A stretch of 64,000 bases of DNA from Planctomyces sp. SH-PL14 (GTDB taxonomy: Bacteria > Planctomycetota > Planctomycetia > Planctomycetales > Planctomycetaceae): contig NZ_CP011270.1 of NCBI RefSeq assembly GCF_001610835.1, positions 992,001-1,056,000 of the forward strand. Direction: 5' to 3'. The first letter of the stretch is position 1; each line of letters opens with the position of its first letter. Positions 1 to 64,000 of this stretch are shown here, in pieces. The notes under the pieces were generated by a model. The model made no database searches and was not told where the DNA came from. It was given only the letters and a program-made list of their open reading frames with translations. The translations under genes and the position numbers were made by a program.

Positions 1-525
1 GCCCAGCGTCTTGCTCCGGGAGCCAAAGTGGAAACCCGCGCGATCGAGCATCCGCAGTTCGTCCCCGGCCGCGGAGCGGAACTGCTCCTGAACGGCGCAT
101 CCTGGGGTCTGCTGGGGGAGATTCATCGCGACGCTCCGGCCCTCAAGCCGCTGAAGCTTCGCGAAGCGCTGACCGTCGCCGAAGTCGACTTCCTGCAGCT
201 TGTGCAGTCGGCCCAGTGGGTGATCGAGGCCCAGCCGCTCCCCGAGCACCATGCCATCCAGCGGGACTTCAACTTCCTCCTCGACGACGCGGTCACCTGG
301 GAGCAGCTCGAAGCGGCGATCCGTCCGGTCGCCGGCCCGCTGCTCGAGCGGATCTCGTTCGTCGAGCAGTACCGCGGCAAGCACATCCCGGCGGGAAAGA
401 AGTCCTACGTCCTCTCGCTGTCGCTGAGGTCGCCCGATCGGACTCTCCAGACCGAAGACGTCGAACCGATCGCCGCCGCCGTCATCGACGCGTGCGGGAA
501 GCAGCTTGGTGCGACGCTGCGGTAG
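1..525 (+). CDS. pheT: Phenylalanine--tRNA ligase beta subunit, C-terminal part (5' truncated)
   Basis: Charges tRNA-Phe with phenylalanine as part of the cytoplasmic alpha2-beta2 PheRS complex. The reading frame is open from the first base, so only about the last 175 residues are present and the start lies outside the window. The visible part has the end of the B3/B4-to-catalytic-like core (SWGLLGEIHRDA, residues about 35-46), followed by the ferredoxin-fold anticodon-binding domain. Typical FDX-ACB signatures are IQRDFNFLLDDAVTWEQL and SLRSPDRTLQTEDVEPI. The gene stops with TAG at 523-525, just before a long inverted repeat that may act as its terminator. The C-terminal domain of PheT is distinctive, so the identification is firm although most of the protein is missing. 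Confidence 0.93.
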   Translation, partial: AQRLAPGAKVETRAIEHPQFVPGRGAELLLNGASWGLLGEIHRDAPALKPLKLREALTVAEVDFLQLVQSAQWVIEAQPLPEHHAIQRDFNFLLDDAVTWEQLEAAIRPVAGPLLERISFVEQYRGKHIPAGKKSYVLSLSLRSPDRTLQTEDVEPIAAAVIDACGKQLGATLR

Positions 526-536
526 GGGACGAAGAG

Positions 537-670
537 TTAAACACCAAGACACCAGGAAGTCACAAAGGGCACAAAGGAGAGGGAGAGGGGCTCGTGTCCC
601 ACTCCCTCTGACAGCTTTAGCCCCTTTCCCCTTTGTGTTCTTGGTGCAACCTTTGTGTCTTGGTGTTTAA
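537..670. repeat. Long-arm inverted repeat, A/C-rich word family 1
   Basis: TTAAACACCAAGACAC at 537-552 is matched perfectly and in inverse by 655-670. Inside these 16-nt ends the arms continue as imperfect purine-rich copies with CACAAAGG words, giving a hairpin of more than 40 pairs. It separates the convergent pheT and DUF1501 genes, so a bidirectional terminator role is possible. There is no long T tract. Confidence 0.75.
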
Positions 671-676
671 TCCTCC

Positions 677-2044
677 TCAGAAAAGCTCCGTAATCGGAGC
701 GCCGCACGGCAGGATCGGGTGCGGGCGGCCGGCGTGGTCGACGGTTTCGCGGGTGACATCGACGCCGAGGTGGCGGTAGATCGTCGCCAGCATGTCCTGG
801 ACGATCTTGGGGTTGTCCTGCGGGATCGCGCCGTTGCGGTCGGAGCTGCCGACGACGCGGCCCCCTTTCACTCCGCCCCCGGCGACGGCGACGCTCATGA
901 CCTGCGGCCAGTGGTCCCGGCCGGCGGCAGCGTTGATCCGCGGCGTTCGGCCCATTTCTCCCCAGGCCACGACAAGGGTGGTCTCCAGCAGCCCGCGCTC
1001 GGAGAGGTCTTCGATCAGCGCGGAGTAGGCCTGGTCCCACCGCGGAAGAAAACCGTTCTGGAGCGACCAGAAGTTGTCTTCGTGCGTGTCCCACCAGCGG
1101 CAGTCGACCGTCACCAGCCGCACCCCCGCCTCGACGAGCCGCCGGGCCAGGAGCATCCGCTGCGGCCAGTTTGGGGCGTCGCCGCCAGCCCGGACGCGGG
1201 ACATGTACTGTCCGAAGAACCCATATCGCTGGCGGACCGCGGCTGTCTCGGAATCGAGATCGAAGGCCTTCTGAACGGCGGTCCCCGCGAGCAGTTCAGA
1301 CGCCTGCCGGTGGAACTCGTCGACGGAGTCCATCGACGCCGTGCCGCCTCGGCGCTTCAGAGCATCGAGGTTCTCCATCAGCCGCCGACGGTCCTGCATC
1401 CGGTCGGTCGAAACCGCTTCCAGCAGGCGGAGGTTCGGAACGACGAATGGCTGTGACGAGGCGGGATCGGCCTGCGTCTCGAAGGCGTCCCAGCGGGAGC
1501 CGAGATACGCCGGGCTTGTCCCGGGGACATGCCGCGGCACCATGACGTAGGCCGGCATCTGGGGGTTGAGCGACTGGAGCTGCCGCTTGATCTGCGAACC
1601 GATACTGGGCGAGACGTTGATGTCGGGGATCGGCCCCGGCGGATGGCCGGTGAAGCAGACCTGGTCCCCGGTCGAGTGGTCGAGGCGGCCGTCCTCGGGG
1701 CGATAGTGCATGCTCCGGATGATGGACCATTTGTCCATGATCTTCGCCGACCGCGGCAGGTGCTCACTCACCTGAATCCCCGGCACGGCGGTGTCGATCG
1801 GGGAAAACTCTCCGCGGATCTCGACCGGGGCCTGCGGTTTGGGATCCCAGGTCTCGAACTGGCTCGGGCCGCCGCGCATCCAGAGGATGATGACCGACCG
1901 GTCGCGGCGGGCCGCCGCTCCGTGGGCCGCTTCGTGGGTGAGGAGTTGTTCGAGCGTCAGCCCGCCCGCGCCGAGCATCCCGATCCGGAGGAGCCCGCGA
2001 CGGTCGACGCGACACTGCTCCCGAAACGCCCGACAGCCACCCAT
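677..2044 (-). CDS. DUF1501 domain-containing exported protein
   Basis: A 455-residue member of the DUF1501 family, which belongs to the alkaline-phosphatase/sulfatase-like fold and is greatly expanded in planctomycetes; its biochemical role is unproven. The leader (CRVDRRGLLRIGMLGAGG) resembles a Tat signal with a twin arginine. Family landmarks are IILWMRGGPSQFETWDPKP near the N-terminus, SEHLPRSAKIMDKWSIIRSM, VDCRWWDTHEDNF, and VVAWGEMGRTPRIN with GRDHWP near the C-terminus; these contain the Asp/His residues expected at the metal site. The start at 2044 is preceded by a clear GGAGGT. The gene is divergent from the giant fusion gene starting at 2234 and shares a 189-bp upstream region with it. 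The opposite strand and other frames are also open because of high GC. Confidence 0.9.
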   Translation of the reverse strand: MGGCRAFREQCRVDRRGLLRIGMLGAGGLTLEQLLTHEAAHGAAARRDRSVIILWMRGGPSQFETWDPKPQAPVEIRGEFSPIDTAVPGIQVSEHLPRSAKIMDKWSIIRSMHYRPEDGRLDHSTGDQVCFTGHPPGPIPDINVSPSIGSQIKRQLQSLNPQMPAYVMVPRHVPGTSPAYLGSRWDAFETQADPASSQPFVVPNLRLLEAVSTDRMQDRRRLMENLDALKRRGGTASMDSVDEFHRQASELLAGTAVQKAFDLDSETAAVRQRYGFFGQYMSRVRAGGDAPNWPQRMLLARRLVEAGVRLVTVDCRWWDTHEDNFWSLQNGFLPRWDQAYSALIEDLSERGLLETTLVVAWGEMGRTPRINAAAGRDHWPQVMSVAVAGGGVKGGRVVGSSDRNGAIPQDNPKIVQDMLATIYRHLGVDVTRETVDHAGRPHPILPCGAPITELF

Positions 2045-2233
2045 GGAGACCTCCTGGAACACATCAATTGATAATGATAGGTTCCCCGGAGCGTTCGAAG
2101 CAACGAATTCCCGGCGTCGCGGAAACTCGCGACGTTGGCGGATCGTTGCCGCGGCGTCGTGTCGGCGCCGGAGCCCGTCCGCTACAACAGGCTCGCGCTC
2201 CGAAGCCGTTGCCTGGACAATGGGAGTCGGAAG

Positions 2234-5200
2234 ATGAGTTTGATCGATGGACCGGCCGTGACCGGTCGCTGGCCGCGGTGCGCGGTCCTGGCGAGTCTGA
2301 TCGTCGCCGGATGGATGTCGCTCGTGGGCCTCGCCGCGGCGGATGAGCCGACGACGGTCGCGGGGATCGCGGCGGCCGATATCACTCCTTCTTACCCGGT
2401 CCGGCTGAACGGGTTCCTCGTTAGGAAGTCCGAGTCGACCGGCGTCCGGCAGCGGATCTGGGCCAAGGCACTCGCTCTCGGGACGGACGAAGAGCGTCCG
2501 GTGGTCCTGATTACGACCGACTCCCTCGGCGTCTCGGACGAGATCGTCCAGGAGGTCGCGGGGCGGCTCAAACAGAAGGCCGGGATCGATCCCGCCCGCG
2601 TCTCGATCACGGCGACGCACACCCATTCGGCTCCGATGCTCAATGGCGTCGCCCCGAACATCTTCGGCGAGCCGATTCCCGACGACGCCCAGGCCCGGAT
2701 CGACCGCTACACCACGGAGTTCAAGAATCATCTCGAAGGGGTCGCCCTCGCGGCGCTCAAGGACCGCCAGCCGGCGCGGCTGTCGTGGGGCATCGGGAAG
2801 GCGTCGTTTGCCATCAACCGCCGCGCGCGGGGCGGCGCCGGACCGGTCGACCACGACGTTCCGATGCTGGCTGTCCATGATCCTGCCGGGAAACTGCGGG
2901 GGATCTACGTCAACTACGCCTGCCACTGTGTCACGCTCTCCGACCCCCTGATCAGCGGCGACTGGGCGGGCTACGCGATGGAGCACATCGAGCGGCTTCA
3001 TCCGGGGGCGCTTGCCCTCATCTCCGTCGGCTGCGGGGCCGACTCCAACCCCTCGTCCGGAGTAACCGGCAGCAACGCCGACGTCGCCTCGCAGCAGGGA
3101 GTCGAGATCGCGACGGCCGTCGACCGGCTCCTCGCCGGCCCACTGCGGCCGATCGCCGGCGTCCCGGAGGTTAAGACGACCCGCATCGACCTTGATCTTG
3201 CTCCGGTTCCGACTCGTGAGGAGTTCGTCCAGACCGGGATGCGGATGGACCCGACCGGCTACTTCGCCCGCGTCCAGGTCGCCAAGCTCGACCGCGGCGA
3301 GACGCTCCGGACAAAGATCAGTTACCCGATCACGACCTGGGCCTTCGGCGACGACCTGGCGATGGTCTTCCTGCCGGGCGAAGTCGTGGCGGAGTACGCG
3401 CTGCGGCTCAAGGCGGAGCTCGACGGCCGGCGGCTGTGGACGAACGCCTACGCCAACGCCGCCCCCTGCTACATCCCCAGCGAGCGGGTTCTCCAGCAGG
3501 GAGGCTACGAAGGGGGCGGGGCGATGATCTACTACGATCAGCCGAACAAATTCGCCCCCGGTCTCGAAGACAAGATCATCGGGACCGTCCGCAACCATCT
3601 CGACGCCGCCTTCGCTCCCCCGGTCGACCCAGCCAAGACCCAGGGAAGCCGGGCTCCCGCTCCCGAGGCAGCCCTCTTTGCTCTCAAGACGCTGCCCGGT
3701 CTGACGGTCGACCTCGTCGCCGCGGAGCCGTTCGTCACGTCGCCCGTCGCAATCGACTTCGGCCCGGACGGCCGGCTGTGGGTCTGCGAGATGTACGACT
3801 ATCCGCAGGGACTCGACGGAAACTACCAGCCCGGCGGACGGGTCCGGATGCTGGAAGACCGCGACGGAGACGGCCACTTCGACAGCTCCTCGGTCTTCCT
3901 CGAAGGGATCCCGTTCCCGACCGGAGTGACGGTCTGGCGGAAGGGGGTCCTCGTTTGCGCTGCTCCGGACATCCTGTACGCCGAAGACACCAACGGTGAT
4001 GGCAAAGCGGATGAAGTCCGCAAGCTGTTCAGCGGGTTCGGGACGGAGAACTTCCAGGCCCGCGTCAATAGCCTGGAGTACGGACTCGACGGCTGGGTCT
4101 ACGGCTCGTGCGGCCTGTTCGGCGGCGAGATCACGAACTCGTTCGGCAAGCCGCCGGTCCGGCTCGGGAATCGCGATTTCCGGATGAAGCCCGACACGGG
4201 CGAGCTCGAGCCCGCCACCGGCCGGACGCAGCAGGGGCGTCCCCGCGACGACTGGGGGAACTGGTTTGGCTGCGACAACAGCAATTTCGCGAGGCACTAC
4301 CCGCTCGCCGACCACGATCTCCGCCGCAACCCGCACGTCGCTCCTCCTGCCGCCTTCGTCTCCCTCCCGGCTGATGCCGAAGCGAACCGGGTCCACTCGG
4401 CGACCGACAAGGTGCAGCTCTTCAAGCTCTCCGGCCAGGGGGGCCGGGCGACGGCGGCGTGCGGCATCGGTGTGTATCGCGACGATCTCCTTGGCGATGC
4501 CTTCCGGGGAGACGTCTTTACGTGCGAACCGGTCAGCCTCGTCGTCCATCACCTGCACCTGAGCCCGCGCGGCGCCAGCTTCGCCGGTGAGCGTCCGGCC
4601 ACGGAGCAGGGACGGGAGTTCCTGGCCTCCACGAACAACTGGTTCCGCCCGGTGCAGGCCCGCACGGGACCGGACGGCGGGCTGTGGGTCGTCGATATGG
4701 CCCGGTTCGTCATCGAGCATCCGCGGTGGATCCCGGAGGCGGACCTCGCCAAGCTCGACGTCCGCGCGGGGTACGACCTCGGCCGCCTCTTCCGCGTTCG
4801 CCCGGCGGACCAGCCGGCCCGAAGCTGGCCGCGTCTCGACCGGCTCGACGCCGCCGGACTCGTCGCGGCTCTCGACTCTCCGAGCGGCTGGCAGCGGGAC
4901 ATGGCGATGCAGCTTCTCCTGTGGAAGCCGGACCCGGCGGCGGCGGCGGCGGCGCTGGCGACTCTGCTCCGCGAGGCCAAACGTCCCGAAACGCGGATGC
5001 AGGCGCTCTGCACATTGGATTGCCTGGGCTCGCTGGTGACCGCTGATCTCGTCCGAGCCTGTTCCGACGAGCACGCCGGCGTTCGCCGACAGGCAGTCCG
5101 GATTGCCGGACTGCACTCCGGCACTGAGCCCGCGATGGTCGAAACGCTGGCCGAACGCGTGAACGATCCCGATCCGCAGGTCCAGCTCGAACTCGCGGTC

Positions 5201-7774
5201 GCGCTCGGACAGAGCCCGTCTCCCGCGGCGGCCGAAGCCCTGGCGAAGCTCGCGGCCCGCAGCGGTGCCACGGCGCATCTCCAGGGAGCGATTGCCAGCA
5301 GCCTGAGCGCCGGGAACGTCGTCGCGGTCCTGAAGGCGGCTCTCCGCGATCCCGCCGTGACGCCAACCGAATCGCTCCTGCGGGCGCTCGTGACCACCGG
5401 CATCGCAGCCCTCCCCGAAGATCAGGTCGCCGCGATCGTGGGCGAAGTGTTCCCCGGAAACATCGAGAAGGAACAGGCCTGGCAGCGTCCTCTGGCGGCG
5501 GTGGCGCTGGAGTCGCTCGACCGCCGCCATCTCGCCCTGTCGAAGCTCCCGGAATCGGCCCAGGCGAGCATCACCTCGGTCATCGACCGCGCCCTTGGCA
5601 CGGTCAAGGATCTGCAACGTCCGGAAGCGGAGCGTGTCGCTGCCATTGGGGTGCTGGGACGCATCCGAGATCGCCAGGAGACCGACCTGAAGATCCTCGC
5701 CGAACTGCTGCAGCCGCAGCATGCGCCGAAGGTGCAGGCGGCTGCCGTCGCGGCGCTGGCCCGGATCGACTCTCGACTCGTCCCGCAGCGGCTCACCGAG
5801 CGCTGGTCCACGCTCTCTCCGGCGCTCCGGAACCAGATCCTTGATCTCCTCATCGGCCGCGCCGCGTGGCAGAGCCACCTGCTCGCCGAGATCGAACAGG
5901 GACGGATCGCCGCGGCCGCGCTCGATCTTCCCCGCCGGCAGCTCCTTCTCACCGGCGGCAACGCGGAGATCGCGACGCGCGCGGAAAAGGTCCTGGCGGG
6001 CGCGGTGAACGCCGACCGCCAGAAGGTCCTCAACACCTATCAGCCGGCCCTCGCGCTGTCCGGTGATGCCGCGCGCGGTCAGGCAGTCTTCGCGAAGACC
6101 TGCTCGGTCTGCCACCGCCTCGACAGCCAGGGGCACGCCATCGGTCCCGACCTCGCCGCTCTTTCGGCCAAGACCCCCGCGTTCTTCCTCCAGGAAATCC
6201 TCGACCCGAACCGGAACGTCGACAGCCGCTACGTCACCTACCTGGCGGTCACGACCGAAGGGCAGACGCACACTGGCCTCCTCGTCGCGGAGTCGGCATC
6301 GAGCATCACACTCCAGGCGCAGGAGGACAAGCGGGTCACGTTGTTGCGGGCCGATCTCGACGAGCTCGCCAGCAGCGGAAAATCGCTCATGCCGGAAGGC
6401 TTCGAGAAGGAGCTCGACCCGCAGAAGGTGGCCGACCTCCTGGCCTACCTCGCGCGGTCGAAGCCGGTTCGCAAGACCTTCCCCGGCAACGATCCCGGCG
6501 TGGTGCAGCCGGCCCCGAACGGGACCGTGTCGCTGCCGGCCACGAAGGGGGAGATTTACGGAGAACAGATCGTCTTCGAGGCCCCGTTCCAGAACATCGG
6601 CTACTGGCACGGAGCGAACGACTCCGTCGCCTGGCAGGTCCAGTTCCCCCAGCCCGCGGACCTCGATGTCTGGCTCGACGCCGCGTGCGATCCGGGGGCG
6701 GAAGGGAACCGGTTTGCCGTTCTTGCGGGAACGACACGCGTCGAAGGGGCGATGCCGTCGACCGGCGGCTGGGACCGCTACCGGCCGGTCAAGGCGGGAA
6801 CGGTCTCGCTGGCCGCCGGGGCTCAGACCGTCACTGTCCGCCCCGCCGGCGACGCCATCCGCGGAGCCCTGATGGACCTGCGGGCCGTCTATCTCGTCCC
6901 GCCCGGAATGAATCCTCCCTCTATGGCGGAGGCGACGCCGAACGCGATCCCCCAGTCGCCGGTTCAGCTCGCTGAAGCGATCCTGAGCGACCAGACCCCC
7001 AAGGCCGACCGGGACCGCTTTGTTGAGGCGAGCCTGCCGCATGCGGACGAAGTCGTCGCCGCCATGGCCCGCGGGCTCGGGAGCGACAGCACCGAGGAGT
7101 ACCGCCGTATCCCATGGATCTGGCGAGTCTCGATCGGCGCCGCGCGGCAGAAGGACCCGCAGGTCCTGACGCGGCTGCTCGACGCCTCGCTCCCCAAGAT
7201 GGGCGAGCCGCTCCGTGACTGGCAGGCAGTCGTTCTTGGCGGGGGAATCATCAATGGCCTCAGTCTGGAAGGGCGATGGCCGACCGAGGAGATTTCCGGC
7301 TGGGTCAAAGACCGCGAAGAGTTGCGGACCCGCTGGAACCAGGCGATCGCCCTGTCGTTTCGCATGGCGGAGGAGACGGCGGTCCGGAACGGGACTCGGT
7401 ATGATGCGCTCCGGATGGTCGCGTGTGGAGATTGGGAGCTGGCTCGTCCGCTCCTGGCGAAATACCTCGGCAAGGGGATGAACGCGGAGCTGCAGATGGG
7501 GGCTGTCAGCGGGCTCGCGGATTGCGATTCTCCCGCCGTTCCCGCGCTCCTGATCGAAGCGTTTCCCGGGCTGACGCCGAAAAACCGCTCACTGGCGATT
7601 GGTGCTCTGCTGCGGTCCGATTCGCGAAAGGCCGCGCTCGTGGAGGCGCTGGAGAAAGGGACGCTCAAGGCTGAAGAGATTCCCGCGGCCGATCGACCGG
7701 CGATTCTGTCAGGGCTGTCTGGTGAGCAGCGATCGAAGGTCGAACAGTTGTTGGCCCCTTCGTCGGCCAAATGA
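2234..7774 (+). CDS. Giant fusion: neutral ceramidase-like domain + membrane-bound dehydrogenase + HEAT + CxxCH cytochrome
   Basis: A secreted 1846-residue multidomain protein. A signal peptide ends near residue 35 (VGLAAA). Residues about 38-455 resemble the N-terminal domain of neutral/alkaline non-lysosomal ceramidases, with His-rich motifs TATHTHSAPML and NYACHCVTL as likely zinc ligands. Residues about 479-855 are the planctomycete/verrucomicrobial membrane-bound dehydrogenase propeller (SPVAIDFGPDGRLWVCEMYD, DRDGDGHFD). Residues about 870-1270 are HEAT-like helices. A haem motif CSVCH lies at residues 1290-1294, with GPDLAAL and QEILDPNRNVDSRY as in the C-terminal planctomycete cytochrome domain. 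A jelly-roll-like segment (about 1432-1552) and a helical tail follow. The ATG at 2234 gives the signal peptide; the upstream open frame to 2135 does not. Substrate unknown; periplasmic oxidation or hydrolysis of an exopolymer is an inference. Confidence 0.85.
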   Translation: MSLIDGPAVTGRWPRCAVLASLIVAGWMSLVGLAAADEPTTVAGIAAADITPSYPVRLNGFLVRKSESTGVRQRIWAKALALGTDEERPVVLITTDSLGVSDEIVQEVAGRLKQKAGIDPARVSITATHTHSAPMLNGVAPNIFGEPIPDDAQARIDRYTTEFKNHLEGVALAALKDRQPARLSWGIGKASFAINRRARGGAGPVDHDVPMLAVHDPAGKLRGIYVNYACHCVTLSDPLISGDWAGYAMEHIERLHPGALALISVGCGADSNPSSGVTGSNADVASQQGVEIATAVDRLLAGPLRPIAGVPEVKTTRIDLDLAPVPTREEFVQTGMRMDPTGYFARVQVAKLDRGETLRTKISYPITTWAFGDDLAMVFLPGEVVAEYALRLKAELDGRRLWTNAYANAAPCYIPSERVLQQGGYEGGGAMIYYDQPNKFAPGLEDKIIGTVRNHLDAAFAPPVDPAKTQGSRAPAPEAALFALKTLPGLTVDLVAAEPFVTSPVAIDFGPDGRLWVCEMYDYPQGLDGNYQPGGRVRMLEDRDGDGHFDSSSVFLEGIPFPTGVTVWRKGVLVCAAPDILYAEDTNGDGKADEVRKLFSGFGTENFQARVNSLEYGLDGWVYGSCGLFGGEITNSFGKPPVRLGNRDFRMKPDTGELEPATGRTQQGRPRDDWGNWFGCDNSNFARHYPLADHDLRRNPHVAPPAAFVSLPADAEANRVHSATDKVQLFKLSGQGGRATAACGIGVYRDDLLGDAFRGDVFTCEPVSLVVHHLHLSPRGASFAGERPATEQGREFLASTNNWFRPVQARTGPDGGLWVVDMARFVIEHPRWIPEADLAKLDVRAGYDLGRLFRVRPADQPARSWPRLDRLDAAGLVAALDSPSGWQRDMAMQLLLWKPDPAAAAAALATLLREAKRPETRMQALCTLDCLGSLVTADLVRACSDEHAGVRRQAVRIAGLHSGTEPAMVETLAERVNDPDPQVQLELAVALGQSPSPAAAEALAKLAARSGATAHLQGAIASSLSAGNVVAVLKAALRDPAVTPTESLLRALVTTGIAALPEDQVAAIVGEVFPGNIEKEQAWQRPLAAVALESLDRRHLALSKLPESAQASITSVIDRALGTVKDLQRPEAERVAAIGVLGRIRDRQETDLKILAELLQPQHAPKVQAAAVAALARIDSRLVPQRLTERWSTLSPALRNQILDLLIGRAAWQSHLLAEIEQGRIAAAALDLPRRQLLLTGGNAEIATRAEKVLAGAVNADRQKVLNTYQPALALSGDAARGQAVFAKTCSVCHRLDSQGHAIGPDLAALSAKTPAFFLQEILDPNRNVDSRYVTYLAVTTEGQTHTGLLVAESASSITLQAQEDKRVTLLRADLDELASSGKSLMPEGFEKELDPQKVADLLAYLARSKPVRKTFPGNDPGVVQPAPNGTVSLPATKGEIYGEQIVFEAPFQNIGYWHGANDSVAWQVQFPQPADLDVWLDAACDPGAEGNRFAVLAGTTRVEGAMPSTGGWDRYRPVKAGTVSLAAGAQTVTVRPAGDAIRGALMDLRAVYLVPPGMNPPSMAEATPNAIPQSPVQLAEAILSDQTPKADRDRFVEASLPHADEVVAAMARGLGSDSTEEYRRIPWIWRVSIGAARQKDPQVLTRLLDASLPKMGEPLRDWQAVVLGGGIINGLSLEGRWPTEEISGWVKDREELRTRWNQAIALSFRMAEETAVRNGTRYDALRMVACGDWELARPLLAKYLGKGMNAELQMGAVSGLADCDSPAVPALLIEAFPGLTPKNRSLAIGALLRSDSRKAALVEALEKGTLKAEEIPAADRPAILSGLSGEQRSKVEQLLAPSSAK

Positions 7775-7845
7775 CAGGGCGGCTCCCACGCACTGGCTCG
7801 CGGAATCGGCACCCGTCGGCACGGGGGGGGGGCTGAATGGTGGTC

Positions 7846-8173
7846 GAACCGCGTGCTTGCCGGCACGACTTCCATAGCTCAAACCCAACGTGCTACGGCA
7901 GCCGGGGTCAAGGGGGCAACCCCTTGCCGCCGGAGGCATTCCGGTGAGGAACCGTGGCAAGCAACGGATGTCCCCTTTGTGGGACCAGCTATGAGCACTC
8001 CTTCACACCACACCGCTGGCTTTGCAATCCCAGCGGGTTGGTGAGGGGGCATACGACACGGTGTCCGCGTTTGGACACGTGCTCCTTCAGACATCTCTCG
8101 ACGGTCAGGCCTCCGGCGGGCAAAGGGGCGGTGCCCCTCTGCACTCCCCACCAGGGGGCCCCTGGACCCGGTG
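7846..8173 (+). repeat. Dispersed intergenic element, copy A (~330 bp)
   Basis: This is the reference orientation of a ten-copy family. It begins with GAACCGCGTGCTTGCCGG and ends with CCCCTGGACCCGGTG. Internal landmarks in order are CTCAAACCCAACGTGC, hairpin CAAGGGG-GCAA-CCCCTTG (7909-7926), GCCGCCGGAGGC, a CACAA/TTGTG-type pairing, CTCAC...GTGAGGGGG, hairpin TGTCC-GCGTTT-GGACA, CTTCAGACATCTCTCGAC, GCCTCCGGCGGGC, hairpin GGGGC-GGT-GCCCC and CCAGGGGGCCCCTGG. It fills most of the 561-bp gap between the fusion gene and fabI. The 70 bp before it hold a G tract and no gene. Confidence 0.9.
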
Positions 8174-8220
8174 GGACTGCGCAAACGCACCCGTCGGCCC
8201 AGGACGCCCGATCTTGGATA

Positions 8221-8250
8221 TTGCCCGCGGCACGCTCCGTTCAGTATTGT
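8221..8250 (+). promoter_or_regulatory. Possible sigma70-like promoter for fabI
   Basis: TTGCCC (8221-8226) and TATTGT (8245-8250) are separated by 18 bp and lie about 85 bp upstream of the fabI start, just downstream of repeat copy A. The match to consensus is only partial. Confidence 0.25.
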
Positions 8251-8335
8251 TCTATCGCCTTGAAACGCAATGACATCGGGGCAGACACATCCATCGCCCC
8301 CGATGGCGGGTCTGTCGGTTACGAAGGACAATGAC

Positions 8336-9166
8336 ATGGGATTCTTTGACGGCAAACGCGGGCTCATTTTCGGCATCGCCAACGAGTACTCGATCGCCTA
8401 CCGCATCACCCAGCAGCTCCACGAGCAGGGGGCCGAAATGGCCTTCACCCACCTGCCCGACAAGGACCCCGCCCGCCCCAAGAATGCCAACAAGGTTAAG
8501 AAACTCGTCGACAGCATGAAGACGAAGTTCCTCATGCCGTGCGACGTCACGAAGGACGCCGACCTCGACGCCGTCTTCGCCAAGGCCAAGGAAGAGTTCG
8601 GGACGATCGACTTCGTTCTCCACAGCATCGCCTTCGCCCCGCCGGCCGACCTCGTCGGCCCCGTCTACGCCTGCAGCCGCGACGGCTTCAAGCTGGCGAT
8701 GGAAATCAGCGCGTACAGCATGATCGCCCTCTGCGGCCGGTCGAAGGACCTGATGCCCAGCGGCGGCAGCATCCTCTGCCTGACGTACCTGGGCGGCGAA
8801 AAGGTCATCCCCGGCTACAACCTGATGGGACTCTGCAAGTCGGCTCTCGAGAGCGCCACCGAATACTGCGCCAGCGAGCTCGGACCGCAGGGGATCCGCG
8901 TCAACGCCCTCAGCGCCGGTCCGGTGAAGACCGTCAGCTCCCAGGGAGTCGGCGAGTTCGACCAGATGCTCAAGCTCTACGAAGCGTTCTCGCCGATGCG
9001 GCGGAACGTCGTTCCCGATGAAGTCGGCAAGTCGGGGATGTTCCTGCTCAGCGACATGGCCAGCGCGATCACGGGTGAGACGCTCCACGTCGACTGCGGC
9101 TACCACGTGATGGGTGGCCCGCCGCACGACGCCGTCGGCAAGCTCGCCCCGGGGGCGGGGGCCTGA
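8336..9166 (+). CDS. fabI: Enoyl-[acyl-carrier-protein] reductase (NADH), FabI type
   Basis: Catalyses the last reduction of each fatty-acid elongation cycle (trans-2-enoyl-ACP to acyl-ACP) in the cytoplasm. The 276-residue product is a short-chain dehydrogenase-fold enzyme. It starts with the FabI-type nucleotide motif [18 protein letters not shown], where Ser/Ala replace the usual glycines. The FabI catalytic Tyr-X6-Lys is in [13 protein letters not shown], and the C-terminal landmarks are [14 protein letters not shown] and [14 protein letters not shown]. The ATG at 8336 follows GAAGGACAATGAC, which contains an AAGGA ribosome site; an upstream in-frame ATG at 8270 is less likely. The stop codon abuts the start of dus, so the two are probably co-transcribed. 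Confidence 0.95.
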
Positions 9167-10270
9167 TTGAGCCTGACTGCCGGTCTCACCGCCCCGACCG
9201 CTGACTCGGCCGTTCCCGCACTGCTGGAGAATGGCCCGATCGCGATCGGGGCGCGGACGATCCCGACCCGCTACTTCCTCGCGCCGCTCGCCGGCTACAC
9301 GCATCTGGCGTTTCGCCGCGTGCTGCGCGAGCTCGGCGGGCTCGGTCTCGCGACGACCGATCTTGTGCATGCGACGATGCTCGTCTCCGGGAAGCGGAAG
9401 TCGCTTGAGCTGATCGAGACGCATCCCGCGGACACGCCGCTGTCGGTCCAGATCTATAGCGGCGTGCGGGAGCATGTCGTTACCGCGGCGAAGTGGCTGG
9501 AAGACCGGGGCTACCGGGGCGTCGACATCAACATGGGCTGCCCGATGGCCAAGGTGACGGGCTCGGGGGGCGGGGCGCGGCTCATGTGCGATCCGGATGG
9601 GGCCTGCCGCCTCGTCGCCGATACGGTCGCGGCCGTGAAGATCCCGGTGACGGTCAAGATGCGGCTGGGGTGGGACCGGAACACGATTACCGCCCCGGCT
9701 CTGGCGCGGGAGTTCGAGGCGGCGGGCGTGGCGGCGATCACGATTCATGGTCGGACCCGGTCGCAGGGCTTTCGCGGGACGGTCGACCTGGACGGGATTC
9801 GCGACGTTGTGGCGGCCGTGGACGCGATTCCGGTGATCGGCAACGGGGATGTCGTGACCGTGGCGGACGCGATCCGGATGCGGGAATACACCGGTTGCGA
9901 TGCGGTGGCGATTGGCCGGGGGGCGCTGCTGGATCCGTGGATGTTCCGCAGGCTGGGCGCGTGGCATGAGGGTGCTGATGCGGAGTTTACGCCGACGCCG
10001 GAGGACCAGGTCCGGTTTCTAAGGCGGCATCTGGAGCTGATGTGGGAGCAGCATGGGGATTACAGCTGCTTGATGTTCCGGAAGTTTGCGGCGTGGTATG
10101 GGGCGCGGCTGGGGATTCCGGAGGATCTGGAGGATCGGTTGCGGCGGTTCACGAGTCGGGAGGAGTTTGACGGGATTGCGGCGGAGGTGGCGGAGCGGCA
10201 TGGCCAGCGTGAGATGACGGTGGCGACGGCGTTGATCCGTGTTCCGAACGGGCCGGTCGAGCACTGGTAG
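9167..10270 (+). CDS. tRNA-dihydrouridine synthase (Dus family)
   Basis: Reduces specific uridines in tRNA to dihydrouridine using FMN. The 367-residue protein has the TIM-barrel opening FLAPLAGYTHLAFRRVLREL, the catalytic-loop motif DINMGCPMAKVTGSGGGARL (Cys is the general acid), VKMRLGWD, ITIHGRTRSQGF, the FMN-phosphate loop PVIGNGDV, and GCDAVAIGRGALLDPWMF. The start appears to be TTG at 9167, with zero spacing after the fabI TGA and a G-rich stretch upstream; no ATG in the correct frame lies near the N-terminal domain boundary. Which subfamily (DusA, B or C) it belongs to is not decided here. Repeat copy B follows directly. Confidence 0.92.
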   Translation: MSLTAGLTAPTADSAVPALLENGPIAIGARTIPTRYFLAPLAGYTHLAFRRVLRELGGLGLATTDLVHATMLVSGKRKSLELIETHPADTPLSVQIYSGVREHVVTAAKWLEDRGYRGVDINMGCPMAKVTGSGGGARLMCDPDGACRLVADTVAAVKIPVTVKMRLGWDRNTITAPALAREFEAAGVAAITIHGRTRSQGFRGTVDLDGIRDVVAAVDAIPVIGNGDVVTVADAIRMREYTGCDAVAIGRGALLDPWMFRRLGAWHEGADAEFTPTPEDQVRFLRRHLELMWEQHGDYSCLMFRKFAAWYGARLGIPEDLEDRLRRFTSREEFDGIAAEVAERHGQREMTVATALIRVPNGPVEHW

Positions 10271-10290
10271 ACGGCGATACGTCGCCAACT

Positions 10291-10623
10291 CGAACAGCGC
10301 GCCGGCCGGCACAGTGATGCCCGCTCAAACCCATTGTGCCACGGCCGCTGGGGTCAAGGGGGCCTCGCCCCCTTGCCGCCGGAGGCACTCCTATGAGGAA
10401 CCGTGGGACACAACGGACGTCCGCTTTGTGGTACCAGCTATGTGGACTCCCTCATATCACACAGCTCGCTTCGCAATCCCTGCGGGTTAGGTGAGGGGGC
10501 ATACCGCACGTCGTCCGCGTTTGGACACACTCTCCTTCAGACATCTCTCGACGGCCAGGCCTCCGGCGGGCAAAGGGGCGTTGCCCCTCTGCACTCCCCA
10601 CCAGGGTGCCCCTGGACCCGGTG
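10291..10623 (+). repeat. Dispersed intergenic element, copy B (~330 bp)
   Basis: Full-length copy in the reference orientation. The first 40 bases are diverged, but everything from GCTCAAACCC onward matches copy A. The left hairpin is CAAGGGGGC-CTC-GCCCCCTTG (10355-10375) and the right end carries GGGGC-GTT-GCCCC and CCAGGG-TG-CCCCTGG. It occupies essentially the whole gap between the convergent dus and hydrolase genes, ending 11 bp before the hydrolase stop. Confidence 0.92.
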
Positions 10624-10633
10624 AAGGTGAGCG

Positions 10634-11734
10634 CTACTGCGCCAGTACACGATCGAACAACGCGTACGCCCGCTCACGGATCTCATTCGGAAAGTCGTGA
10701 TCGCAATCCGGATGCGCCACCTCCAGACGATCCCCCGCCCTCAACAACTCAAACACCGGCCGCGCCGCCACCACAACCCGGTCCACACTGTCATGCCGAA
10801 AGTTCGAATCATGCAGCGGAGCCGAAATGAAAACATGCCGCGGCGCGAGCGCCGCCACCAGCTCCGAAAAATCGAACGGAATCGTATCGACCTTCCCCCG
10901 ATACCCCGCCAGCCGCGGCATATACCGCGTCTGCGCCCACCCCTTCTCCGGCATCCACACCCGCTCCACCCCACCGTAATAGTCCACGAACTGATCAAGA
11001 CCGCAGGAAGAAACAATCACCTTCAGCCGCTCGTCAAACAGCGCCGCGAACACCGAATTGTGCCCCCCCAGCGAATGCCCGATCACCCCGTACTGCCCGG
11101 TCCGGACAAACGGCAGCGAATCCAGCAGATCCAGCCCCCGCGAAGCATCCCAGATCGCCTTCATCGTCCCGCTCTCCCACCCCAGCCCCTTGAGATCCGG
11201 CTGGTAGTTCGCCAGCAGCGGATAACTGGGAGCCAGCGTGACGTACCCCCGCTCCGCCAGTTCGCTGGCATACTGCCGGTTCGCTTTCCCTCCCAGTCCC
11301 ACGACCACCTTGTAGCCGACCACATTGTCGGTCGGATGCAGGCACAGAACCGCCGGCGCCTTCGTTCCCGCGTCGCCGAGCAGCTTCTTCGGAATCAGCA
11401 GAAACGCCGGAACACGACCATTTGGCTCAGACGTGTACTCGATCATCCGCCGCACATAGCTCCCGCAGTCCTCCTCTGACAGCGTCTTCACGTCGAGAGG
11501 AACGCGCCGCTCCAGCCCGGGAAACGGCCCGGCCACCTGCTGAAACGCCGTCAGGATCGCCTTCCGCCGCTTCTCCCAGTCCTCCGCCGTCCTGGCCGGC
11601 TCCGGCTTCCCCGACGGGGTGGAAAACAGCAGAAGCTCGTCCCGAGGGAGCGTGCGAACCGGCAGCCCCTCCTCGCCGCGCACACGGCCGTGGACGAGAA
11701 GAACGACAACCAGCGCAGCGAGAGTGCGGAGCAT
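10634..11734 (-). CDS. Secreted alpha/beta hydrolase (dienelactone hydrolase / acetyl-esterase-like)
   Basis: A 366-residue exported hydrolase. The N-terminus [20 protein letters not shown] is a signal peptide. The catalytic Ser lies in the nucleophile elbow [12 protein letters not shown], and a likely catalytic His is in HPDCDHDFP near the C-terminus. [19 protein letters not shown] and [15 protein letters not shown] resemble large carbohydrate-esterase-like hydrolases that planctomycetes export. The start at 11734 was chosen for the signal peptide, although the ribosome site is weak. The gene is divergent from serC, and the 210 bp between them hold both promoters but no clear consensus. An ester-linked polysaccharide substituent is the likely substrate; this is inference. 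Confidence 0.82.
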
Positions 11735-11944
11735 GAGAGAAAGTCGGAAATTTCCGGAACACCGCGCGGGCGGACGGCCGTTCCGAGGCGACGGGGACGG
11801 ATCGATCCGATTCTGTTGATCTGTTCGCCGCCGCACAACTCCCCGACGATTGACGCCCTTTCGCGCACGCCGATATACCATCGAACCGGCCGACCGGGGG
11901 CGCTGTCCTGCCCCCGTTGTCAGCCACCGTCCCACCGAGCTTCC

Positions 11945-13021
11945 ATGACGCAGCGCATCTTCAACTTTTCCGCCGGTCCCGCCGTTCTCCCCGTCCCCGT
12001 CCTCGAGGAGGCCCGCGAAAACCTCCTGTCGCTCGGCAAGACCGGCATCGGCGTCATGGAGCATTCGCATCGCGGCAAGGCGTTCATCAAGGTCCTGGAA
12101 GAGACCGAAGCCGCCTGCCGGACCCTGGGCGGGATTCCGGACAACTACAAGGTCCTGTTCCTTTCCGGCGGCGCGTCGAGCCAGTTCTTCATGATCCCGA
12201 TGAACTTCCTCGGGAAGACCGACACGGCGGACTACCTCGTCACCGGCGCCTGGTCCGAGAAGGCAGTCTCCGACGCCAAGCGGTACGGCAACGTCCACAT
12301 CGCCTGCACCAGCAAAGACAAGAACTTCAACTACATCCCCGAGAAGGCGACGTACAGCGACAAGCCGAAGTACGTCCACTTCACGTCGAACAACACGATC
12401 TTCGGCACGCAGTTCACGGCCGAGCCGACCTCTCCGGCCGACGCCCCGCTGATCTGCGATACCAGCAGCGACATGTTCTGCCGGCCGATCGACGTCTCGA
12501 AGTACGGCCTGATTTACGCTGGAGCCCAGAAGAACCTCGGCCCGGCGGGCGTGACCCTGGTCATCATCCGCGACGACCTCGTGAAGGCGGGCGCCGTCGA
12601 CATCCCGGCGATGCTCCAGTACCGGACGCATGCCGAGAACGACTCCTGCTACAACACGCCGCCGTGCTTCCCGATCTACGTGATGGGCCTGGTCTTCAAG
12701 TGGATCCAGAGCACGGGCGGCTTGGCGGCGATGCAGAAGCGGAACGAAGAGAAGGCCGGCAAGCTCTACAGCTACCTCGACGGCAGCAAGCTCTTCAAGG
12801 CGACCGCCGCCGGGGGTTCCCGCTCGCTGATGAACGTCACGTTCGTCACGGGGAACCAGGAGAGCGATGACAAATTCATCGCCTTCGCCAAGGAGCGCGG
12901 GCTGGACGGCCTCAAGGGGCATCGCAGCGTCGGCGGGATGCGGGCGAGCATCTACAACGCCTTCCCCGCCGAAGGGGTCGACGCCCTGATCACCGCGATG
13001 AAGGACTTCGAAGCCAAGTAG
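11945..13021 (+). CDS. serC: Phosphoserine aminotransferase
   Basis: A PLP enzyme of serine biosynthesis that converts 3-phosphohydroxypyruvate and glutamate to phosphoserine and 2-oxoglutarate; the family also serves pyridoxine synthesis. The 358-residue length matches the bacterial family (about 360). Diagnostic segments are [20 protein letters not shown] at the N-terminus, [47 protein letters not shown], the PLP-lysine segment [14 protein letters not shown], and [18 protein letters not shown] at the end. The ATG at 11945 gives the standard family N-terminus. A strong terminator follows at 13052. Confidence 0.96.
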
Positions 13022-13051
13022 CCATCTTGCTCCTCCGAGATGAGCCATACA

Positions 13052-13084
13052 CGGCGGCCGCAGACAGCGGCCGCCGTTTTTCTT
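13052..13084 (+). terminator. Rho-independent terminator of serC
   Basis: A perfect 10-bp stem (CGGCGGCCGC at 13052-13061 and its complement at 13067-13076) with loop AGACA is followed by TTTTTCTTT. It begins 31 bp after the serC stop. Confidence 0.9.
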
Positions 13085-13229
13085 TGCGCGGAGCACCCGC
13101 ACGCGAGGCTCGAAGCCGAAACGGCGGCGTTGACGGACCACCGTCGCATCCACACACTCTCATGCGACGTTCATTCCAGGTTTCGTCGCCGCGTGCTCGT
13201 CGGCGATCGTCGAACCGAGTGGGAATCGC

Positions 13230-16200
13230 ATGACGATGTCGTGGTCTCTTCGCGTGGCGGGAATGCTTCTCGCCACTGTTCTTCTGCTTGTCCGGACGAC
13301 CTCAGCCGAAGAGGTCGTGCTCAACGGCCACCGGTTCTCGATCCCGGACGGGTTTTCGATCGAACAGGTCACGACGACCGACCTCGTCGAGCGGCCGATC
13401 ACGGCGGACTTCGACGAACAGGGACACCTCTACGTCGCCGATTCGTCGGGTTCGAACGAGCCGGTCCAGCAGCAGTTGAAAGACCCGACGCACCGCATCA
13501 TCCGGCTGAGCGATTCCGACGGTGACGGCCGGTACGACCGGAAGACGCTCTTTGCCGACCGGGTGATGTTTCCCGAAGGGACGATGTGGTTCGACGGCTC
13601 GCTCTATGTCTCCGCGCCGCCGAGCATCTGGAAGTTCACCGACCGTGATGGCGACGGCGTGGCGGAAGAGCGGACCGAGTGGTTCCAGGGGAAGACGCTC
13701 ACCGGCTGCGCCAACGACCTTCACGGCCCGTATCTGGGGCCCGACGGCTGGATTTACTGGTGCAAAGGGGCATTCGCCGAGCAGACCTACGACCGGCCGG
13801 GCAAACCGCCGCTGGTGACCAAGGCCTCGCACATCCTCCGCTGCCGTCCCGATGGTTCGAAGATCGAATCGGTCATGACCGGCGGGATGGACAACCCGGT
13901 CGATGTCGCTTTCCTCCCGACCGGCGAGCGGTTTCTGACAACGACGTTCTTCCAGATGCCCGCCGGCGGGTTCCGCGATGGGCTGATCCACGCCGTCTAT
14001 GGCGGCCTGTTCGGCAAGGTCCACGGGGTCCTCGACGGCCACCCGCGGACGTACCCCGACGTCCTGCCGGTCTTCGACCATCTCGGCCCCGCCGCCCCGT
14101 GCGGACTCCACCGGCTGGAGTCCGCAGCTTGGGATGAGCCCTACCGCAACAATCTCTTCGCCGCCTGCTTCAACCTCAAGAAGGTGACGCGTCATAAGGT
14201 CGTCGAAGCGGGTGGATCGTTCCGCAGCGAGACGTCCGACTTCGTCGTCTCGGACAACATCGACTTCCATCCGACCGATGTCCTCGAAGACGCCGACGGC
14301 AGCCTGCTGATCGTCGACACCGGGGGCTGGTACAAGCTCTGCTGCCCCACGTCGCAGCTCAGCAAGCCGGACGTCCTTGGCGCGATCTATCGCGTCCGTC
14401 CGAAGGGACTCGCTGTCCCGGCAGACCCGCGCGGTCTGCAACTCGACTGGAACGCCCCGTCGCCTGTCGAACTGGCGAAACGGCTGACCGACTCGCGATC
14501 AGCGGTTCGCCTCCGAGCGCGGCAGGCATTCCGCACCACTGGCGACGCCGGAACCGCCGCGCTCGCTTCTCTCGCGTCGCAGTCGTCCGCCGCAGCCGGC
14601 GAAGCGGTCTGGGCCGCTTCGTGGATCGAACAGCCTTCGGCGCGGGCGTTCGTCCGCGGCCACCTCCACCATGCGGACCCATCGGTCCAGCGGATCGCGC
14701 TGCACGTGGCCGGGGCCTGGAAAGACACGGAAGCCCGGGCGGACATCGCGGGGCTTCTCAAGAGCCCCTCGCCTGCCGTTCGCCGCGCGGCGGCTGAGAC
14801 GCTCGCCCAATGCGGCGATGGCAATTCGACCGAGCCGCTGCTGACATCGCTGGCGTCTGTCGTGGCGGAGGACTGGGGAACGGTTCATGCTCACACGCTG
14901 GCGTTGATGGAGTGCGGCGATCTCCCGCAGATGCTCGCAGCCCTTCCGACTGCGGCCCCGACTGTCCAACAGTCTCTCCTGATGGCGATCGAGCAACGGG
15001 CGCCGGAACAGCTTCCAGTCGACGTGGTCGTCACTCTGTTGTCGGCTGGTGACACGTCTCTTCGTGATGCGGCCCGCTGGGTTGTGGCCCGTCACGCCGA
15101 GTGGGGGCCGCAGCTTGTCGCCCGGTATTCTGCCCAGCTTCGCCACCGTGACCTCTCCGACGCCGACGCGGCGAACCTCGTCCGGGACATGGCTGCACTC
15201 TGCCCGTCGACCTCGATCCAGAAGCTGCTGGCCGACCTGCTGATCGATACGACGGTCGAGTCCAAGACGCACGATCTCGTCCTGCGAATCATGGTTGCCG
15301 CCGGCCTGAAGCCGGCGCCGACTCCGTGGATCGACGCCGTCGTGACCGCCCTCGGTCGCGGCCCGGACCGAATCGGTCCCTCCCTGGAGGCGGTCCGGAG
15401 CCTGACGATCCCCAAGGATCAGATCGGCCGTGTCGCCGGAGCCCTCCGTACCGTGGCTGCAAACTCCGCGGCCACCCCGCCCCTCCGGCTCGAAGCGCTG
15501 GCCTCGATTCCTGGCGGCAGTGGCCCGGTCGCCGCTGATCTCTTCGAACTTACCGTCTCCTCCGCTGCAGGTGACGACGCCTCCGCCCGGTCGTGGGCCG
15601 TTCGGCTCCTGGGCGCGGCGGCTCTGAATCCTGAGCAGAAGCAGAAGGCGATCCCGCTGTTCCAGGAAGCGACGCCTCTGGAACTCGACCGGCTCGTGGG
15701 CCTCTACGGGGGAACGACCGACGACGCGCTGGCCCTGGCGGTCCTGAAGGGGGCCGAAGCCGCGGAGTCGTTCCGGTCACTCCGCGGGGATGCCCTGCGG
15801 GCGACATTTGCCAAATGCGGTCCGACTGTCGTGGCCGAGATTGACCGCCTGACGGAGAAACTCAACGCCGACTACGCCGTGCAGAAGGCTCGGCTGGAGA
15901 CGACGCTCGCGTCGCTCACTCAGGCGGGCGGCGATGTCCGCCGCGGCCAGCTCGTGTTCACCAATCAGAAGCTCGCCTGCACCGGGTGTCACGCCATCGG
16001 CTATCGCGGCGGGAAGATCGGGCCCGATCTGACGCGGATCGGGCAGGTCCGGACCGAACGCGATCTTCTGGAAGCGATCCTGTTCCCGAGCGCGAGCTTC
16101 GTCCGCAGTTATGAGCCGATGCTGATCGTGACCGTCGACGGCCTCACGCACTCAGGCCTCGTGAAGAGCGAGACGCCGGAGGAGATCGTGCTGACGGTGA

Positions 16201-16346
16201 AGCCCGATCAGGAGGTTCGCGTCTCCCGCTCGCAGATCGAAGAGATCCGGCCGGGGACGGTCTCCATCATGCCGGCGGGGCTCGATCAGCAGCTCTCCCA
16301 GCAGGAACTGGCGGACCTAGTGGCGTTCCTTAAGGCGTGTCGCTGA
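13230..16346 (+). CDS. PVC-type membrane-bound dehydrogenase with HEAT repeats and CxxCH haem domain
   Basis: A 1038-residue exported protein. The signal peptide is near residues 1-26 (LLATVLLLVRTTSAEE). Residues about 35-400 form the planctomycete dehydrogenase-like propeller (PITADFDEQGHLYVADSSG, DSDGDGRYDRKTLF, GPDGWIYWCKGAF, DFHPTDVLEDADGSLLIVDT). A long HEAT-like helical region follows, about 410-870. The C-terminal cytochrome domain has CTGCH at 917-921, with GRGQLVFTNQ-like and GPDLTRIGQ motifs and a final QQLSQQELADLVAFL. It has the same architecture as the second half of the protein encoded at 2234-7774, so the two are paralogues without the ceramidase part. Electron transfer from an unknown periplasmic substrate is the usual proposal. 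Confidence 0.88.
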   Translation: MTMSWSLRVAGMLLATVLLLVRTTSAEEVVLNGHRFSIPDGFSIEQVTTTDLVERPITADFDEQGHLYVADSSGSNEPVQQQLKDPTHRIIRLSDSDGDGRYDRKTLFADRVMFPEGTMWFDGSLYVSAPPSIWKFTDRDGDGVAEERTEWFQGKTLTGCANDLHGPYLGPDGWIYWCKGAFAEQTYDRPGKPPLVTKASHILRCRPDGSKIESVMTGGMDNPVDVAFLPTGERFLTTTFFQMPAGGFRDGLIHAVYGGLFGKVHGVLDGHPRTYPDVLPVFDHLGPAAPCGLHRLESAAWDEPYRNNLFAACFNLKKVTRHKVVEAGGSFRSETSDFVVSDNIDFHPTDVLEDADGSLLIVDTGGWYKLCCPTSQLSKPDVLGAIYRVRPKGLAVPADPRGLQLDWNAPSPVELAKRLTDSRSAVRLRARQAFRTTGDAGTAALASLASQSSAAAGEAVWAASWIEQPSARAFVRGHLHHADPSVQRIALHVAGAWKDTEARADIAGLLKSPSPAVRRAAAETLAQCGDGNSTEPLLTSLASVVAEDWGTVHAHTLALMECGDLPQMLAALPTAAPTVQQSLLMAIEQRAPEQLPVDVVVTLLSAGDTSLRDAARWVVARHAEWGPQLVARYSAQLRHRDLSDADAANLVRDMAALCPSTSIQKLLADLLIDTTVESKTHDLVLRIMVAAGLKPAPTPWIDAVVTALGRGPDRIGPSLEAVRSLTIPKDQIGRVAGALRTVAANSAATPPLRLEALASIPGGSGPVAADLFELTVSSAAGDDASARSWAVRLLGAAALNPEQKQKAIPLFQEATPLELDRLVGLYGGTTDDALALAVLKGAEAAESFRSLRGDALRATFAKCGPTVVAEIDRLTEKLNADYAVQKARLETTLASLTQAGGDVRRGQLVFTNQKLACTGCHAIGYRGGKIGPDLTRIGQVRTERDLLEAILFPSASFVRSYEPMLIVTVDGLTHSGLVKSETPEEIVLTVKPDQEVRVSRSQIEEIRPGTVSIMPAGLDQQLSQQELADLVAFLKACR

Positions 16347-16357
16347 GGCCTGAGCTG

Positions 16358-16608
16358 GAACCGCGTCCTCGTCGGCACGACTCTGCTGGCTCAAACCCAA
16401 TGTAGAACCAGCGATGAGGACTCCTTCACGACACACCGCTTGCTTTGCAATCCCCGCGGGTTGGTGAAGGCGCATCCGGCAAGGTGTCCGCGTTTGGACA
16501 CGCCCTCCTTCAGACATCTCTCGACGGCCAGGCCTCCGGCGGGCAAAGGGCCAAGAAAACAACACAGGCCCCTCTGCACTCCCCACCAGGGTGCCCCTGG
16601 ACCCGGTG
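16358..16608 (+). repeat. Dispersed intergenic element, copy C (internally deleted, ~250 bp)
   Basis: Same left end (GAACCGCGTCCTC...CTCAAACCCAATGT) and same right end as other copies, but about 100 bp between the CTCAAACCC box and the ACCAGC-ATGAGGACTCC box is missing, including the left hairpin. The right hairpin uses the long loop variant AAGAAAACAACACA flanked by GGGCC and GGCCC. It lies in the 390-bp gap between two co-oriented genes. The 128 bp between the element and the next start show no gene. Confidence 0.9.
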
Positions 16609-16736
16609 GGGTGGGGACAATGTTTGAGTCGATGCTTTGTCCCCATTGCTTGAACCCATCGGCGCACACCGATAGCTTCCCCTCACGCCTTCGCCACACG
16701 GCGCAGGCTCCAGCAGACGAAACCGTGAGGTGCTCC

Positions 16737-17780
16737 ATGGTGCGATGGCGGTGGTTGGCGGCAACGGCAGGGACAGTCCTCTCAGCCGCGCTCGGTATGA
16801 ACGCAGCAACAGCGCAGGACACGCTGAACTTCCCGATCCTGGGCGAAGTCATCCGGCACGACGGCGCCGTCGACAAGCTCCTCCCCAAGGACGCCAAGAT
16901 CGAAGTCCTCGGCTCCGGCTTCGAATGGGCCGAAGGACCGGTCTGGGTGCCGGGCAAAGGGAACGAACCCGGCTTCCTCCTCTTCTCCGACATCCCCCGC
17001 AACTCGATCATGAAATGGGTCGAGGGCAAAGGGGTCAGCCTCTACCTCAAGCCCGCGGGCTACACCGGCGTCGTCGAGTACGGCGGCGAGCCGGGCTCCA
17101 ACGGCCTCATCCTCGATCCCAAGGGACAGGTCGTCTGCTGCGAACATGGCGACCGCCGGCTCTCGGTCATCACGACCGGCGGCGGAAAGCGGACCCTCGT
17201 CGACAACTACGAAGGGAAGCGGCTCAACAGCCCTAACGACGCCACGTTCCATTCGGGCGGCGACATCTATTTCACCGACCCGCCGTACGGCCTTCCCAAG
17301 CAGTATGATGATCCGCGCCGGGAGCTCGATTTCTGTGGCGTGTACCGTGTGGCCAAGGATGGCAAGGTCACGCTGCTAACGAAGGAAATGACGCGGCCTA
17401 ACGGCATCGGGTTCTCGCCCGACGAGAAGACCCTGTACGTCGCTCAGTCGGATCCCGCCGCGGCGGTCGTGAAGGCCTTTGCGGTCAAGGCAGACGGCAC
17501 GCTCGGTGAGGGGAAGGTTCTGTACGACTTCACCGCCGATTTCAAGAAGGGGTGGCCCGGGTTGCCGGACGGTCTCGCGGTCGATGCTCAGGGGAACATC
17601 TGGGCGACCGCTCCGGGTGGCGTTTCGATTCTGACCCCTGAGGGGAAGCTGCTTGGCCGGCTGAGCACGGGGGAGCGGACGGCGAACTGCAAGTTCGGCG
17701 GACCGGACGGCAGCACGTTGTTCATGACGGCGGACATGTACATCTGCCGGATCAAGACGTCGACGAAGGCAGCGCGGTAA
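16737..17780 (+). CDS. SMP-30/gluconolactonase-like exported lactonase
   Basis: A six-bladed beta-propeller of the SMP-30/gluconolactonase/LRE-like family that opens sugar lactones with a divalent metal. The 347-residue product begins with a signal peptide (RWLAATAGTVLSAALGMNAATAQ). The metal-binding residues of the family are recognisable: Glu in GFEWAEGPVWVPG, Asn/Asp in LNSPNDATFHSGGDIYFTD, and Asp in LPDGLAVDAQGNIWA. MTRPNGIGFSPDEKTLYVAQ is also typical. The ATG at 16737 follows GTGAGGTGCTCC, which contains GAGG. It stands alone between repeat copies C and D, so no operon context helps with its substrate. Confidence 0.9.
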   Translation: MVRWRWLAATAGTVLSAALGMNAATAQDTLNFPILGEVIRHDGAVDKLLPKDAKIEVLGSGFEWAEGPVWVPGKGNEPGFLLFSDIPRNSIMKWVEGKGVSLYLKPAGYTGVVEYGGEPGSNGLILDPKGQVVCCEHGDRRLSVITTGGGKRTLVDNYEGKRLNSPNDATFHSGGDIYFTDPPYGLPKQYDDPRRELDFCGVYRVAKDGKVTLLTKEMTRPNGIGFSPDEKTLYVAQSDPAAAVVKAFAVKADGTLGEGKVLYDFTADFKKGWPGLPDGLAVDAQGNIWATAPGGVSILTPEGKLLGRLSTGERTANCKFGGPDGSTLFMTADMYICRIKTSTKAAR

Positions 17781-17794
17781 TATAACCGTCCCTT

Positions 17795-18141
17795 ACCGGG
17801 TCCAGGGGCACCCTGGTGGGGAGTGCAGAGGGGCCTGTGTTGTTTTCTTGGCCCTTTGCCCGCCGGAGGCCCTCTCGTCGAGAGATGTCTGAAGGAGGGC
17901 GTGTCCAAGCGCGGACAACGTGCCGTGTGCCCCTTTACCAACCCGCGGGGATTGCAAAGCCAGCGGTGTGGGTTGAGGGAGTCTTCAACGCAGGTACAAC
18001 AAAGGGGACGTCCGTTGTTTACCACGGTTCCTCATAAAAGTGCCTCCGGCGGCAAGGGGGCGTGGCCCCCTTGACCCCAGGCTGCCGTAGCACGTTGGGT
18101 TTGAGGGAGCAGAGCCGTGCCGGCAAGGACGCCGGTCGAAC
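17795..18141 (-). repeat. Dispersed intergenic element, copy D (~345 bp)
   Basis: Full-length copy in reverse orientation. The long-loop version of the right hairpin (loop AAGAAAACAACACA in element orientation) is at 17828-17857. The left hairpin reads CAAGGGGGC-CAC-GCCCCCTTG in element orientation. It fills most of the 432-bp gap between the convergent lactonase and DUF11 genes; the last 70 bp hold nothing recognisable. Confidence 0.92.
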
Positions 18142-18212
18142 CGACAAATGCAAACGGGACGAACCTCATCACGAGCGTTCGTCCCGTTTCGCTTTTGGAC
18201 TCGCCAATCCGG

Positions 18213-21200
18213 TCAGCGGCCACCATCGCGGTAGACCCGGACTTCCCCTTCTTCATGCAGCGGATCGCTCTTGTGATCGTCGCTGTAGAGATCGACCTTC
18301 ACGCGGGCGTTCCCTTCTTCAGCCGCCGCGAGGACGATGTCGAACTCCTGCTCGCCGCCAGGGGGAATCACGTCGAGGGCCGCGAAGTGGACCACGTTCC
18401 CCGCCGCCTGGTGCTGGACCGGCCCCTGGGCGTTGACAAACCGCAGGTGGCCGGGAACTTCAAACACGGTCTGAACGTTGGAAGCCGGAGCGGTCCCGCG
18501 GTTGCGGACACTGAGCCGCATCGAGACCTGCTCGCCGACCGCGACCGGGCCGTCCGGAACCACGTCGACCACGAGATTGCTGTACCCGGCGACATCGACC
18601 CGCGTGGCGATGTTCGCCTTGTTGCCACCGGCGTCAGCCACCTGCAGGGTGCCGTCGAACGTGCCGGGCTTCTTGGGGATCAGGTCGATCGGCAGCTCCA
18701 TGTGCTCGCCCGGAGCGAGCTGCGGAATCCGCCAGGTGATCGTGCGGTTCTGCGGGTCCCACTGACCGCTGGAGAGCCGGCCGGTCGGCTCGAGATCGCG
18801 AGGCACATTCTCGACGACCTGCACGTCCCGCAGCGTGTCGAGCGACTGGTTCGTGACGGTGTTCGTGTAGCTGGCGGGGCGGCCGACAAACCGCTTCGCC
18901 GGACCAGTGCGGGCCACCTTGATCCGCGTGTCGATCACGCTGACCTGGACGGTCCGGGCGTCCTGCTCCTGATTGTTCGTCGAGACGATCACCTTGGGAG
19001 TCAGGACCCCCTGGGCGGTCGCGGCGACATGCAGCTCGACGTCCTTCGACTGCTTCGGGCTCAGATTCCCGATCTCGTACTCGAGATCGTTCCCGCCCGG
19101 ATGCTGGAGTTCCTTCGGCAGCAGGGCCCGGATGAAGACTCCCTTGGCGAGTCCCTGTCCGGAGTTGACCACGCGGACGCGGAACACCGACTGCTCACCC
19201 ACGATGATCTGCTTCGGAGCCTGAAGTTCGACCTTGAGCTCCGGAGCGGTCACGACCGTCGTGGCGGCGACTTCCGCCGCGAAGTTGACCGTGGCGACGC
19301 TGCCGATCGAGCCCGCCTGCGTCGGCGTCAGCTTGACCTTGATGCTCCGTTCTTCGCTCGGACGCATGTCGCCGAGCTTCCAGAAGAGCCGCTTGTCGGC
19401 GGTCTCGGCCTGCGGGATCGTCCCCTGGCAGGTCGCTCCGAGCGGAATGCGGTCTTCGACAACGACGCGATGGGCCGTGCTCTGGCCGACGTTTCGGACC
19501 TTGATCTCGTAAATCAGCGGTTCACCGACGACCGCCTCGGCGGGAGCGATCTTCTCGATCTTGATCTCCGGCTGCTGCGGTCCGGAGGCGACGGTGGTCG
19601 CGACCGTGCCGTCACCGACGAGATCGATGACCGGCTCGCGGCGGGGAGGCATCGTCCCGGCAGGTGAGAACGCGTTGGGATTCGGGTTCGTCTCGGCGGC
19701 GCCGGGACCAGGTCCGGGGGCCGGCGTGTTGGCCGGAAAGAGACCGCCGAAGTCCGAAACGTTGTTCGTCGCCGGCGGGGCGTTCCGCAGAGGATTCGCC
19801 GCGGGAGCCGGCGCGGCCGCGGGGGCGGTCGCCGGGGTCGGTCCGGGAATGGAGTTCAGCTCGGGGATCGCGCCACGGTTTCCGGGAAAGGCCGAGGGGG
19901 TGGCAGCGGGAGTTGGCACCGGAGCGCCGCCGAAGGGCTGCGGCTCGTTCCCCTGGATCGGAGGTGCGGACGGGTTCAGAGGAGCCGATGGCGGCGCGGT
20001 GAACGGAGCCGCTCCGCCGCTGAAGCCCGGCTCCGAGACCGGCACGGCTTTGGGGCCTGCTCCCGGAATGGTGGACCGGAAGGGAGCCGGCTCGCTCCGC
20101 TCCATCGGGGCCGCGCCGAAGGGCTGTGCTGCCGCGGGGGCCGCGGTCGGGTTCGGAGCATTGGCCGGCGTCGCGGCGGGGGGCTGAGCGAAGAGGTCAC
20201 CGGCGAACGGATTTCCTCGGCCGGCAGCCGGAGTCGGCTCGGCCACACCGGCGGCCGGAGTGATCGGCCCGCCTGCGGGGGTGAACTGTTCGGATGGCGG
20301 AGCGATGGCGGTCCGGGTCAAGTTTCCGGTCGATCCCGACGGTGCAATCGTCGGCAGGGCGGCGGCCGCCGCGTTGGCCGCGGGGTCGCGCTGGGAGAAC
20401 GGATTGGCGAGCTCCGGAGCAGGAACCGGAGAGAGGGCCGGCGTCGCCGGACCGTTGTTCGCCGTCGGAATCGAGGAACGGCTCCGGGCGGGGCGGATCT
20501 CCGGGAGTTCGTTCTGAACCTGCTGGATTTCCTGCGGGACGGCTGCCAGGGCGTCGGCAGCGGGGGCCTGGCCGGCGGCGGCCTGCGCGGAGACCGGCTC
20601 GCTCTGTCCGCCGATGTCGGGCAGGAACAGATCCTCGGCGACGTGGCGGGGCCGGGCCGACTTCTCCGGGACTTCCATCAGGACCGGTCCGGGATGGCCG
20701 GACGGGAGAGCGGTGAGCTTGTTGTCCGCCGCACCGGCGACGGGGCCGGCTTCGTCGGAGCTGGCCACGAGGTCGATGACCTCGCCCGAGTTGGCGGCAG
20801 CCCGCTTGGGGGCCGTCTTCGGAGCGGGGGTGTCGGCGAGATCGGCCCACGGGTTTCCGGCATTGGCGGCGGCGGACTTGAGCTCGTCCTTCGGAGCGAC
20901 CGCCAGGGACTCTTCACCGACGACGGCCGCGGCGGGAGCGATTTCCTTTGCCTTCGCCTTCCGATCGCCAGCCCAGTCGAGGCCGGCATCGGTCACGGTG
21001 CCGGCGGAGTCAGCCACCGCCAGGAGGTCCTTGTCCGAGGGCTCCGCGTCGGCCGAAGCCGGTTCGCCGGAGAGGACTTCGTTCTGCGGAGGAGGCTCGT
21101 CGGCGCTTCCGAGCGTGGCCGCTCCGGGAAGGGCCAAGGGCGAGGTCTCTCCGAGCTCAGCCTTCGCCGGAGGAATATCAACGGAGGTAATTCCGACCGG

Positions 21201-21383
21201 ATCCGCGGTGGTCAGAGCGTCGGCTGGCTCCCCTTGAATGCCGGGGTCGAGCTCGCCGAACTTGCCGGGGTCGATGGAGGTGGTCGCCAGGTCCCGCTGG
21301 ACGTAATAGACGCCGCCGCAACCGACTCCAATCACTCCGGCGAGCGCAGCAGATTTCCAGATGGCGGCGATCATGTGGGACAT
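18213..21383 (-). CDS. Large DUF11-repeat envelope protein with Pro/Ala-rich stalk
   Basis: A 1056-residue protein. An N-terminal membrane anchor (about residues 8-28, SAALAGVIGVGCGGVYYVQR) is followed by a very long, low-complexity Ala/Pro/Gly-rich region up to about residue 600. Four Ig-like DUF11/CARDB-type repeats follow at about 606-710, 714-812, 818-930 and 936-1050. Each repeat opens with the pattern VGEPLIYEIKVRNVG / VGEQSVFRVRVVNSG / VGRPASYTNTVTNQS / VGEQVSMRLSVRNRG and contains a VVEDRIPLGA-like strand. The architecture suggests a cell-surface or periplasmic scaffold on a flexible stalk; planctomycetes have many such proteins. Two starts are possible: 21383, and 21374 with AAGGA at better spacing. 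It is divergent from trpF. Confidence 0.85.
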   Translation of the reverse strand: MSHMIAAIWKSAALAGVIGVGCGGVYYVQRDLATTSIDPGKFGELDPGIQGEPADALTTADPVGITSVDIPPAKAELGETSPLALPGAATLGSADEPPPQNEVLSGEPASADAEPSDKDLLAVADSAGTVTDAGLDWAGDRKAKAKEIAPAAAVVGEESLAVAPKDELKSAAANAGNPWADLADTPAPKTAPKRAAANSGEVIDLVASSDEAGPVAGAADNKLTALPSGHPGPVLMEVPEKSARPRHVAEDLFLPDIGGQSEPVSAQAAAGQAPAADALAAVPQEIQQVQNELPEIRPARSRSSIPTANNGPATPALSPVPAPELANPFSQRDPAANAAAAALPTIAPSGSTGNLTRTAIAPPSEQFTPAGGPITPAAGVAEPTPAAGRGNPFAGDLFAQPPAATPANAPNPTAAPAAAQPFGAAPMERSEPAPFRSTIPGAGPKAVPVSEPGFSGGAAPFTAPPSAPLNPSAPPIQGNEPQPFGGAPVPTPAATPSAFPGNRGAIPELNSIPGPTPATAPAAAPAPAANPLRNAPPATNNVSDFGGLFPANTPAPGPGPGAAETNPNPNAFSPAGTMPPRREPVIDLVGDGTVATTVASGPQQPEIKIEKIAPAEAVVGEPLIYEIKVRNVGQSTAHRVVVEDRIPLGATCQGTIPQAETADKRLFWKLGDMRPSEERSIKVKLTPTQAGSIGSVATVNFAAEVAATTVVTAPELKVELQAPKQIIVGEQSVFRVRVVNSGQGLAKGVFIRALLPKELQHPGGNDLEYEIGNLSPKQSKDVELHVAATAQGVLTPKVIVSTNNQEQDARTVQVSVIDTRIKVARTGPAKRFVGRPASYTNTVTNQSLDTLRDVQVVENVPRDLEPTGRLSSGQWDPQNRTITWRIPQLAPGEHMELPIDLIPKKPGTFDGTLQVADAGGNKANIATRVDVAGYSNLVVDVVPDGPVAVGEQVSMRLSVRNRGTAPASNVQTVFEVPGHLRFVNAQGPVQHQAAGNVVHFAALDVIPPGGEQEFDIVLAAAEEGNARVKVDLYSDDHKSDPLHEEGEVRVYRDGGR

Positions 21384-21625
21384 CCTTTCCCCTGTTGCCG
21401 GAGCGAATCATCCTGTCTCGCTTCCCGCGGCATCCCGCCGTCGGAAAGGGGTTCCTGGCGTGCGCATCACCTCCGCACGCCGAAACACGACTCCGGCATC
21501 TTTGTGTCATAACAGAGTCGAAAATCTGCGGAAAGGGGAGTTCCTCTCGACGCTACCTTTCGCGTTCGTCCCGCACTCCGGAACCACCCGGAGGTGGCCT
21601 TCTCCGCGATCCGGTTCCTGCAAGA

Positions 21626-22351
21626 ATGCCGGAGAGCGCCTCCCGGCCCGTCTCCCGTCCTCTGTCGCAGCCTCCTTTGCCTACGCCCCAGTCCCCGCCG
21701 TCCCCCTGGATCAAGCTCTGCGGATGGAACCGTCCCGAGGTGCTGAGCGAAGTCGTCGCCGCCGGGGTCTGGCCGGACGCGGTCGGGCTGAACTTTTACA
21801 AACCCTCGCCGCGCTATCTTTCCCCCGACGGGGCTCGGGACGCCATCCGCCGTCTCCCCGAAGCGATTGAGGCGGTCGGACTCTTCGTCGACACCCCTCC
21901 CGCCGAGATCGCGTCGAGCGCGACCGCGCTCGGGCTCCGGACGCTCCAGCTCCACGGCGACTACACGGTCGACGACCTGACCGCGCTCCGCCTCTTCCAG
22001 CTCATCCGGGTCTACCGGCTCGCGGGGAACGACCTCGCTCCGGTGGCGGAGGATCTCCGGGCCTGCGAGCGGGCGGGAGTCCGGCCGTGGCGGTGCCTCG
22101 TCGAGCCAAAAGTCGATGGAGCCTACGGCGGCATGGGAGAGGTCGGTCCGTGGGATGTCTTGCGGAGTTGGGATGCGTCCTGGCCGCCGCTGATCCTGGC
22201 GGGAGGCCTGACCCCCGAGAACATCGCGGACGCTATCCGGACCGTCCGTCCCTGGGGGGTCGACACGGCCAGCGGCGTGGAAGTCCGCCGCGGCGAGAAA
22301 GACCCCGCGCGAGCCCGCGCCTTCATCGAGACTGCCCGCTCGGCCCTCTAA
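21626..22351 (+). CDS. trpF: Phosphoribosylanthranilate isomerase
   Basis: Catalyses the Amadori rearrangement of N-(5'-phosphoribosyl)anthranilate in tryptophan synthesis. The TIM barrel starts at WIKLCGWNRPEVL (the K-x-C-G motif of TrpF). Other motifs are AVGLNFYKPSPRYLS, AVGLFVDTPPAEI, LQLHGDYT, the phosphate-binding PLILAGGLTPENIADAI, and VDTASGVEVRRGEKDP at the C-terminus. The ATG at 21626 adds a Pro-rich tail of about 28 residues before the barrel (241 aa versus roughly 200-220 usual), so the true start may be a later non-ATG codon. No other trp gene is adjacent. Confidence 0.92.
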   Translation: MPESASRPVSRPLSQPPLPTPQSPPSPWIKLCGWNRPEVLSEVVAAGVWPDAVGLNFYKPSPRYLSPDGARDAIRRLPEAIEAVGLFVDTPPAEIASSATALGLRTLQLHGDYTVDDLTALRLFQLIRVYRLAGNDLAPVAEDLRACERAGVRPWRCLVEPKVDGAYGGMGEVGPWDVLRSWDASWPPLILAGGLTPENIADAIRTVRPWGVDTASGVEVRRGEKDPARARAFIETARSAL

Positions 22352-22419
22352 CCGAACGGCGACTGTGCCGCTGAGCGATCGTCGTTCTCCGTGTTTTCGC
22401 AGCCCGATGGAGAGGCATT

Positions 22420-22621
22420 GAAACACAGAGGCACAGAGGACGCCGAGGAAGAAACGCGCGCGGCGTCACCGATGAACACGGATGGACACAGATCAAGGCC
22501 GGGATGCTCGACGCTTCAGGGCTTCCGGCGGAGCAGTGAAGACGACCGGACAGGCACTCTCGCGGAGGATGTCCACTCCGGAGGTTGGCACTTCTCTGTG
22601 TTGACTGCGCCTCTGTGTTTC
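22420..22621. repeat. Long inverted repeat, A/C-rich word family 2
   Basis: GAAACACAGAGGC (22420-22432) is matched in perfect inverse at 22609-22621 at the far end of a 200-bp intergenic block. The block also contains a GATGAACACGGATGGACACA string like the repeat at 47.1 kb. It lies in the 287-bp gap between the convergent trpF and oxidoreductase genes; no gene is seen there. Confidence 0.7.
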
Positions 22622-22638
22622 CCAACTTCGATCGGACT

Positions 22639-24237
22639 TTAGCCGCAGGGGGCGTAGCGGCGGACAATCTCCCGCGCGCTCCGCAGGCCGTCGACGGCCG
22701 CGCTCACGATCCCTCCCGCATACCCCGCCCCTTCGCCGACGGGATACAGGCCGGCAAAGCCCGGGGTCTCTCGCGTCGTCAGATCGCGATCGATCCGCAC
22801 CGGCGCGCTCCCCCGCATCTCGGGACCGACGAGCGTCGCGTTCCGCAGGAAGTCGCCGCGCCACTTCCGGTCCATGACCGGCAGCCCCTTGCGGATCGCT
22901 TCGACGACCACCGGCGGCAGCACCGCCGACAGGTCCGCCGTTCGCGTTCCCCGCTCGTAGGAGGAAGGCAGGACCGAGTTCGGATCGGGCGAGCGTCCCT
23001 GCAGAAAATCCTTGGCGGACTGAATGGGACACTCGTAGTTGCGTCGGCCGAGCTCGAAGGCGACCGCTTCGTAGCGCCGTTGAAGCTCGACCCCGGCGAG
23101 CGGGTGATCGCTCCCGAACTCCTCCGGCTCGAGCGTCACCATGAGGCCGCTGTTGGCGAAGGGCGTATCGTGCCGCGAGTTACTCATGCCGTTCGAGCAG
23201 AACTGATTGGGCTCGGAGACGCTCGGGATCACGATCCCGCCGGCACACATGCAGAAGGAGTAGAGGTCCCGCGTCCCCTTCGCCTGCAGCGAATAGTCCG
23301 CGGCGCCGAGGAGTTCCGCGTAGTGCGGATGGCCGTACTTCCAGCGGTTCACCTGCTCCTGCGGCTGTTCGATCCGCAGGCCGAGCTGAAACGCCTTCTG
23401 GCGGAACGGCACCCCCTGGTCGTAGAGCCGCTGGTAGGTATCGCGGGCGCTGTGCCCGATGCCGAGGATGACGTGCCGGCAGGGCAGGAGGCCGCTCGAT
23501 GTCTCGAGTCCCGTGATCCGGCCTTCGCTGACCTGGATCCCTTCCATGCGGTGATGGAACCGGTACTCGCCGCCGAGGGCCTCGATCTTCCGCCGGAAGT
23601 TCCGGCAGATCATCGGCAGCTTGTTGCTCCCCAGGTGTGGGCGGTGTTCGTAGACCAGGGACTCACGTCCGCCGCAGGTCACGAAGGCCTCCAGGACCCA
23701 GTCGACATCGCTGCCGGTCATCCGGCAGGTCAGCTTGCCGTCGGAGAAGCAGCCCGCTCCCCCTTCGCCGAACAGATAGTTGTCCTCGTTGTCGTGCGGC
23801 CCGCCGGAGTCGAAGGCCCGGATCGCCGGGACGCGCTCCTTCACCGGCGCGCCGCGTTCGAGAATGATCGGCCGATACCCCTTGAGCGCGAGGTAGTACC
23901 CCGCCAGCAGTCCCGCCGGGCCGGAGCCGACGACGACCGGCCGCTCCTCGGACGGACCCGCGCCGGGAGCTGGATCGTCAAAGTTCTCGGGGGCGTAAGC
24001 GACGATCTCATGATCCCGCCGGACCTTTCCGAGCACGCCCGGTTCGTCCGGCAGGTCGGCGACCGCGGAGTAAACGAACTGGAGGTCGTAGCGGCTGCGG
24101 GCGTCCAGGCTCTTGCGGAGGATCCGCCAGCGGGAGATCTCCTCCGCTTTGACGCCGAGGCGGCGGGCCAGCTCGCGAGGAATGGCGGCTTCGGACTCCT
24201 CGACAGGGAGCCGGAGATTGTTGATGCGAAGGGTCAT
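22639..24237 (-). CDS. FAD-dependent oxidoreductase (COG2509-like)
   Basis: A 532-residue flavoprotein of the large 'uncharacterised FAD-dependent dehydrogenase' group. After an N-terminal domain of about 95 residues comes the dinucleotide-binding fold PVVVGSGPAGLLAGYYLALKG with ILERG at the end of the second strand. Next are the family-specific DNEDNYLFGEGGAGCFSDGK, HLGSNKLPMICRNFRRKIE, ILGIGHSARDTYQ and YSFCMCAGGIVIPS, and the C-terminal FAD-contact GLYPVGEGAGYAGGIVSAA. Substrate unknown. The start at 24237 gives a standard N-terminus (MTLRINNLRLPVEE). The downstream neighbour trpF is convergent and separated by an inverted repeat. Confidence 0.88.
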   Translation of the reverse strand: MTLRINNLRLPVEESEAAIPRELARRLGVKAEEISRWRILRKSLDARSRYDLQFVYSAVADLPDEPGVLGKVRRDHEIVAYAPENFDDPAPGAGPSEERPVVVGSGPAGLLAGYYLALKGYRPIILERGAPVKERVPAIRAFDSGGPHDNEDNYLFGEGGAGCFSDGKLTCRMTGSDVDWVLEAFVTCGGRESLVYEHRPHLGSNKLPMICRNFRRKIEALGGEYRFHHRMEGIQVSEGRITGLETSSGLLPCRHVILGIGHSARDTYQRLYDQGVPFRQKAFQLGLRIEQPQEQVNRWKYGHPHYAELLGAADYSLQAKGTRDLYSFCMCAGGIVIPSVSEPNQFCSNGMSNSRHDTPFANSGLMVTLEPEEFGSDHPLAGVELQRRYEAVAFELGRRNYECPIQSAKDFLQGRSPDPNSVLPSSYERGTRTADLSAVLPPVVVEAIRKGLPVMDRKWRGDFLRNATLVGPEMRGSAPVRIDRDLTTRETPGFAGLYPVGEGAGYAGGIVSAAVDGLRSAREIVRRYAPCG

Positions 24238-24355
24238 GCGGCGGCCTGAACGAATGCCTGGCTGGCGTTGCCAGGGATTGACGGCGTCTCGGAGTGAGGA
24301 ACGGCGGGCCGCACAGTCTACGGCGCCCGGACTCTGCATCCAGCGAAAAAATCCG

Positions 24356-25255
24356 TCAGTGTTTCAGCTTCTGGACCCAGACCGAGCAGTGGGCGTGGCG
24401 GAGGACGTTGTTCGAGACGCTTCCGAGGAAAAACCGCGAGATCGGGTTGCGGGCCCGGTCGCCGATCACGACCAGGTCGGCGTGCCACGATTCCGCCTTC
24501 TCCAGGATGTCGTGGGCGATCTGGGCCCCCTCGACGATCTCGGTGGTGACATTCGGCGTGACCCGCTTCAGTTCCGTCTGCGTCCATTCGACGTGCTCCT
24601 TGAGCCGCCGCGTCTCGTTGCTCCACAGCCCTCCCATCGTCTGGACGATGTCCATATGCGAGGGGTTGATGGTCGACTGGACCGACAGCACAAGGACCTG
24701 AACCCCTTCGCCCAGCGGGAGAGCGGCCATGCTGCGGACGGCCGCCTGGGAGAGGTCCGAACCGTCGACGGCGATCAGGATCCGCTGAAACGGGATCGTC
24801 TGTTTGGCCGCCTCGTCCGGCTCGCCGGTCCGGACTACGAGGACGGGACACGACGCGTGATGGCAGACGTACTCGGAGACGCTCCCCAGGAGAAACCGCT
24901 TGACGGCCGAGGCTCCGCGGGCGCCGAGGACGATCAGGTCGGCGTGGGACTGTTCGGCAGCCGAGACGATCTCGGTCCCAGGATCGCCGATCCGCAGTTC
25001 GGTCGTGACGGTGTCGCAGATCGGCTGGAGAGCCTCCGCTTCCGCGGCGACGCGGTGGGCGACTTCCTGCTTCTGGTAGGTGCGGGCCTCTTCGAGGAGG
25101 GCTTCTTCGATCGCCAGTTCCGACATGGGGATCGGAAGGCTGGTCACCGAGACGAGTCGGACGGCCGGTTTCTCAGCCAGGGGGAGTCGCTGGATGGCCG
25201 CCTGCGCGGCGCGGGCGGAGGCGGAACCGTCGGTGGCGGCAACGATGTGGAACAT
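24356..25255 (-). CDS. Tandem universal stress protein (two UspA domains)
   Basis: A 299-residue cytoplasmic protein made of two UspA domains, about residues 1-140 and 150-299. Domain 1 begins FHIVAATDGSASARAA and carries the full ATP-binding motif G-2X-G-9X-GS in GARGASAVKRFLLGSVSE. Domain 2 begins QRILIAVDGSDLSQAAV and ends VIGDRARNPISRFFLGSVSN, where the second glycine of the motif is replaced by Ala, so nucleotide binding there is doubtful. Such proteins respond to starvation and redox stress; the exact role here is unknown. Start at 25255. The gene is monocistronic, with about 120 bp to the oxidoreductase. Confidence 0.92.
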   Translation of the reverse strand: MFHIVAATDGSASARAAQAAIQRLPLAEKPAVRLVSVTSLPIPMSELAIEEALLEEARTYQKQEVAHRVAAEAEALQPICDTVTTELRIGDPGTEIVSAAEQSHADLIVLGARGASAVKRFLLGSVSEYVCHHASCPVLVVRTGEPDEAAKQTIPFQRILIAVDGSDLSQAAVRSMAALPLGEGVQVLVLSVQSTINPSHMDIVQTMGGLWSNETRRLKEHVEWTQTELKRVTPNVTTEIVEGAQIAHDILEKAESWHADLVVIGDRARNPISRFFLGSVSNNVLRHAHCSVWVQKLKH

Positions 25256-25399
25256 GAATCCCCCGTGGTGTGTTTCGGTCCCCGCATCCTAACGTGCGGG
25301 GGGCGGATGATCACCTGGGGCTGAGGCGCCCCCACCGATGAGGTAAAGCGAGTTCCGACACCCTCCTCGCCGACACAGCAGGCGCGGTTTCCGCCCCAA

Positions 25400-25475
25400 T
25401 GCCCCCGCGGGAGGGCGAGGCTCCCGCCGAGCCGCAACGGTGGCAACCCCCGCCAGGGCCCGCCCTGGACCGGGT
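25400..25475. repeat. Short GC-rich repeat plus possible end fragment of the dispersed element
   Basis: Within the 330-bp gap before the next gene, GCGGGAGGGCGAGGCTCCC (from 25406) forms a short GGGAG/CTCCC hairpin. It is followed by a 7-bp hairpin CCAGGGC-CC-GCCCTGG (25453-25468) and ACCGGG. The latter resembles the right terminus of the 330-bp element (CCAGGG..CCCCTGGACCCGG). No gene is seen in this gap. Confidence 0.5.
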
Positions 25476-25585
25476 AGCGGTTAATCCATCTGCGGCGATT
25501 GCGTATCTCACTGTATCGATCTGGTCGGCAGGCTGCCGGTCCGCTCCGGACACGGGCTTCGACCATCCTCCCGGGGGACCTCGCG

Positions 25586-26422
25586 ATGCGCCGACTTGGA
25601 ATGCCACTTCTTCAACTCTCTCTCCTCCTCCTCGCGGGAAGCGCCGCCCTCGCCGGCGAGTTCAAGAAGCCAATCACGAAACCCAAATACGATCCCAGCG
25701 CGCCCCGCGTCGGCCTCTTCGACGGTCTCGACGCCAAGAGCCTCGACGCGGAACTCCGCCCGAAGAACGAATTTGGCGGGAACCTCTTCATCCGAAATCT
25801 GACTGACAAGCCCATCACCGTCGAACTCCCTGACGCCATCGTCGGCGTGCAGGTCCACCCGCAGTTCTTCCTCGGAGTCCAGGGCGGGAACGGCTTTGGC
25901 CAGCAGCAGGGACAGGGGAACGGGAATGGCGGCGGCATGGGAATGGGCATGGCCGGAGCCAACCAGAGCGTGGGGGGAGGAGCGGGGAACGGGCAGGGGC
26001 AGGGACAGAACTCCGCCGGCCTCGGCCTCTTTTCGATTCCGGCGGGCGAAGTGGTCCGCCTGCCATTCGCCTCGGTCTGCCTCGAACACAGCAAGCCCAC
26101 CCCGACCGCCCGTAACCAGTATCGCCTGGTCCGTCCCGAGTCGTACTCGGACAAGCCGGAGCTCGCCGCCATCTGCCGTGCCGCGGCCGACAGCGATTCT
26201 GACCGCCTGACCGTCCAGGCCGCCGCCTGGCACACCGTCTCCGGACTCTCCTGGGACGATCTCGCGAAGAAGACGTACGACCAGGCTGCCGCCGCCGACA
26301 CTCCCTACTTCAAGCCGGCGCAGCTCAAGGCCGCGCGCGATCTCGTCGCCAAGGCGAGCCGGCCCGCTCCGGCGGCCCCGAAGTCCGTCGCTTCGGAAGC
26401 GGTCGTCTCGACGGCCCGTTAG
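25586..26422 (+). CDS. Secreted protein of unknown function with Gly/Gln/Met-rich insert
   Basis: A 278-residue exported protein, not recognised. The signal peptide is PLLQLSLLLLAGSAALAGEF (cleavage near residue 23). A small beta-rich domain (GNLFIRNLTDKPITVELPDAIVGVQ) follows. A low-complexity insert from about residue 100 to 150 is rich in Gly, Gln, Asn and Met. Then come SIPAGEVVRLPFASVCLEHSK and a helical C-terminal part with two Cys. The low-complexity insert looks like a flexible linker. Related secreted proteins probably exist in other planctomycetes, but I cannot name the family. The ATG at 25586 gives the signal peptide. Repeat copy E follows. Confidence 0.75.
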   Translation: MRRLGMPLLQLSLLLLAGSAALAGEFKKPITKPKYDPSAPRVGLFDGLDAKSLDAELRPKNEFGGNLFIRNLTDKPITVELPDAIVGVQVHPQFFLGVQGGNGFGQQQGQGNGNGGGMGMGMAGANQSVGGGAGNGQGQGQNSAGLGLFSIPAGEVVRLPFASVCLEHSKPTPTARNQYRLVRPESYSDKPELAAICRAAADSDSDRLTVQAAAWHTVSGLSWDDLAKKTYDQAAAADTPYFKPAQLKAARDLVAKASRPAPAAPKSVASEAVVSTAR

Positions 26423-26482
26423 GACAGCCAGGAGCGGAGTGCATTCGGTGAGTGGTGCACGGCAGACGGATGGAGTGAACCA

Positions 26483-26807
26483 GGGTCCAGGGGCACCCTG
26501 GTGGGGAGTGCAGAGGGGCAACGCCCCTTTGCCCGCCGGAGGCCTGGCCGTCGAGAGATATCTGAAGGAGGGCGTGTCCAAGCGCGGACAACGTGCCGTA
26601 TGCCCCCCCACCAACCCGCGGAGATTGCAAAGCAAGCGGTGAGGTGTGAAGGAGTGCTCATAGCTGGTCCCACAAAGGGGACGTCCGTTGTGTCCCATGG
26701 TTCCTCATGGAAGTGCCTCCGGCGGCAAGGGGTTGCCCCCTTGACCCCGGCTGCCGTCGCACATTGGGTTTGAGCAAACAGAGCTGTGCCGGCAAGGACG
26801 GGCTTTG
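26483..26807 (-). repeat. Dispersed intergenic element, copy E (~325 bp)
   Basis: Full-length reverse-orientation copy. The left hairpin in element orientation is CAAGGGG-GCAA-CCCCTTG, the same GCAA-loop version as copy A. The right hairpin is GGGGC-GTT-GCCCC and the end is CCAGGG-TG-CCCCTGG. It lies in the 530-bp gap between two co-oriented genes; the remaining 145 bp upstream of the next start contain no gene or clear promoter. Confidence 0.92.
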
Positions 26808-26952
26808 AGATGCCAGCATCGGCCTTACTCCTCGACCGACCATCAGTCGGCGAATGCCCCCCAAGCAGCCCGCTCCAACAGTCAATGCATTCCGGCTGCA
26901 GCGTGTTACAGTACCCCGCGACGGACTCTGCAACACCTTCGGCCGGTGCTCG

Positions 26953-27615
26953 ATGCGCAAGGAAGATCTGTTTGAGCTTCTGTTCACCACGGGCCTGCCG
27001 ATCGTTCTCATCGGACTGGTCTGGCTCCTCGTCATCGCCTACCGCGTCTCGCTGCGATGGGGTGTCGTTACGACGCTCCTCTATCCGGCCATGATCCTGC
27101 CGCACACCATCCGGCACTGGCCGCGGACTAAACCGGCCGCGCTGACGATTCTCTTCGGTCTCCTGCTCATGACCGCTCCGGCCGCCTACACGCGGCTGGT
27201 CCCGGTTGACCTCGGCGAATACGACCAGGTCGTCAGCGGCGAGCGGCACCTCACGCTGACCGGCTGGAACAAGACCGACTACTCCGCCATCGCCGCCCGG
27301 TCCGACACAGTCGTTCTTCAGATGGCCAACGCCGACGTCACGGACGACACGCTTAAGTATCTGGAGCCGCTGGCGAGTCTCAAGGAGCTGGACCTGAGCG
27401 ACACCAAGGTCACGGACGCCGGGCTGCAGCGGCTTCGCAAGAACTCCAAGCTGGAAACGCTGCGCCTCGCCCGGACTTCCGTGACCGATGCAGGCCTCTC
27501 GACCCTCGAAACGCTCCCGGCACTGAAGCAGCTCGATCTGACCGGAGCCAAAGTGGCCCCCGAACGACTCCAGAAGTGGATGCAGGAGAACCCGGAACGA
27601 ATGGCGATCTGGTAA
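26953..27615 (+). CDS. Membrane-anchored leucine-rich-repeat protein
   Basis: A 220-residue protein. Two or three N-terminal membrane segments are visible (LPIVLIGLVWLLVIAYRVSL, GVVTTLLYPAMILP, ALTILFGLLLMTAPAAY). The exported C-terminal half has about four leucine-rich repeats of the planctomycete type, for example LEPLASLKELDLSDTKVTDA and LETLRLARTSVTDAGLSTL. The LRR surface suggests protein-protein contact, partner unknown. The ATG at 26953 begins the hydrophobic domain and has AAGGA inside its first codons rather than upstream, so the ribosome site is weak. The lipase gene follows 82 bp downstream in the same direction and may be co-transcribed. Confidence 0.82.
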   Translation: MRKEDLFELLFTTGLPIVLIGLVWLLVIAYRVSLRWGVVTTLLYPAMILPHTIRHWPRTKPAALTILFGLLLMTAPAAYTRLVPVDLGEYDQVVSGERHLTLTGWNKTDYSAIAARSDTVVLQMANADVTDDTLKYLEPLASLKELDLSDTKVTDAGLQRLRKNSKLETLRLARTSVTDAGLSTLETLPALKQLDLTGAKVAPERLQKWMQENPERMAIW

Positions 27616-27697
27616 CGGCTCGTCAAGTTGCTGGATCGCCCGGAACTTTCTCCCACCGGACAACGTCTGTCTCTCAACCCCAGTGGACTCCCCCCCC

Positions 27698-28558
27698 ATG
27701 TCCCTGACTCTCAACCTCGCCGCGACCGGCCGCGACTATTCGAACGCCCGGTACTTTGCCACCGCCTGCGATCTGGCCTATCTGCCAGAAGCGGCCGGCC
27801 GGGACCAGTATCAGAGCGAACTCGGACTCGCCGCCAAGCTGATCTCCGTGGACAACACGCAGGTCTACGTCGGCAGCAACGACAGCGCGATCGTCCTGGC
27901 CTTCCGCGGGTCGGAGTCCCCGTCGTCGCTCGACGGGTTCAAGGACTGGCTGCTGACGAACGCCAAGAACTTTCTCGTGATCCCGGACGGTCGGGCCGGG
28001 ACCGATTTCATTGCGGCGGGCGTCGGGGCCCGGTTCCACCGCGGCTTCCTGGAAGCCCTCGAAGAGATCTGGGCTCCCCTGCTCGCCGAAGTGAAGTCGC
28101 TCCACACCCAGAAGCGGCGTCCCGTCTGCGTCACCGGTCACAGCCTCGGCGGTGCTCTCGCCCTCGTCGCCGCCTGGCGGCTCCAGCGGCAGTTCATCCC
28201 GATCCATGTCGTCTACACCTTCGGCGCCCCGATGATCGGGAACGAAGCGGCCTCGGCGGCCTACGCGAAGACCTTCCCGAACAAAGTCTTCCGCTTCGTC
28301 GACGAGCGGGACATGGTCCCCCTCCTGCCGACGGTGAGCCTGTTCAGCAACGAATACAACCACTGCCAGATGGAAGTGATGCTGAAAGCGGCCGCGGCCA
28401 GCGGCGTCGCCGCGGGCGTGATGCAGGAACTCGCCCAGAAAACCCAGGACGGGCTCCTGAACGCCACGATCGTCGATGAATGCTGGGGCCGCCTCCGCAG
28501 CGGCGTCGACTGCCACCTGATGAACAACTACCTGGCCCGGATCGGGGAACTCTGCTGA
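27698..28558 (+). CDS. Lipase, class 3 family
   Basis: A 286-residue alpha/beta hydrolase of the fungal-type class 3 lipase family. The nucleophile elbow is VCVTGHSLGGALALV, the likely acid Asp is in RFVDERDMVP, and the His is in NEYNHCQMEV. Family signatures AIVLAFRGSESPS and VVYTFGAPMIGN flank them. No signal peptide is evident from the ATG at 27698, so export would need another route; a GTG 15 bp upstream is an alternative start. The last 30 codons (TIVDECWGRLRSGVDCHL...) are repeated as a non-coding leftover at 30240-30332. The next gene starts 10 bp after the stop, so the two are probably an operon. Confidence 0.9.
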   Translation: MSLTLNLAATGRDYSNARYFATACDLAYLPEAAGRDQYQSELGLAAKLISVDNTQVYVGSNDSAIVLAFRGSESPSSLDGFKDWLLTNAKNFLVIPDGRAGTDFIAAGVGARFHRGFLEALEEIWAPLLAEVKSLHTQKRRPVCVTGHSLGGALALVAAWRLQRQFIPIHVVYTFGAPMIGNEAASAAYAKTFPNKVFRFVDERDMVPLLPTVSLFSNEYNHCQMEVMLKAAAASGVAAGVMQELAQKTQDGLLNATIVDECWGRLRSGVDCHLMNNYLARIGELC

Positions 28559-28568
28559 GGAGACCGGC

Positions 28569-30221
28569 ATGACGGCGAACCTGTGGAGGAGACGCTTGCG
28601 GCACGTCCGCTGTCCGCGTGCTTCTCAACTCGTTGCCTGGTGTTGCTTCCTCATCATCGCCATCGACCGGCCAGGCCTCATCGCGGTCGCCGGCGACCCG
28701 GAGATAGACCGCCGCGCAAGCGCTCTCGTCGATCAGCTTGTTACGAGAGAGCGGACGCTTGCCTCCGACCGCAGTTATGTCGTGCTCAGTGGAAGAAGTC
28801 GGCATCCGACCGACTTCCTTCCTCTCGCAGACAGAACGACTGTGAAAGCGGGGGATGTCGTCCCAAAGGACGACGCCGTTCTTGCACTGATTCGTCTGGG
28901 AGCAGACGCGGTTCCTGCCCTTGTCGCTCATCTGGACGACAAGCGACCGACGGAGATCGGACCATTCTCGGTCCGATGCTTTCAGAAATCGCTCGACTGG
29001 AATACGAAGTCGAGATCGGACATCCCGCTCTGGGAAGAGACGTCTTTCGTTGCACCAGAGCCCCGATCGCCAGCGCGCGATGGCTATCGCCTGACCGTCG
29101 GCGATCTCTGCTACGAGGTTCTGGGACAGATCGTCAATCGCGACTACGACTGTGTCATCTGGTCGTTGATGAACTATGACATCTCCTCGCCCGGCCAGTC
29201 GTCGATGATGCGGGACCATCTGAAGAAGACGTGGGGGGCGCTGTCTCGCGAGCGACATCGCCAATCTTTGGTCTCCGACTTTCAGCTGGCCGATAGTCCC
29301 CGACGGCGACAGGGTGCCTATTGTCGACTGGCCTTCTACTACCCGGAAGCGGTCGAGAGGGTGGTTCTCGATGAACTCCAGAAGCCGCCATACCGCAGAG
29401 AAAAAGGCGACGGGGACGTGTCGCCTCACCCCCTTTCAACGAGGGCGGAGCAGGCGGACTTCATCCGTCAACTCACACGCGACCAGAGCCGACTCATCGG
29501 CGATCGCGTCAACGAGATTCTTCAAGCCGCCACTGATGACGATGGGGAATTGATTCCGGCCTGTCTGCATTGCCTCGCCAACAGGGGTTACGGCGACGTT
29601 CTCATTCGCTGTCTGGAGCGTGTCGATCCTCGCGGGGTGGTATCGAACCACTTTGACGTGGCCGTCGTCGCGGCCTGCGCCACGTCGCATGATCCGCCGG
29701 TCCGCGAAAGGCTGCGCCGATTCGCGATCGCAACGGACAACGGCACTTTCTTTGTGAAGGCTCTGGACGCCTTTGATTCGGGTGACGGGCCGGCCGTGAT
29801 CGCGCACGGGAGGCTTCTGCTCAGCGCTCTGCGTAAGGATGAAGTCGACAGAGAGGGCGTGTTGTCGGCCATCGTGGCTCGCTACCCGAACGAGTCCTTG
29901 CCCTTGACGGCCGAATACCTGAAGGACGGGGCGATCAATCGAATTTGGAACGTCTGCGAGGATCTCGCGCGTCCGACCGATCGGAGATTCCTGCTCCTCG
30001 AGGCCTACTTGGACGACAGAGGGGAGTACGTCAAGGGTCGTACGGTTGCGGGCATGGTGGCGTACTCGATGGCCAAAACGATCCCGGATCTAGAGGACGC
30101 TGTCGATGGGCTGGAAGAGCCTGGCCCCGAAGTCATCGAGAAGCTCAAGCAACACTGCCGCGACTTGCGAACGACCGCGCTCGACGAGGCGGCCATCGAC
30201 GTCCCTGTCGCGGACGAGTGA
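28569..30221 (+). CDS. Exported helical-repeat protein of unknown function (paralogue 1)
   Basis: A 550-residue protein, family not recognised. The N-terminus has a basic stretch and a hydrophobic segment (LVAWCCFLIIAIDRPGLIAV), consistent with a signal or anchor. The rest is mostly helical and HEAT-like (VLALIRLGADAVPALVAHLD, LIPACLHCLANRGYGDVLIR). It is about as long as, and clearly similar to, the next gene: shared blocks include LTVGDLCYEVLGQIVNRDYD, RQGAYCRLAFYYPEAVE, VVAACATSHDPPVRERL and a common end. The start follows GAGGAGACCGGC, a good ribosome site. It was probably created or copied by the tandem duplication described at 30240. Confidence 0.75.
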   Translation: MTANLWRRRLRHVRCPRASQLVAWCCFLIIAIDRPGLIAVAGDPEIDRRASALVDQLVTRERTLASDRSYVVLSGRSRHPTDFLPLADRTTVKAGDVVPKDDAVLALIRLGADAVPALVAHLDDKRPTEIGPFSVRCFQKSLDWNTKSRSDIPLWEETSFVAPEPRSPARDGYRLTVGDLCYEVLGQIVNRDYDCVIWSLMNYDISSPGQSSMMRDHLKKTWGALSRERHRQSLVSDFQLADSPRRRQGAYCRLAFYYPEAVERVVLDELQKPPYRREKGDGDVSPHPLSTRAEQADFIRQLTRDQSRLIGDRVNEILQAATDDDGELIPACLHCLANRGYGDVLIRCLERVDPRGVVSNHFDVAVVAACATSHDPPVRERLRRFAIATDNGTFFVKALDAFDSGDGPAVIAHGRLLLSALRKDEVDREGVLSAIVARYPNESLPLTAEYLKDGAINRIWNVCEDLARPTDRRFLLLEAYLDDRGEYVKGRTVAGMVAYSMAKTIPDLEDAVDGLEEPGPEVIEKLKQHCRDLRTTALDEAAIDVPVADE

Positions 30222-30239
30222 GATTCAAAGCGGCTACGA

Positions 30240-30332
30240 ACGATCGTCAACGAGTGTCGAGGCCGCCTCCGCAGCGGCGTCGACTGCCACTTGATGAACA
30301 AGGACCTCGCCCGGATGGGGGAGCTCTGCTGA
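30240..30332 (+). pseudogene. Leftover of the lipase 3' end (duplication scar)
   Basis: These 93 bases repeat the last 31 codons of the class 3 lipase (28467-28558), including the stop codon. Read in the lipase frame they encode TIVNECRGRLRSGVDCHLMN..., differing from the original mainly by conservative or synonymous changes. The element sits directly before the second paralogue, exactly as the lipase end sits before the first. No lipase start or core precedes it. Confidence 0.88.
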
Positions 30333-30342
30333 GGACCACGCC

Positions 30343-32226
30343 ATGGAAACGAACTGGTTGCCGCGAGTGATTCGACTCAAATTCGTTGGCTCCGCGTGGG
30401 CTGCCGCCAGTCGCCTTGCCGCTGTGGTGGCTGTGAGCTTCCTGATCGTCCTTCTGCCACACCGTGCGATCGGAGGGGACGACGTTGAGAAGTGGATCGA
30501 CCAGTTGGTCGCGCGAGAGTCGACAATCGCTCCCACTGGCTTGTTCAACTTCCTGGCATGGGGAGTAGAGCCGGCAACGGACTTTCTCCCGTTGAGGGAG
30601 GATCACGAACCACCGTCAGGAGGAGCTGAGAACGAAGGCGATCCCGCCTTGAAGCTGATCAAGCTCGGTCCGGCCGCGATTCCGCTCTTACTGGCGCACC
30701 TTGACGACGATCGGCCAACTGGCGTCGGGCCATTCGGAAGGGTTTACCTTTCCGATTATGTCGACATGAACAGTCGGTCGGGGATCGATAGACCGTTGCG
30801 AGAAGGCAAGCGGCTGTCGTCCGTTCCCGACTCGAATGAGCCGCTTAACGGCCTGAATTTGACTGTTGGCGACCTGTGCTTTGAGGTCCTGGGGCAGATT
30901 GTCAATCGGGAGTATGGTTGTGTCTTTCAAGCATGCATGCACTGCAGCGTCGTGTCGCCGGGACGGTCCGCCGTGATACGGGCCCATCTCAAGAAATCGT
31001 GGGGCGGAATCTCCAGTGAGGGACACCGCGAGTCGCTGCTCCGCGACCTTCGAGCGCCCGACTCGGCCGAACGGCAGCGCGGAGCCTACTATCGCCTGGC
31101 CTATTACCACCCGGAGGCTGTTGAGCCCGCCGTTCTCGACGAGCTTCGTCGGCCGTACTACTCACGCGCGGATATTCGTGACTTCTGTCAGGACAGTCTG
31201 TTCACGGAAGGGGACCGGGAGACGAGACGGAAGCGAGTCACTGACTATCTCCTGAGTCGCAACGAGACATACAGTCGCGGGCTCCAGCGAGAGCTGTGGC
31301 ACGAAGCGCTTGAGCGGCGGATCTCTGCTGGTGCCGAGGACGCTCAAGCGGCAGAGGTAGCCCGTGAGGTTCTGGTGGATGTGTTCGGGGAGGTCATCGG
31401 CCGGGATTCCTACGACCGGTCTCTCGAATCGGACACGACGAGTGAAAGCCGATCTGAGTTCATCGCGTCCCTGACCCACGATCGAAGCCGTGCGATCGGC
31501 AACATGGTAGCGGGCCTGCTTGAGAGCGAACCGGAGAACAACACGATCGCTGCAGCATGTCTCCGGTGCCTCGCGAATCGCGGCTATCCTGATCTGCTGA
31601 CACGGGCCATTGACCGACTCAAGCCCGATGTCTTCGACGACCTCCCAAGCGATCTGTCGATCCTGGTTGCCTGCGCGACATCCCGTGACGAGGGAGTTCG
31701 AAAGCGACTTGAGGAGCTCGCTCTGACAACAAACCAGGGAGCCTACCTGGTTGCGGCAATGGGAGCTGTGGCGAAGGAGAACGATGGTCGATTGCTGGAG
31801 CGGGCGGTCGCCTGGCTCGATGACTTCCCCCCCGACAAGGCAGAGGAACTGGGCGTCCTCCGCGCCGTTTCAGCGAGATTCCCCGACCAGTCTCTGGCCA
31901 TTACTGAGCAATACCTGAAGACTCGATCTCCGGCGCGAGTCGCCGCTGTCTGTGAAGACATCGACGACGAATCGGATAGCCGAATACTGCTTCTGAAGCC
32001 GTTTCTGGACGATCGGCGGCCGGCGGTCTATCTGTCCGACGATCTGGAACTGCGAGACGTTGTTGCCAGAACGATGTCGTCCTTCGTTGACGACGTCGTC
32101 TACTCCTCCCAAGACTCTGAAGAAGAACGAGCGTTGACGATTCAGAAACTCTGGGCACACTACGAAGGACTTGCGGCGCAACACGAGAACGAGCCCGCAG
32201 AAGTGCCGGCAGCCGCGACCAAGTGA
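30343..32226 (+). CDS. Exported helical-repeat protein of unknown function (paralogue 2)
   Basis: A 627-residue paralogue of the preceding gene. It has the same layout: hydrophobic leader (LAAVVAVSFLIVLLPHRAIG), then helical HEAT-like repeats (ALKLIKLGPAAIPLLLAHLD, AACLRCLANRGYPDLLTRAI). It differs by about 75 extra residues in the middle (roughly 275-370, a charged Arg/Glu-rich helical segment), where the first copy has a short Pro-containing loop. It ends in a Gln/Glu-rich tail. The ATG at 30343 follows GAGGACCACGCC. It is convergent with the PQQ-type gene with only 7 bp between the stops and no obvious terminator. Function unknown. Confidence 0.75.
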   Translation: METNWLPRVIRLKFVGSAWAAASRLAAVVAVSFLIVLLPHRAIGGDDVEKWIDQLVARESTIAPTGLFNFLAWGVEPATDFLPLREDHEPPSGGAENEGDPALKLIKLGPAAIPLLLAHLDDDRPTGVGPFGRVYLSDYVDMNSRSGIDRPLREGKRLSSVPDSNEPLNGLNLTVGDLCFEVLGQIVNREYGCVFQACMHCSVVSPGRSAVIRAHLKKSWGGISSEGHRESLLRDLRAPDSAERQRGAYYRLAYYHPEAVEPAVLDELRRPYYSRADIRDFCQDSLFTEGDRETRRKRVTDYLLSRNETYSRGLQRELWHEALERRISAGAEDAQAAEVAREVLVDVFGEVIGRDSYDRSLESDTTSESRSEFIASLTHDRSRAIGNMVAGLLESEPENNTIAAACLRCLANRGYPDLLTRAIDRLKPDVFDDLPSDLSILVACATSRDEGVRKRLEELALTTNQGAYLVAAMGAVAKENDGRLLERAVAWLDDFPPDKAEELGVLRAVSARFPDQSLAITEQYLKTRSPARVAAVCEDIDDESDSRILLLKPFLDDRRPAVYLSDDLELRDVVARTMSSFVDDVVYSSQDSEEERALTIQKLWAHYEGLAAQHENEPAEVPAAATK

Positions 32227-32233
32227 CCTGAGC

Positions 32234-33550
32234 CTACTGCTGCCGCGAGGCCGTCTTCGTCAGCCCGAAGCAATAGAGCCACTCCTGACGTCCCGGCCCT
32301 TCGCCGTCGCCGACTCGCAGGAAGATCTGGCCGCCGCAGATGGCCGGGCTGGCGAAGGCTGACTTGCCGATCGTGTTCTCGGCGACGAGCTCGAACTTCT
32401 CGGGATTGGGCCGAAAGACGTACATCGTCCCCGCTTCGTTCGCCCAGTAGATGTTGCCGCCCGCCAGGACGGGCGAGGCGCTGACCGGGCCGGAGAGGCG
32501 CTGTTTCCATTGCTCCTTGCCCGTTTCGCCGTGCCAGCAAAACAGGACGCCGTTTCCGTTCAGGCCGTACAGGTGGCCGTCGTGGACGAGCAGCGACTGC
32601 TCGTAGAGCTTCTGGTTGTTCGACCACAGGACGGTGTTCGAACCGTCCGCCCGGATCGCGATCGTCTCGGACTTCGGAAAGCCGCCGCTGGCGAAGACGG
32701 TGTCCCCCTCCCAGACCATCGTCCCGCAGGTGGCGAAGGTCGTCCCCTTCGTGGCCCAGTTCGGCTTGCCGCTGTGCGGGTCGTACGAGGCGACGAACTC
32801 CTGCCCGCTGATGAGGAGCTGGTCCTTCCCCGCCACGTTGCCGACGACAGGCGAGGAGAACGACATGAGCGGCAACCGCTTGCTCCGCCACGCCTGCTTG
32901 CCAGTCTTGCGGTCGAGGGCCGTGATGAAGCTCTCGCCGTCGTACTCCGAGGCGATGATGACCGTCCCCTGGTAGATCAGCGGCGAGGGGGCGTAGCCGT
33001 ACTCGTACTTCTTCGGACGAAACGCCGCGACCTTCTTCTTCCAGAGGATGTTCCCGTCGAGATCGAGCGCGACGGCGGCGACCTGGTCGTGGTGGTAGAA
33101 CGTCGCGAAGAGCCGCTCGCCGTCGCAGGCGATCGTCGGGGTCGCCTCAGTGTTCTTGGCGTGGTTGTTCTCGGGGAAGGCCCCCTTGTTGACGTCGACC
33201 TGCCACAGCTCCTTGCCGGTGGCCCGGTCAAGCGCCAGGACGGCGTGCCGCTCTTCCTTTTCATAGGCGGTCGTCAGGTAGATCCGGTTGCCGACGACCG
33301 TCGGCGACGAGTGTCCACGACCGGGGACCGCTGCCTTCCAGAGCATGTTCTCGCCGTCGCCGAACTTCGTCGGCACCGGTGTCTCGGTGGCGACGCCGTT
33401 CCGCGACGGTCCCCGCCACCAGGGCCAGTCCGTCTGGGCGTTGAGCTTCGGGAAGTCACCGATCCCCTTCTCGTCGGCGGCCGGTGCGGCTGTCGCCGCG
33501 AGGCAGGTCAGGACCAGCGAGAGCAGCACCGCCGCGAGCCGGAGAGGCAT
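32234..33550 (-). CDS. Exported PQQ-like beta-propeller protein
   Basis: A 438-residue periplasmic beta-propeller of the PQQ-binding-like/BamB superfamily. The signal peptide is LRLAAVLLSLVLTCLAATAA. After WPWWRGPSRNGVA (the usual planctomycete opening) come seven or eight WD-like blades with the typical A-x-D-x-x-T-G-K-x-x-W motif: LALDRATGKELWQVDVNKG, ALDLDGNILWKKKV, ALDRKTGKQAWRSKRL, SYDPHSGKPNWATKG and CWHGETGKEQWKQRL. No dehydrogenase active-site motif was recognised, so it is more likely a binding or scaffold protein than a quinoprotein enzyme. It lies 42 bp downstream of ettA in the same direction, possibly in one transcript. Confidence 0.87.
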   Translation of the reverse strand: MPLRLAAVLLSLVLTCLAATAAPAADEKGIGDFPKLNAQTDWPWWRGPSRNGVATETPVPTKFGDGENMLWKAAVPGRGHSSPTVVGNRIYLTTAYEKEERHAVLALDRATGKELWQVDVNKGAFPENNHAKNTEATPTIACDGERLFATFYHHDQVAAVALDLDGNILWKKKVAAFRPKKYEYGYAPSPLIYQGTVIIASEYDGESFITALDRKTGKQAWRSKRLPLMSFSSPVVGNVAGKDQLLISGQEFVASYDPHSGKPNWATKGTTFATCGTMVWEGDTVFASGGFPKSETIAIRADGSNTVLWSNNQKLYEQSLLVHDGHLYGLNGNGVLFCWHGETGKEQWKQRLSGPVSASPVLAGGNIYWANEAGTMYVFRPNPEKFELVAENTIGKSAFASPAICGGQIFLRVGDGEGPGRQEWLYCFGLTKTASRQQ

Positions 33551-33592
33551 GGCGAAGGACCTTTCGGAAGGAGTGACCTGCCGCGGCAGGGG

Positions 33593-35266
33593 TTACCGCG
33601 TCAGCGGACGGTACTTGATCCGGTGCGGGGTGTCGGCGTCGATGCCGAGCCGCTCGTGGCGCTGGATCTCGTACATCTTGTAGTTCCCCTCGAAGTACAC
33701 GACGCGGCTGTCCCCTTCAAAGGCGAGGATGTGAGTCGCGATCCGGTCGAGGAACCAGCGGTCGTGGGAGCTGACCATGGCGCAGCCGCCGAAGTTGGCG
33801 AGACCTTCTTCGAGCGACCGGAGCGTGTCGACGTCGAGGTCGTTCGTCGGTTCGTCGAGGAGGATCAAGTTGCCGCCGGACCGGAGGAGCTTTGCCAGGT
33901 GCACGCGGTTCCGTTCCCCTCCGGAGAGGTCGCGGACGAACTTCTGCTGGTCGGAGCCTTTGAAGTTGAACCGACCGCAATACGACCGGGCGTGGATCTT
34001 GGCCTTGCCGATCTCCAGCATGTCGTCGCCGCCGGAGATTTCTTCGTAGACGGTCTTCGTTCCGCTAAGGGCGTCGCGGAACTGGTCGACGAACGCCAAG
34101 TCCACGCTGTCGCCGATCCGGAGCGAGCCCGACGTCGGCTGCTCCTGTCCCATGATCATCTTGAACAGGGTCGTCTTGCCCGCCCCGTTCGGCCCGATCA
34201 CGCCGACGATCCCCCCGCGAGGGAGGTCGAAGCTCAGGTTTTCGAACAGCAGCCGGTCGCCGAACGCCTTGGAGATTTTCTCCGCCCGGACGACCAGTTC
34301 ACCCAGCGGCTTTGTGACCGGGATCTGGATGTCAGCGGCGTCGTCGCGACTATCGTACTGCTGGGCCTGGAGTTCTTCGAACCGTTGCAGACGGGCCTTG
34401 TTCTTTGTCGCCTGGGCCTTGGGCGACATCCGGACCCACTCCAGTTCGCGCTTCAGCAGCTTCTGTCGCTTGGACTCCCGCTTCTCTTCGACGGCGAGGC
34501 GGGCCTGCTTCTGCTCCATCCAGGAGGTGTAGTTCCCTTCGAACGGATGTCCCTTGCCGCGGTCGAGTTCGAGGATCCACTTGGCAACGTTGTCGAGGAA
34601 GTACCGGTCGTGGGTGATGGCCACGACGGTCCCCGGGAACTCTTCGAGGAACTTTTCGAGCCAGCCGACCGACTCCGCGTCGAGGTGGTTCGTGGGTTCG
34701 TCCAGGAGGAGGAGGTCGGGCTTCTGGAGGAGGAGCTGGCAGAGGGCGACGCGGCGTTTCTCACCCCCGGAGAGGTTTTCGATCAGCGCGTCTGGCGGCG
34801 GCAGGCGCATGGCGTCGCTGGCGATTTCGACGGTGCGGTCGATGTCCCAGAGGTTCTGGTGGTCGATGGTGTCCTGGACGCGGGTCTGTTCTTCGAGGAG
34901 TTTTTCCATCTCCGCCGGTTCGAGCGGTTCGCAGAGTTTTTCGTTGATCTGGTTGTAGCGGTCGAGGATGGCGCGGGATTCGGCGACCCCTTCCTGGACG
35001 CACTCCTCAACCGTCTTCTTGGGATCGAGTTTCGGTTCCTGGGCGAAGTAGCCGACGCGGATTCCCTTGGCGGGGCGGCAGGTCCCCATGAAGTCCTTGT
35101 CTTCGCCGGCCATGATTTTGAGGAGGGTACTTTTCCCTGCTCCGTTGCCGCCGATGACGCCGATTTTGGCTCCGGGGTAGAAGGCGAGCCAGATGTTGTC
35201 GAGGACGACTTCCTCGTCGTACATCCGGGTGAGACCCTCAATGGTCATGATGTATTGTGCAGACAT
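33593..35266 (-). CDS. ettA: Energy-dependent translational throttle protein EttA (ABC-F ATPase)
   Basis: A 557-residue soluble ABC-F protein, close in length to E. coli EttA (555). It binds the ribosomal E site and gates the first elongation step according to ATP/ADP ratio. Two ATPase domains are complete: Walker [14 protein letters not shown] and [13 protein letters not shown], signature [13 protein letters not shown] and [13 protein letters not shown], and Walker [13 protein letters not shown] and [12 protein letters not shown]. The linker between them has [19 protein letters not shown], typical of the P-site-interaction motif, and the arm insert is present in domain 1 ([19 protein letters not shown]). 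The ATG at 35266 gives the standard start [14 protein letters not shown]. Repeat copy F lies upstream. Confidence 0.95.
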
Positions 35267-35400
35267 GCCGCGCGACTCGCTTCCCGATCGGACTTTGCTG
35301 TTCGAAAGCGGGTATTCTAGGTGGCGTCGCGTGAAGATCGAAGCGTGGTGTCGGGCTGGGCGGATACGGGGAACTTGGCATCGTTGCTGAGCGGCTGTTT

Positions 35401-35735
35401 CGAACCGCGTCCATGCCGGCACGGCTCGGATAGCTCAAACCCAACGTGCGACGGCAGACTGGGGTCAAGGGGGTCTCACCCCCTTGCCGCCGGAGGCATT
35501 TTCGTCGCGGAGCCGTGGGACGCAGCGGATGTCCCCTTTGTGGTACCGGCTATGAGGACTCACCGCTCGCTCTGGAACCCCCGCGGGTTGCTGAAGGCGC
35601 ATCCGGCACGGTGTCCGCGTTTGGACACGTCCTCCTTCAGACATCCCTCGACGGCCAGGCCTCCGGCGGGCAAAGGGCCAAGAAAACAACACAGGCCCCT
35701 CTGCACTCCCCACCAGGGTGCCCCTGGACCCGGGG
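35401..35735 (+). repeat. Dispersed intergenic element, copy F (~335 bp)
   Basis: Full-length copy upstream of ettA and downstream of the aldehyde dehydrogenase, within a 546-bp gap. Its left hairpin (35466-35486) reads CAAGGGGGT, loop CTC, ACCCCCTTG: the closing C-G pair of other copies is replaced by T-A on both sides. The right hairpin has the long AAGAAAACAACACA loop (35671-35700). The middle CTCAC...GTGAGGG pairing is weakened here. The rest of the gap holds a terminator (35754-35786) and the ettA upstream region, where no promoter was identified. Confidence 0.92.
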
Positions 35736-35753
35736 TGATGTTGCACCCGGCAT

Positions 35754-35786
35754 AAAAAAAGCGGCCGCGAGTAGGCTCGCGGCCGC
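35754..35786 (-). terminator. Rho-independent terminator of the aldehyde dehydrogenase
   Basis: On the minus strand a perfect 11-bp stem, GCGGCCGCGAG and its complement (35761-35771 with 35776-35786), with a 4-nt loop is followed by seven T. It starts 27 bp after the stop codon. Confidence 0.93.
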
Positions 35787-35812
35787 CACCAGTCGCTACT
35801 GCGAGAAGTCGA

Positions 35813-37285
35813 CTACCCGAGCTTAACCGTCACGGTCTTGAGCTCCGTGTACAACTCCAGCGCCGCTTCACCGTTCTCACGCCCATGACCAGACATCTTG
35901 AACCCGCCAAACGGCGTGCTGCTGTCCACAATGTGGTAACAGTTGACCCACACCGTCCCCGCCTTCACGTGCTTGGCATAAAGGTGAGCCTTGTCGATGT
36001 CCTTCGTCCAGATCGCGGCGGCCAGGCCGTAGTACGTCTGATTCGCCCGGGTGAAGACCTCTTCGGCACTCTTGAACGGCAAGACACTGACCACGGGGCC
36101 AAAAATCTCATCCTTGGCGATCGCCATGTCGTCCTTCACGCCGTCAAAGATCGTCGGCTCGACGAAGAACCCCCGCTCCCCCGCCTTCTTGCCGCCGGAG
36201 ACCAGCTTGGCCCCCTGCTTCTGGCCGATGTCGACATAGCCCATGATCTTGTCGAGCTGCTCCTGCGACACCTGCGGACCCTGCTGCGTCGCGGAGTCGA
36301 GCGGGTCGCCGATCCGCCGCTCACGGGCCTTGGCGGCGAGCTTGCCGACAAACTCCTCGCGGATCTTGTCTTCGACAAACAGCCGGCTCCCCGCCGTACA
36401 GCACTGTCCGCCGTGGAAGTAGATCGCGTGGAACGCGCCAGCCACCGCTTCGTCGATGTTCGCGTCGGCGAAGACAACGTTCGGGCTCTTACCGCCGAGC
36501 TCGTAGCTCGTCCGCTTAAGCGAGTCCGCGGTTGCCTTCTGAATGATCTTGGCGGTGTCGACGTGCCCCGTGAAGGCGATCTTGTCGACGTCCGGATGGC
36601 TGCACAGCGCGGCGCCGGCGGTCTCACCGAAGCCGTTGACGATGTTGAGCACGCCCGCGGGAAGCCCCGCTTCGGCCGCCAGCTCCGCCATCCGCAGCGC
36701 GGTCAGCGGTGTCTGCTCCGCCGGCTTCATGACGACCGTGTTGCCGCAGGCGAGCGCCGGCCCGAGCTTCCACGCCATCATCAGGAGCGGGAAATTCCAG
36801 GGAATGATCTGGCCGACAACCCCGACCGGCTGCCGCAGCGTGTAGGAGAGAAAACTGCCGCGGACCGGAATGGTGCGGCCTTCGAGCTTGTCGGCCCAGC
36901 CGCCGTAGTAGCGGAGGGTGTTCGCGACCCCCTGGATGTCGCCGCGGGAGTCGGTGATCGTCTTGCCGCAGTTGAACGATTCGAGCGTCGCCAGCTCCTC
37001 GAGGTTCGCCTCAACGGCGTCGGCGAGCTTGAACAGGATCCGGCCGCGGTCGGCAGCGTCCATCGTCGCCCACGGTCCCGCTTCGAGAGCCCGCCGGGCC
37101 GCCTTGACCGCCCGGTCGACGTCATCTCCGCTGCCCTCGGAGACCGAGGCGATGACTTCGCCGGTGGCGGGGTTGTAGGTTTCGAACGACTTCTTCGACG
37201 AAGACTCGACCCACTCGTTGTTGATGAACAGTTTCGTCAGCTTGATCTTCGGAGGAGCGACGCGGGCCTGAGCCGTCGTAACCAT
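35813..37285 (-). CDS. Aldehyde dehydrogenase (NAD(P)+)
   Basis: A 490-residue member of the ALDH superfamily; oxidises an aldehyde to the acid in the cytoplasm. Motifs in order are TYNPATGEVIASVSEG at the N-terminus, QIIPWNFPLLMMAWKLGPAL (cofactor and oxyanion Asn), TVVMKPAEQTPLTALR, KIAFTGHVDTAKII, the general base Glu in SYELGGKSPNVVF, the catalytic Cys in FHGGQCCTAGSRLFVE, and EIFGPVVSVLPF. It most resembles betaine-aldehyde/retinal-type ALDHs; substrate not determinable here. The ATG at 37285 is followed by a normal ALDH N-terminus. A strong terminator follows it. It is divergent from the HisA-like gene. Confidence 0.93.
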   Translation of the reverse strand: MVTTAQARVAPPKIKLTKLFINNEWVESSSKKSFETYNPATGEVIASVSEGSGDDVDRAVKAARRALEAGPWATMDAADRGRILFKLADAVEANLEELATLESFNCGKTITDSRGDIQGVANTLRYYGGWADKLEGRTIPVRGSFLSYTLRQPVGVVGQIIPWNFPLLMMAWKLGPALACGNTVVMKPAEQTPLTALRMAELAAEAGLPAGVLNIVNGFGETAGAALCSHPDVDKIAFTGHVDTAKIIQKATADSLKRTSYELGGKSPNVVFADANIDEAVAGAFHAIYFHGGQCCTAGSRLFVEDKIREEFVGKLAAKARERRIGDPLDSATQQGPQVSQEQLDKIMGYVDIGQKQGAKLVSGGKKAGERGFFVEPTIFDGVKDDMAIAKDEIFGPVVSVLPFKSAEEVFTRANQTYYGLAAAIWTKDIDKAHLYAKHVKAGTVWVNCYHIVDSSTPFGGFKMSGHGRENGEAALELYTELKTVTVKLG

Positions 37286-37525
37286 GAGACATCCTCGAGC
37301 GGGGATAGGAAGAGCGGATCCGGGATTGAGACAATCCTCTCGGCCTGGAGTTTGGCCGATCGATTCCCAGGGTTGCAAGCGACTGCGCGGTGCGGTCATG
37401 CTCTGCCGCCCGGCCTCGTCGAGACCGCGACCCCGGGTCGCGTCCGCCGATCGTGACGGCGGCGGTCGGGTGTCGTGGCCGCCGCCGGTTCCGCCCGCTC
37501 CTCTCGCGGGAGCGAGAGGGCTACT

Positions 37526-38260
37526 ATGAAAATCCTGCCCGTCCTTGACCTGAAGCACGGAGATGTCGTCCACGCCGTGGCCGGCCGGCGGAGCGAGTAC
37601 CGTCCGATCGAATCCCGGCTGACATCGTCCGCCTCTCCCCGGGCGGTGGCGAGGGCGGTGGCGAAGCGCTGCGGCACCACGGATCTGTATGTCGCCGACC
37701 TCGATGCCATTCTCGAGGACGACCCGCAATGGGACCTGGCGCGGGGACTCGTCGAAGACGGCTTCCGGCTCTGGCTCGACGCTGGCGTTTCGAGGGCTGA
37801 ACGGGCCGCTGAAGCCGCGCGAACGGGAGCGCACCGGGTGGTCGTCGGACTCGAGTCCTGTCGGTCGCCGGCGCGGCTGGTCGAGATCGTCCGGGCGATC
37901 GGAGCGGACCGCGTGACGTTCAGCCTGGATACGTTGGGGGGCCGGATGCTGAAGCGAAGACTGGGAGCGTGGCCGCGGTTCCTGTTCGACACCGCCAGGC
38001 GCGTTCGCGCCGCGGGCGTCGGTTCGTTCATCGTCCTCGACCTGTCGAGCGTCGGCTGCCGCCGCGGCGTCACGACCGGGGGCGTCTGCCAGCTCCTCCG
38101 CGATCATCCGGACTTTGCCGGTGCCGCGATCATCACCGGGGGAGGAATCCGCAGGGCCGCCGACCTCGAACAGCTTCGGCGGATTCCGGTCGACTACGCG
38201 ATGATTTCCACCGCCCTGCACGACGGGACGTTCTCGATCGACGATCTGGCGAGCGGCTGA
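37526..38260 (+). CDS. HisA/HisF-related TIM-barrel protein
   Basis: A 244-residue (beta/alpha)8 protein related to HisA but clearly divergent. The start MKILPVLDLKHGDVVHAV keeps the first catalytic Asp, SLDTLGG keeps the second, and AAIITGGGIRRAADLEQL forms a phosphate loop. It lacks a typical HisA first phosphate motif and no other his genes are near. Planctomycetes with tetrahydromethanopterin-dependent C1 enzymes carry HisA-related proteins similar to archaeal homologues, so a cofactor-pathway role is possible; that is inference. The ATG at 37526 has GCGAGAGGG upstream. It is divergent from the aldehyde dehydrogenase, with 240 bp between them in which no clear promoter was seen. Confidence 0.78.
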   Translation: MKILPVLDLKHGDVVHAVAGRRSEYRPIESRLTSSASPRAVARAVAKRCGTTDLYVADLDAILEDDPQWDLARGLVEDGFRLWLDAGVSRAERAAEAARTGAHRVVVGLESCRSPARLVEIVRAIGADRVTFSLDTLGGRMLKRRLGAWPRFLFDTARRVRAAGVGSFIVLDLSSVGCRRGVTTGGVCQLLRDHPDFAGAAIITGGGIRRAADLEQLRRIPVDYAMISTALHDGTFSIDDLASG

Positions 38261-38363
38261 TCGGAACCGCCTGGTTGTGGGCCGCCACTGCGACTACGGA
38301 GCCGAAGACTGAGCATCTCGCGATATTTTGTGAACCACAAGGACGCCATCGCCTGGCCAAGAG

Positions 38364-38688
38364 CCGGGTCCAGAGGCACCGTGGTGGGGGATGCAAGGGG
38401 GCCACGCCACATTGCCCGCCGGAGGCCGTCTCGTCGGGCCCTGTCTGAAGCGCGCCGTGTCCAAGCGCGGAAAAAGTGCCGGATGCCCCCTCACCCAACC
38501 ACAGGGATTGCAAAGCCAGCGGCCTGGTGTGAGGGAGTCCTCGGGCTTCGGTTCCACAAAGCGGACGTCCGTTGTTTCCCACGGTTCCTCATCAAAGCGC
38601 CTCCGGCGGCAAGAGAATTGCCCCCTAATCCCCCGTGGCCATTGCACGATGGTTTGAGCCAACGGAGTTGTGCCGGCAAAGACGCAGA
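38364..38688 (-). repeat. Dispersed intergenic element, copy G (diverged, ~325 bp)
   Basis: The most diverged copy, in reverse orientation. Landmarks GCCCGCCGGAGGCC, GTCCAAGCGCGGA, GATTGCAAAGCCAGCGG, ACAAAGCGGACGTCCGTTGT and GCGCCTCCGGCGGCAAG are kept, but both end hairpins and the TGTCC/GGACA hairpin carry unpaired changes. It fills most of the 482-bp gap between the convergent HisA-like and lutB genes; nothing else is seen there. Confidence 0.87.
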
Positions 38689-38742
38689 ACGAATGCACTC
38701 CCCAGACAAACCACGCTTCTCCCGCAGAACACACTCTGTGGA

Positions 38743-40188
38743 TCAGTGATGCGAGGACGAGGATGACGTTTCGTGACCGTTCGCCGTTGGAGCAGCGCCG
38801 GAGGCCGCGGACTTCCGCACCGCCATCCGCTCGCGAAAACTCGTCTTCGGAAACTCCGGCAGCTCCCGCTGCTTTCCCCACGGATTGAGCGGGTTGTAGA
38901 CGAGGAACCGGGGAAGCTTGGGGACCCAGAACCGCGCCGCCCGTCCCAGCAGCCGGTAGAGCCACGGATGCGAGAAGATCGCGGAGGCGGCCTTCATCCC
39001 CGCCTTCTTCGACTCCGGCAGCAGGTTCTTGAGGACGAGCTTGTTCCGCCAGGTGTAGAGCTGCGAATGCAGGTCGATCTTCACCGGGCAGACATCACTG
39101 CACGACCCGCACAGGGAGCACGCATGCGGCAGCGAGTAGTGCTTCTTCGCGTCCGAAGCCGCCCCCAGGATCGAGCCGATCGGCCCAGGGACGGTGTTGT
39201 GGTAGCTGTGCCCCCCGCTGCGGCGATACACGGGGCATGTGTTCATGCACGCCCCGCAGCGGATGCAGTTGAGTGAGCGGCGGAACTCGTCAGTCGACAG
39301 GATGTCGCTCCGGCCGTTGTCGACGAGGACAATGTGCAGCTCGCACTCGGGATTCCGAGGCCCGTGGAAGTGCGTCGAATAGGTCGTGATCGGCTGCCCG
39401 GTCGCCGAGCGGGCGAGGAGCCGGAGGAACACCCCCAGGTCCGCCGCCTTCGGGATCAGCTTCTCGATCCCCATGCAGGCGATGTGGAGCTTCGGCAGCG
39501 ACGTCCCGAGGTCCGCGTTCCCCTCGTTCGTGCAGACGACGAAGCCCCCGGTCTCCGCGATGGCGAAGTTGACCCCGGTCAGCCCCGCATCGGCGTTGAG
39601 GAACTTCTGCCGCAGCTCCTTGCGGGCCGCCCGCGTCAGATACAGCGGATCGGTCGCCCCCTTCTCGGTGCCGATGTGCTCGTGGAAGAGCTCGCCGATC
39701 TCCTCCCGCTTCGTGTGGATCGCCGGCATCACGATGTGGCTCGGCGGCTCCTTGCGAAGCTGCACGATCCATTCGCCGAGGTCGGTGTCCACCACCTCGA
39801 TCCCGTTCCGCTCGAGGAACGGATTGAGGTGGCACTCCTCCGTCAGCATCGACTTGCTTTTGACGATCTTTTTCGCGCCGTGCTCCTGGAGCAGGCGGAG
39901 GACGATCTCGTTGTGCTCGGCGGCGTCGCGGGCCCAATGGACCACCGCCCCGCGGGCCTGGGCGTTCCGCTCGAACTGCTCCAGCAGATCGCCCAGGTTG
40001 GCGAGCGTGTGCTGCTTGATCTGTGAGGCGGCCTGGCGGAGTTCCTCCCACTCGGGAATCGTGCTCGCTGCGCGGTCCCGCTTTGACCGGACGAACCACA
40101 GCGTCTGGTCGTGCCAGCTCGCGCGCTTGGGATTGGCAATGAAGGCCGCCGCCTCGGCGGGATGCGGCCGGGAACTCGCTGTCACCAT
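38743..40188 (-). CDS. lutB: LutB-type iron-sulfur protein (lactate utilisation)
   Basis: A 481-residue protein of the LutB/YkgF family, a component of the LutABC L-lactate oxidation complex. The N-terminal two thirds form the LUD domain (GAKKIVKSKSMLTEECHLNP, VNFAIAETGGFVVCTNEGNA, GIEKLIPKAADLGVFLRLLA). Two [4Fe-4S] motifs follow: CIRCGACMNTCPVY and CSLCGSCSDVCPVKID. The C-terminal tail is Ser/His-rich. In other bacteria lutA and lutC are adjacent; here they are not in the window, so the partners must be elsewhere or the protein works with something else. The start at 40188 is only 54 bp after the end of the DUF1501 gene upstream, so read-through is possible. Confidence 0.9.
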   Translation of the reverse strand: MVTASSRPHPAEAAAFIANPKRASWHDQTLWFVRSKRDRAASTIPEWEELRQAASQIKQHTLANLGDLLEQFERNAQARGAVVHWARDAAEHNEIVLRLLQEHGAKKIVKSKSMLTEECHLNPFLERNGIEVVDTDLGEWIVQLRKEPPSHIVMPAIHTKREEIGELFHEHIGTEKGATDPLYLTRAARKELRQKFLNADAGLTGVNFAIAETGGFVVCTNEGNADLGTSLPKLHIACMGIEKLIPKAADLGVFLRLLARSATGQPITTYSTHFHGPRNPECELHIVLVDNGRSDILSTDEFRRSLNCIRCGACMNTCPVYRRSGGHSYHNTVPGPIGSILGAASDAKKHYSLPHACSLCGSCSDVCPVKIDLHSQLYTWRNKLVLKNLLPESKKAGMKAASAIFSHPWLYRLLGRAARFWVPKLPRFLVYNPLNPWGKQRELPEFPKTSFRERMAVRKSAASGAAPTANGHETSSSSSHH

Positions 40189-40242
40189 GAAGACGCCACT
40201 ACCATCAAACGGAACACCGGACTCGTCTCAGACCAAATCATT

Positions 40243-41535
40243 CTAGCCGAAGAGGGCCGCGATCGGCTGCCCGCGGTCCGTGATCGGCACCGGGCGGTCG
40301 CCGTCGTACAGGTTCTTCGTGTAGTCGATCCCGAGCGCCGCGTGGATCGTGGCGAAGAAATCCGGAACCGAGACGGAGTCGGAGACGATCTTCTTCGACA
40401 GCTCGTCGGTCTCGCCGAACGCGCCGCGGTGCCTGAGTCCGCCCCCCGCCAGGACGCAGGTGAAGCAGGTCCCCTGATGCCCGCGGCCTCCGCCCCCGTC
40501 GAACTCCGGCGGCCGGCCGAACTCGCTGGTGATGACGATGACCGTCTTGTCGAGGAGCTTCTTCTCCTCGAGGTCGAGGATCAGCGACGACATCGCCTGG
40601 TCGAGCTCCGCGATCAGCTCGTGCTGCTTCAGGATGCCGCCGTTGTGGACGTCCCAGCCGGTTCCGTTGAGGAAGTTCAGGTTGTGCGAGACTTCGAGGA
40701 ACCGCACCCCCCGCTCGATGAGGCGGCGGGAAAGCAGCAGCCGCTGGCCGAACTCCCCGCCGTAGCGGTTGCGGAGATCGCTCGGCTCCTCTTCCAGCCG
40801 GAAGCTGCGGGTGAACTCCGGACCGCTGAGCTTGAGGCTCTGGTCGATGGCAGCGTCGTAGTCGCGAAGGACCGTCTCGGCGTCCTTCGGCTGGCGGTCG
40901 CGGAGGGCGGTCAGGAACGCCTCCCGCCGCGACTGGCGATCCGGCGTGATCCCGTCCGGCCGGGAGAGTCCGGCCGGGCCCTGGCTCGTGTCGGTGAGGT
41001 AGAGATATCCATCCTTTGAACCGAGGAAGCCTGGGCCGCGGGTGACGTTGGGGTAGCCGATCAGGACGTACGGGGGAGCGCCGTCCTGAGCCGCGCCGCG
41101 CTCGTGGGCGACGGCCGAGCCGAGCGACGGATAGACCACGGTTCCGCTCACCGGCCGGCCGGTGTGCATCCGGTTCGTCGCGGCGGCGTGCTCGTCGATC
41201 ACCTCGTGGTGGACGGTCCGAACCGCCGTCACGCGGTCCATCAGGGGAGCAAGCCGCCTGAGGTGTTCGCAGACCTGGACCCCCTGGACGGCGGTGTCGA
41301 CGCTGTCGTAGTACGAGCCGGCGACCTTCTTGACCGGGTCGCCGCGGCGCTTCGGATCGAACGTGTCGATCTGCCCCATGCCGCCGCCGAGCCAGATCGA
41401 AATGACATGCTCCGCCTTCCCCTTGAGGAGGGTCGGCGAAGCGGCCTGGTCGGCGGTGAGCGGCTGGGCCAGGGCGCCGAGGGCCGCGGTGGCGGCCGAC
41501 GCGGCGAGAAAGTCCCGTCGGGAAAAATCAGTCAT
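40243..41535 (-). CDS. DUF1501 domain-containing exported protein (paired with 41648-45355)
   Basis: A 430-residue DUF1501 protein. The N-terminus [20 protein letters not shown] is a clear Tat signal with twin arginine. Landmarks are [80 protein letters not shown] with a following GHQG motif, and [15 protein letters not shown]. It follows the DUF1549/1553 gene by 112 bp in the same direction, the standard planctomycete arrangement, suggesting that both products act on the same substrate in the envelope. The catalytic activity of the family is not established. Confidence 0.9.
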
Positions 41536-41647
41536 GAGCGCGGTACTCTTTTGCTGTTCGGAACGTTGGTCGACGCCCGCTCGATTGGGGTATGCGGTGC
41601 CATGAGCATTCGATTCCGCACTGACACCAACATTTCCGAACAGATTC

Positions 41648-44600
41648 TCAGGGGAGCCAGACGAATTCGCGGGTATTGATCACGCTCCAGACGAAGTCCT
41701 CGTAGACTTCGCGCCAGGCGGGGACGAGGCGGGGATCGACGGGCGGCCCCTGCCGCGACCGCTTCTCCGCCTCGATCTGAATGCTGTTGGCCTCGGAGAC
41801 GAGGTGGTTGGACCACGTCACCGGCGCGAGAGCGACCGGCGGCTGCGGCACCTTCACCTGGGCATCGGGAACCCGCCGCTGCGCGAAGCCCTCGGCGAGG
41901 GCGGCCACGAAGGGGGCCTTCTCTTCGGCGGTCGGCCGGCGGGTCAGGAACCGCAGGAAGATCGAATCGACGAGTTGCTCGGGAGATGAAGCCTCGAGAG
42001 CCAGGGCCGCCAGTTCGCTCTGGTACGACGCCCGCGTGATCCAGACCGAGACGGTGCTGTTCGCCAGCACGCCCGGCTGCAGGACGTTGGGATCGGTCTC
42101 GCGATCGGTCCGCGGGCTCTGCCGGGAGCCGGTCCAGCCGAAGGCCTCGAGGACGTCGGCCACTGCCTGAGCCTTCGGCAGGCTGAGGCTCGGCCGGTCG
42201 CGTTCGTTCGAGAGGCTGGCGAATTCCCAGGCCCGCTTCGGGACGCCGAGCGAGATCATCGTGTTGGGCGGGCGGCGTCCGTCGGGATCGAAGGTGATCT
42301 CCTCGACGTCGATCGTCTTGCCGGAGGCGGCGTAGAGCGAATCGAGCACCTGCTCGGCCGTGAGCCGCCGCTGCTCCGGGGCGGCGAAGAACCGCAGTTC
42401 CGGCTCCGCGGTCCGGTTCGCGCCGCGGGCCTCGCGCTGGTAGAGGTCCGACGTCATGATGAGCCGGGCCAGTTGCTTGAGGTCGTAGCCGCTCGACACG
42501 AACTCGCGGGAGAGCCAAGTCATGAGTTCCGGATGGCTGGCCGCATGGCCTTCCCAGTCGTGCGCGGGCTCGACGAATCCGGCGCCAATCAGCCGCCGCC
42601 AGACCCGGTTCACCAGCACGTTGGCGAACCGGACGTTCTGCGGCGCGGTGATGAGCGTGGCGAGCCGCTCGCGCGAGTCATCCGGCTTCTTCATCAGGGG
42701 ATCGAGGCTCGGATCGTCCGCGCACCCGGTGGTCGCGGCGAACGGCCAGGTCGGAGCGATCGCCTCCTTCGGCTGGAGCGTCACCTTGATCAGCGACTCG
42801 CGGTCCTTCTTTTCGAAGAAGCCGGCCGGGACGGTGCTGGTGGGGGGGACCGTGACGGTCTTCCGCTCCATCATCGCGGCGAGGGAGTACAGGTCTTTCT
42901 GCTTTGTGCTGTGGTACGGGGAGTCGTGGCAGCGGGCGCACTGGAGCTCAATCCCCAGGAACGCCGTGGCGACGATGTGCCCCTTCGCGGCGAACGGGGC
43001 GTCGTTGTCGGCCGCGAGACCGAAGCCGGCGGCTCCCCCTTCCCGCTCGCTCCCCCGGAGGAGAATGAGCTCGGTGACGATCCGGTCGAACGCCTTGTTG
43101 TCCTGCAGGGCCTCATGGAGATACCAGCGGAACGGGCCGCTGTTGTTGAGGCTCGGCTTAAGCATGTTCGGGTTCTCGGCCAGGACCTCCTGCCAGTAGC
43201 TGACCCAGTGGTCGGCCCAGCGGTCGTCCTGCAGCAGCCGGTCGACCAGCGCCGTCCGCTTGTCGGCCGATGTGTCGTCGAGGAATGCCCGAGCTTCCGC
43301 CTCGGTCGGCGGGACCCCGACCGTGTCGAGATAGGCGCGACGGAGGAAAGCGGCGTCCGCGACGATGGGAGGCGCAGTGACCTCCTCCTTCGTGACCGGC
43401 GGGGCCGGCCAGGGGGCTCCCTTCTTGACCCAGTCTTCGAGGATTGCGATCTCTTCGGCCTTCAGCCCTTCGGCCGTGGGGGGCATCCGCTCCCCTTCGT
43501 CCTTGCTGCGGATCCGGTCGATGAGGTGGCTGCGGGTGAGATCGCCGGGAACGATCGCCGGCAGCTCCGAGTCCCCCGCCTTGAGGGCCGCCTCGCGGCT
43601 GTTGAGCCGCAGGCCGCCGGTCTCCTTGTCGCCGTGGCAGCGGAAGCAGTTCGCGCTGAGGATCGGCAGGACCTTGCCGTGGAAGGCCCGGGCTTCGTCG
43701 AGAGAGGCCTGTGCCGTGGCGGCGAGCGCCTTCTCGATCTTGGCGTTCAGGAAGGCGTCGACGGGATGCTTCCCGCCGGCCGGGACGTCCAGCTTCGGCT
43801 GGTGCTCGGTCCATTCGCGGGCGATCGCGTGCCGCTTGTTCCAGAACGCGTCCTGGGTGGCGGCGAGGCTCTGCCGCGTATCGTCATCGAAGGCCGTGAG
43901 CGACCCCTGAACGCGGACGAGCGCCCGCTGGACGGCGTCATCCGTCAGAGGGACAGCCGGGACGGTCGCGTCGACCGGCTGCAGCAGCTGGAAGCTCTTG
44001 CCGTCGGGTGATTGAACGGCGACGAGCAGTTCTCCCGGCTCCGCGCGGAAGTTCTTACCGCCGACGAGCGTTTCCACGACGATCCGGCAGCGACCATCGG
44101 CGCTCGCCTGGACTTCACCGAACGATTCCTGCATCTCGTAGCCGGCGGAGCGGAGCCCCGGGAGCGGTGGCGGAAGGATCGGTTTGACCGGCTGGTGGCC
44201 GTCGCTCGAACCGGAGATCGGCTTCGTGCGGGTGACGATCTCGCCGTTGACCCACAGGCGGCTCAATCCGCGGGCCCGGAGGACGATCCGGTGGCTTCCC
44301 GCCGGGAGCTGCACATCGGCAGCCAGCCGGGTCAGGACCGGGGCCTTCCAGCCGTCGCGGATCCCCCAGGAGTCATACCGCCGCGGCAGGCGGGGGAGGA
44401 GGAAATCGTTCCCCTGCCAGCGGAGCGTTTCCTCGGGGAGCTTTTCGTTCTCGTTCAGCCAGCGGTTGTGGGCCGGCAGACCTTCGTGCATCGTGACCAG
44501 AACCTTGCCCGGCGGAATCTCTCCCATCTCGGGAGCGACTTCCGGAGCCGGCTGGACCACGACGGGACCGCCGGTGCGGCGGAAGCGGTTCTTGAGGACG

Positions 44601-45355
44601 TCGTCTTCGAGAACTTCGCGGTGCAGGGCCACGCCGTCGAGGAACCCGCGGAGGCTGTTTCCGTCGGAGCCTCCCATCGACGAAGCGATCCAGATCGCGT
44701 CGTCATCGGTCACGGGAGCGGCCTTGGTCGGCCCCCCCATATCCCAGGCTCCTTTCAGCGACTTGCCGTCGATCCAGCCGCGAACGCTTTCGGGCTCGCC
44801 GAACTTGTACGTGGCGGCGACGTGGTGCCAGCCGGTCGAGGACGAAAAGCCTTCGGTCGTCGTCCAGCGGTGCCAGTGGGAGTCGGACTTCGCGGCGCCG
44901 GCAGCCGGGGGAGTCGCGAAGAGGAAGCTGACGCAGAGCTGCCCCTTCTGCTCGCGGAGGCGGAGGGCCCAGTTCTGGTTATCCCGCGGATAGTCCTTGG
45001 ACCAGGTCCGTCCCTTGCCGATGACGTAGACGTTTTCATCCGGGCGGATGTCGTCGACCCGGACCCAGGCCTCGATCGTGATCGCGTCGCCGTTCTCGAA
45101 GTCGAACGGGCTCTTGGTTCCCGGATCGGCGAACTCGTACCGCGATCCCTTGCCATCGAATTTGACGGCGAGGTTGCCGGTCTCGAAGTCCGGAAACTCC
45201 GGGGCCCGCGGTCCGGGGACGTCGCGATGGACGCCGCCGACCGGCTTGATCCGCGAGGTCTCTTCCTGGCCGAATTCCCAGCGGATGACGGGAGCCGCGT
45301 CCGCGACGGCGCACAGGCCGATCGCCAGCAGGGCAGCAAAAGTCTGAGCGCTCAT
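41648..45355 (-). CDS. LamG + planctomycete cytochrome + DUF1549/DUF1553 protein
   Basis: A 1235-residue exported multidomain protein. The signal peptide is [20 protein letters not shown] LamG/concanavalin-like domain follows (about 22-235; [27 protein letters not shown]), then a linker. The planctomycete cytochrome 1 domain has CFRCH at about residues 570-574 ([31 protein letters not shown]). DUF1549 follows ([20 protein letters not shown]) with a second CARCH near 806 ([20 protein letters not shown]). DUF1553 ends the protein ([40 protein letters not shown]). The start at 45355 was chosen because it gives the signal peptide; an upstream GTG/ATG start adds only a short tail. Haem-dependent envelope redox chemistry is likely; the substrate is unknown. 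Confidence 0.87.
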
Positions 45356-45525
45356 AACTCTCGCAGGCAGGAAGGTTTGACCGTTTCGAATCAACCAACA
45401 ATCTAATCAACCCATCAACATTTCTGTATTCCAATCCCCGGTTTTTCCGGCCGCGAAACGCCCCGCCCTCCCTGTCTTACATGTCCGTCAGGTGCCGCGA
45501 CGGGACCACCTCGTGAGAGCCATTC

Positions 45526-46980
45526 TCAGGCCAGGATCTCCCGCACCGGAGCGTGCGGCTCGACGCCCGTCAGCCGGAAATCGAGCCCCCGCAACGGGAA
45601 CGTGAGCCGCGTGTGGTCGAGGCCCAGGCAGTGCAGGATCGTCGCCTGCAGGTCGTGGACGTGGACCTTTCTGTCGACGGCGTGAAAACCGAAATCATCC
45701 GTCTCACCGTAGGTGAGCCCCCCCTTGACCCCGCCGCCCGCCATCCACATCGAGAAGGCCTGCGGATGGTGGTCCCGACCGAGGCTGGTCCCGAGCGAGG
45801 GATCGGTCTGGACCATCGGGGTCCGTCCGAACTCGCCCCCCCAGATGACGAGGGTGGAATCGAGGAGGCCCCGCTCCTTGAGGTCGGCCACGAGGGCGGC
45901 GCACGCCTGGTCGGTCTTCCGGCAGTTGTTCGTGTGGTTGCCGAGGAGGTCGCTGTGGGCGTCCCACCCTTCGTGGTAGATGTTGACGAACCGCACCCCG
46001 CGTTCGACCATCCGCCGCGCCGTCAGGCACGCCTTGGCGAAGGCCGGTTCCTTTCCGTCGCAGCCGTACGCCTTGAGCGTCGCCTCGCTCTCGCTGGCGA
46101 GGTTCATCAGCTCCGGTGCGCTCGTCTGCAGCCGGAAGGCCATCTCGTAGGAGTTGATGCGGGTTGCGATCTCGGGGTCGGCCATCTCGTCGAGCTGGAT
46201 CCGGTTCAGGTCGCGGACGAGGTCCAGGGTGTTCCGCTGGCGGCCGGCATCGATCCCGGGCGGGTTCGCGACGTTGAGGATCGGGTCTCCCTGGTTCCGC
46301 AGCCGGACGCCGGTGTAGACGGTGGGGAGGAAGCCGCTCGACCAGTTGGCCGAGCCGCCGCTGATCCCGCTCCCCGTGCTCATGACGACGAACGCCGGAA
46401 GGTTCTGCGTCTCACAGCCGAGGCCGTAGGTGACCCACGAGCCGATCGACGCCCGGCCGGGCTGGGCGAACCCCGTGTTGAACAGGAGCTGCGCCGGGGC
46501 GTGGTTGAACTGGTCCGTCGAGACCGCCCGCAGGAGGCAGACATCGTCCGCCACGCTCCCGAGGTACGGCAGGGGGGAGCCGAGTTCCATTCCGCATTCG
46601 CCGTACTTCGAAAATGGGAACCGCGGAGCCATGACGGCGGCGTCGGGGCGAATGAAGGCGTAGCGCTGGTCACCGTAGACGGATGGCGGGAGCGGCTTGC
46701 CGTCGTGCTTGATGAGCTCGGGCTTGCGGTCGAAGAGGTCGATGTGCGACGGGGCTCCGGCCATGAACAGGTGAATCACGGCCCGCGCCGGGCCGGGGAA
46801 GTGGCTCGGCCGGGGTGCGAACGGTCCGGCGCCTGGGGCAGTAGGAGCCGCGGACGCGGAGGAGGAGCGGAGCCCGTCCTGGGCCAGGAGCGTCGCCAGC
46901 CCGATCCTGCCGAGCCCGACGCCGCACTGCTGCAGGAACCATCGCCGGGCGACCGTTGTCTGTTGGGTCCATTCCGTCAT
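45526..46980 (-). CDS. DUF1501 domain-containing protein (paired with 47143-50715)
   Basis: A 484-residue DUF1501 protein. The N-terminus has VARRWFLQQCGVGLGRIGLA, a Tat-like leader with twin arginine. Landmarks are VIHLFMAGAPSHIDLFDRKP, GVRFVNIYHEGWDAHSDLLG, LVIWGGEFGRTPMVQTD with GRDHHPQAFSMWMAGGGVKG, and TILHCLGLDHTRLTF. The ATG at 46980 is preferred over an in-frame GTG 12 bp upstream, because GAGAGACGAA precedes it at usable spacing. It is transcribed in the same direction as the flanking DUF1549/1553 genes; a palindromic repeat lies in the 162-bp gap upstream. Confidence 0.9.
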   Translation of the reverse strand: MTEWTQQTTVARRWFLQQCGVGLGRIGLATLLAQDGLRSSSASAAPTAPGAGPFAPRPSHFPGPARAVIHLFMAGAPSHIDLFDRKPELIKHDGKPLPPSVYGDQRYAFIRPDAAVMAPRFPFSKYGECGMELGSPLPYLGSVADDVCLLRAVSTDQFNHAPAQLLFNTGFAQPGRASIGSWVTYGLGCETQNLPAFVVMSTGSGISGGSANWSSGFLPTVYTGVRLRNQGDPILNVANPPGIDAGRQRNTLDLVRDLNRIQLDEMADPEIATRINSYEMAFRLQTSAPELMNLASESEATLKAYGCDGKEPAFAKACLTARRMVERGVRFVNIYHEGWDAHSDLLGNHTNNCRKTDQACAALVADLKERGLLDSTLVIWGGEFGRTPMVQTDPSLGTSLGRDHHPQAFSMWMAGGGVKGGLTYGETDDFGFHAVDRKVHVHDLQATILHCLGLDHTRLTFPLRGLDFRLTGVEPHAPVREILA

Positions 46981-47043
46981 TTCGTCTCTCACTTCCCGCG
47001 CGATCTCTTCATTGGCGTGTCAACCGCCCCCTCGGCTCCTCCC

Positions 47044-47114
47044 ATCTGTGTTGATCTGTGTTCACCTGTGGCTCCTGTCCTTTTAGCCACAGATGAACAC
47101 AGATGCACACAGAT
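47044..47114. repeat. Perfectly stacked inverted repeat, A/C-rich word family 3
   Basis: Two 30-nt arms (47044-47073 and 47085-47114) pair at 27 of 30 positions around an 11-nt loop, giving a strong cruciform or hairpin. The arms are made of repeated CACAGATG words. No T tract follows in either direction. It lies between two co-oriented genes of one DUF1549/DUF1501 pair. Confidence 0.85.
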
Positions 47115-47142
47115 AAGAGACTCTTCCAATCGCCTGCGATTC

Positions 47143-50100
47143 CTAGTTCCGCATGACCGTTTCATCCAGGTTCAGGAGGGCTCGGGCGACGGCGGTCCAG
47201 ACCTCGACTTCCCGGGCCTGTTCCGAATGATCCTTGTTCTGGCGGGCCCGGTCCCGTTCGATCCCGACGAACTGGGTCAGTCGGCTGAGTTCGAGTCCCG
47301 ACGGGACGCGTGTTGTGCAGTGGCGGAACAGGTCGCGGAGCCGGTCCGAGTCGGAGCGAGATTCGCCGGCGAGCCGCGTCCCGATCTTTCCCGCCGCCTC
47401 GTTGATCGCGGGATCGTTGAGGAGCGTCAGGGCCTGGAGCGGTGTATTGGAGGTCTCCCGCTGGGCGACGCAGCTTTCGCCGGTCGGGCCGTCGAACGTG
47501 GTCAGCATGGCGAACGGCGCCGTTCGCTTCAGGAAGGTGTAGAGGCCGCGGCGAACGCGGCTCTGTCCCTCGCTCACCTTCCAGTCGTTCTTGCCGTAGG
47601 CGACGTCCACGACTCCGTCGGGCTGCGGTGGGTAGACGGGCGGACCGTCCATCGTGTCGGAGAGCAAGCCGCTGATTTCGAGCGAGATGTCCCGGATCGC
47701 TTCCGCCTCGACGCGGAGCCGCGGGGCTCGGGCGAGAAGCCGGTTCTGCGGGTCGAGGGCGAGCAGTTCCGACGAGACGGCGGATGACTGGCGGTAGGTC
47801 GCGCTCGTCACGATGAGTCGGTGCAGGGACTTGAGGGACCAGCCGGAGTCCATCAGTTCGACGGCGAGCCAGTCGAGCAGCTCCGGATGGGTCGGGACGT
47901 CCCCCTGGACTCCGAAGTCTCCTGTCGAGCGGACCAGACCCTGGCCGAACAGAGCGGCCCACTGCCGGTTGGCGACGACGCGGGCGGTCAGCGGATTGCG
48001 CCGCGAGACGAGCCATTCGGCGAACTCGCGGCGGTTCGCGGGGACGGGGCCGCTCTCGCTACGGAGGATCTCCGGAAGCCCGGCGGCGACGGTCTCCTTG
48101 GGCTGAAGGAATTCGCCCCGGTCGTGGCGGTGCGTCGGCCGCGGCTGGTCCGTTGGACGCTCGCGGAAGACGAGGGCTGTCGTCACGGTGCTGGGCCGCT
48201 GCAGGTCGCGGATTGCTTTCGTCCGCTCAGCGAGTTCCGGGGCCTGCATCAGGAAGGCGTTCCGGAGTTCGTCCTGCTCGGTTGCGGTGAGTTGCTCGGC
48301 GGGCATTCGCAGGAGTTCTTCCTGCCGCGGCGTGAGGTCCTGGGCGACGGCACCGCCGGCGTGCGTGGTGGCCGACAGTCGGAACCGTCCCAGGGAGGCG
48401 GCGAAGTGTCGGCCGAACCGCATTCGGACCGTGGCTGGGCCGGACGTCGCCGTGGGCGCTTCCAGGACGTAGACCGCCGTGTGCCGCTCGCCGGGGCGGC
48501 CGGCACAGGTCCAGCCGGACTGCGGATTGCCGTCGAGCGTCAGCGAGGCAGAGGTCTTCAGGGAGCCGAAGTGATTCTTGGCGTAGCTCTCGGTGGCACT
48601 CGCCAGCTTGAGCGGCTGGCCCTCCCGCAGGAGCTGAAACTCGCCGAGGTAGAAGTCTCCTTTGGGGCCTTCGTAGTAGGCCAGTCCCGGGCCGTGAGCG
48701 GGGAGGCTGTCGTGCGGCAGGGCTTCCAGTCGGATTGCGGTGACGCCGGCCGGGATCTCGGCGAATTCGACATCGTAGGTGTCGTCCTTCGTGATATCGC
48801 CGGAGGCCAGGACGGAGCCGTCATTGAGAATCGTCAGCAGCGGCAGGTTCGACTTCGCCGAGCGCGGAACGAGCGTGGTCCAGGCGACCGTCGAGGCCCG
48901 GCGGGCGGCCAACCACTCGCCAGCCGCCCGGTCGAGCCGCTGTGCTCGCTCCTTCGCGAGTTCTTCCGGCGTCCGAATCACGTCGGCGGCGAACCGAAAG
49001 CGGAGGCGGCCCGGCATCTCTTGTGGCTTCGTTCCGGCCGAGACGCGGATCCGCCAGCGTCCCGATTCCTTCCCGGCTCCGGCTGCCGCCAGACGAAAGA
49101 CTGCTGTCTGGGCCTTTGCGTCCTTTGCCCCCGGGACCGTCCAGGCGGTTTCCGGCTTTCCGTCGAAGGCGTGGGCCACCGGTGAGCCCGCGGGCGAGGT
49201 GTCCGCCGTCGCGCTCTCGATCTTGACCGGCTGCCAGACGGGCTCTGTACCGGACCGCTCAGCGGGAGGCTTCGGAGCAAACTCGACGGAGAGTTCGGCG
49301 ACCGAGAGCTGTCCGTTGGGCCCTCGGCCCGGACCGTGACTAGGGAGGGCATCGTCTAGGGGAGCGAGCAGCTCGATCTGATCGACGCGGCCTTCGAACT
49401 CGTAGACGAACGTGGCTGAGTCTGGAACGGGCGTGCCCGCTGGCAGGGCGACGGACTGGTCATCCCGGAGGGTGCCGAGCGTACTGATCGTGGCAAAGGC
49501 GTCGACGGGCCGCGGCGCGGTCCAGTTGGGCGGATCCGTGACCGGCCATTGGGACGGAAGGGTCTTCAACAGGTCCTGCGCCTTCTGCTCACGCTCCGCT
49601 GTCTTCTGCTGATCGGCGGAGTCGACGAGGTCGATCTCCGGCTCGTCGGCGTTGTTGAGGAACGCCATCAGCCCGTAATACTCGGAGTGGCGGATCGGGT
49701 CGTACTTGTGGGTGTGGCACTGGACGCAGCCGAGGGTCAGGGCCAGCCAGGTCGTTCCGGTCGTGGCGACCCGGTCGGTCATGGCGTGGAAGCGGAACTC
49801 GAGGGGGTCGATTCCGCCTTCCTCATTCAGCATCGTGTTGCGGTGGAAGCCGGTCGCGATGAGCTGATCGCGGGTGGGATCGGGGAGCATGTCGCCGGCG
49901 AGCTGCTCGACGGTGAACTGTGAGAACGGCATGTCCGCGTTGAGTGACCGGACGACCCAGTCGCGGTACGGCCACATACTGCGGGGGCGGTCTTTCTCGT
50001 AGCCGTTCGTGTCCGCGTAACGGGCGAGATCGAGCCACTTGCGTCCCCAGCGCTCTCCGTAGTGGGGCGATGCGAGCAGCGCGTCGACAAGCCGCTCGTA

Positions 50101-50715
50101 GCGGTCCGGCCGGGGGTCTGCGAGGTAGGCATCGACTTCCGCCGGAGAGGGGGGAAGGCCGATGAGGTCGAGATAGAGTCGCCGAACGAGCGTTTCGGCG
50201 GGGGCCTCTGGTGACAGCGTGAGACGGGATGCCTCAAGCGTCGCGAGGATGAAGCGGTCGATCGGATTTCGGACGGAATCCGGGCTTCGGGTTGTCGGGA
50301 CTGGTGGGCGGCGCGGCGGCAGGAAAGCCCAGTGTTGCTGGTAGGTGGCTCCTTCGGTGACCCAGCGTTTCAGGATTTCCTTCTGGCGATCGGTCAGGTG
50401 CTTGTGGGAGTCGGGCGGGGGCATCTGTTCGTCGGCGTCGGCGGTGAGGATCCGGCGGACGAGTTCGCTCTGGTCGGGTTTTCCGGGAACGATTGCCGGC
50501 GTGCCGTCGTGGGGGGCGGTTGCGCCGTCGAAGGTGTCGAGCCGGAGGTCTGCGGCGCGTCCGGAGTCATCGGGGCCGTGGCAGGCGAAGCAGTTGGCGG
50601 CGAGGATCGGTCGGACGTCGCGGCTGTAGGAGAGGTCGTCTCCGCGGGCGGCGCGGAGTGATAGACAGGCGGCAAGGCACGAGACGAAACCGAAGCTCCA
50701 GACCGATTGCAACAT
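47143..50715 (-). CDS. Planctomycete cytochrome + DUF1549/DUF1553 protein
   Basis: An 1190-residue exported protein. The signal peptide is SFGFVSCLAACLSLRAARG. The planctomycete cytochrome 1 domain follows directly (DVRPILAANCFACHGPDDSG, CFACH near residue 42). DUF1549 (LVRRLYLDLIGLPPSPAEVD, YGERWGRKWLDLARYADTNG) carries a second haem motif CVQCH at about residue 330 (WLALTLGCVQCHTHKYDPIR). A middle jelly-roll-like region and the C-terminal DUF1553 (LTARVVANRQWAALFGQGLV, HPELLDWLAVELMDSGWSLK) complete it. It lacks the LamG domain of its relative at 41648-45355. The start at 50715 gives the signal peptide, although its ribosome site is weak; a longer frame upstream runs into repeat copy H and is not used. 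Confidence 0.87.
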   Translation of the reverse strand: MLQSVWSFGFVSCLAACLSLRAARGDDLSYSRDVRPILAANCFACHGPDDSGRAADLRLDTFDGATAPHDGTPAIVPGKPDQSELVRRILTADADEQMPPPDSHKHLTDRQKEILKRWVTEGATYQQHWAFLPPRRPPVPTTRSPDSVRNPIDRFILATLEASRLTLSPEAPAETLVRRLYLDLIGLPPSPAEVDAYLADPRPDRYERLVDALLASPHYGERWGRKWLDLARYADTNGYEKDRPRSMWPYRDWVVRSLNADMPFSQFTVEQLAGDMLPDPTRDQLIATGFHRNTMLNEEGGIDPLEFRFHAMTDRVATTGTTWLALTLGCVQCHTHKYDPIRHSEYYGLMAFLNNADEPEIDLVDSADQQKTAEREQKAQDLLKTLPSQWPVTDPPNWTAPRPVDAFATISTLGTLRDDQSVALPAGTPVPDSATFVYEFEGRVDQIELLAPLDDALPSHGPGRGPNGQLSVAELSVEFAPKPPAERSGTEPVWQPVKIESATADTSPAGSPVAHAFDGKPETAWTVPGAKDAKAQTAVFRLAAAGAGKESGRWRIRVSAGTKPQEMPGRLRFRFAADVIRTPEELAKERAQRLDRAAGEWLAARRASTVAWTTLVPRSAKSNLPLLTILNDGSVLASGDITKDDTYDVEFAEIPAGVTAIRLEALPHDSLPAHGPGLAYYEGPKGDFYLGEFQLLREGQPLKLASATESYAKNHFGSLKTSASLTLDGNPQSGWTCAGRPGERHTAVYVLEAPTATSGPATVRMRFGRHFAASLGRFRLSATTHAGGAVAQDLTPRQEELLRMPAEQLTATEQDELRNAFLMQAPELAERTKAIRDLQRPSTVTTALVFRERPTDQPRPTHRHDRGEFLQPKETVAAGLPEILRSESGPVPANRREFAEWLVSRRNPLTARVVANRQWAALFGQGLVRSTGDFGVQGDVPTHPELLDWLAVELMDSGWSLKSLHRLIVTSATYRQSSAVSSELLALDPQNRLLARAPRLRVEAEAIRDISLEISGLLSDTMDGPPVYPPQPDGVVDVAYGKNDWKVSEGQSRVRRGLYTFLKRTAPFAMLTTFDGPTGESCVAQRETSNTPLQALTLLNDPAINEAAGKIGTRLAGESRSDSDRLRDLFRHCTTRVPSGLELSRLTQFVGIERDRARQNKDHSEQAREVEVWTAVARALLNLDETVMRN

Positions 50716-50846
50716 CCGGAAGGCTCGCTGGTTGACGGGACGAGGCCGGGAGGACGTTTGGGGTGTCGACCCGGTAATCCTTTCATCGTACACGGCTGTC
50801 GGTTCGGGGACAGCCCGTTGCCATTGGTGGAGGCGCCTTAGGTCCA

Positions 50847-51176
50847 CCGGGTCCAGGGGCACCCTGGTCAGGGGGTGCAGGGGGCAGAATGCCTCTTGCC
50901 CGCCGGAGGCCTGGCCGTCGAGAGATATCTGTAGGTGGGCGTGTCCAAACGCGGACACCGTGTCGTATGCCCCCACATTGAAGACGCGGGGATTGCAAAG
51001 CAAGCGGTTTGGTTTGAGGGAGTCCTCAACGCCGGTTCCACAAAGGGGACGTCCGTTGTGTCCCACGGTTCCTCATGGAAGTGCCTCCGGCGGCAAGGGG
51101 GCGAGGCCCCCTTGACCCCGGTTGCCGTGGCACGTTGGGCTCGAGCCGGCATAGCCGTGCCGGCAAGGACGCGGTG
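50847..51176 (-). repeat. Dispersed intergenic element, copy H (~330 bp)
   Basis: Reverse-orientation copy in the 464-bp gap between two minus-strand genes. It ends within a few bases of the yceH-like stop codon. The left hairpin in element orientation is CAAGGGGGC-CTC-GCCCCCTTG; the TGTCC-GCGTTT-GGACA hairpin is perfect. The right hairpin has drifted to a short GGCA-TTC-TGCC form. The 130 bp between the element and the start of the downstream gene hold its upstream region, with no recognisable promoter. Confidence 0.9.
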
Positions 51177-51179
51177 GGT

Positions 51180-51911
51180 TTATGCACCCAGCGAAGACCG
51201 TAGACGGGCCAGCTGATCCTCAACTTCCGCCAACCGCGATTCCAGATCCGCGATCCGGTCCTTGAGAGACTCGACATCCGCAGAGCGGGGAGCAGGGGCC
51301 ACCGGAGAAGGAGCCGCAGCGGGCGCTGGAGACGAAGTCCGCTCCACCGGCCCTTCCTCCTGATACGTCATCCGCCGGTTCTCAGTCTCCTCATAGAACG
51401 TGTGATCCAGCTCGACTCCGCGGCGATCCAGCGGCCCGTTGGTCTGGATCCACCCCTGATCCTGCATTCCCTTGAGCTCGCGCCGGAGGTCTTCGAGAGA
51501 CTCAATGGCATACATCCGGCTCGCCCGAGCACGAAGCTCGCCAACCTGCTGGCGTCCGCGTAGAAGCAGTTCCCCCAGAATCGCCAGCTGCTCTTCGGAG
51601 ATCGCAATCCGCTTGCGGACGTAGTGGCGGAAGCGCTCGGTCCGGCCACCGTCGGTGTGGACCGTCGCCACCAGCCCCATGCCGCGAAGCTCGTCGAGAG
51701 CCTCCTCGATCGCCTCCTCCGGGTAGTTCGTGACGGGGTCCCGGTTGTTCTTCTGGTTGCACCCCGATGTCGCCGCTTTCAACGTCAGCGGATACTGGTC
51801 CGGCGTCGTGAAGCCCTTCTCGATCAGGACCCCCAGTACTCGGCGGGCGCACCGACCAAAGGAGGTCGGGAGAGGCTCGTTGGAGACTTCGGAGGAATTC
51901 GCGTCGGACAT
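51180..51911 (-). CDS. YceH-family (DUF480) winged-helix protein with C-terminal coiled coil
   Basis: A 243-residue member of the DUF480/UPF0502 (YceH) family, a two-winged-helix fold of unknown function, probably nucleic-acid binding. The first 175 residues carry the family signatures CARRVLGVLIEKGFTTPDQYP, LTLKAATSGCNQKNNRDPV, GLVATVHTDGGRTERFRHYV and ILGELLLRGRQQVGELRARA. An Ala/Pro-rich linker and a C-terminal coiled coil (VESLKDRIADLESRLAEVED) extend it. The start at 51911 gives the family N-terminus after a short variable tail. It follows the gene at 51975-53399 in the same direction with a 63-bp gap. Confidence 0.9.
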   Translation of the reverse strand: MSDANSSEVSNEPLPTSFGRCARRVLGVLIEKGFTTPDQYPLTLKAATSGCNQKNNRDPVTNYPEEAIEEALDELRGMGLVATVHTDGGRTERFRHYVRKRIAISEEQLAILGELLLRGRQQVGELRARASRMYAIESLEDLRRELKGMQDQGWIQTNGPLDRRGVELDHTFYEETENRRMTYQEEGPVERTSSPAPAAAPSPVAPAPRSADVESLKDRIADLESRLAEVEDQLARLRSSLGA

Positions 51912-51974
51912 GGGGCGTTGAGCGTCGAAGGGTGAGCGTCGGGAACGTCGCAGCGGATCGCGGTCAGCGGTCCA

Positions 51975-53399
51975 TCAGCGCGGCGCCAGGAACTGGACTC
52001 CCTTCACCATCTCCAGGTCGCTCCCCTCCATCTGCGGAAGAAGGGAGGTCTCGACGGCGAAGACGAACGACATCTGCCGTCCGGACGGGTCGGCGATCAG
52101 GTAGTAGATCCAGGTCATCGGGATCTCGACCGCCCCCTTGTTTCCCGTGATCTCCGCCATCCCCTCCGCTTCGACGCGGTAGATGAACCGGCCGTTCTCG
52201 GTCGGGACGACCTGCTTTCTGCCGAACTGCTTGAAGCGGGCTCCAAGCGAGCGCTCGATGTCCTTATCGAACTGCTCCTGCGGGGCGTGCTGGCCGGCGG
52301 GAGCGGCGGGAAGGTTGGTGACGTTGCACTGGCAGACGAGGCTCCCCCGGTCGATCCGCCGCAGGATGACGACCTGCTGCGAGCCTTCGAGAACCGCCTG
52401 GAAGACGTGCCAGTTCCGGTCATGCCGCAGCCGGGCGTTCCAGGGGGCGGCGTGGAAGACGAGCTGTTCGGCGACGGCCGGAGCCTGGACCGGGATCTGC
52501 TCCAGGACGGTGTCGGCCAGGCGGCCCGGTGCTTCCGCGACACGACGCACGAGCGTCACGTCGAGCTTGCCGTCGATCCCGGGGGTGATCGTTCCGATCG
52601 TCGACTTGGTTTCGTACAGGAGAGCCGCACCGCTCACGGCGTTCTCTTTCGTATCGAAGTCGAACGTGCCGACGATCTTGACGTCGGTGTTCGCGCCGAG
52701 ACGCTGGCCGCGGACGTGGTTGCGGACGCTGATCCGGGCGACCCCGGCATCGACGTTCTCCAGCTTGCACGAGGCCTCGACTTTTTCGACCGCTTCGACA
52801 GCGGCGAACATCTGTGAGACCCACTCAGGAGGCGTCCACTCCGCCCCCACTTCCACCGGCTCGGCGGGGAGGAGGGCGGTCAGGATCAGGGGATCGGCGG
52901 GAAGTTCCAGGAGGTCGAGGCTGTCGCGGGAGAGGAGCGTCGTGGGGGAGTAGGCGCTGACTCCTTCGAGCTGGCCGGAGGAGATGATGATCCGTTCCAT
53001 CGGCAGGAGTTCGGAGGTGGTCCGCTTGTCGCTGACGAGCATCTCCATCCGGGCGGCCTGGAAGTCCCGGACGGCCCGTAGCGCCTGGGCATCCCGTCCA
53101 CCGGGGGGGAGCCGCCGCTCGATGAACTCGTAGGTCGCGGCGGCGGTCATGGTGTGCCGCTCGCTCTGTCCGCCGGAGCGGCTCGTGAAGAGATGGCCGC
53201 TTGACTGGACCTTGATCTGGGCGGAGAAGGGCCGCTTGTCGGTGTAGGGCTGCTCGAGTTTGACCGGCTCCGCCGCGGCGAAGGTGCCCGCGAAGACCGT
53301 CAGGATCGCGGCCGTCGCGGAGGCGATCCCGTGGCGACGCGTGACGAGATGCGTCCTCGAATGAGCGGTTGCTCTCTCCATCCGCGGCGCTCCGTGCAT
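51975..53399 (-). CDS. Exported protein of unknown function
   Basis: A 474-residue protein, not recognised. A leader with RRHGIASATAAILTVFAGTFAAAE gives a signal peptide near residues 20-45. The rest is mostly beta-structured with few Cys; YEFIERRLPPGGRDAQALRA, AEPVEVGAEWTPPEWVSQMF, VRRVAEAPGRLADTVLEQI and WIYYLIADPSGRQMSFVFAV are its best-ordered blocks. It is probably a conserved periplasmic planctomycete protein. The ATG at 53399 has AAGGAG nine bases upstream; an in-frame ATG at 53381 is the alternative. No partner is evident. Confidence 0.72.
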   Translation of the reverse strand: MHGAPRMERATAHSRTHLVTRRHGIASATAAILTVFAGTFAAAEPVKLEQPYTDKRPFSAQIKVQSSGHLFTSRSGGQSERHTMTAAATYEFIERRLPPGGRDAQALRAVRDFQAARMEMLVSDKRTTSELLPMERIIISSGQLEGVSAYSPTTLLSRDSLDLLELPADPLILTALLPAEPVEVGAEWTPPEWVSQMFAAVEAVEKVEASCKLENVDAGVARISVRNHVRGQRLGANTDVKIVGTFDFDTKENAVSGAALLYETKSTIGTITPGIDGKLDVTLVRRVAEAPGRLADTVLEQIPVQAPAVAEQLVFHAAPWNARLRHDRNWHVFQAVLEGSQQVVILRRIDRGSLVCQCNVTNLPAAPAGQHAPQEQFDKDIERSLGARFKQFGRKQVVPTENGRFIYRVEAEGMAEITGNKGAVEIPMTWIYYLIADPSGRQMSFVFAVETSLLPQMEGSDLEMVKGVQFLAPR

Positions 53400-53544
53400 G
53401 CTCCTGAACTCCTTCGGGCCAAAGGCCCTGAGACTCCGTTTTCAGCTACGACGGACGTATAGCAGCGCGGTCACTCGTGGAGAAGCCGATTCCGCGGGGA
53501 GCGGGGCTTGCGCGTTCCCAAGTGTGCGGCGACATCGCTTGCCC

Positions 53545-53881
53545 ACCGGGGTCCAGGGGGCCCCCCCTGGTGGGGAGTGCAGAGGGGCAACGCCCCTTTG
53601 CCCGCCGGAGGCCGTCTCGTCGAGAGATGTCTGAAGGAGTACGTGTCCAAGCGCGGACAACGTGTCGTATGCCCCCTCACCAACCCGCGGGGATTACAAA
53701 GCCTGCGGTGAGGTGTGAGGGAGTCCTCAACGCCGTGACCACAAAGGGGACGCCCGTTGTGTCCCACGGTTCCACAACGAAAATGCCTCCGGCGGCAAGG
53801 GGGCGAGGCCCCCTTGACCCCAGCGGCCGTGGCACATTGGGTTTGAGCTATCAGAGCCGTGCCGGCAAGGACGCGGTTCGA
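53545..53881 (-). repeat. Dispersed intergenic element, copy I (~335 bp)
   Basis: Reverse-orientation full-length copy in the 725-bp gap between divergent genes. Its terminal hairpin is lengthened to CCAGGGGG-GG-CCCCCTGG in element orientation; the left hairpin is CAAGGGGGC-CTC-GCCCCCTTG and the right one GGGGC-GTT-GCCCC. The flanking 145 bp (53400-53544) and 243 bp (53882-54124) are lower in GC than the neighbouring coding sequence but hold no recognisable gene; they must contain the promoters of the two divergent genes. Confidence 0.92.
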
Positions 53882-54124
53882 GTCAGCGGGATCCGGCCGC
53901 TTTGAAAACATCCGCAAAACTTCGCCGCGGCTTTGCGTAGTTCTGAAGTGCAGGCAGAGAACAACGCGACGGTGGAACGCTCCCCAGCCTCGCAGGCGAT
54001 GCCCGGCGGTTAACAATCGCCGCATCGAGAGTCATCCGCCGCATCGCTGTTTCACCTACGCCCGATCGACGGCCGGATGCTCCGCGCCGCCGGGGCAATC
54101 CCCTCGTTTTGATGGAGTCCCGTC

Positions 54125-54592
54125 ATGAACAGACACATTCGCCGCGGTCGATCCCTGATCTTTGGCCTGGCAGCCGTGGTCGCCCTAGGAGTCGCGGCCC
54201 CCAGCGTCCACGCCCAGCAGTGCCAGGGAATGGCGGGCGGCGGTGGTGGAACGATGGCGGGCGCGACCGGGGCCGGAGCCGGCATGGGGCAGGCCGGGGC
54301 GTTGCAGGCCCAGATGGTGGCTCAGCAGGCGATGCTCAACCAGCAACTCATGGCGATGCAGCAGGCCCGGCAGGCGCAGATCCAGCAGGCCCAGATGGCC
54401 GAATATCAGAAGACCGTCGCGGAGCAGAACGCGAAGACGGCTGAAGCGACGGAAGCCCGGAAGTCGGCCCGGTCACGGGCGATCGCGTCGAAGCTGGCGG
54501 CCGCCAAAGCCAAGTCCAAGGAGGCGGCCGACAAGAAACTGGCCGCAGCGGCCAAGAGCAGCGTGAGCCCGACGTCGCTGTCACAGAAGTAG
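54125..54592 (+). CDS. Small secreted Ala/Gln/Met-rich protein
   Basis: A 155-residue low-complexity protein. The signal peptide is LIFGLAAVVALGVAAPSVHAQ, with cleavage after AHA/VHA. A short Gly/Met-rich segment (GMAGGGGGTMAGATGAGAGM) follows. Residues about 60-120 form a Gln/Met/Ala-rich amphipathic helix (LQAQMVAQQAMLNQQLMAMQ), and the tail is Lys/Ala-rich. Composition suggests a coiled-coil surface or periplasmic protein; no family recognised. The ATG at 54125 has GATGGAGTCCC upstream. A hairpin with a nearby T tract at 54650 follows. Confidence 0.7.
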   Translation: MNRHIRRGRSLIFGLAAVVALGVAAPSVHAQQCQGMAGGGGGTMAGATGAGAGMGQAGALQAQMVAQQAMLNQQLMAMQQARQAQIQQAQMAEYQKTVAEQNAKTAEATEARKSARSRAIASKLAAAKAKSKEAADKKLAAAAKSSVSPTSLSQK

Positions 54593-54649
54593 CGGATCCC
54601 GAAGGATCGGGCCGACAGCGGCCTGCGAAAACCCTTTCCCGCGTGAGGC

Positions 54650-54695
54650 GCGGCGGTGCCGATTTCTCCTCCGGCACTGCCGCGTCTTCGTTTTT
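54650..54695 (+). terminator. Probable terminator after the Ala/Gln-rich gene
   Basis: A 12-bp stem with one G-U pair, GCGGCGGTGCCG (54650-54661) with CGGCACTGCCGC (54672-54683), is followed after GTCTTCG by TTTTT. The T tract is offset, so efficiency is uncertain. Confidence 0.55.
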
Positions 54696-54715
54696 GCCGC
54701 GTCGGCAGTCGTCAA

Positions 54716-55075
54716 TCAGACTTTGTTCGTCGTCCGCTGGCCCAGGAAGCGGCCGCCGCTGATGAACATGCCGTTTTCACACGGCTGGCACCACTCGATC
54801 TGAACGTCGTATTCGAATTCGCGGGTCTCGCTCGCCATCCGGACCTTCACCTGGCCGGGCGAGACGCTGCCGCGATGCACGAGGCCGATCCCCGTGCGGC
54901 TGATTTCACGGGTCATGGAGGCGATCGTGTTGCCGCGGCTGGTCTGGATTTCGGCGGGGACCGAGAGTTCGAGACGCTCGGCTTCCCGTCCATGCTGGAC
55001 GGGGGACTTCCCGATCGACTCCAGGATGGCACGCAAATCTTCCAGGGTCGGACGGCTCCACGGATCACGCGACAT
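54716..55075 (-). CDS. PilZ domain protein
   Basis: A 119-residue PilZ protein, the small beta-barrel family that binds cyclic-di-GMP. The R-x-x-x-R motif is present (R30, R34 in HGREAERLELSVPAEI). The second motif [D/N]-x-S-x-x-G is slightly degenerate: Glu replaces the acidic Asp in REISRTGIG (E57, S59, G62), so c-di-GMP binding is likely but not assured. An N-terminal helix (LEDLRAILESIGK) precedes the barrel. Single-domain PilZ proteins usually act as adaptors in surface-attachment or motility control. Start at 55075. It is convergent with the gene at 54125. Confidence 0.85.
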   Translation of the reverse strand: MSRDPWSRPTLEDLRAILESIGKSPVQHGREAERLELSVPAEIQTSRGNTIASMTREISRTGIGLVHRGSVSPGQVKVRMASETREFEYDVQIEWCQPCENGMFISGGRFLGQRTTNKV

Positions 55076-55249
55076 ATTCGGCTCCAGACGGCGGCGGATG
55101 ATGCCGCAAACGTAGGTGCGCCGGACGATGCCGCATTACAACGCGTCACATTTTTGGACGAGGAGGCGTCGTCTCTCCTCATCGCCGCGCTCGCTTCCGC
55201 GCAACCGCTACAACCGGCACAACGGCCGCGGGGAACGACGGGGCGTCGT

Positions 55250-56200
55250 TTACATCCGTACATGCCCTTCGGCGACCGCCATCTCCCCGGCGTGGTAGCT
55301 CGACCGGACGAAGGGGCCGCTGGCGACCATGGTGAAGCCGAGCTTGCGGCACTGCTCGCCGATCAAGTCGAACTCCTCCGGCGGAACGTAGCGTTCCACG
55401 GGGAGGTTGTTCGGGGTCGGCTGGAGGTACTGGCCCAGGGTCAGCATGTCGCAGCCGACGCCGCGGAGGTCGGCGGCGACTTCCAGGACTTCGTCCATCG
55501 TCTCGCCGAGGCCGAGCATCAGGCCACTCTTGGTCGCCATGTCGGGCGCCTCGTCCTTGACCTGCTTCAAGAGGTCGAGCGTCCGCTGGTACTCCGCGTT
55601 GCGGCGGACCCGGTTGTAGAGGCGAGGGACCGTTTCCGTGTTGTGGTTAAACACGTCCGGCCGGGCTTCCACGACCCGCGAGATGGCGGCCCGGTTCCCG
55701 AGGAAGTCCGACGTCAGGACTTCGACCTGGGCCCCCGTCTTCTCACGCACCGCGAGGACGCACTTGTAGAAGTGGTCCGCCCCGCCGTCCGGCAGGTCGT
55801 CGCGGGTGACGCAGGTGATGACGACGTACTTGAGTCCCAGCCGCAGGGCCGCTTCGGCAACCCGCTCGGGCTCATCGTGTTCGACCTGCTCGGTCTTGCC
55901 GCGGGGGACGGAGCAGAAGCCGCACGGGCGGGTGCAGACGTTCCCCAGGATCATGAACGTGGCCGTTTTCTGCGACCAGCACTCGTTGCGGTTGGGGCAC
56001 TTGGCGCTTTCGCAGACGGTCTCGAGCCGCAGGTCGTCGATGACGCTGCTCGTGAACGTCATTTCCGCCGACGGCAGGGGACGCTTGAGCCACGGCGGGA
56101 GGCGGCGGCGCTTCTCCGTCGGCATCGATTCCGTGGGATCGAGGACCGGGAGGAGCGGGCTGGCGGCGGAGGAATTCGAGAGGATCGGCAGCTCAAACAT
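55250..56200 (-). CDS. lipA: Lipoyl synthase
   Basis: A 316-residue radical-SAM enzyme that inserts two sulfur atoms into the octanoyl group on lipoyl-domain proteins, making protein-bound lipoate. The auxiliary cluster motif is CESAKCPNRNECW and the radical-SAM motif is CTRPCGFCSVPRG. PDVFNHNTETVPRLYNRVR, LMLGLGETMDEVLEVAADLR and the C-terminal RSSYHAGE (Ser ligand of the auxiliary cluster) are all intact. It overlaps the end of lipB by 8 bp, a sign of translational coupling: LipB would load octanoate and LipA would thiolate it. Start at 56200 (MFELPIL). It appears fully functional. Confidence 0.96.
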   Translation of the reverse strand: MFELPILSNSSAASPLLPVLDPTESMPTEKRRRLPPWLKRPLPSAEMTFTSSVIDDLRLETVCESAKCPNRNECWSQKTATFMILGNVCTRPCGFCSVPRGKTEQVEHDEPERVAEAALRLGLKYVVITCVTRDDLPDGGADHFYKCVLAVREKTGAQVEVLTSDFLGNRAAISRVVEARPDVFNHNTETVPRLYNRVRRNAEYQRTLDLLKQVKDEAPDMATKSGLMLGLGETMDEVLEVAADLRGVGCDMLTLGQYLQPTPNNLPVERYVPPEEFDLIGEQCRKLGFTMVASGPFVRSSYHAGEMAVAEGHVRM

Positions 56201-56921
56201 GCAGGCAGACTTTTCTGGACGTCCGCCGCAGGAGCGGGTGTCCGGTGTAGATGTGAGATTCGGTGTAGCCGAACAGGTTCTGGACGTGCCGCAGGAGGGC
56301 TTCCCGGACGCGGTTCATTGGAATCCGCTGGAGAAGCTGGGCCTGCATGGAGGTCGAGGGATCGTCCGCGGGACTGGACCGGCAGACGGACAGGAACGAG
56401 GGATCGGTGGCGACGTTCAGGAACAGGCCGTGGAACGTGACGCCGTTCTTGTAGGCGATTCCGGTCACGGCAAGTTGCCCGGCCCGTCCCCAGACGCCGG
56501 GGGTCGAGGCCAGTTGCCGGGCCGGGACGTGGACGTCGCGGCAGGCGGCGATGCAGGCCTCTTCCAGGTTGTTGCGGAAGGTCGAGAGGGTGATCCCCAG
56601 CCGGTCGACGGGGAGGAGGCAGTAGAGGGCGAGTTGGCCGGGGGCGTGGCAGCAGGCGCCGCCGCCGCGTCCGAGCCAGCGGGTGTCGATGCCGTCGCGG
56701 GCGAGTTCGGCGGGCTCGCGGAGGAGGTCGGCGGAGCTCGCGTCGGCCCCGAGGGTAACGATCGGCGGGTGTTCGCAGATCAGGAGGGCGCCGGTGTGGT
56801 CGGTTCGGCCGGAGAGGTCGAAGACGAGTCGTTCCTGAAGCGCAAGGGCGGCGTCGAAATCCACGAGTCCGAGCAGGTGGATTTCCAGTGAGCCGTCGGG
56901 CGCTTGTTTTCCTTCCGTCAT
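56193..56921 (-). CDS. lipB: LipB-family octanoyltransferase, active site atypical
   Basis: A 242-residue LipB-like protein; the family moves octanoate from ACP to lipoyl domains. Recognisable features are GALLICEHPPIVTLGADASS, RGGGACCHAPGQLALYCLLP and TFHGLFLNVATDPSFLSVCR. However, the residues that are catalytic in E. coli and M. tuberculosis LipB are not found: the active-site Lys (GxKIA) aligns with Gln149 (GQLAVTG), and the active-site Cys (I-x-P-C-G) aligns with Ser182, although Cys180 lies two residues before. Either alignment shifts, or the enzyme uses another nucleophile. The start at 56921 gives the family N-terminus. It lies immediately upstream of and overlaps lipA, which supports the pathway assignment. 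Confidence 0.82.
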   Translation of the reverse strand: MTEGKQAPDGSLEIHLLGLVDFDAALALQERLVFDLSGRTDHTGALLICEHPPIVTLGADASSADLLREPAELARDGIDTRWLGRGGGACCHAPGQLALYCLLPVDRLGITLSTFRNNLEEACIAACRDVHVPARQLASTPGVWGRAGQLAVTGIAYKNGVTFHGLFLNVATDPSFLSVCRSSPADDPSTSMQAQLLQRIPMNRVREALLRHVQNLFGYTESHIYTGHPLLRRTSRKVCLHV

Positions 56922-57025
56922 TGCCGTTCCGCAGGAGCCTCGCTCGCCGGTGTCGGGATCCGATCCGAAACGCCGGAGCGACCTGTCGATTCTATGGATC
57001 GAGGGGAGAAGGAACAATCGGGCGT

Positions 57026-57345
57026 CAACCGCGTCCTTGCCGGCACGGTTCCCATAGCTCAAACCCAACGTGCGACGGCAGCCGGGGTCAAGGGGGCACC
57101 CCCTTGCCGCCGGAGGCACTCCTGTGAGGAACCGTGGTACACAACGGAAGTCCCCTTTGTGGTACCAGCGTTGAGGACTCCACGCTCGCTTTGCAATCCC
57201 CGCGGGTTGATGTGGGGGCATACGACACGTCGTCCGCGCTTGGACACGCTCTCCTTCAGACATCTCTCGACGAGAGGGCCTCCGGCGGGCAAGAGGGGCG
57301 TGGCCCCCCTTGCATCCCCCCACCAGGGTCCCCCTGGACCCGGTC
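57026..57345 (+). repeat. Dispersed intergenic element, copy J (~320 bp)
   Basis: Full-length reference-orientation copy in the 559-bp gap between divergent lipB and the SPFH gene. It has CAAGGGG..CCCCTTG with a shortened loop, CGTCC-GCGCTT-GGACA, and a remodelled right end (AGAGGGGC-GTG-GCCCCCCTT and CCAGGG-TCC-CCCTGG) whose stems remain paired. The 104 bp before it and the 135 bp after it hold no gene; they must contain the promoters. Confidence 0.92.
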
Positions 57346-57480
57346 AGGAAGGCGGTCGCATCGTCCGCCCCTCTACCTTTCACCTTCAGCCTCCAGCCTC
57401 TCCCCACACAGATTGGTGCGAACCCACCCCGACAGATAGAATCCCCCCCACCTCCACTCTCGTGCCCTCTCAGGTGCCCC

Positions 57481-58575
57481 ATGGGTCTGCTCGACAAACT
57501 TCGCGGCGAACTGATCGACATCATCGAATGGGTCGATGACTCCCGGCACACGCTCGCCTGGCGGTTCCCCCGATACCAGAACGAGATCAAGAACGGAGCC
57601 CAGCTCATCGTCCGCCCCGGACAGATGGCCGTCTTCGTCCACCGCGGAGAAATCGCCGACACCTTCGAGCCCGGCCACTTCGAACTCAAGACTGACAACC
57701 TCCCGATCCTCGGCACCCTCCAGGGCTGGAAATACGGCTTCAACAGCCCCTTCCGGGCCGAGGTGTATTTCGTCACCACGCGGCAGATCACCGACCTCAA
57801 GTGGGGAACGCCGAATCCGATCATGCTGCGGGACGCGGACTTCGGTCCGATCCGCCTGCGAGCCTTCGGGACCTACACGCTCAAGGCCCAGGACCCCAAG
57901 ATCCTCCTCAAGGAACTGATCGGCACCGACAGCTCCTTCCAGGTCGATGAGATCAACGAGCTGATGCGGTCGATCATCAGCTCCGCCTTCGCCGACCTCG
58001 TCGCCAAGTCGAAGATCAGCGCCCTCGACCTCTCGGCCAACTATCGCGAACTCGGTGAACAGCTCCGGAAAGCGGCGCTGGAACGGGTGGACGACGAGTA
58101 CGGACTCGACATCCCGCTGCTCAACATTGTGAACGTCTCCTTCCCCGAGGAAGTCGAGAGGGCCCTCGATACTCGAACCAGCATGGGGGTCGTTGGCGAC
58201 GTCGCGAAGTACCAGCAGTTCCAGATGGGGAAGGCGATCCTCGAAGCGGCCCAGAACCCGGCCGGCGGCGGAGCGGCCGAAGGGTTGGGACTCGGCGTCG
58301 GCATGGCGATGGCCAACCGCATGGGACAGGCGAGCGGCGGGGCTCCGATGGCTCCTCCTCCCCCGCCGCAGACCGTGTGGCACGTGGCGGTCAACGGCCA
58401 GAGCCAGGGACCGTACGGGACCGAGCAGCTGATCCAGGCGGTCCAGGCAGGACAGGTCTCGCCGCAAACGCTCGTCTGGTCGCCGACCCTCAGCGGCTGG
58501 ACCGCCGCGAGCCAGGTTCCGCAGCTCTCAGGCTACTTTGCCCCCTCCCCTCCTCCTCTTCCTCCGAGCCCGTAG
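57481..58575 (+). CDS. SPFH/virion-core-like protein with C-terminal GYF_2 domain
   Basis: A 364-residue protein of the SPFH (band 7)/YdjI-like group. The SPFH domain covers about residues 35-250 (QLIVRPGQMAVFVHRGEIAD, LRAFGTYTLKAQDPKILLKE, YGLDIPLLNIVNVSFPEEVE). A Gly/Ala/Met-rich linker and a proline stretch follow. The C-terminal GYF_2 domain (about 300-352) has WHVAVNGQSQGPYGTEQLIQ and LVWSPTLSGWTAASQVPQL. The N-terminal amphipathic part could bind membrane; GYF_2 domains bind proline-rich peptides or act in membrane-organising proteins of bacteria. A function in membrane stress is inferred from relatives. The ATG at 57481 starts the family N-terminus MGLLDKLRGELID. Confidence 0.87.
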   Translation: MGLLDKLRGELIDIIEWVDDSRHTLAWRFPRYQNEIKNGAQLIVRPGQMAVFVHRGEIADTFEPGHFELKTDNLPILGTLQGWKYGFNSPFRAEVYFVTTRQITDLKWGTPNPIMLRDADFGPIRLRAFGTYTLKAQDPKILLKELIGTDSSFQVDEINELMRSIISSAFADLVAKSKISALDLSANYRELGEQLRKAALERVDDEYGLDIPLLNIVNVSFPEEVERALDTRTSMGVVGDVAKYQQFQMGKAILEAAQNPAGGGAAEGLGLGVGMAMANRMGQASGGAPMAPPPPPQTVWHVAVNGQSQGPYGTEQLIQAVQAGQVSPQTLVWSPTLSGWTAASQVPQLSGYFAPSPPPLPPSP

Positions 58576-58611
58576 TCCCCGGCTCGCCGCACCTCACGCG
58601 TTGATCGCACC

Positions 58612-58959
58612 ATGAAGTGTCTGTTCGTCAGCAGCGACCTCTTTTCCTCGTCCCAGTTCGCATCGGCGATCCGCCAGGCGGGAGTCGACGTCCAGACCGC
58701 CTTTGCTCCGCCCGCGTCGCTCGAAGCGGACTGTGGGGCGGCGGTTTTCGACCTGGAGACTGCGGGAGCGATCGAGGCGATTGCGGCCCTCGCCGGCTCC
58801 GGCCGCCCGCTGATCGCCTTCGGACCGCATGTGAAGGTCGGCCTGCTCGACGCCGCTCAGCAGGCGGGAGCCAAAGCGGTCCTGACGCGGGGGCAGGCGA
58901 TGCGGGACCTGGGACCACTCGTGAAGCGGGAGCTCGAGTCCGCGGCGCCTCGCTCCTGA
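58612..58959 (+). CDS. Small pseudo-receiver-like protein
   Basis: A 115-residue protein with the alternating beta/alpha pattern of a response-regulator receiver (KCLFVSSDLFSSSQFASAIR, GAAVFDLETAGAIEAI, PLIAFGPHVKVGLLDAAQQA, AKAVLTRGQAMRDLGPLVKR). An Asp (AVFDLE) sits where the phospho-acceptor would be. The N-terminal acidic pair is reduced to one Asp and the conserved Lys of strand 5 is Arg (VLTRGQ), so normal phosphorelay activity is doubtful. It lies 36 bp after the SPFH gene in the same direction and may be co-transcribed. No output domain. Confidence 0.7.
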   Translation: MKCLFVSSDLFSSSQFASAIRQAGVDVQTAFAPPASLEADCGAAVFDLETAGAIEAIAALAGSGRPLIAFGPHVKVGLLDAAQQAGAKAVLTRGQAMRDLGPLVKRELESAAPRS

Positions 58960-58999
58960 GCGGGTGCGAGGATCTTCGTCGCGGCCAAGCATCCGGGGG

Positions 59000-59914
59000 T
59001 TACGACTCGATGTTGCCCGCCGCGTGCGGGTGGGCGTGCTCGTAGGTCTCGCGCATCCGCCGCGTGCTGACGTGGGTGTAGATCTGGGTCGTCGTCAGGC
59101 TCTTGTGCCCCAGGAGCTCCTGCACGCTGCGGAGGTCCGCGCCGCCGTCGAGCATGTGCGTCGCGAACGTATGCCGAAGCGTGTGGGGCGACGTGATCTG
59201 GTCGAGCCCCGTCTGCTGAAGGTACAGCTCCAGCATCCGCCCGACGCTGCGGGTCGTGAGCCGCGTACCGAACTTGTTGAGGAACATCGCGTCGGCGTCC
59301 TTGGCCTTCGCCTTGGGGGACGGGACGCGGACTTCGACCCAGCGGGAGAGCGCCTTGGCGGCGTACTTGCCGATGGGGGCGATCCGCTCCTTCTTCCCCT
59401 TACCGAAGACTCGCAGGATGTTCGCGCTGCGGTCCCAGCTCCGGACGTCGAGGCCGACAAGTTCGGCGACGCGGAGGCCGGCCGAGTAGAGAGTCTCCAG
59501 CATCGCCCGGTCCCGCATCCCGGCGATCGAGTTCGCCGGGGGGGCCTCCAGGAGCTGGACGATCTGCTCGTTCGTCAGGAAGTGCGGCAGTTTGCGGCCG
59601 ACGCGGGGGGTCCGGAGCGCCTTGGCCGGATTGGTGGCGGTCATCCCCTCGCGGGTCGTGAACCGGAAGAAGCTCCGCAGGCAGGCCAGGCGGCGGGCGA
59701 TCGTCGTCCGGGCGTACTGGCACTCGTGAAGGTACTGCACGTACCCGCGGAGGACCGGGATATCGATCTCCGTCGCCGGGGGGACCGCGCCGACGCGGTC
59801 CGTCAGATAGTCGAGAAAACTCTGGAAGTCCTCGTGGTAGGACTTCGTCGTCATCTCGGACGAGTTGCGTTCGTTCTTCAGATAACGAAGGAACGCGTTG
59901 ATTTCACTCTGCAC
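59000..59914 (-). CDS. xerC: XerC/XerD-type tyrosine recombinase
   Basis: A 304-residue tyrosine recombinase of the size and layout of XerC/XerD, which resolve chromosome dimers at dif with FtsK. The N-terminal SAM-like domain has the usual [20 protein letters not shown] and [18 protein letters not shown]. The catalytic set is complete: Arg in [13 protein letters not shown], Lys in [13 protein letters not shown]-x-x-R in [14 protein letters not shown], His in ELLGHKSL and the Tyr nucleophile in [10 protein letters not shown]. Nothing suggests a phage or integron. The start at 59914 gives [12 protein letters not shown]. The XerC versus XerD assignment cannot be decided without the second gene. 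Confidence 0.9.
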
Positions 59915-59994
59915 GGGCCGTCTCCCTGGCGTGATGCCGTCCGTCGATCGGACCGGGCATCGGGAATCCCGTCGAAGGGGCCAGCCAGATCGGA

Positions 59995-60219
59995 TCAGGC
60001 GGACCGCCGGACGTCGGGAGTCGTACGCTCCTGCGATTCCTTCAGCCGACGAACCTTCTGGCTGAGGACGGCCGCATCATACCAGCTGAAGCTCATTTCC
60101 GGATCGGCGGCGTAACGTCCAAGGGTCTGAAGCAGTTGCGGCGTGCTCTGTTCGTCGTACAGGAAGATGAAGCGCTCTCCGTCCTTCATGAGGGCCAGCA
60201 CGTTGATGCTTCGTTCCAT
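59995..60219 (-). CDS. Small conserved-looking protein of unknown function
   Basis: A 74-residue protein ([20 protein letters not shown]...). It has a strand-turn-strand start, a helix ([20 protein letters not shown]), a [17 protein letters not shown] helix and a basic tail. No family recognised. The frame is clean, the opposite frame shows no alternative gene, and a plausible start with GGAGAGAC upstream supports it as real. It is 80 bp upstream of xerC in the same direction. The 236 bp upstream (60220-60455) show no gene. Confidence 0.6.
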
Positions 60220-60455
60220 AGTCTCTCCGCCCTCGCTACGCCGCTTCCGCTCGCCGCACTGCCGGGTCCGGCCGTCTTGACCGAAGCGCCGGCATCCCTA
60301 CTGGTATCGTCCGAATCGGCCGGCAAGATTCCCCCCGTCGGCGACTTCACCCGTTCGCCAGGACGCGGCCTCGTCAAAGAAGTTGCCGTCGGCAAAGTTT
60401 CCCCCGCTTCTCCAGATCGACATTCGGCGGGCGGAATTCGCAAAGGCCCGCGCGG

Positions 60456-61727
60456 TCAGCGGCTTGCTGTTCCTAACCAGAAGCGTTTGAGAGCGTTTTC
60501 GAGGGCTTCCCTGTCCGGAAACTCGACCCGCGCTCGCTTTCCAGTCCATCGGTCCGGCGTCGATTCCACGAGCACGCGGACCGGAGTGCCGGCCGGAAGG
60601 CGGCCCGCCAGCCACCGGGCGAGGGCGAGGCGGTAGCGGCCCTGGGGATAGACCGGACAGCGACGGGTGCGAAAGCTCCAGTCATCCCACCGGATGTCGC
60701 ACCAGTCCGAGAGAGGGGCGGGCGGGGATGCCGTCAGCCCGGCGGGGAGATGGTCCCGGTCCTGATCGCGAATCGAAACCCGCACGATCTCGGGCCGATC
60801 CGAGTAGACCGACCAGGCGGGCCAGTGATCGTAGAGACCGAGCGGCTCCAGCGCCGGCGCCACGATGGCGGTGAACAGCAGACCCCGGCCAACGACGGTC
60901 GCGATGCTCACCCCTCGGTCCTGGTCCGCGGCCCGATCATCCAGCCGAGAACCGAAGAGAATCGGATTCTGGCAGAGAAAGAACAGGTTCCAGAGCAGGA
61001 CGCCCGCATGGTGGTTGTGCCCGAGTGGACCGAGGGCGATGAGGAGGGCGGTGTGCAGGGCGGTCGCGAGCCACACGCCGTAGCGGCGCGTGGAAGGGAC
61101 CGAGAGAGCGGCGGCGGTCACGAGTTCGCCGATCGGCAGGAGCCACGCCAGTCGCTGGAGCTTGGCCGCTGGAATCATCGCCGGCTCGAGCCCCAGGCCC
61201 TGCAGGAGCCCCCCCAGCAGCCACGGACCGCGTTCTTGAAGGAATGAGACGTCGAGTTTGGATGCCGCCGACCAGACGTAAAGACTGATGACGAGCCACC
61301 GGATCGCGGGCTGCGATTGCCGGGGGCCGAGGCTCGCGATGGCCGCCGCTTCCAGCCAGAAGAGCCAGGCCCACGGTTGGAAGCGGTGTTGGTCGAGGAG
61401 GCACAAGCCTCCCAGGGCGATGAGGTATCCGCCCCAGGCAAAACGCCCGCAGCGGGAGCCGCCCAGCACCAGCACCGCCGCGGACGCACACAGACCAACG
61501 GCCAGCACGCGATCGACGCTTCGCGGAACGCTCTGCAGAACGTCGAAGAACAGGATGCACGGGTAATCGCCGGAAGCCCACCACATCGGCCAGGTGGAGA
61601 CGATGAGCGCCAGCGTAAACAGACCGATCAGCCGCGAAGACCAGCGGGACCACACTCCACCGGCCGGTTGGGCGGCGGCCTTCACTCCGATGTTGGCCGG
61701 CGGAGGCGCGTCCGACGGCGCGTTCAC
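60456..61727 (-). CDS. Multi-pass membrane protein of unknown function
   Basis: A 423-residue protein with about eight hydrophobic segments between residues 30 and 310 (for example LIGLFTLALIVSTWPMWWAS, VLAVGLCASAAVLVLGG, FAWGGYLIALGGLCLL, WLATALHTALLIALGP, AGVLLWNLFFLCQN and GLLFTAIVAPALEPLGL). A soluble C-terminal domain follows (about 320-423; SDWCDIRWDDWSFRTRRC, YRLALARWLAGRLPAG). A conserved His-rich loop GPLGHNHHAG and SAASKLDVSF stand out. No family recognised with confidence; it resembles the HTTM/vitamin-K-carboxylase-like layout only loosely. It overlaps ubiX by 4 bp (ATGA), so the two are translationally coupled. Confidence 0.7.
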   Translation of the reverse strand: MNAPSDAPPPANIGVKAAAQPAGGVWSRWSSRLIGLFTLALIVSTWPMWWASGDYPCILFFDVLQSVPRSVDRVLAVGLCASAAVLVLGGSRCGRFAWGGYLIALGGLCLLDQHRFQPWAWLFWLEAAAIASLGPRQSQPAIRWLVISLYVWSAASKLDVSFLQERGPWLLGGLLQGLGLEPAMIPAAKLQRLAWLLPIGELVTAAALSVPSTRRYGVWLATALHTALLIALGPLGHNHHAGVLLWNLFFLCQNPILFGSRLDDRAADQDRGVSIATVVGRGLLFTAIVAPALEPLGLYDHWPAWSVYSDRPEIVRVSIRDQDRDHLPAGLTASPPAPLSDWCDIRWDDWSFRTRRCPVYPQGRYRLALARWLAGRLPAGTPVRVLVESTPDRWTGKRARVEFPDREALENALKRFWLGTASR

Positions 61728-62401
61728 GGCTGGCCCCAGCGCTTGACGAGGTCAACCGGAACGCCGAGCTGGTCACAGATCCGGCTCACAACGAAATCGA
61801 TCAGGTCATGGATCGTCAGCGGCTGGTGATAGAACGCCGGCATCGCGGGGAGCACGACCGCGCCGGCGTCGACAAGACGCTTCATGTTTTCGAGCTGGAT
61901 GCTCCCGAGCGGCGTCTCGCGGGGGACGACGATCAGCTTCCGTCGCTCCTTGAGATGGACATCCGCCGCCCGGTGAATCAGGTTCTGCGACATCCCGTTG
62001 GCGAGGCACGCGAGGGTCCCCATCGAACAGGGGCAGACGACCATGCCGGCCGTGGGGAACGACCCGCTGGCGATGCCGGCGTTGTAGTCCTGGTAGCGGT
62101 GGTACGTCAGCCGGCCCGGCTGCACGTCGGAATCGCTGAAGATGGAGCTTGCCTGCGGGCCGCTTCGCGACCGGAGGAGCTGCAGCTGGGGATCGACCTG
62201 GGCGTGCGGATCGGGAAGAAGCTGCTCCGGCACAAAATGATCGAGATCGACCTTCAGGCCGAGCTCGTGAGCCAGCACCTGCGTCGCCGCGGGACTGATG
62301 ACGAGGTGCACGTTCCGCCCCGCCGCCAACAAGACTTCGAGCAGGCGGACTCCGTAGACGGCTCCGCTGGCGCCGGTCATGGCCAGGACGACATTATTCA
62401 T
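61724..62401 (-). CDS. ubiX: Flavin prenyltransferase UbiX
   Basis: A 225-residue flavoprotein that joins dimethylallyl phosphate to FMN, making the prenyl-FMN cofactor of UbiD-type decarboxylases. The start NNVVLAMTGASGAVYGVRLL is the UbiX Rossmann motif. GMVVCPCSMGTLACLANGMS, VVPRETPLGSIQLENMKRLV and LPAMPAFYHQP are also diagnostic. It is about 35 residues longer than E. coli UbiX, owing to a polar insert at about residues 60-100. It overlaps the following membrane-protein gene by 4 bp and the preceding one by 8 bp, and ribBA lies upstream; no UbiD is in the window. Confidence 0.93.
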   Translation of the reverse strand: MNNVVLAMTGASGAVYGVRLLEVLLAAGRNVHLVISPAATQVLAHELGLKVDLDHFVPEQLLPDPHAQVDPQLQLLRSRSGPQASSIFSDSDVQPGRLTYHRYQDYNAGIASGSFPTAGMVVCPCSMGTLACLANGMSQNLIHRAADVHLKERRKLIVVPRETPLGSIQLENMKRLVDAGAVVLPAMPAFYHQPLTIHDLIDFVVSRICDQLGVPVDLVKRWGQP

Positions 62402-62777
62402 GGGAGGAGGAATCGGCCGAGGTGAGGCGGAGCAGGGAGGTCAGTTGCAGCAGGGAGACGAAGGCCAGGAGGCCGAGGACTCCCTCGATCAGCGCCAGCG
62501 GAAACAGCACGGGGTAGAACGCGAACCGTATCGCCATGGCCCCGAGAAACAGCAGGACGACCACGATGCCGAACCGGACGTTGAGCCGCCGATGAAGCGC
62601 CCGGGCAGAGAGCGCGGAAAACGTCCCGAGGACCGCGTATCCGGCGCCGGCCATTGCGACGCGAGGCGACTGGAACAGCCCGATCACGACCGCCGGAATT
62701 CCCACAAAGATCGCCCCGACGCCGAGCACCAAGAGCCCGTTGACGGCGGTCGATACCTCTCGGGACGGCGCGGTCAT
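62394..62777 (-). CDS. Small membrane protein of unknown function
   Basis: A 127-residue protein with four predicted hydrophobic helices (LLVLGVGAIFVGIPAVVIGL, VAMAGAGYAVLGTFSALSA, FGIVVVLLFLGAMAIRFAFY, LALIEGVLGLLAFVSLLQL). It is not recognised. The ATG at 62777 is preferred over a start about 150 bp further upstream, which would add a basic low-complexity tail and overlap the ribBA end. The stop overlaps the ubiX start by 8 bp, a coupling arrangement within the ribBA-ubiX cluster. Confidence 0.72.
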   Translation of the reverse strand: MTAPSREVSTAVNGLLVLGVGAIFVGIPAVVIGLFQSPRVAMAGAGYAVLGTFSALSARALHRRLNVRFGIVVVLLFLGAMAIRFAFYPVLFPLALIEGVLGLLAFVSLLQLTSLLRLTSADSSSHE

Positions 62778-62880
62778 GGCGGGGAACTCAATGACGATCT
62801 CGGGCGGGCGGCGGGCGTCAGCCCGCTGATCCTGGCGGCGGTAGGAATGTCTCGGCGCCGTGCGACAACGAACAGGTCCT

Positions 62881-64000
62881 CTACTTCGCCGGATCACCGG
62901 ACTCCGGCCCGGCGTGTCCTCCGCCACAGCACGGGGGCGAACCGGAGGCAGGGGGCAACAGGTGTCCCATCTTCTGCCGCTTCGTCTCCATGTAGCGGTC
63001 GCGATGCGGATTCGACGGCGCGACGATCGGAACCTGGCCGACCACCTTGAGGTCGACCCACTGCTCGAAGGCTTCGGTCTTCTTGGGGTTGTTCGTCAGG
63101 ATCCGGACCTTCGACAAACCCAGGTCCTTGAGGATCTGCAGGCCCACCATGTAGTCCCGGAGGTCCGCCTTGAACCCGAGCCGGTGGTTCGCCTCGACGG
63201 TGTCGAGCCCCTGGTCCTGGAGCTGGTACGCCTTGAGCTTCGAGACGAGGCCGATCCCCCGCCCTTCCTGCGGCAGGTAGACGACGGCGCCGGTTCCTTC
63301 CTCCGTGATCATCGACATCGCCATGTGGAGCTGGTCGCCGCAGTCGCAGCGGAGCGAGCCGAGGATGTCGCCGGTGAAGCAGGAGGAGTGCATCCGGACG
63401 AGCGGGGCCTCGACCGACGTCAGGTCCCCCCAGACGAGGGCCAGCGGCTCCTGGTCGTCGTGCTCCACCCCGTAGGCGATGAACCGCGGCGTGCCGTAGA
63501 GCTCCGTCGGGATCGGCACGTCCGCCTCGCGGTGGATCAGCCGCTCCCGCGTCCGCCGGTACTGGATGATGTCGGCGATTGAGATCATCGGGATCGAGTG
63601 CTTGGCGGAGAACTCCCGCAGCTCGTCGATATCCGCCATCCCGTCGCCGCGCTGGCTGCAGATCTCGATCAGGCAGCCGACCGGCGTCAGCCCGGCGAGC
63701 CGCATGAGGTCCACCGTCGCTTCCGTGTGGCCGGCGCGGCGGAGGACGCCGCCGTCGCGGGCGAGCAGCGGGTTGATGTGTCCGGGACGGACGAAGTCAT
63801 CGGCAACCGACCGCGGATGGGCAAGGCTCGTCAGCGTCATCGCGCGGGAGAGGGCGCTCACGCCGGTCCCGCTGTTCGCGTGGTCGACCGGGATCAGGAA
63901 CGGGGTCTGATGGGCCGAGGTATTCCGGTCCTGCTCGACGATCGGCGTGAGCTGGAGCCGGGCCGCGACTTCCGTCGTCAGCGGGGCGCAGAGGACGCCG
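62881..64000 (-). CDS. ribBA: RibBA: DHBP synthase / GTP cyclohydrolase II (5' truncated by window)
   Basis: A bifunctional riboflavin-biosynthesis enzyme. The N-terminal DHBP-synthase domain makes dihydroxybutanone phosphate, and the C-terminal GTP cyclohydrolase II opens GTP. The frame is open to the window end; the first residues seen are GVLCAPLTTEVAARLQL, so the true start lies outside. DHBP-synthase landmarks are VDHANSGTGVSALSRAMTL, RPGHINPLLARDGGVLRRAG and GHTEATVDLMRLAGL. The cyclohydrolase zinc motif is CFTGDILGSLRCDCGDQLHM, with YLPQEGRGIGL and VRILTNNPKKTEAF following. The C-terminal tail is Pro/Gly/Cys-rich. It lies upstream of ubiX, a natural partnership because UbiX consumes FMN. 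Confidence 0.95.
   Translation of the reverse strand, partial: GVLCAPLTTEVAARLQLTPIVEQDRNTSAHQTPFLIPVDHANSGTGVSALSRAMTLTSLAHPRSVADDFVRPGHINPLLARDGGVLRRAGHTEATVDLMRLAGLTPVGCLIEICSQRGDGMADIDELREFSAKHSIPMISIADIIQYRRTRERLIHREADVPIPTELYGTPRFIAYGVEHDDQEPLALVWGDLTSVEAPLVRMHSSCFTGDILGSLRCDCGDQLHMAMSMITEEGTGAVVYLPQEGRGIGLVSKLKAYQLQDQGLDTVEANHRLGFKADLRDYMVGLQILKDLGLSKVRILTNNPKKTEAFEQWVDLKVVGQVPIVAPSNPHRDRYMETKRQKMGHLLPPASGSPPCCGGGHAGPESGDPAK

Follow-up and report, generated by a model that had tools for sequence, protein, structure and literature searches.

In the window, by which we mean the whole stretch of 64,000 nucleotides analysed here, a single open frame of 1846 codons starts from an ATG and runs from position 2234 to 7774 on the forward strand. 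The preliminary description had read its product as one exported chain that joins a ceramidase-type zinc domain, a dehydrogenase-type propeller, HEAT repeats, a CxxCH cytochrome and a jelly-roll-like segment, and the analysis bore out this series of domains: Pfam and NCBIfam matches account for the first four parts in one chain, and the AlphaFold model gives a CBM6/CBM35-type sandwich for the fifth. An all-helical C-terminal region (about residues 1575-1846) was absent from that earlier reading. The parts of the gene, together with two other genes of the window, are collected in Table 1.

Table 1. Domains encoded by the fusion gene and two further genes of the window, with the basis of each assignment.
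Feature	Position	Strand	Basis
Signal-like N-terminal segment, residues 1-36	2234..2341	+	Basic start, hydrophobic core, AxA-like end (translation read by eye)
Neutral-ceramidase-fold zinc hydrolase domain, residues 36-465	2339..3628	+	Pfam, profile against PDB, AlphaFold model, residue counts
DUF7133/TIGR02604 beta-propeller, residues 477-858	3662..4807	+	Pfam, NCBIfam, structure match; fold of PQQ-dependent sugar dehydrogenases
HEAT-repeat segment, about residues 905-1265	4946..6028	+	Pfam HEAT_2; alphaRep matches in PDB
TIGR02603 c-type cytochrome domain, residues 1277-1407	6062..6454	+	NCBIfam; CxxCH at 1290-1294
Jelly-roll domain of CBM6/CBM35 fold, about residues 1424-1560	6503..6913	+	Structure match of AlphaFold model
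All-helical C-terminal domain, alpha-solenoid-like, about residues 1575-1846	6956..7771	+	Secondary structure of the model; no family
Stand-alone DUF7133-HEAT-cytochrome paralogue without ceramidase-like domain	13230..16346	+	Pfam, NCBIfam
Alpha/beta-hydrolase, glucuronoyl/acetyl-xylan-esterase-like, probably exported	10637..11734	-	Pfam GCE_fung E 3.4e-8 on longer frame

In the window protein, Pfam detected Ceramidase_alk at residues 44-255 (E 3.3e-12, above its cut-off), DUF7133 at residues 477-858 (E 3.7e-140), HEAT_2 (E 2.1e-13, best stretch residues 939-1010) and Cytochrom_C at residues 1279-1328 (E 2.8e-9). The NCBIfam models TIGR02604 (residues 489-858, 277.8 bits with a cut-off of 122.2) and TIGR02603 (residues 1277-1407, 114.5 bits with a cut-off of 68.15) were both well matched. 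Judged from its sequence, the protein is probably exported. The family matches and the conservation sit in the sense frame, which was the frame submitted to the family search; an antisense open frame of 2121 codons (677-7042) overlaps the fusion gene.

The fold of the N-terminal domain was assessed with a profile of 24 fusion hydrolase domains, searched against the PDB up to E 0.1. Its only matches were the neutral ceramidases 2zws (E 3.9e-22) and 4wgk (E 6.2e-21); the whole window protein, compared with PDB sequences at E 0.01, retrieved no ceramidase. The hydrolase and the propeller were modelled together with AlphaFold (mean pLDDT 87.4, pTM 0.65), and the model matched the Pseudomonas enzyme 2zws over 395 residues with a Z score of 39.0, an rmsd of 3.7 and 22% identity, and human neutral ceramidase 4wgk with a Z score of 36.0. 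In the HMMER alignment H97, H204, E411 and Y448 of 2zws, which we take to be its zinc ligands, correspond to H129, H231, E383 and Y413 of the window protein, which are thus its putative zinc ligands. Likewise, H99, R160 and Y460, presumably further site residues, correspond to H131, R196 and Y425. The equivalents of all seven residues were invariant in the 24 fusion domains. In a wider alignment of 93 rows, in which two own-genome rows occur twice, the zinc ligands were kept in 93, 92, 93 and 93 rows, with a distant own-genome paralogue as the sole exception, and the equivalents of H99, R160 and Y460 in 92, 93 and 92 rows.

The position of the catalytic serine of the amidase motif is occupied by Asn272 in the window protein, and by Asn in 84 of the 93 rows, the others having Asp (4), Gly (2), Arg (1), Ile (1) and Ser (1). 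With its fold and conserved site the domain could belong to a true ceramidase or an N-acyl-lipid amidase, whose released amino alcohol would be oxidised by the fused module, but we consider this unlikely, since the motif serine is mostly replaced. The replacement is not decisive. The site of human neutral ceramidase is described as comprising His196, Arg257, Tyr579, Tyr591 and Ser354, where Ser354 stabilises Arg257 and holds it in place (PMC6952831); an Asn might also hold the Arg, and the domain may still be active. Further points against a ceramidase are found outside the site. The propeller starts at residue 477, about 12 residues past the end of the hydrolase, which leaves no room there for an Ig-like C-terminal domain; in line with this, Pfam gave no C-terminal ceramidase match in the window protein, and the structural match to 2zws stops at 2zws residue 488. 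Compared with neutral ceramidases (PF04734; 2zws, 4wgk), the window protein has the same catalytic-domain fold, the four zinc ligands and the His99/Arg160/Tyr460 equivalents, but Asn, as in most of the aligned rows, for the motif serine and no Ig-like domain, and its hydrolase is fused to a redox-type chassis and has partners that are often carbohydrate enzymes (see below).

The propeller gave its best structure matches with PQQ-dependent sugar dehydrogenases and AA12 enzymes, with Z scores from 25.8 down to about 22 (3a9g, Z 25.8 over 284 residues, rmsd 3.1; the AA12 enzyme 6h7t, Z 24.9). By sequence the similarity was marginal: a weak profile alignment of DUF7133 with E. coli Asd (E 2.6e-4) keeps one site Arg, and the GP..DE calcium/PQQ loop was not recognisable in DUF7133, the calcium/PQQ roles of these Asd residues being our assumption. 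Nor was PQQ synthesis detected. In the own genome the best pqqE score was 59.7 bits, short of the cut-off of 381, and there was no match to pqqC, and among 195 genomes of the phylum pqqC was over its cut-off in none and weakly matched in 6; the absence of pqqC is not proven, since the pqqC control genomes gave no match either. What the domain has in common with the sugar dehydrogenases that use PQQ and with the AA12 pyranose dehydrogenases (3a9g, 6h7t, 6jt5, 1qbi) is the propeller fold (Z about 22-26); the sequence similarity is marginal, the loop was not recognised in the weak alignment, and no synthesis gene for the cofactor was detected.

Of 90 propeller frames that were mapped, 82 also contained a haem domain. 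Six of the eight frames without it were cut by the locus end, whereas that of a Chitinophagaceae locus (L166) had no haem domain although it was uncut. In the pyranose dehydrogenase of Coprinopsis, too, a cytochrome is part of the same chain. Taken together, the modelled propeller fold and the attached haem domain suggest the label dehydrogenase. Conversely, the propeller might be a binding or lyase/lactonase-type scaffold, and the cytochrome might receive its electrons from another source, as could be argued from the undetected PQQ genes (with the reservation given for the pqqC controls) and from lactonases and designed propellers, which come next in the comparison with the same model at Z scores of about 21. 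We find this rather improbable, considering that sugar dehydrogenases are the best matches (Z 25.8-23) and that the haem domain so regularly follows the propeller.

The C-terminal part was assessed in a second AlphaFold model (residues 1274-1846, 14 sequences; mean pLDDT 85.8, pTM 0.52). Cys, Cys and His of the CxxCH motif and Met1386 were invariant in the 14 aligned sequences, and Met1386 is a candidate for the second axial haem ligand. The TIGR02603 part matched the diheme cytochrome Kustd1711 of Kuenenia (Z 15.0, 25-26% identity). For the jelly roll the best match was FucWf4, a GH29-like fucosidase (9pnk, Z 17.3), and the agarase CBM6 2cdp (Z 15.7) and the CBM35 2w1w (Z 15.1) also matched; in the model the segment has the fold of a carbohydrate-binding module. 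The Pfam CBM_6 score was below cut-off in the window protein (18.3 bits, cut-off 28.9, E 0.003) and just under it in one relative (28.7 bits, L165). The jelly roll was present in 15 and missing in 13 of 28 fused loci, six of the 28 frames being cut by the locus end. Most 10-residue blocks of the helical tail were modelled with pLDDT above 90. Pfam gave no match above cut-off for the tail, its profile also matches HEAT regions, and in the Foldseek and VIA lists for the second model, which were taken up by hits to the CBM and haem domains, no fold of the tail emerged.

The propeller, the HEAT repeats and the haem domain follow each other in the same order as in PVC-type heme-binding CxxCH proteins (TIGR02604 plus TIGR02603, DUF7133), and both NCBIfam models are over their cut-offs; in contrast to these, the window protein has a ceramidase-fold domain in front and CBM-fold and helical domains behind. 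Planctomycete-specific cytochromes with CBMs, PSCyt1-3/PSD1-5, were reportedly described by Studholme in 2004. According to He et al. (2017, PMC5615132), the PSCyt genes in Verrucomicrobia also encode CBMs, and a role in carbohydrate metabolism is suggested there along with the remark that nothing is known of their function. The shuffling of haem domains with carbohydrate-binding modules in PVC bacteria is common to these proteins and the window protein, but the domain families differ, and no PSCyt1, 2, 3 or PSD domain was matched by Pfam in the window protein at E 0.01. The architecture extends that of PVC cytochrome proteins already known and does not amount to a new type of system. What is new is the single-chain form with deacetylase, ceramidase-like domain, propeller, cytochrome and CBM described below, and the case for these 'ceramidases' being carbohydrate enzymes.

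To what extent the fusion occurs elsewhere was surveyed at three levels. Among 59 genomes, own included, 23 relatives had a ceramidase-like domain and a propeller in one frame, and two more genomes (G015, G017) had matches spanning hydrolase to cytochrome. Within the order, at least 64 of 170 genomes, own included, had a ceramidase-like match in a frame of at least 1200 codons; the figure is a lower bound counted by hand, with domains mapped in some of the genomes, and the 170 genomes all belong to one family. Among the best 80 of 451 relatives in a wider contig search, taken from named records, 28 were fused, 3 encoded hydrolase and propeller by separate genes within one locus, 48 were without propeller and 1 was cut. 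The fused loci were from Planctomycetota and Verrucomicrobiota, and those from Poribacteria, Bacteroidota and Hydrogenedentota were all unfused. A fusion made by sequencing, the objection raised in the preliminary description for the case that the domain order occurred nowhere else, is ruled out: the order recurs in many independent assemblies. In the open-access literature we found no paper on this fusion, on DUF7133 or on neutral ceramidase in Planctomycetes; TIGR02604 is named in one paper, and the three that mention ceramidase together with Planctomycetes deal, judged by title and abstract, with other subjects.

Where the two halves are encoded separately they may still lie together. In two Opitutae loci (L158, L163) the hydrolase and propeller frames are immediate neighbours on the same strand, and in the Chitinophagaceae locus L166 a hydrolase with jelly roll is followed by an esterase-GDSL gene and, further on, by a propeller-HEAT gene. 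These side-by-side forms and the fused ones fit the earlier suggestion that the two halves act together. As an alternative, the domains could be joined only for export or co-location and share no substrate, which would be in line with the many different partners of the DUF7133 module and with the 48 of the best 80 loci in which the hydrolase was found without a propeller gene. Two observations make it the least probable explanation that we have weighed. In all 65 fused frames that were mapped, the hydrolase was ahead of the propeller (L012 and L190 represent one gene, and L011 and L094 have identical hydrolase domains). L011 comes from a genome of the same family as the own genome (G034) and L094 from an uncultured Schlesneria (Planctomycetaceae), and the host of the window is accordingly most likely a member of Planctomycetaceae. 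Further, a tree made by a quick method from 120 hydrolase domains, of which 56 were unfused, 51 fused and 13 joined to a deacetylase (weak matches, matches of odd length and three duplicated loci had been removed beforehand), implied repeated fusion or fission, with at least 14 changes, 6 of them forced by starred branches; the count is rough, as some 'unfused' forms are possibly broken frames or cut contigs.

The own genome, a single contig of 8.44 Mb, contains 26 DUF7133 matches in 24 open frames. As stated in the preliminary description, the paralogue at 13230 has only part of the chain, with matches to DUF7133, HEAT and cytochrome. It was rejected as the nearest relative, being distant, and a closer one, 42% identical over residues 476-1558, was found at 4.74 Mb in a frame of 1708 codons. 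In the latter a NodB/CE4-type deacetylase (Polysacc_deac_1, 25.4 bits, cut-off 23.1) takes the place of the ceramidase-like domain, and deacetylase and FG-GAP repeats precede the same propeller-HEAT-cytochrome-CBM series. The motifs D-D, HxxxHP and FHPHG, which we take to be CE4-like, were recognised in it by eye.

In a Fuerstiella frame of 2061 codons (L164) both hydrolases occur in one chain, which comprises deacetylase, ceramidase-like domain, propeller, HEAT repeats, cytochrome and CBM. The same order, with the CE4-type deacetylase ahead of the ceramidase-like domain, was found in each of 13 mapped chains of more than 2000 codons, these being L164 and the 12 fetched of 15 listed frames of that size; for the other three (G070, G072, G150) the deacetylase match lies in a same-sized frame of the same contig. 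Polysacc_deac_1 was over its cut-off in both chains run through Pfam (L178 and L164, 2 of the 13). This deacetylase was found in 82 of the 170 genomes of the order, and its 71 strongest rows were distributed over frames of at least 2000 codons (16), 1500-2000 codons (44) and less (11). With chains containing both domains counted on both sides, the deacetylase and close ceramidase-like forms were both present in 47 genomes, one only in 20 and 35, and neither in 68 (p 5e-6, uncorrected for descent); the corresponding numbers by genus were 14, 6, 15 and 23 (p 0.05). Co-occurrence at the genus level is weak evidence for the deacetylase link, and the shared chain is strong evidence. With respect to CE4/NodB polysaccharide deacetylases (PF01522), the window protein itself has no such domain, but some relatives have it within the same chain and the own-genome paralogue has it as well.

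Other partners point in a similar direction. The N-terminal parts of 8 of the 24 own-genome DUF7133 frames were scanned, and six of them carried, respectively, deacetylase with FG-GAP, ThuA, FG-GAP, 3-keto-disaccharide hydrolase with ThuA and NPCBM, ThuA with F5/8 type C, and GDSL; the two frames without an N-terminal match were L078, cut by the fetched stretch, and L079, with ThuA at its C-terminus. We take 3-keto-disaccharide hydrolase to be the present name of DUF1080. DUF1080 has been linked to xanthan breakdown in planctomycetes in a Thermogutta study (PMC5673643), and oxidation at C3 followed by glycoside cleavage is described in PMC10628242. The ceramidase-like domain, for its part, is fused to an esterase-like hydrolase in L111, L117 and L124, to a sulfatase with HEAT repeats in L168 and to a GDSL hydrolase in L149. 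The product of the gene at 10637 is 46-47% identical to the hydrolase fused in L111, L117 and L124 and 40% identical to that of the next gene in L166, and only two copies of its type, itself included, exceed 200 bits in the own genome. By these sequence similarities it is a possible partner of the fusion protein; around the 28 fused loci it had no match at E 1e-5 in the neighbouring frames searched (non-overlapping, at least 150 codons, flank lengths varying).

No conserved gene neighbourhood was found for the fused forms, the neighbour clusters being mostly from Poribacteria, where the hydrolase stands alone. These stand-alone hydrolases, 45-50% identical, occur at 10 of 13 Poribacteria loci with genes for an ABC-transporter ATPase, a permease and an alanine-racemase-like protein (Pfam on L118 only). 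The hydrolase might therefore, judged from these neighbours, cleave amino-acid or peptide amides, such as N-acyl amino acids or D-amino-acid or peptidoglycan-derived amides. This seems to us about as improbable as a ceramidase: the racemase cluster, which also occurs in two unfused Prosthecobacter loci (L157, L169), is found beside none of the 28 fused loci, and the fused forms often have a CBM fold and carbohydrate partners. The ATPase cluster is represented at three fused loci (L095, L097, L099) and at one unfused Verrucomicrobiia locus (L101), and the permease cluster, among fused loci, at L099, the one fused locus where permease and ATPase relatives are found together.

We propose, at a probability of roughly 40%, that the window protein is an exported, carbohydrate-directed multidomain enzyme that combines deacylation with a subsequent haem-linked oxidation of sugar. 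The CBM6/35-like domain would hold a polysaccharide or oligosaccharide, and the zinc site of the ceramidase-fold domain would cleave off an acyl group, the likeliest target being an amide such as that of an N-acylated amino sugar. The DUF7133 propeller would then oxidise the exposed sugar and the electrons would go to the haem of the fused cytochrome, with the HEAT and helical parts holding the pieces together. A sugar is a likelier substrate than ceramide, because many of the partners are carbohydrate enzymes and because the motif serine is mostly replaced. Folds, kept residues and partner domains argue for the binding and deacylation steps, and the arguments for oxidation and electron transfer are confined to fold and fusion. 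The undetected PQQ synthesis, the Poribacteria neighbours with their indication of an amino-acid or peptide amide, the weak co-occurrence by genus and the L166 propeller without haem speak against the proposal.

More tentatively, and with somewhat less confidence, PVC bacteria may have turned the ceramidase fold into a carbohydrate N-deacylase within a single-chain, respiration-linked machine for polysaccharide processing, the other parts of which would be the CE4 deacetylase, a sugar-oxidising propeller with a cofactor other than self-made PQQ, the cytochrome and the CBM. How planctomycetes and their relatives break down complex polysaccharides is understood only in part, and the fusions give a hint of the substrates of DUF7133, a family of unknown function. 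If the idea is correct, the label 'ceramidase' would in these phyla stand for a sugar enzyme in many cases, and one could test directly whether the cytochrome modules serve as an outlet for electrons from sugars that are oxidised outside the cytoplasm.

Two minor observations concern other planctomycete gene families. The DUF1501 genes are at distances of about 32 and 38 kb from the fusion gene, and a PSCyt/PSD gene was present within the fetched flanks of seven loci, two of which (L110, L115) are fused.

Downstream of the stand-alone DUF7133 paralogue that starts at position 13230 lies a gluconolactonase-type (SGL) gene (see table), which would suit sugar oxidation as the role of that paralogue. 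The DUF11/CARDB-type repeat protein (1056 codons) is possibly surface-exposed. Two DUF1501 genes lie about 32 kb (gene 1, with a Tat signal match) and 38 kb (gene 2) from the fusion gene, most of which is overlapped in antisense by an open frame of 2121 codons, most probably a shadow frame that arises from GC-rich codon usage.

Among relatives of the fusion-protein modules, one locus (L075) joins a 3-keto-disaccharide hydrolase, ThuA, NPCBM, a DUF7133 propeller and a cytochrome in a single chain, and in another (L168) a sulfatase with HEAT repeats is joined to a ceramidase-like domain, the frame being incomplete at its start. In the Poribacteria locus L118 a stand-alone ceramidase-like gene is accompanied by ABC-transporter genes and an alanine-racemase-like gene, an arrangement similar to that in 9 further Poribacteria loci. 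A dihydrouridine-synthase-family gene is found close to the ceramidase-like gene both in the window and in L118, which may be chance.

Coordinates of the features described
Feature	Locus	Position	Strand
Antisense frame	window	677-7042	-
Dihydrouridine-synthase-family gene	window	9167-10270	+
SGL gene	window	16440-17780	+
DUF11/CARDB-type gene	window	18213-21383	-
DUF1501 gene 1	window	40243-41535	-
DUF1501 gene 2	window	45526-46992	-
Stand-alone ceramidase-like gene with ABC-transporter and alanine-racemase-like genes	L118	5777-11296	+
Dihydrouridine-synthase-family gene	L118	13957-14952	-
Sulfatase/ceramidase-like fusion	L168	2-2830	+
Five-module chain	L075	G000:C1:8186500-8193500
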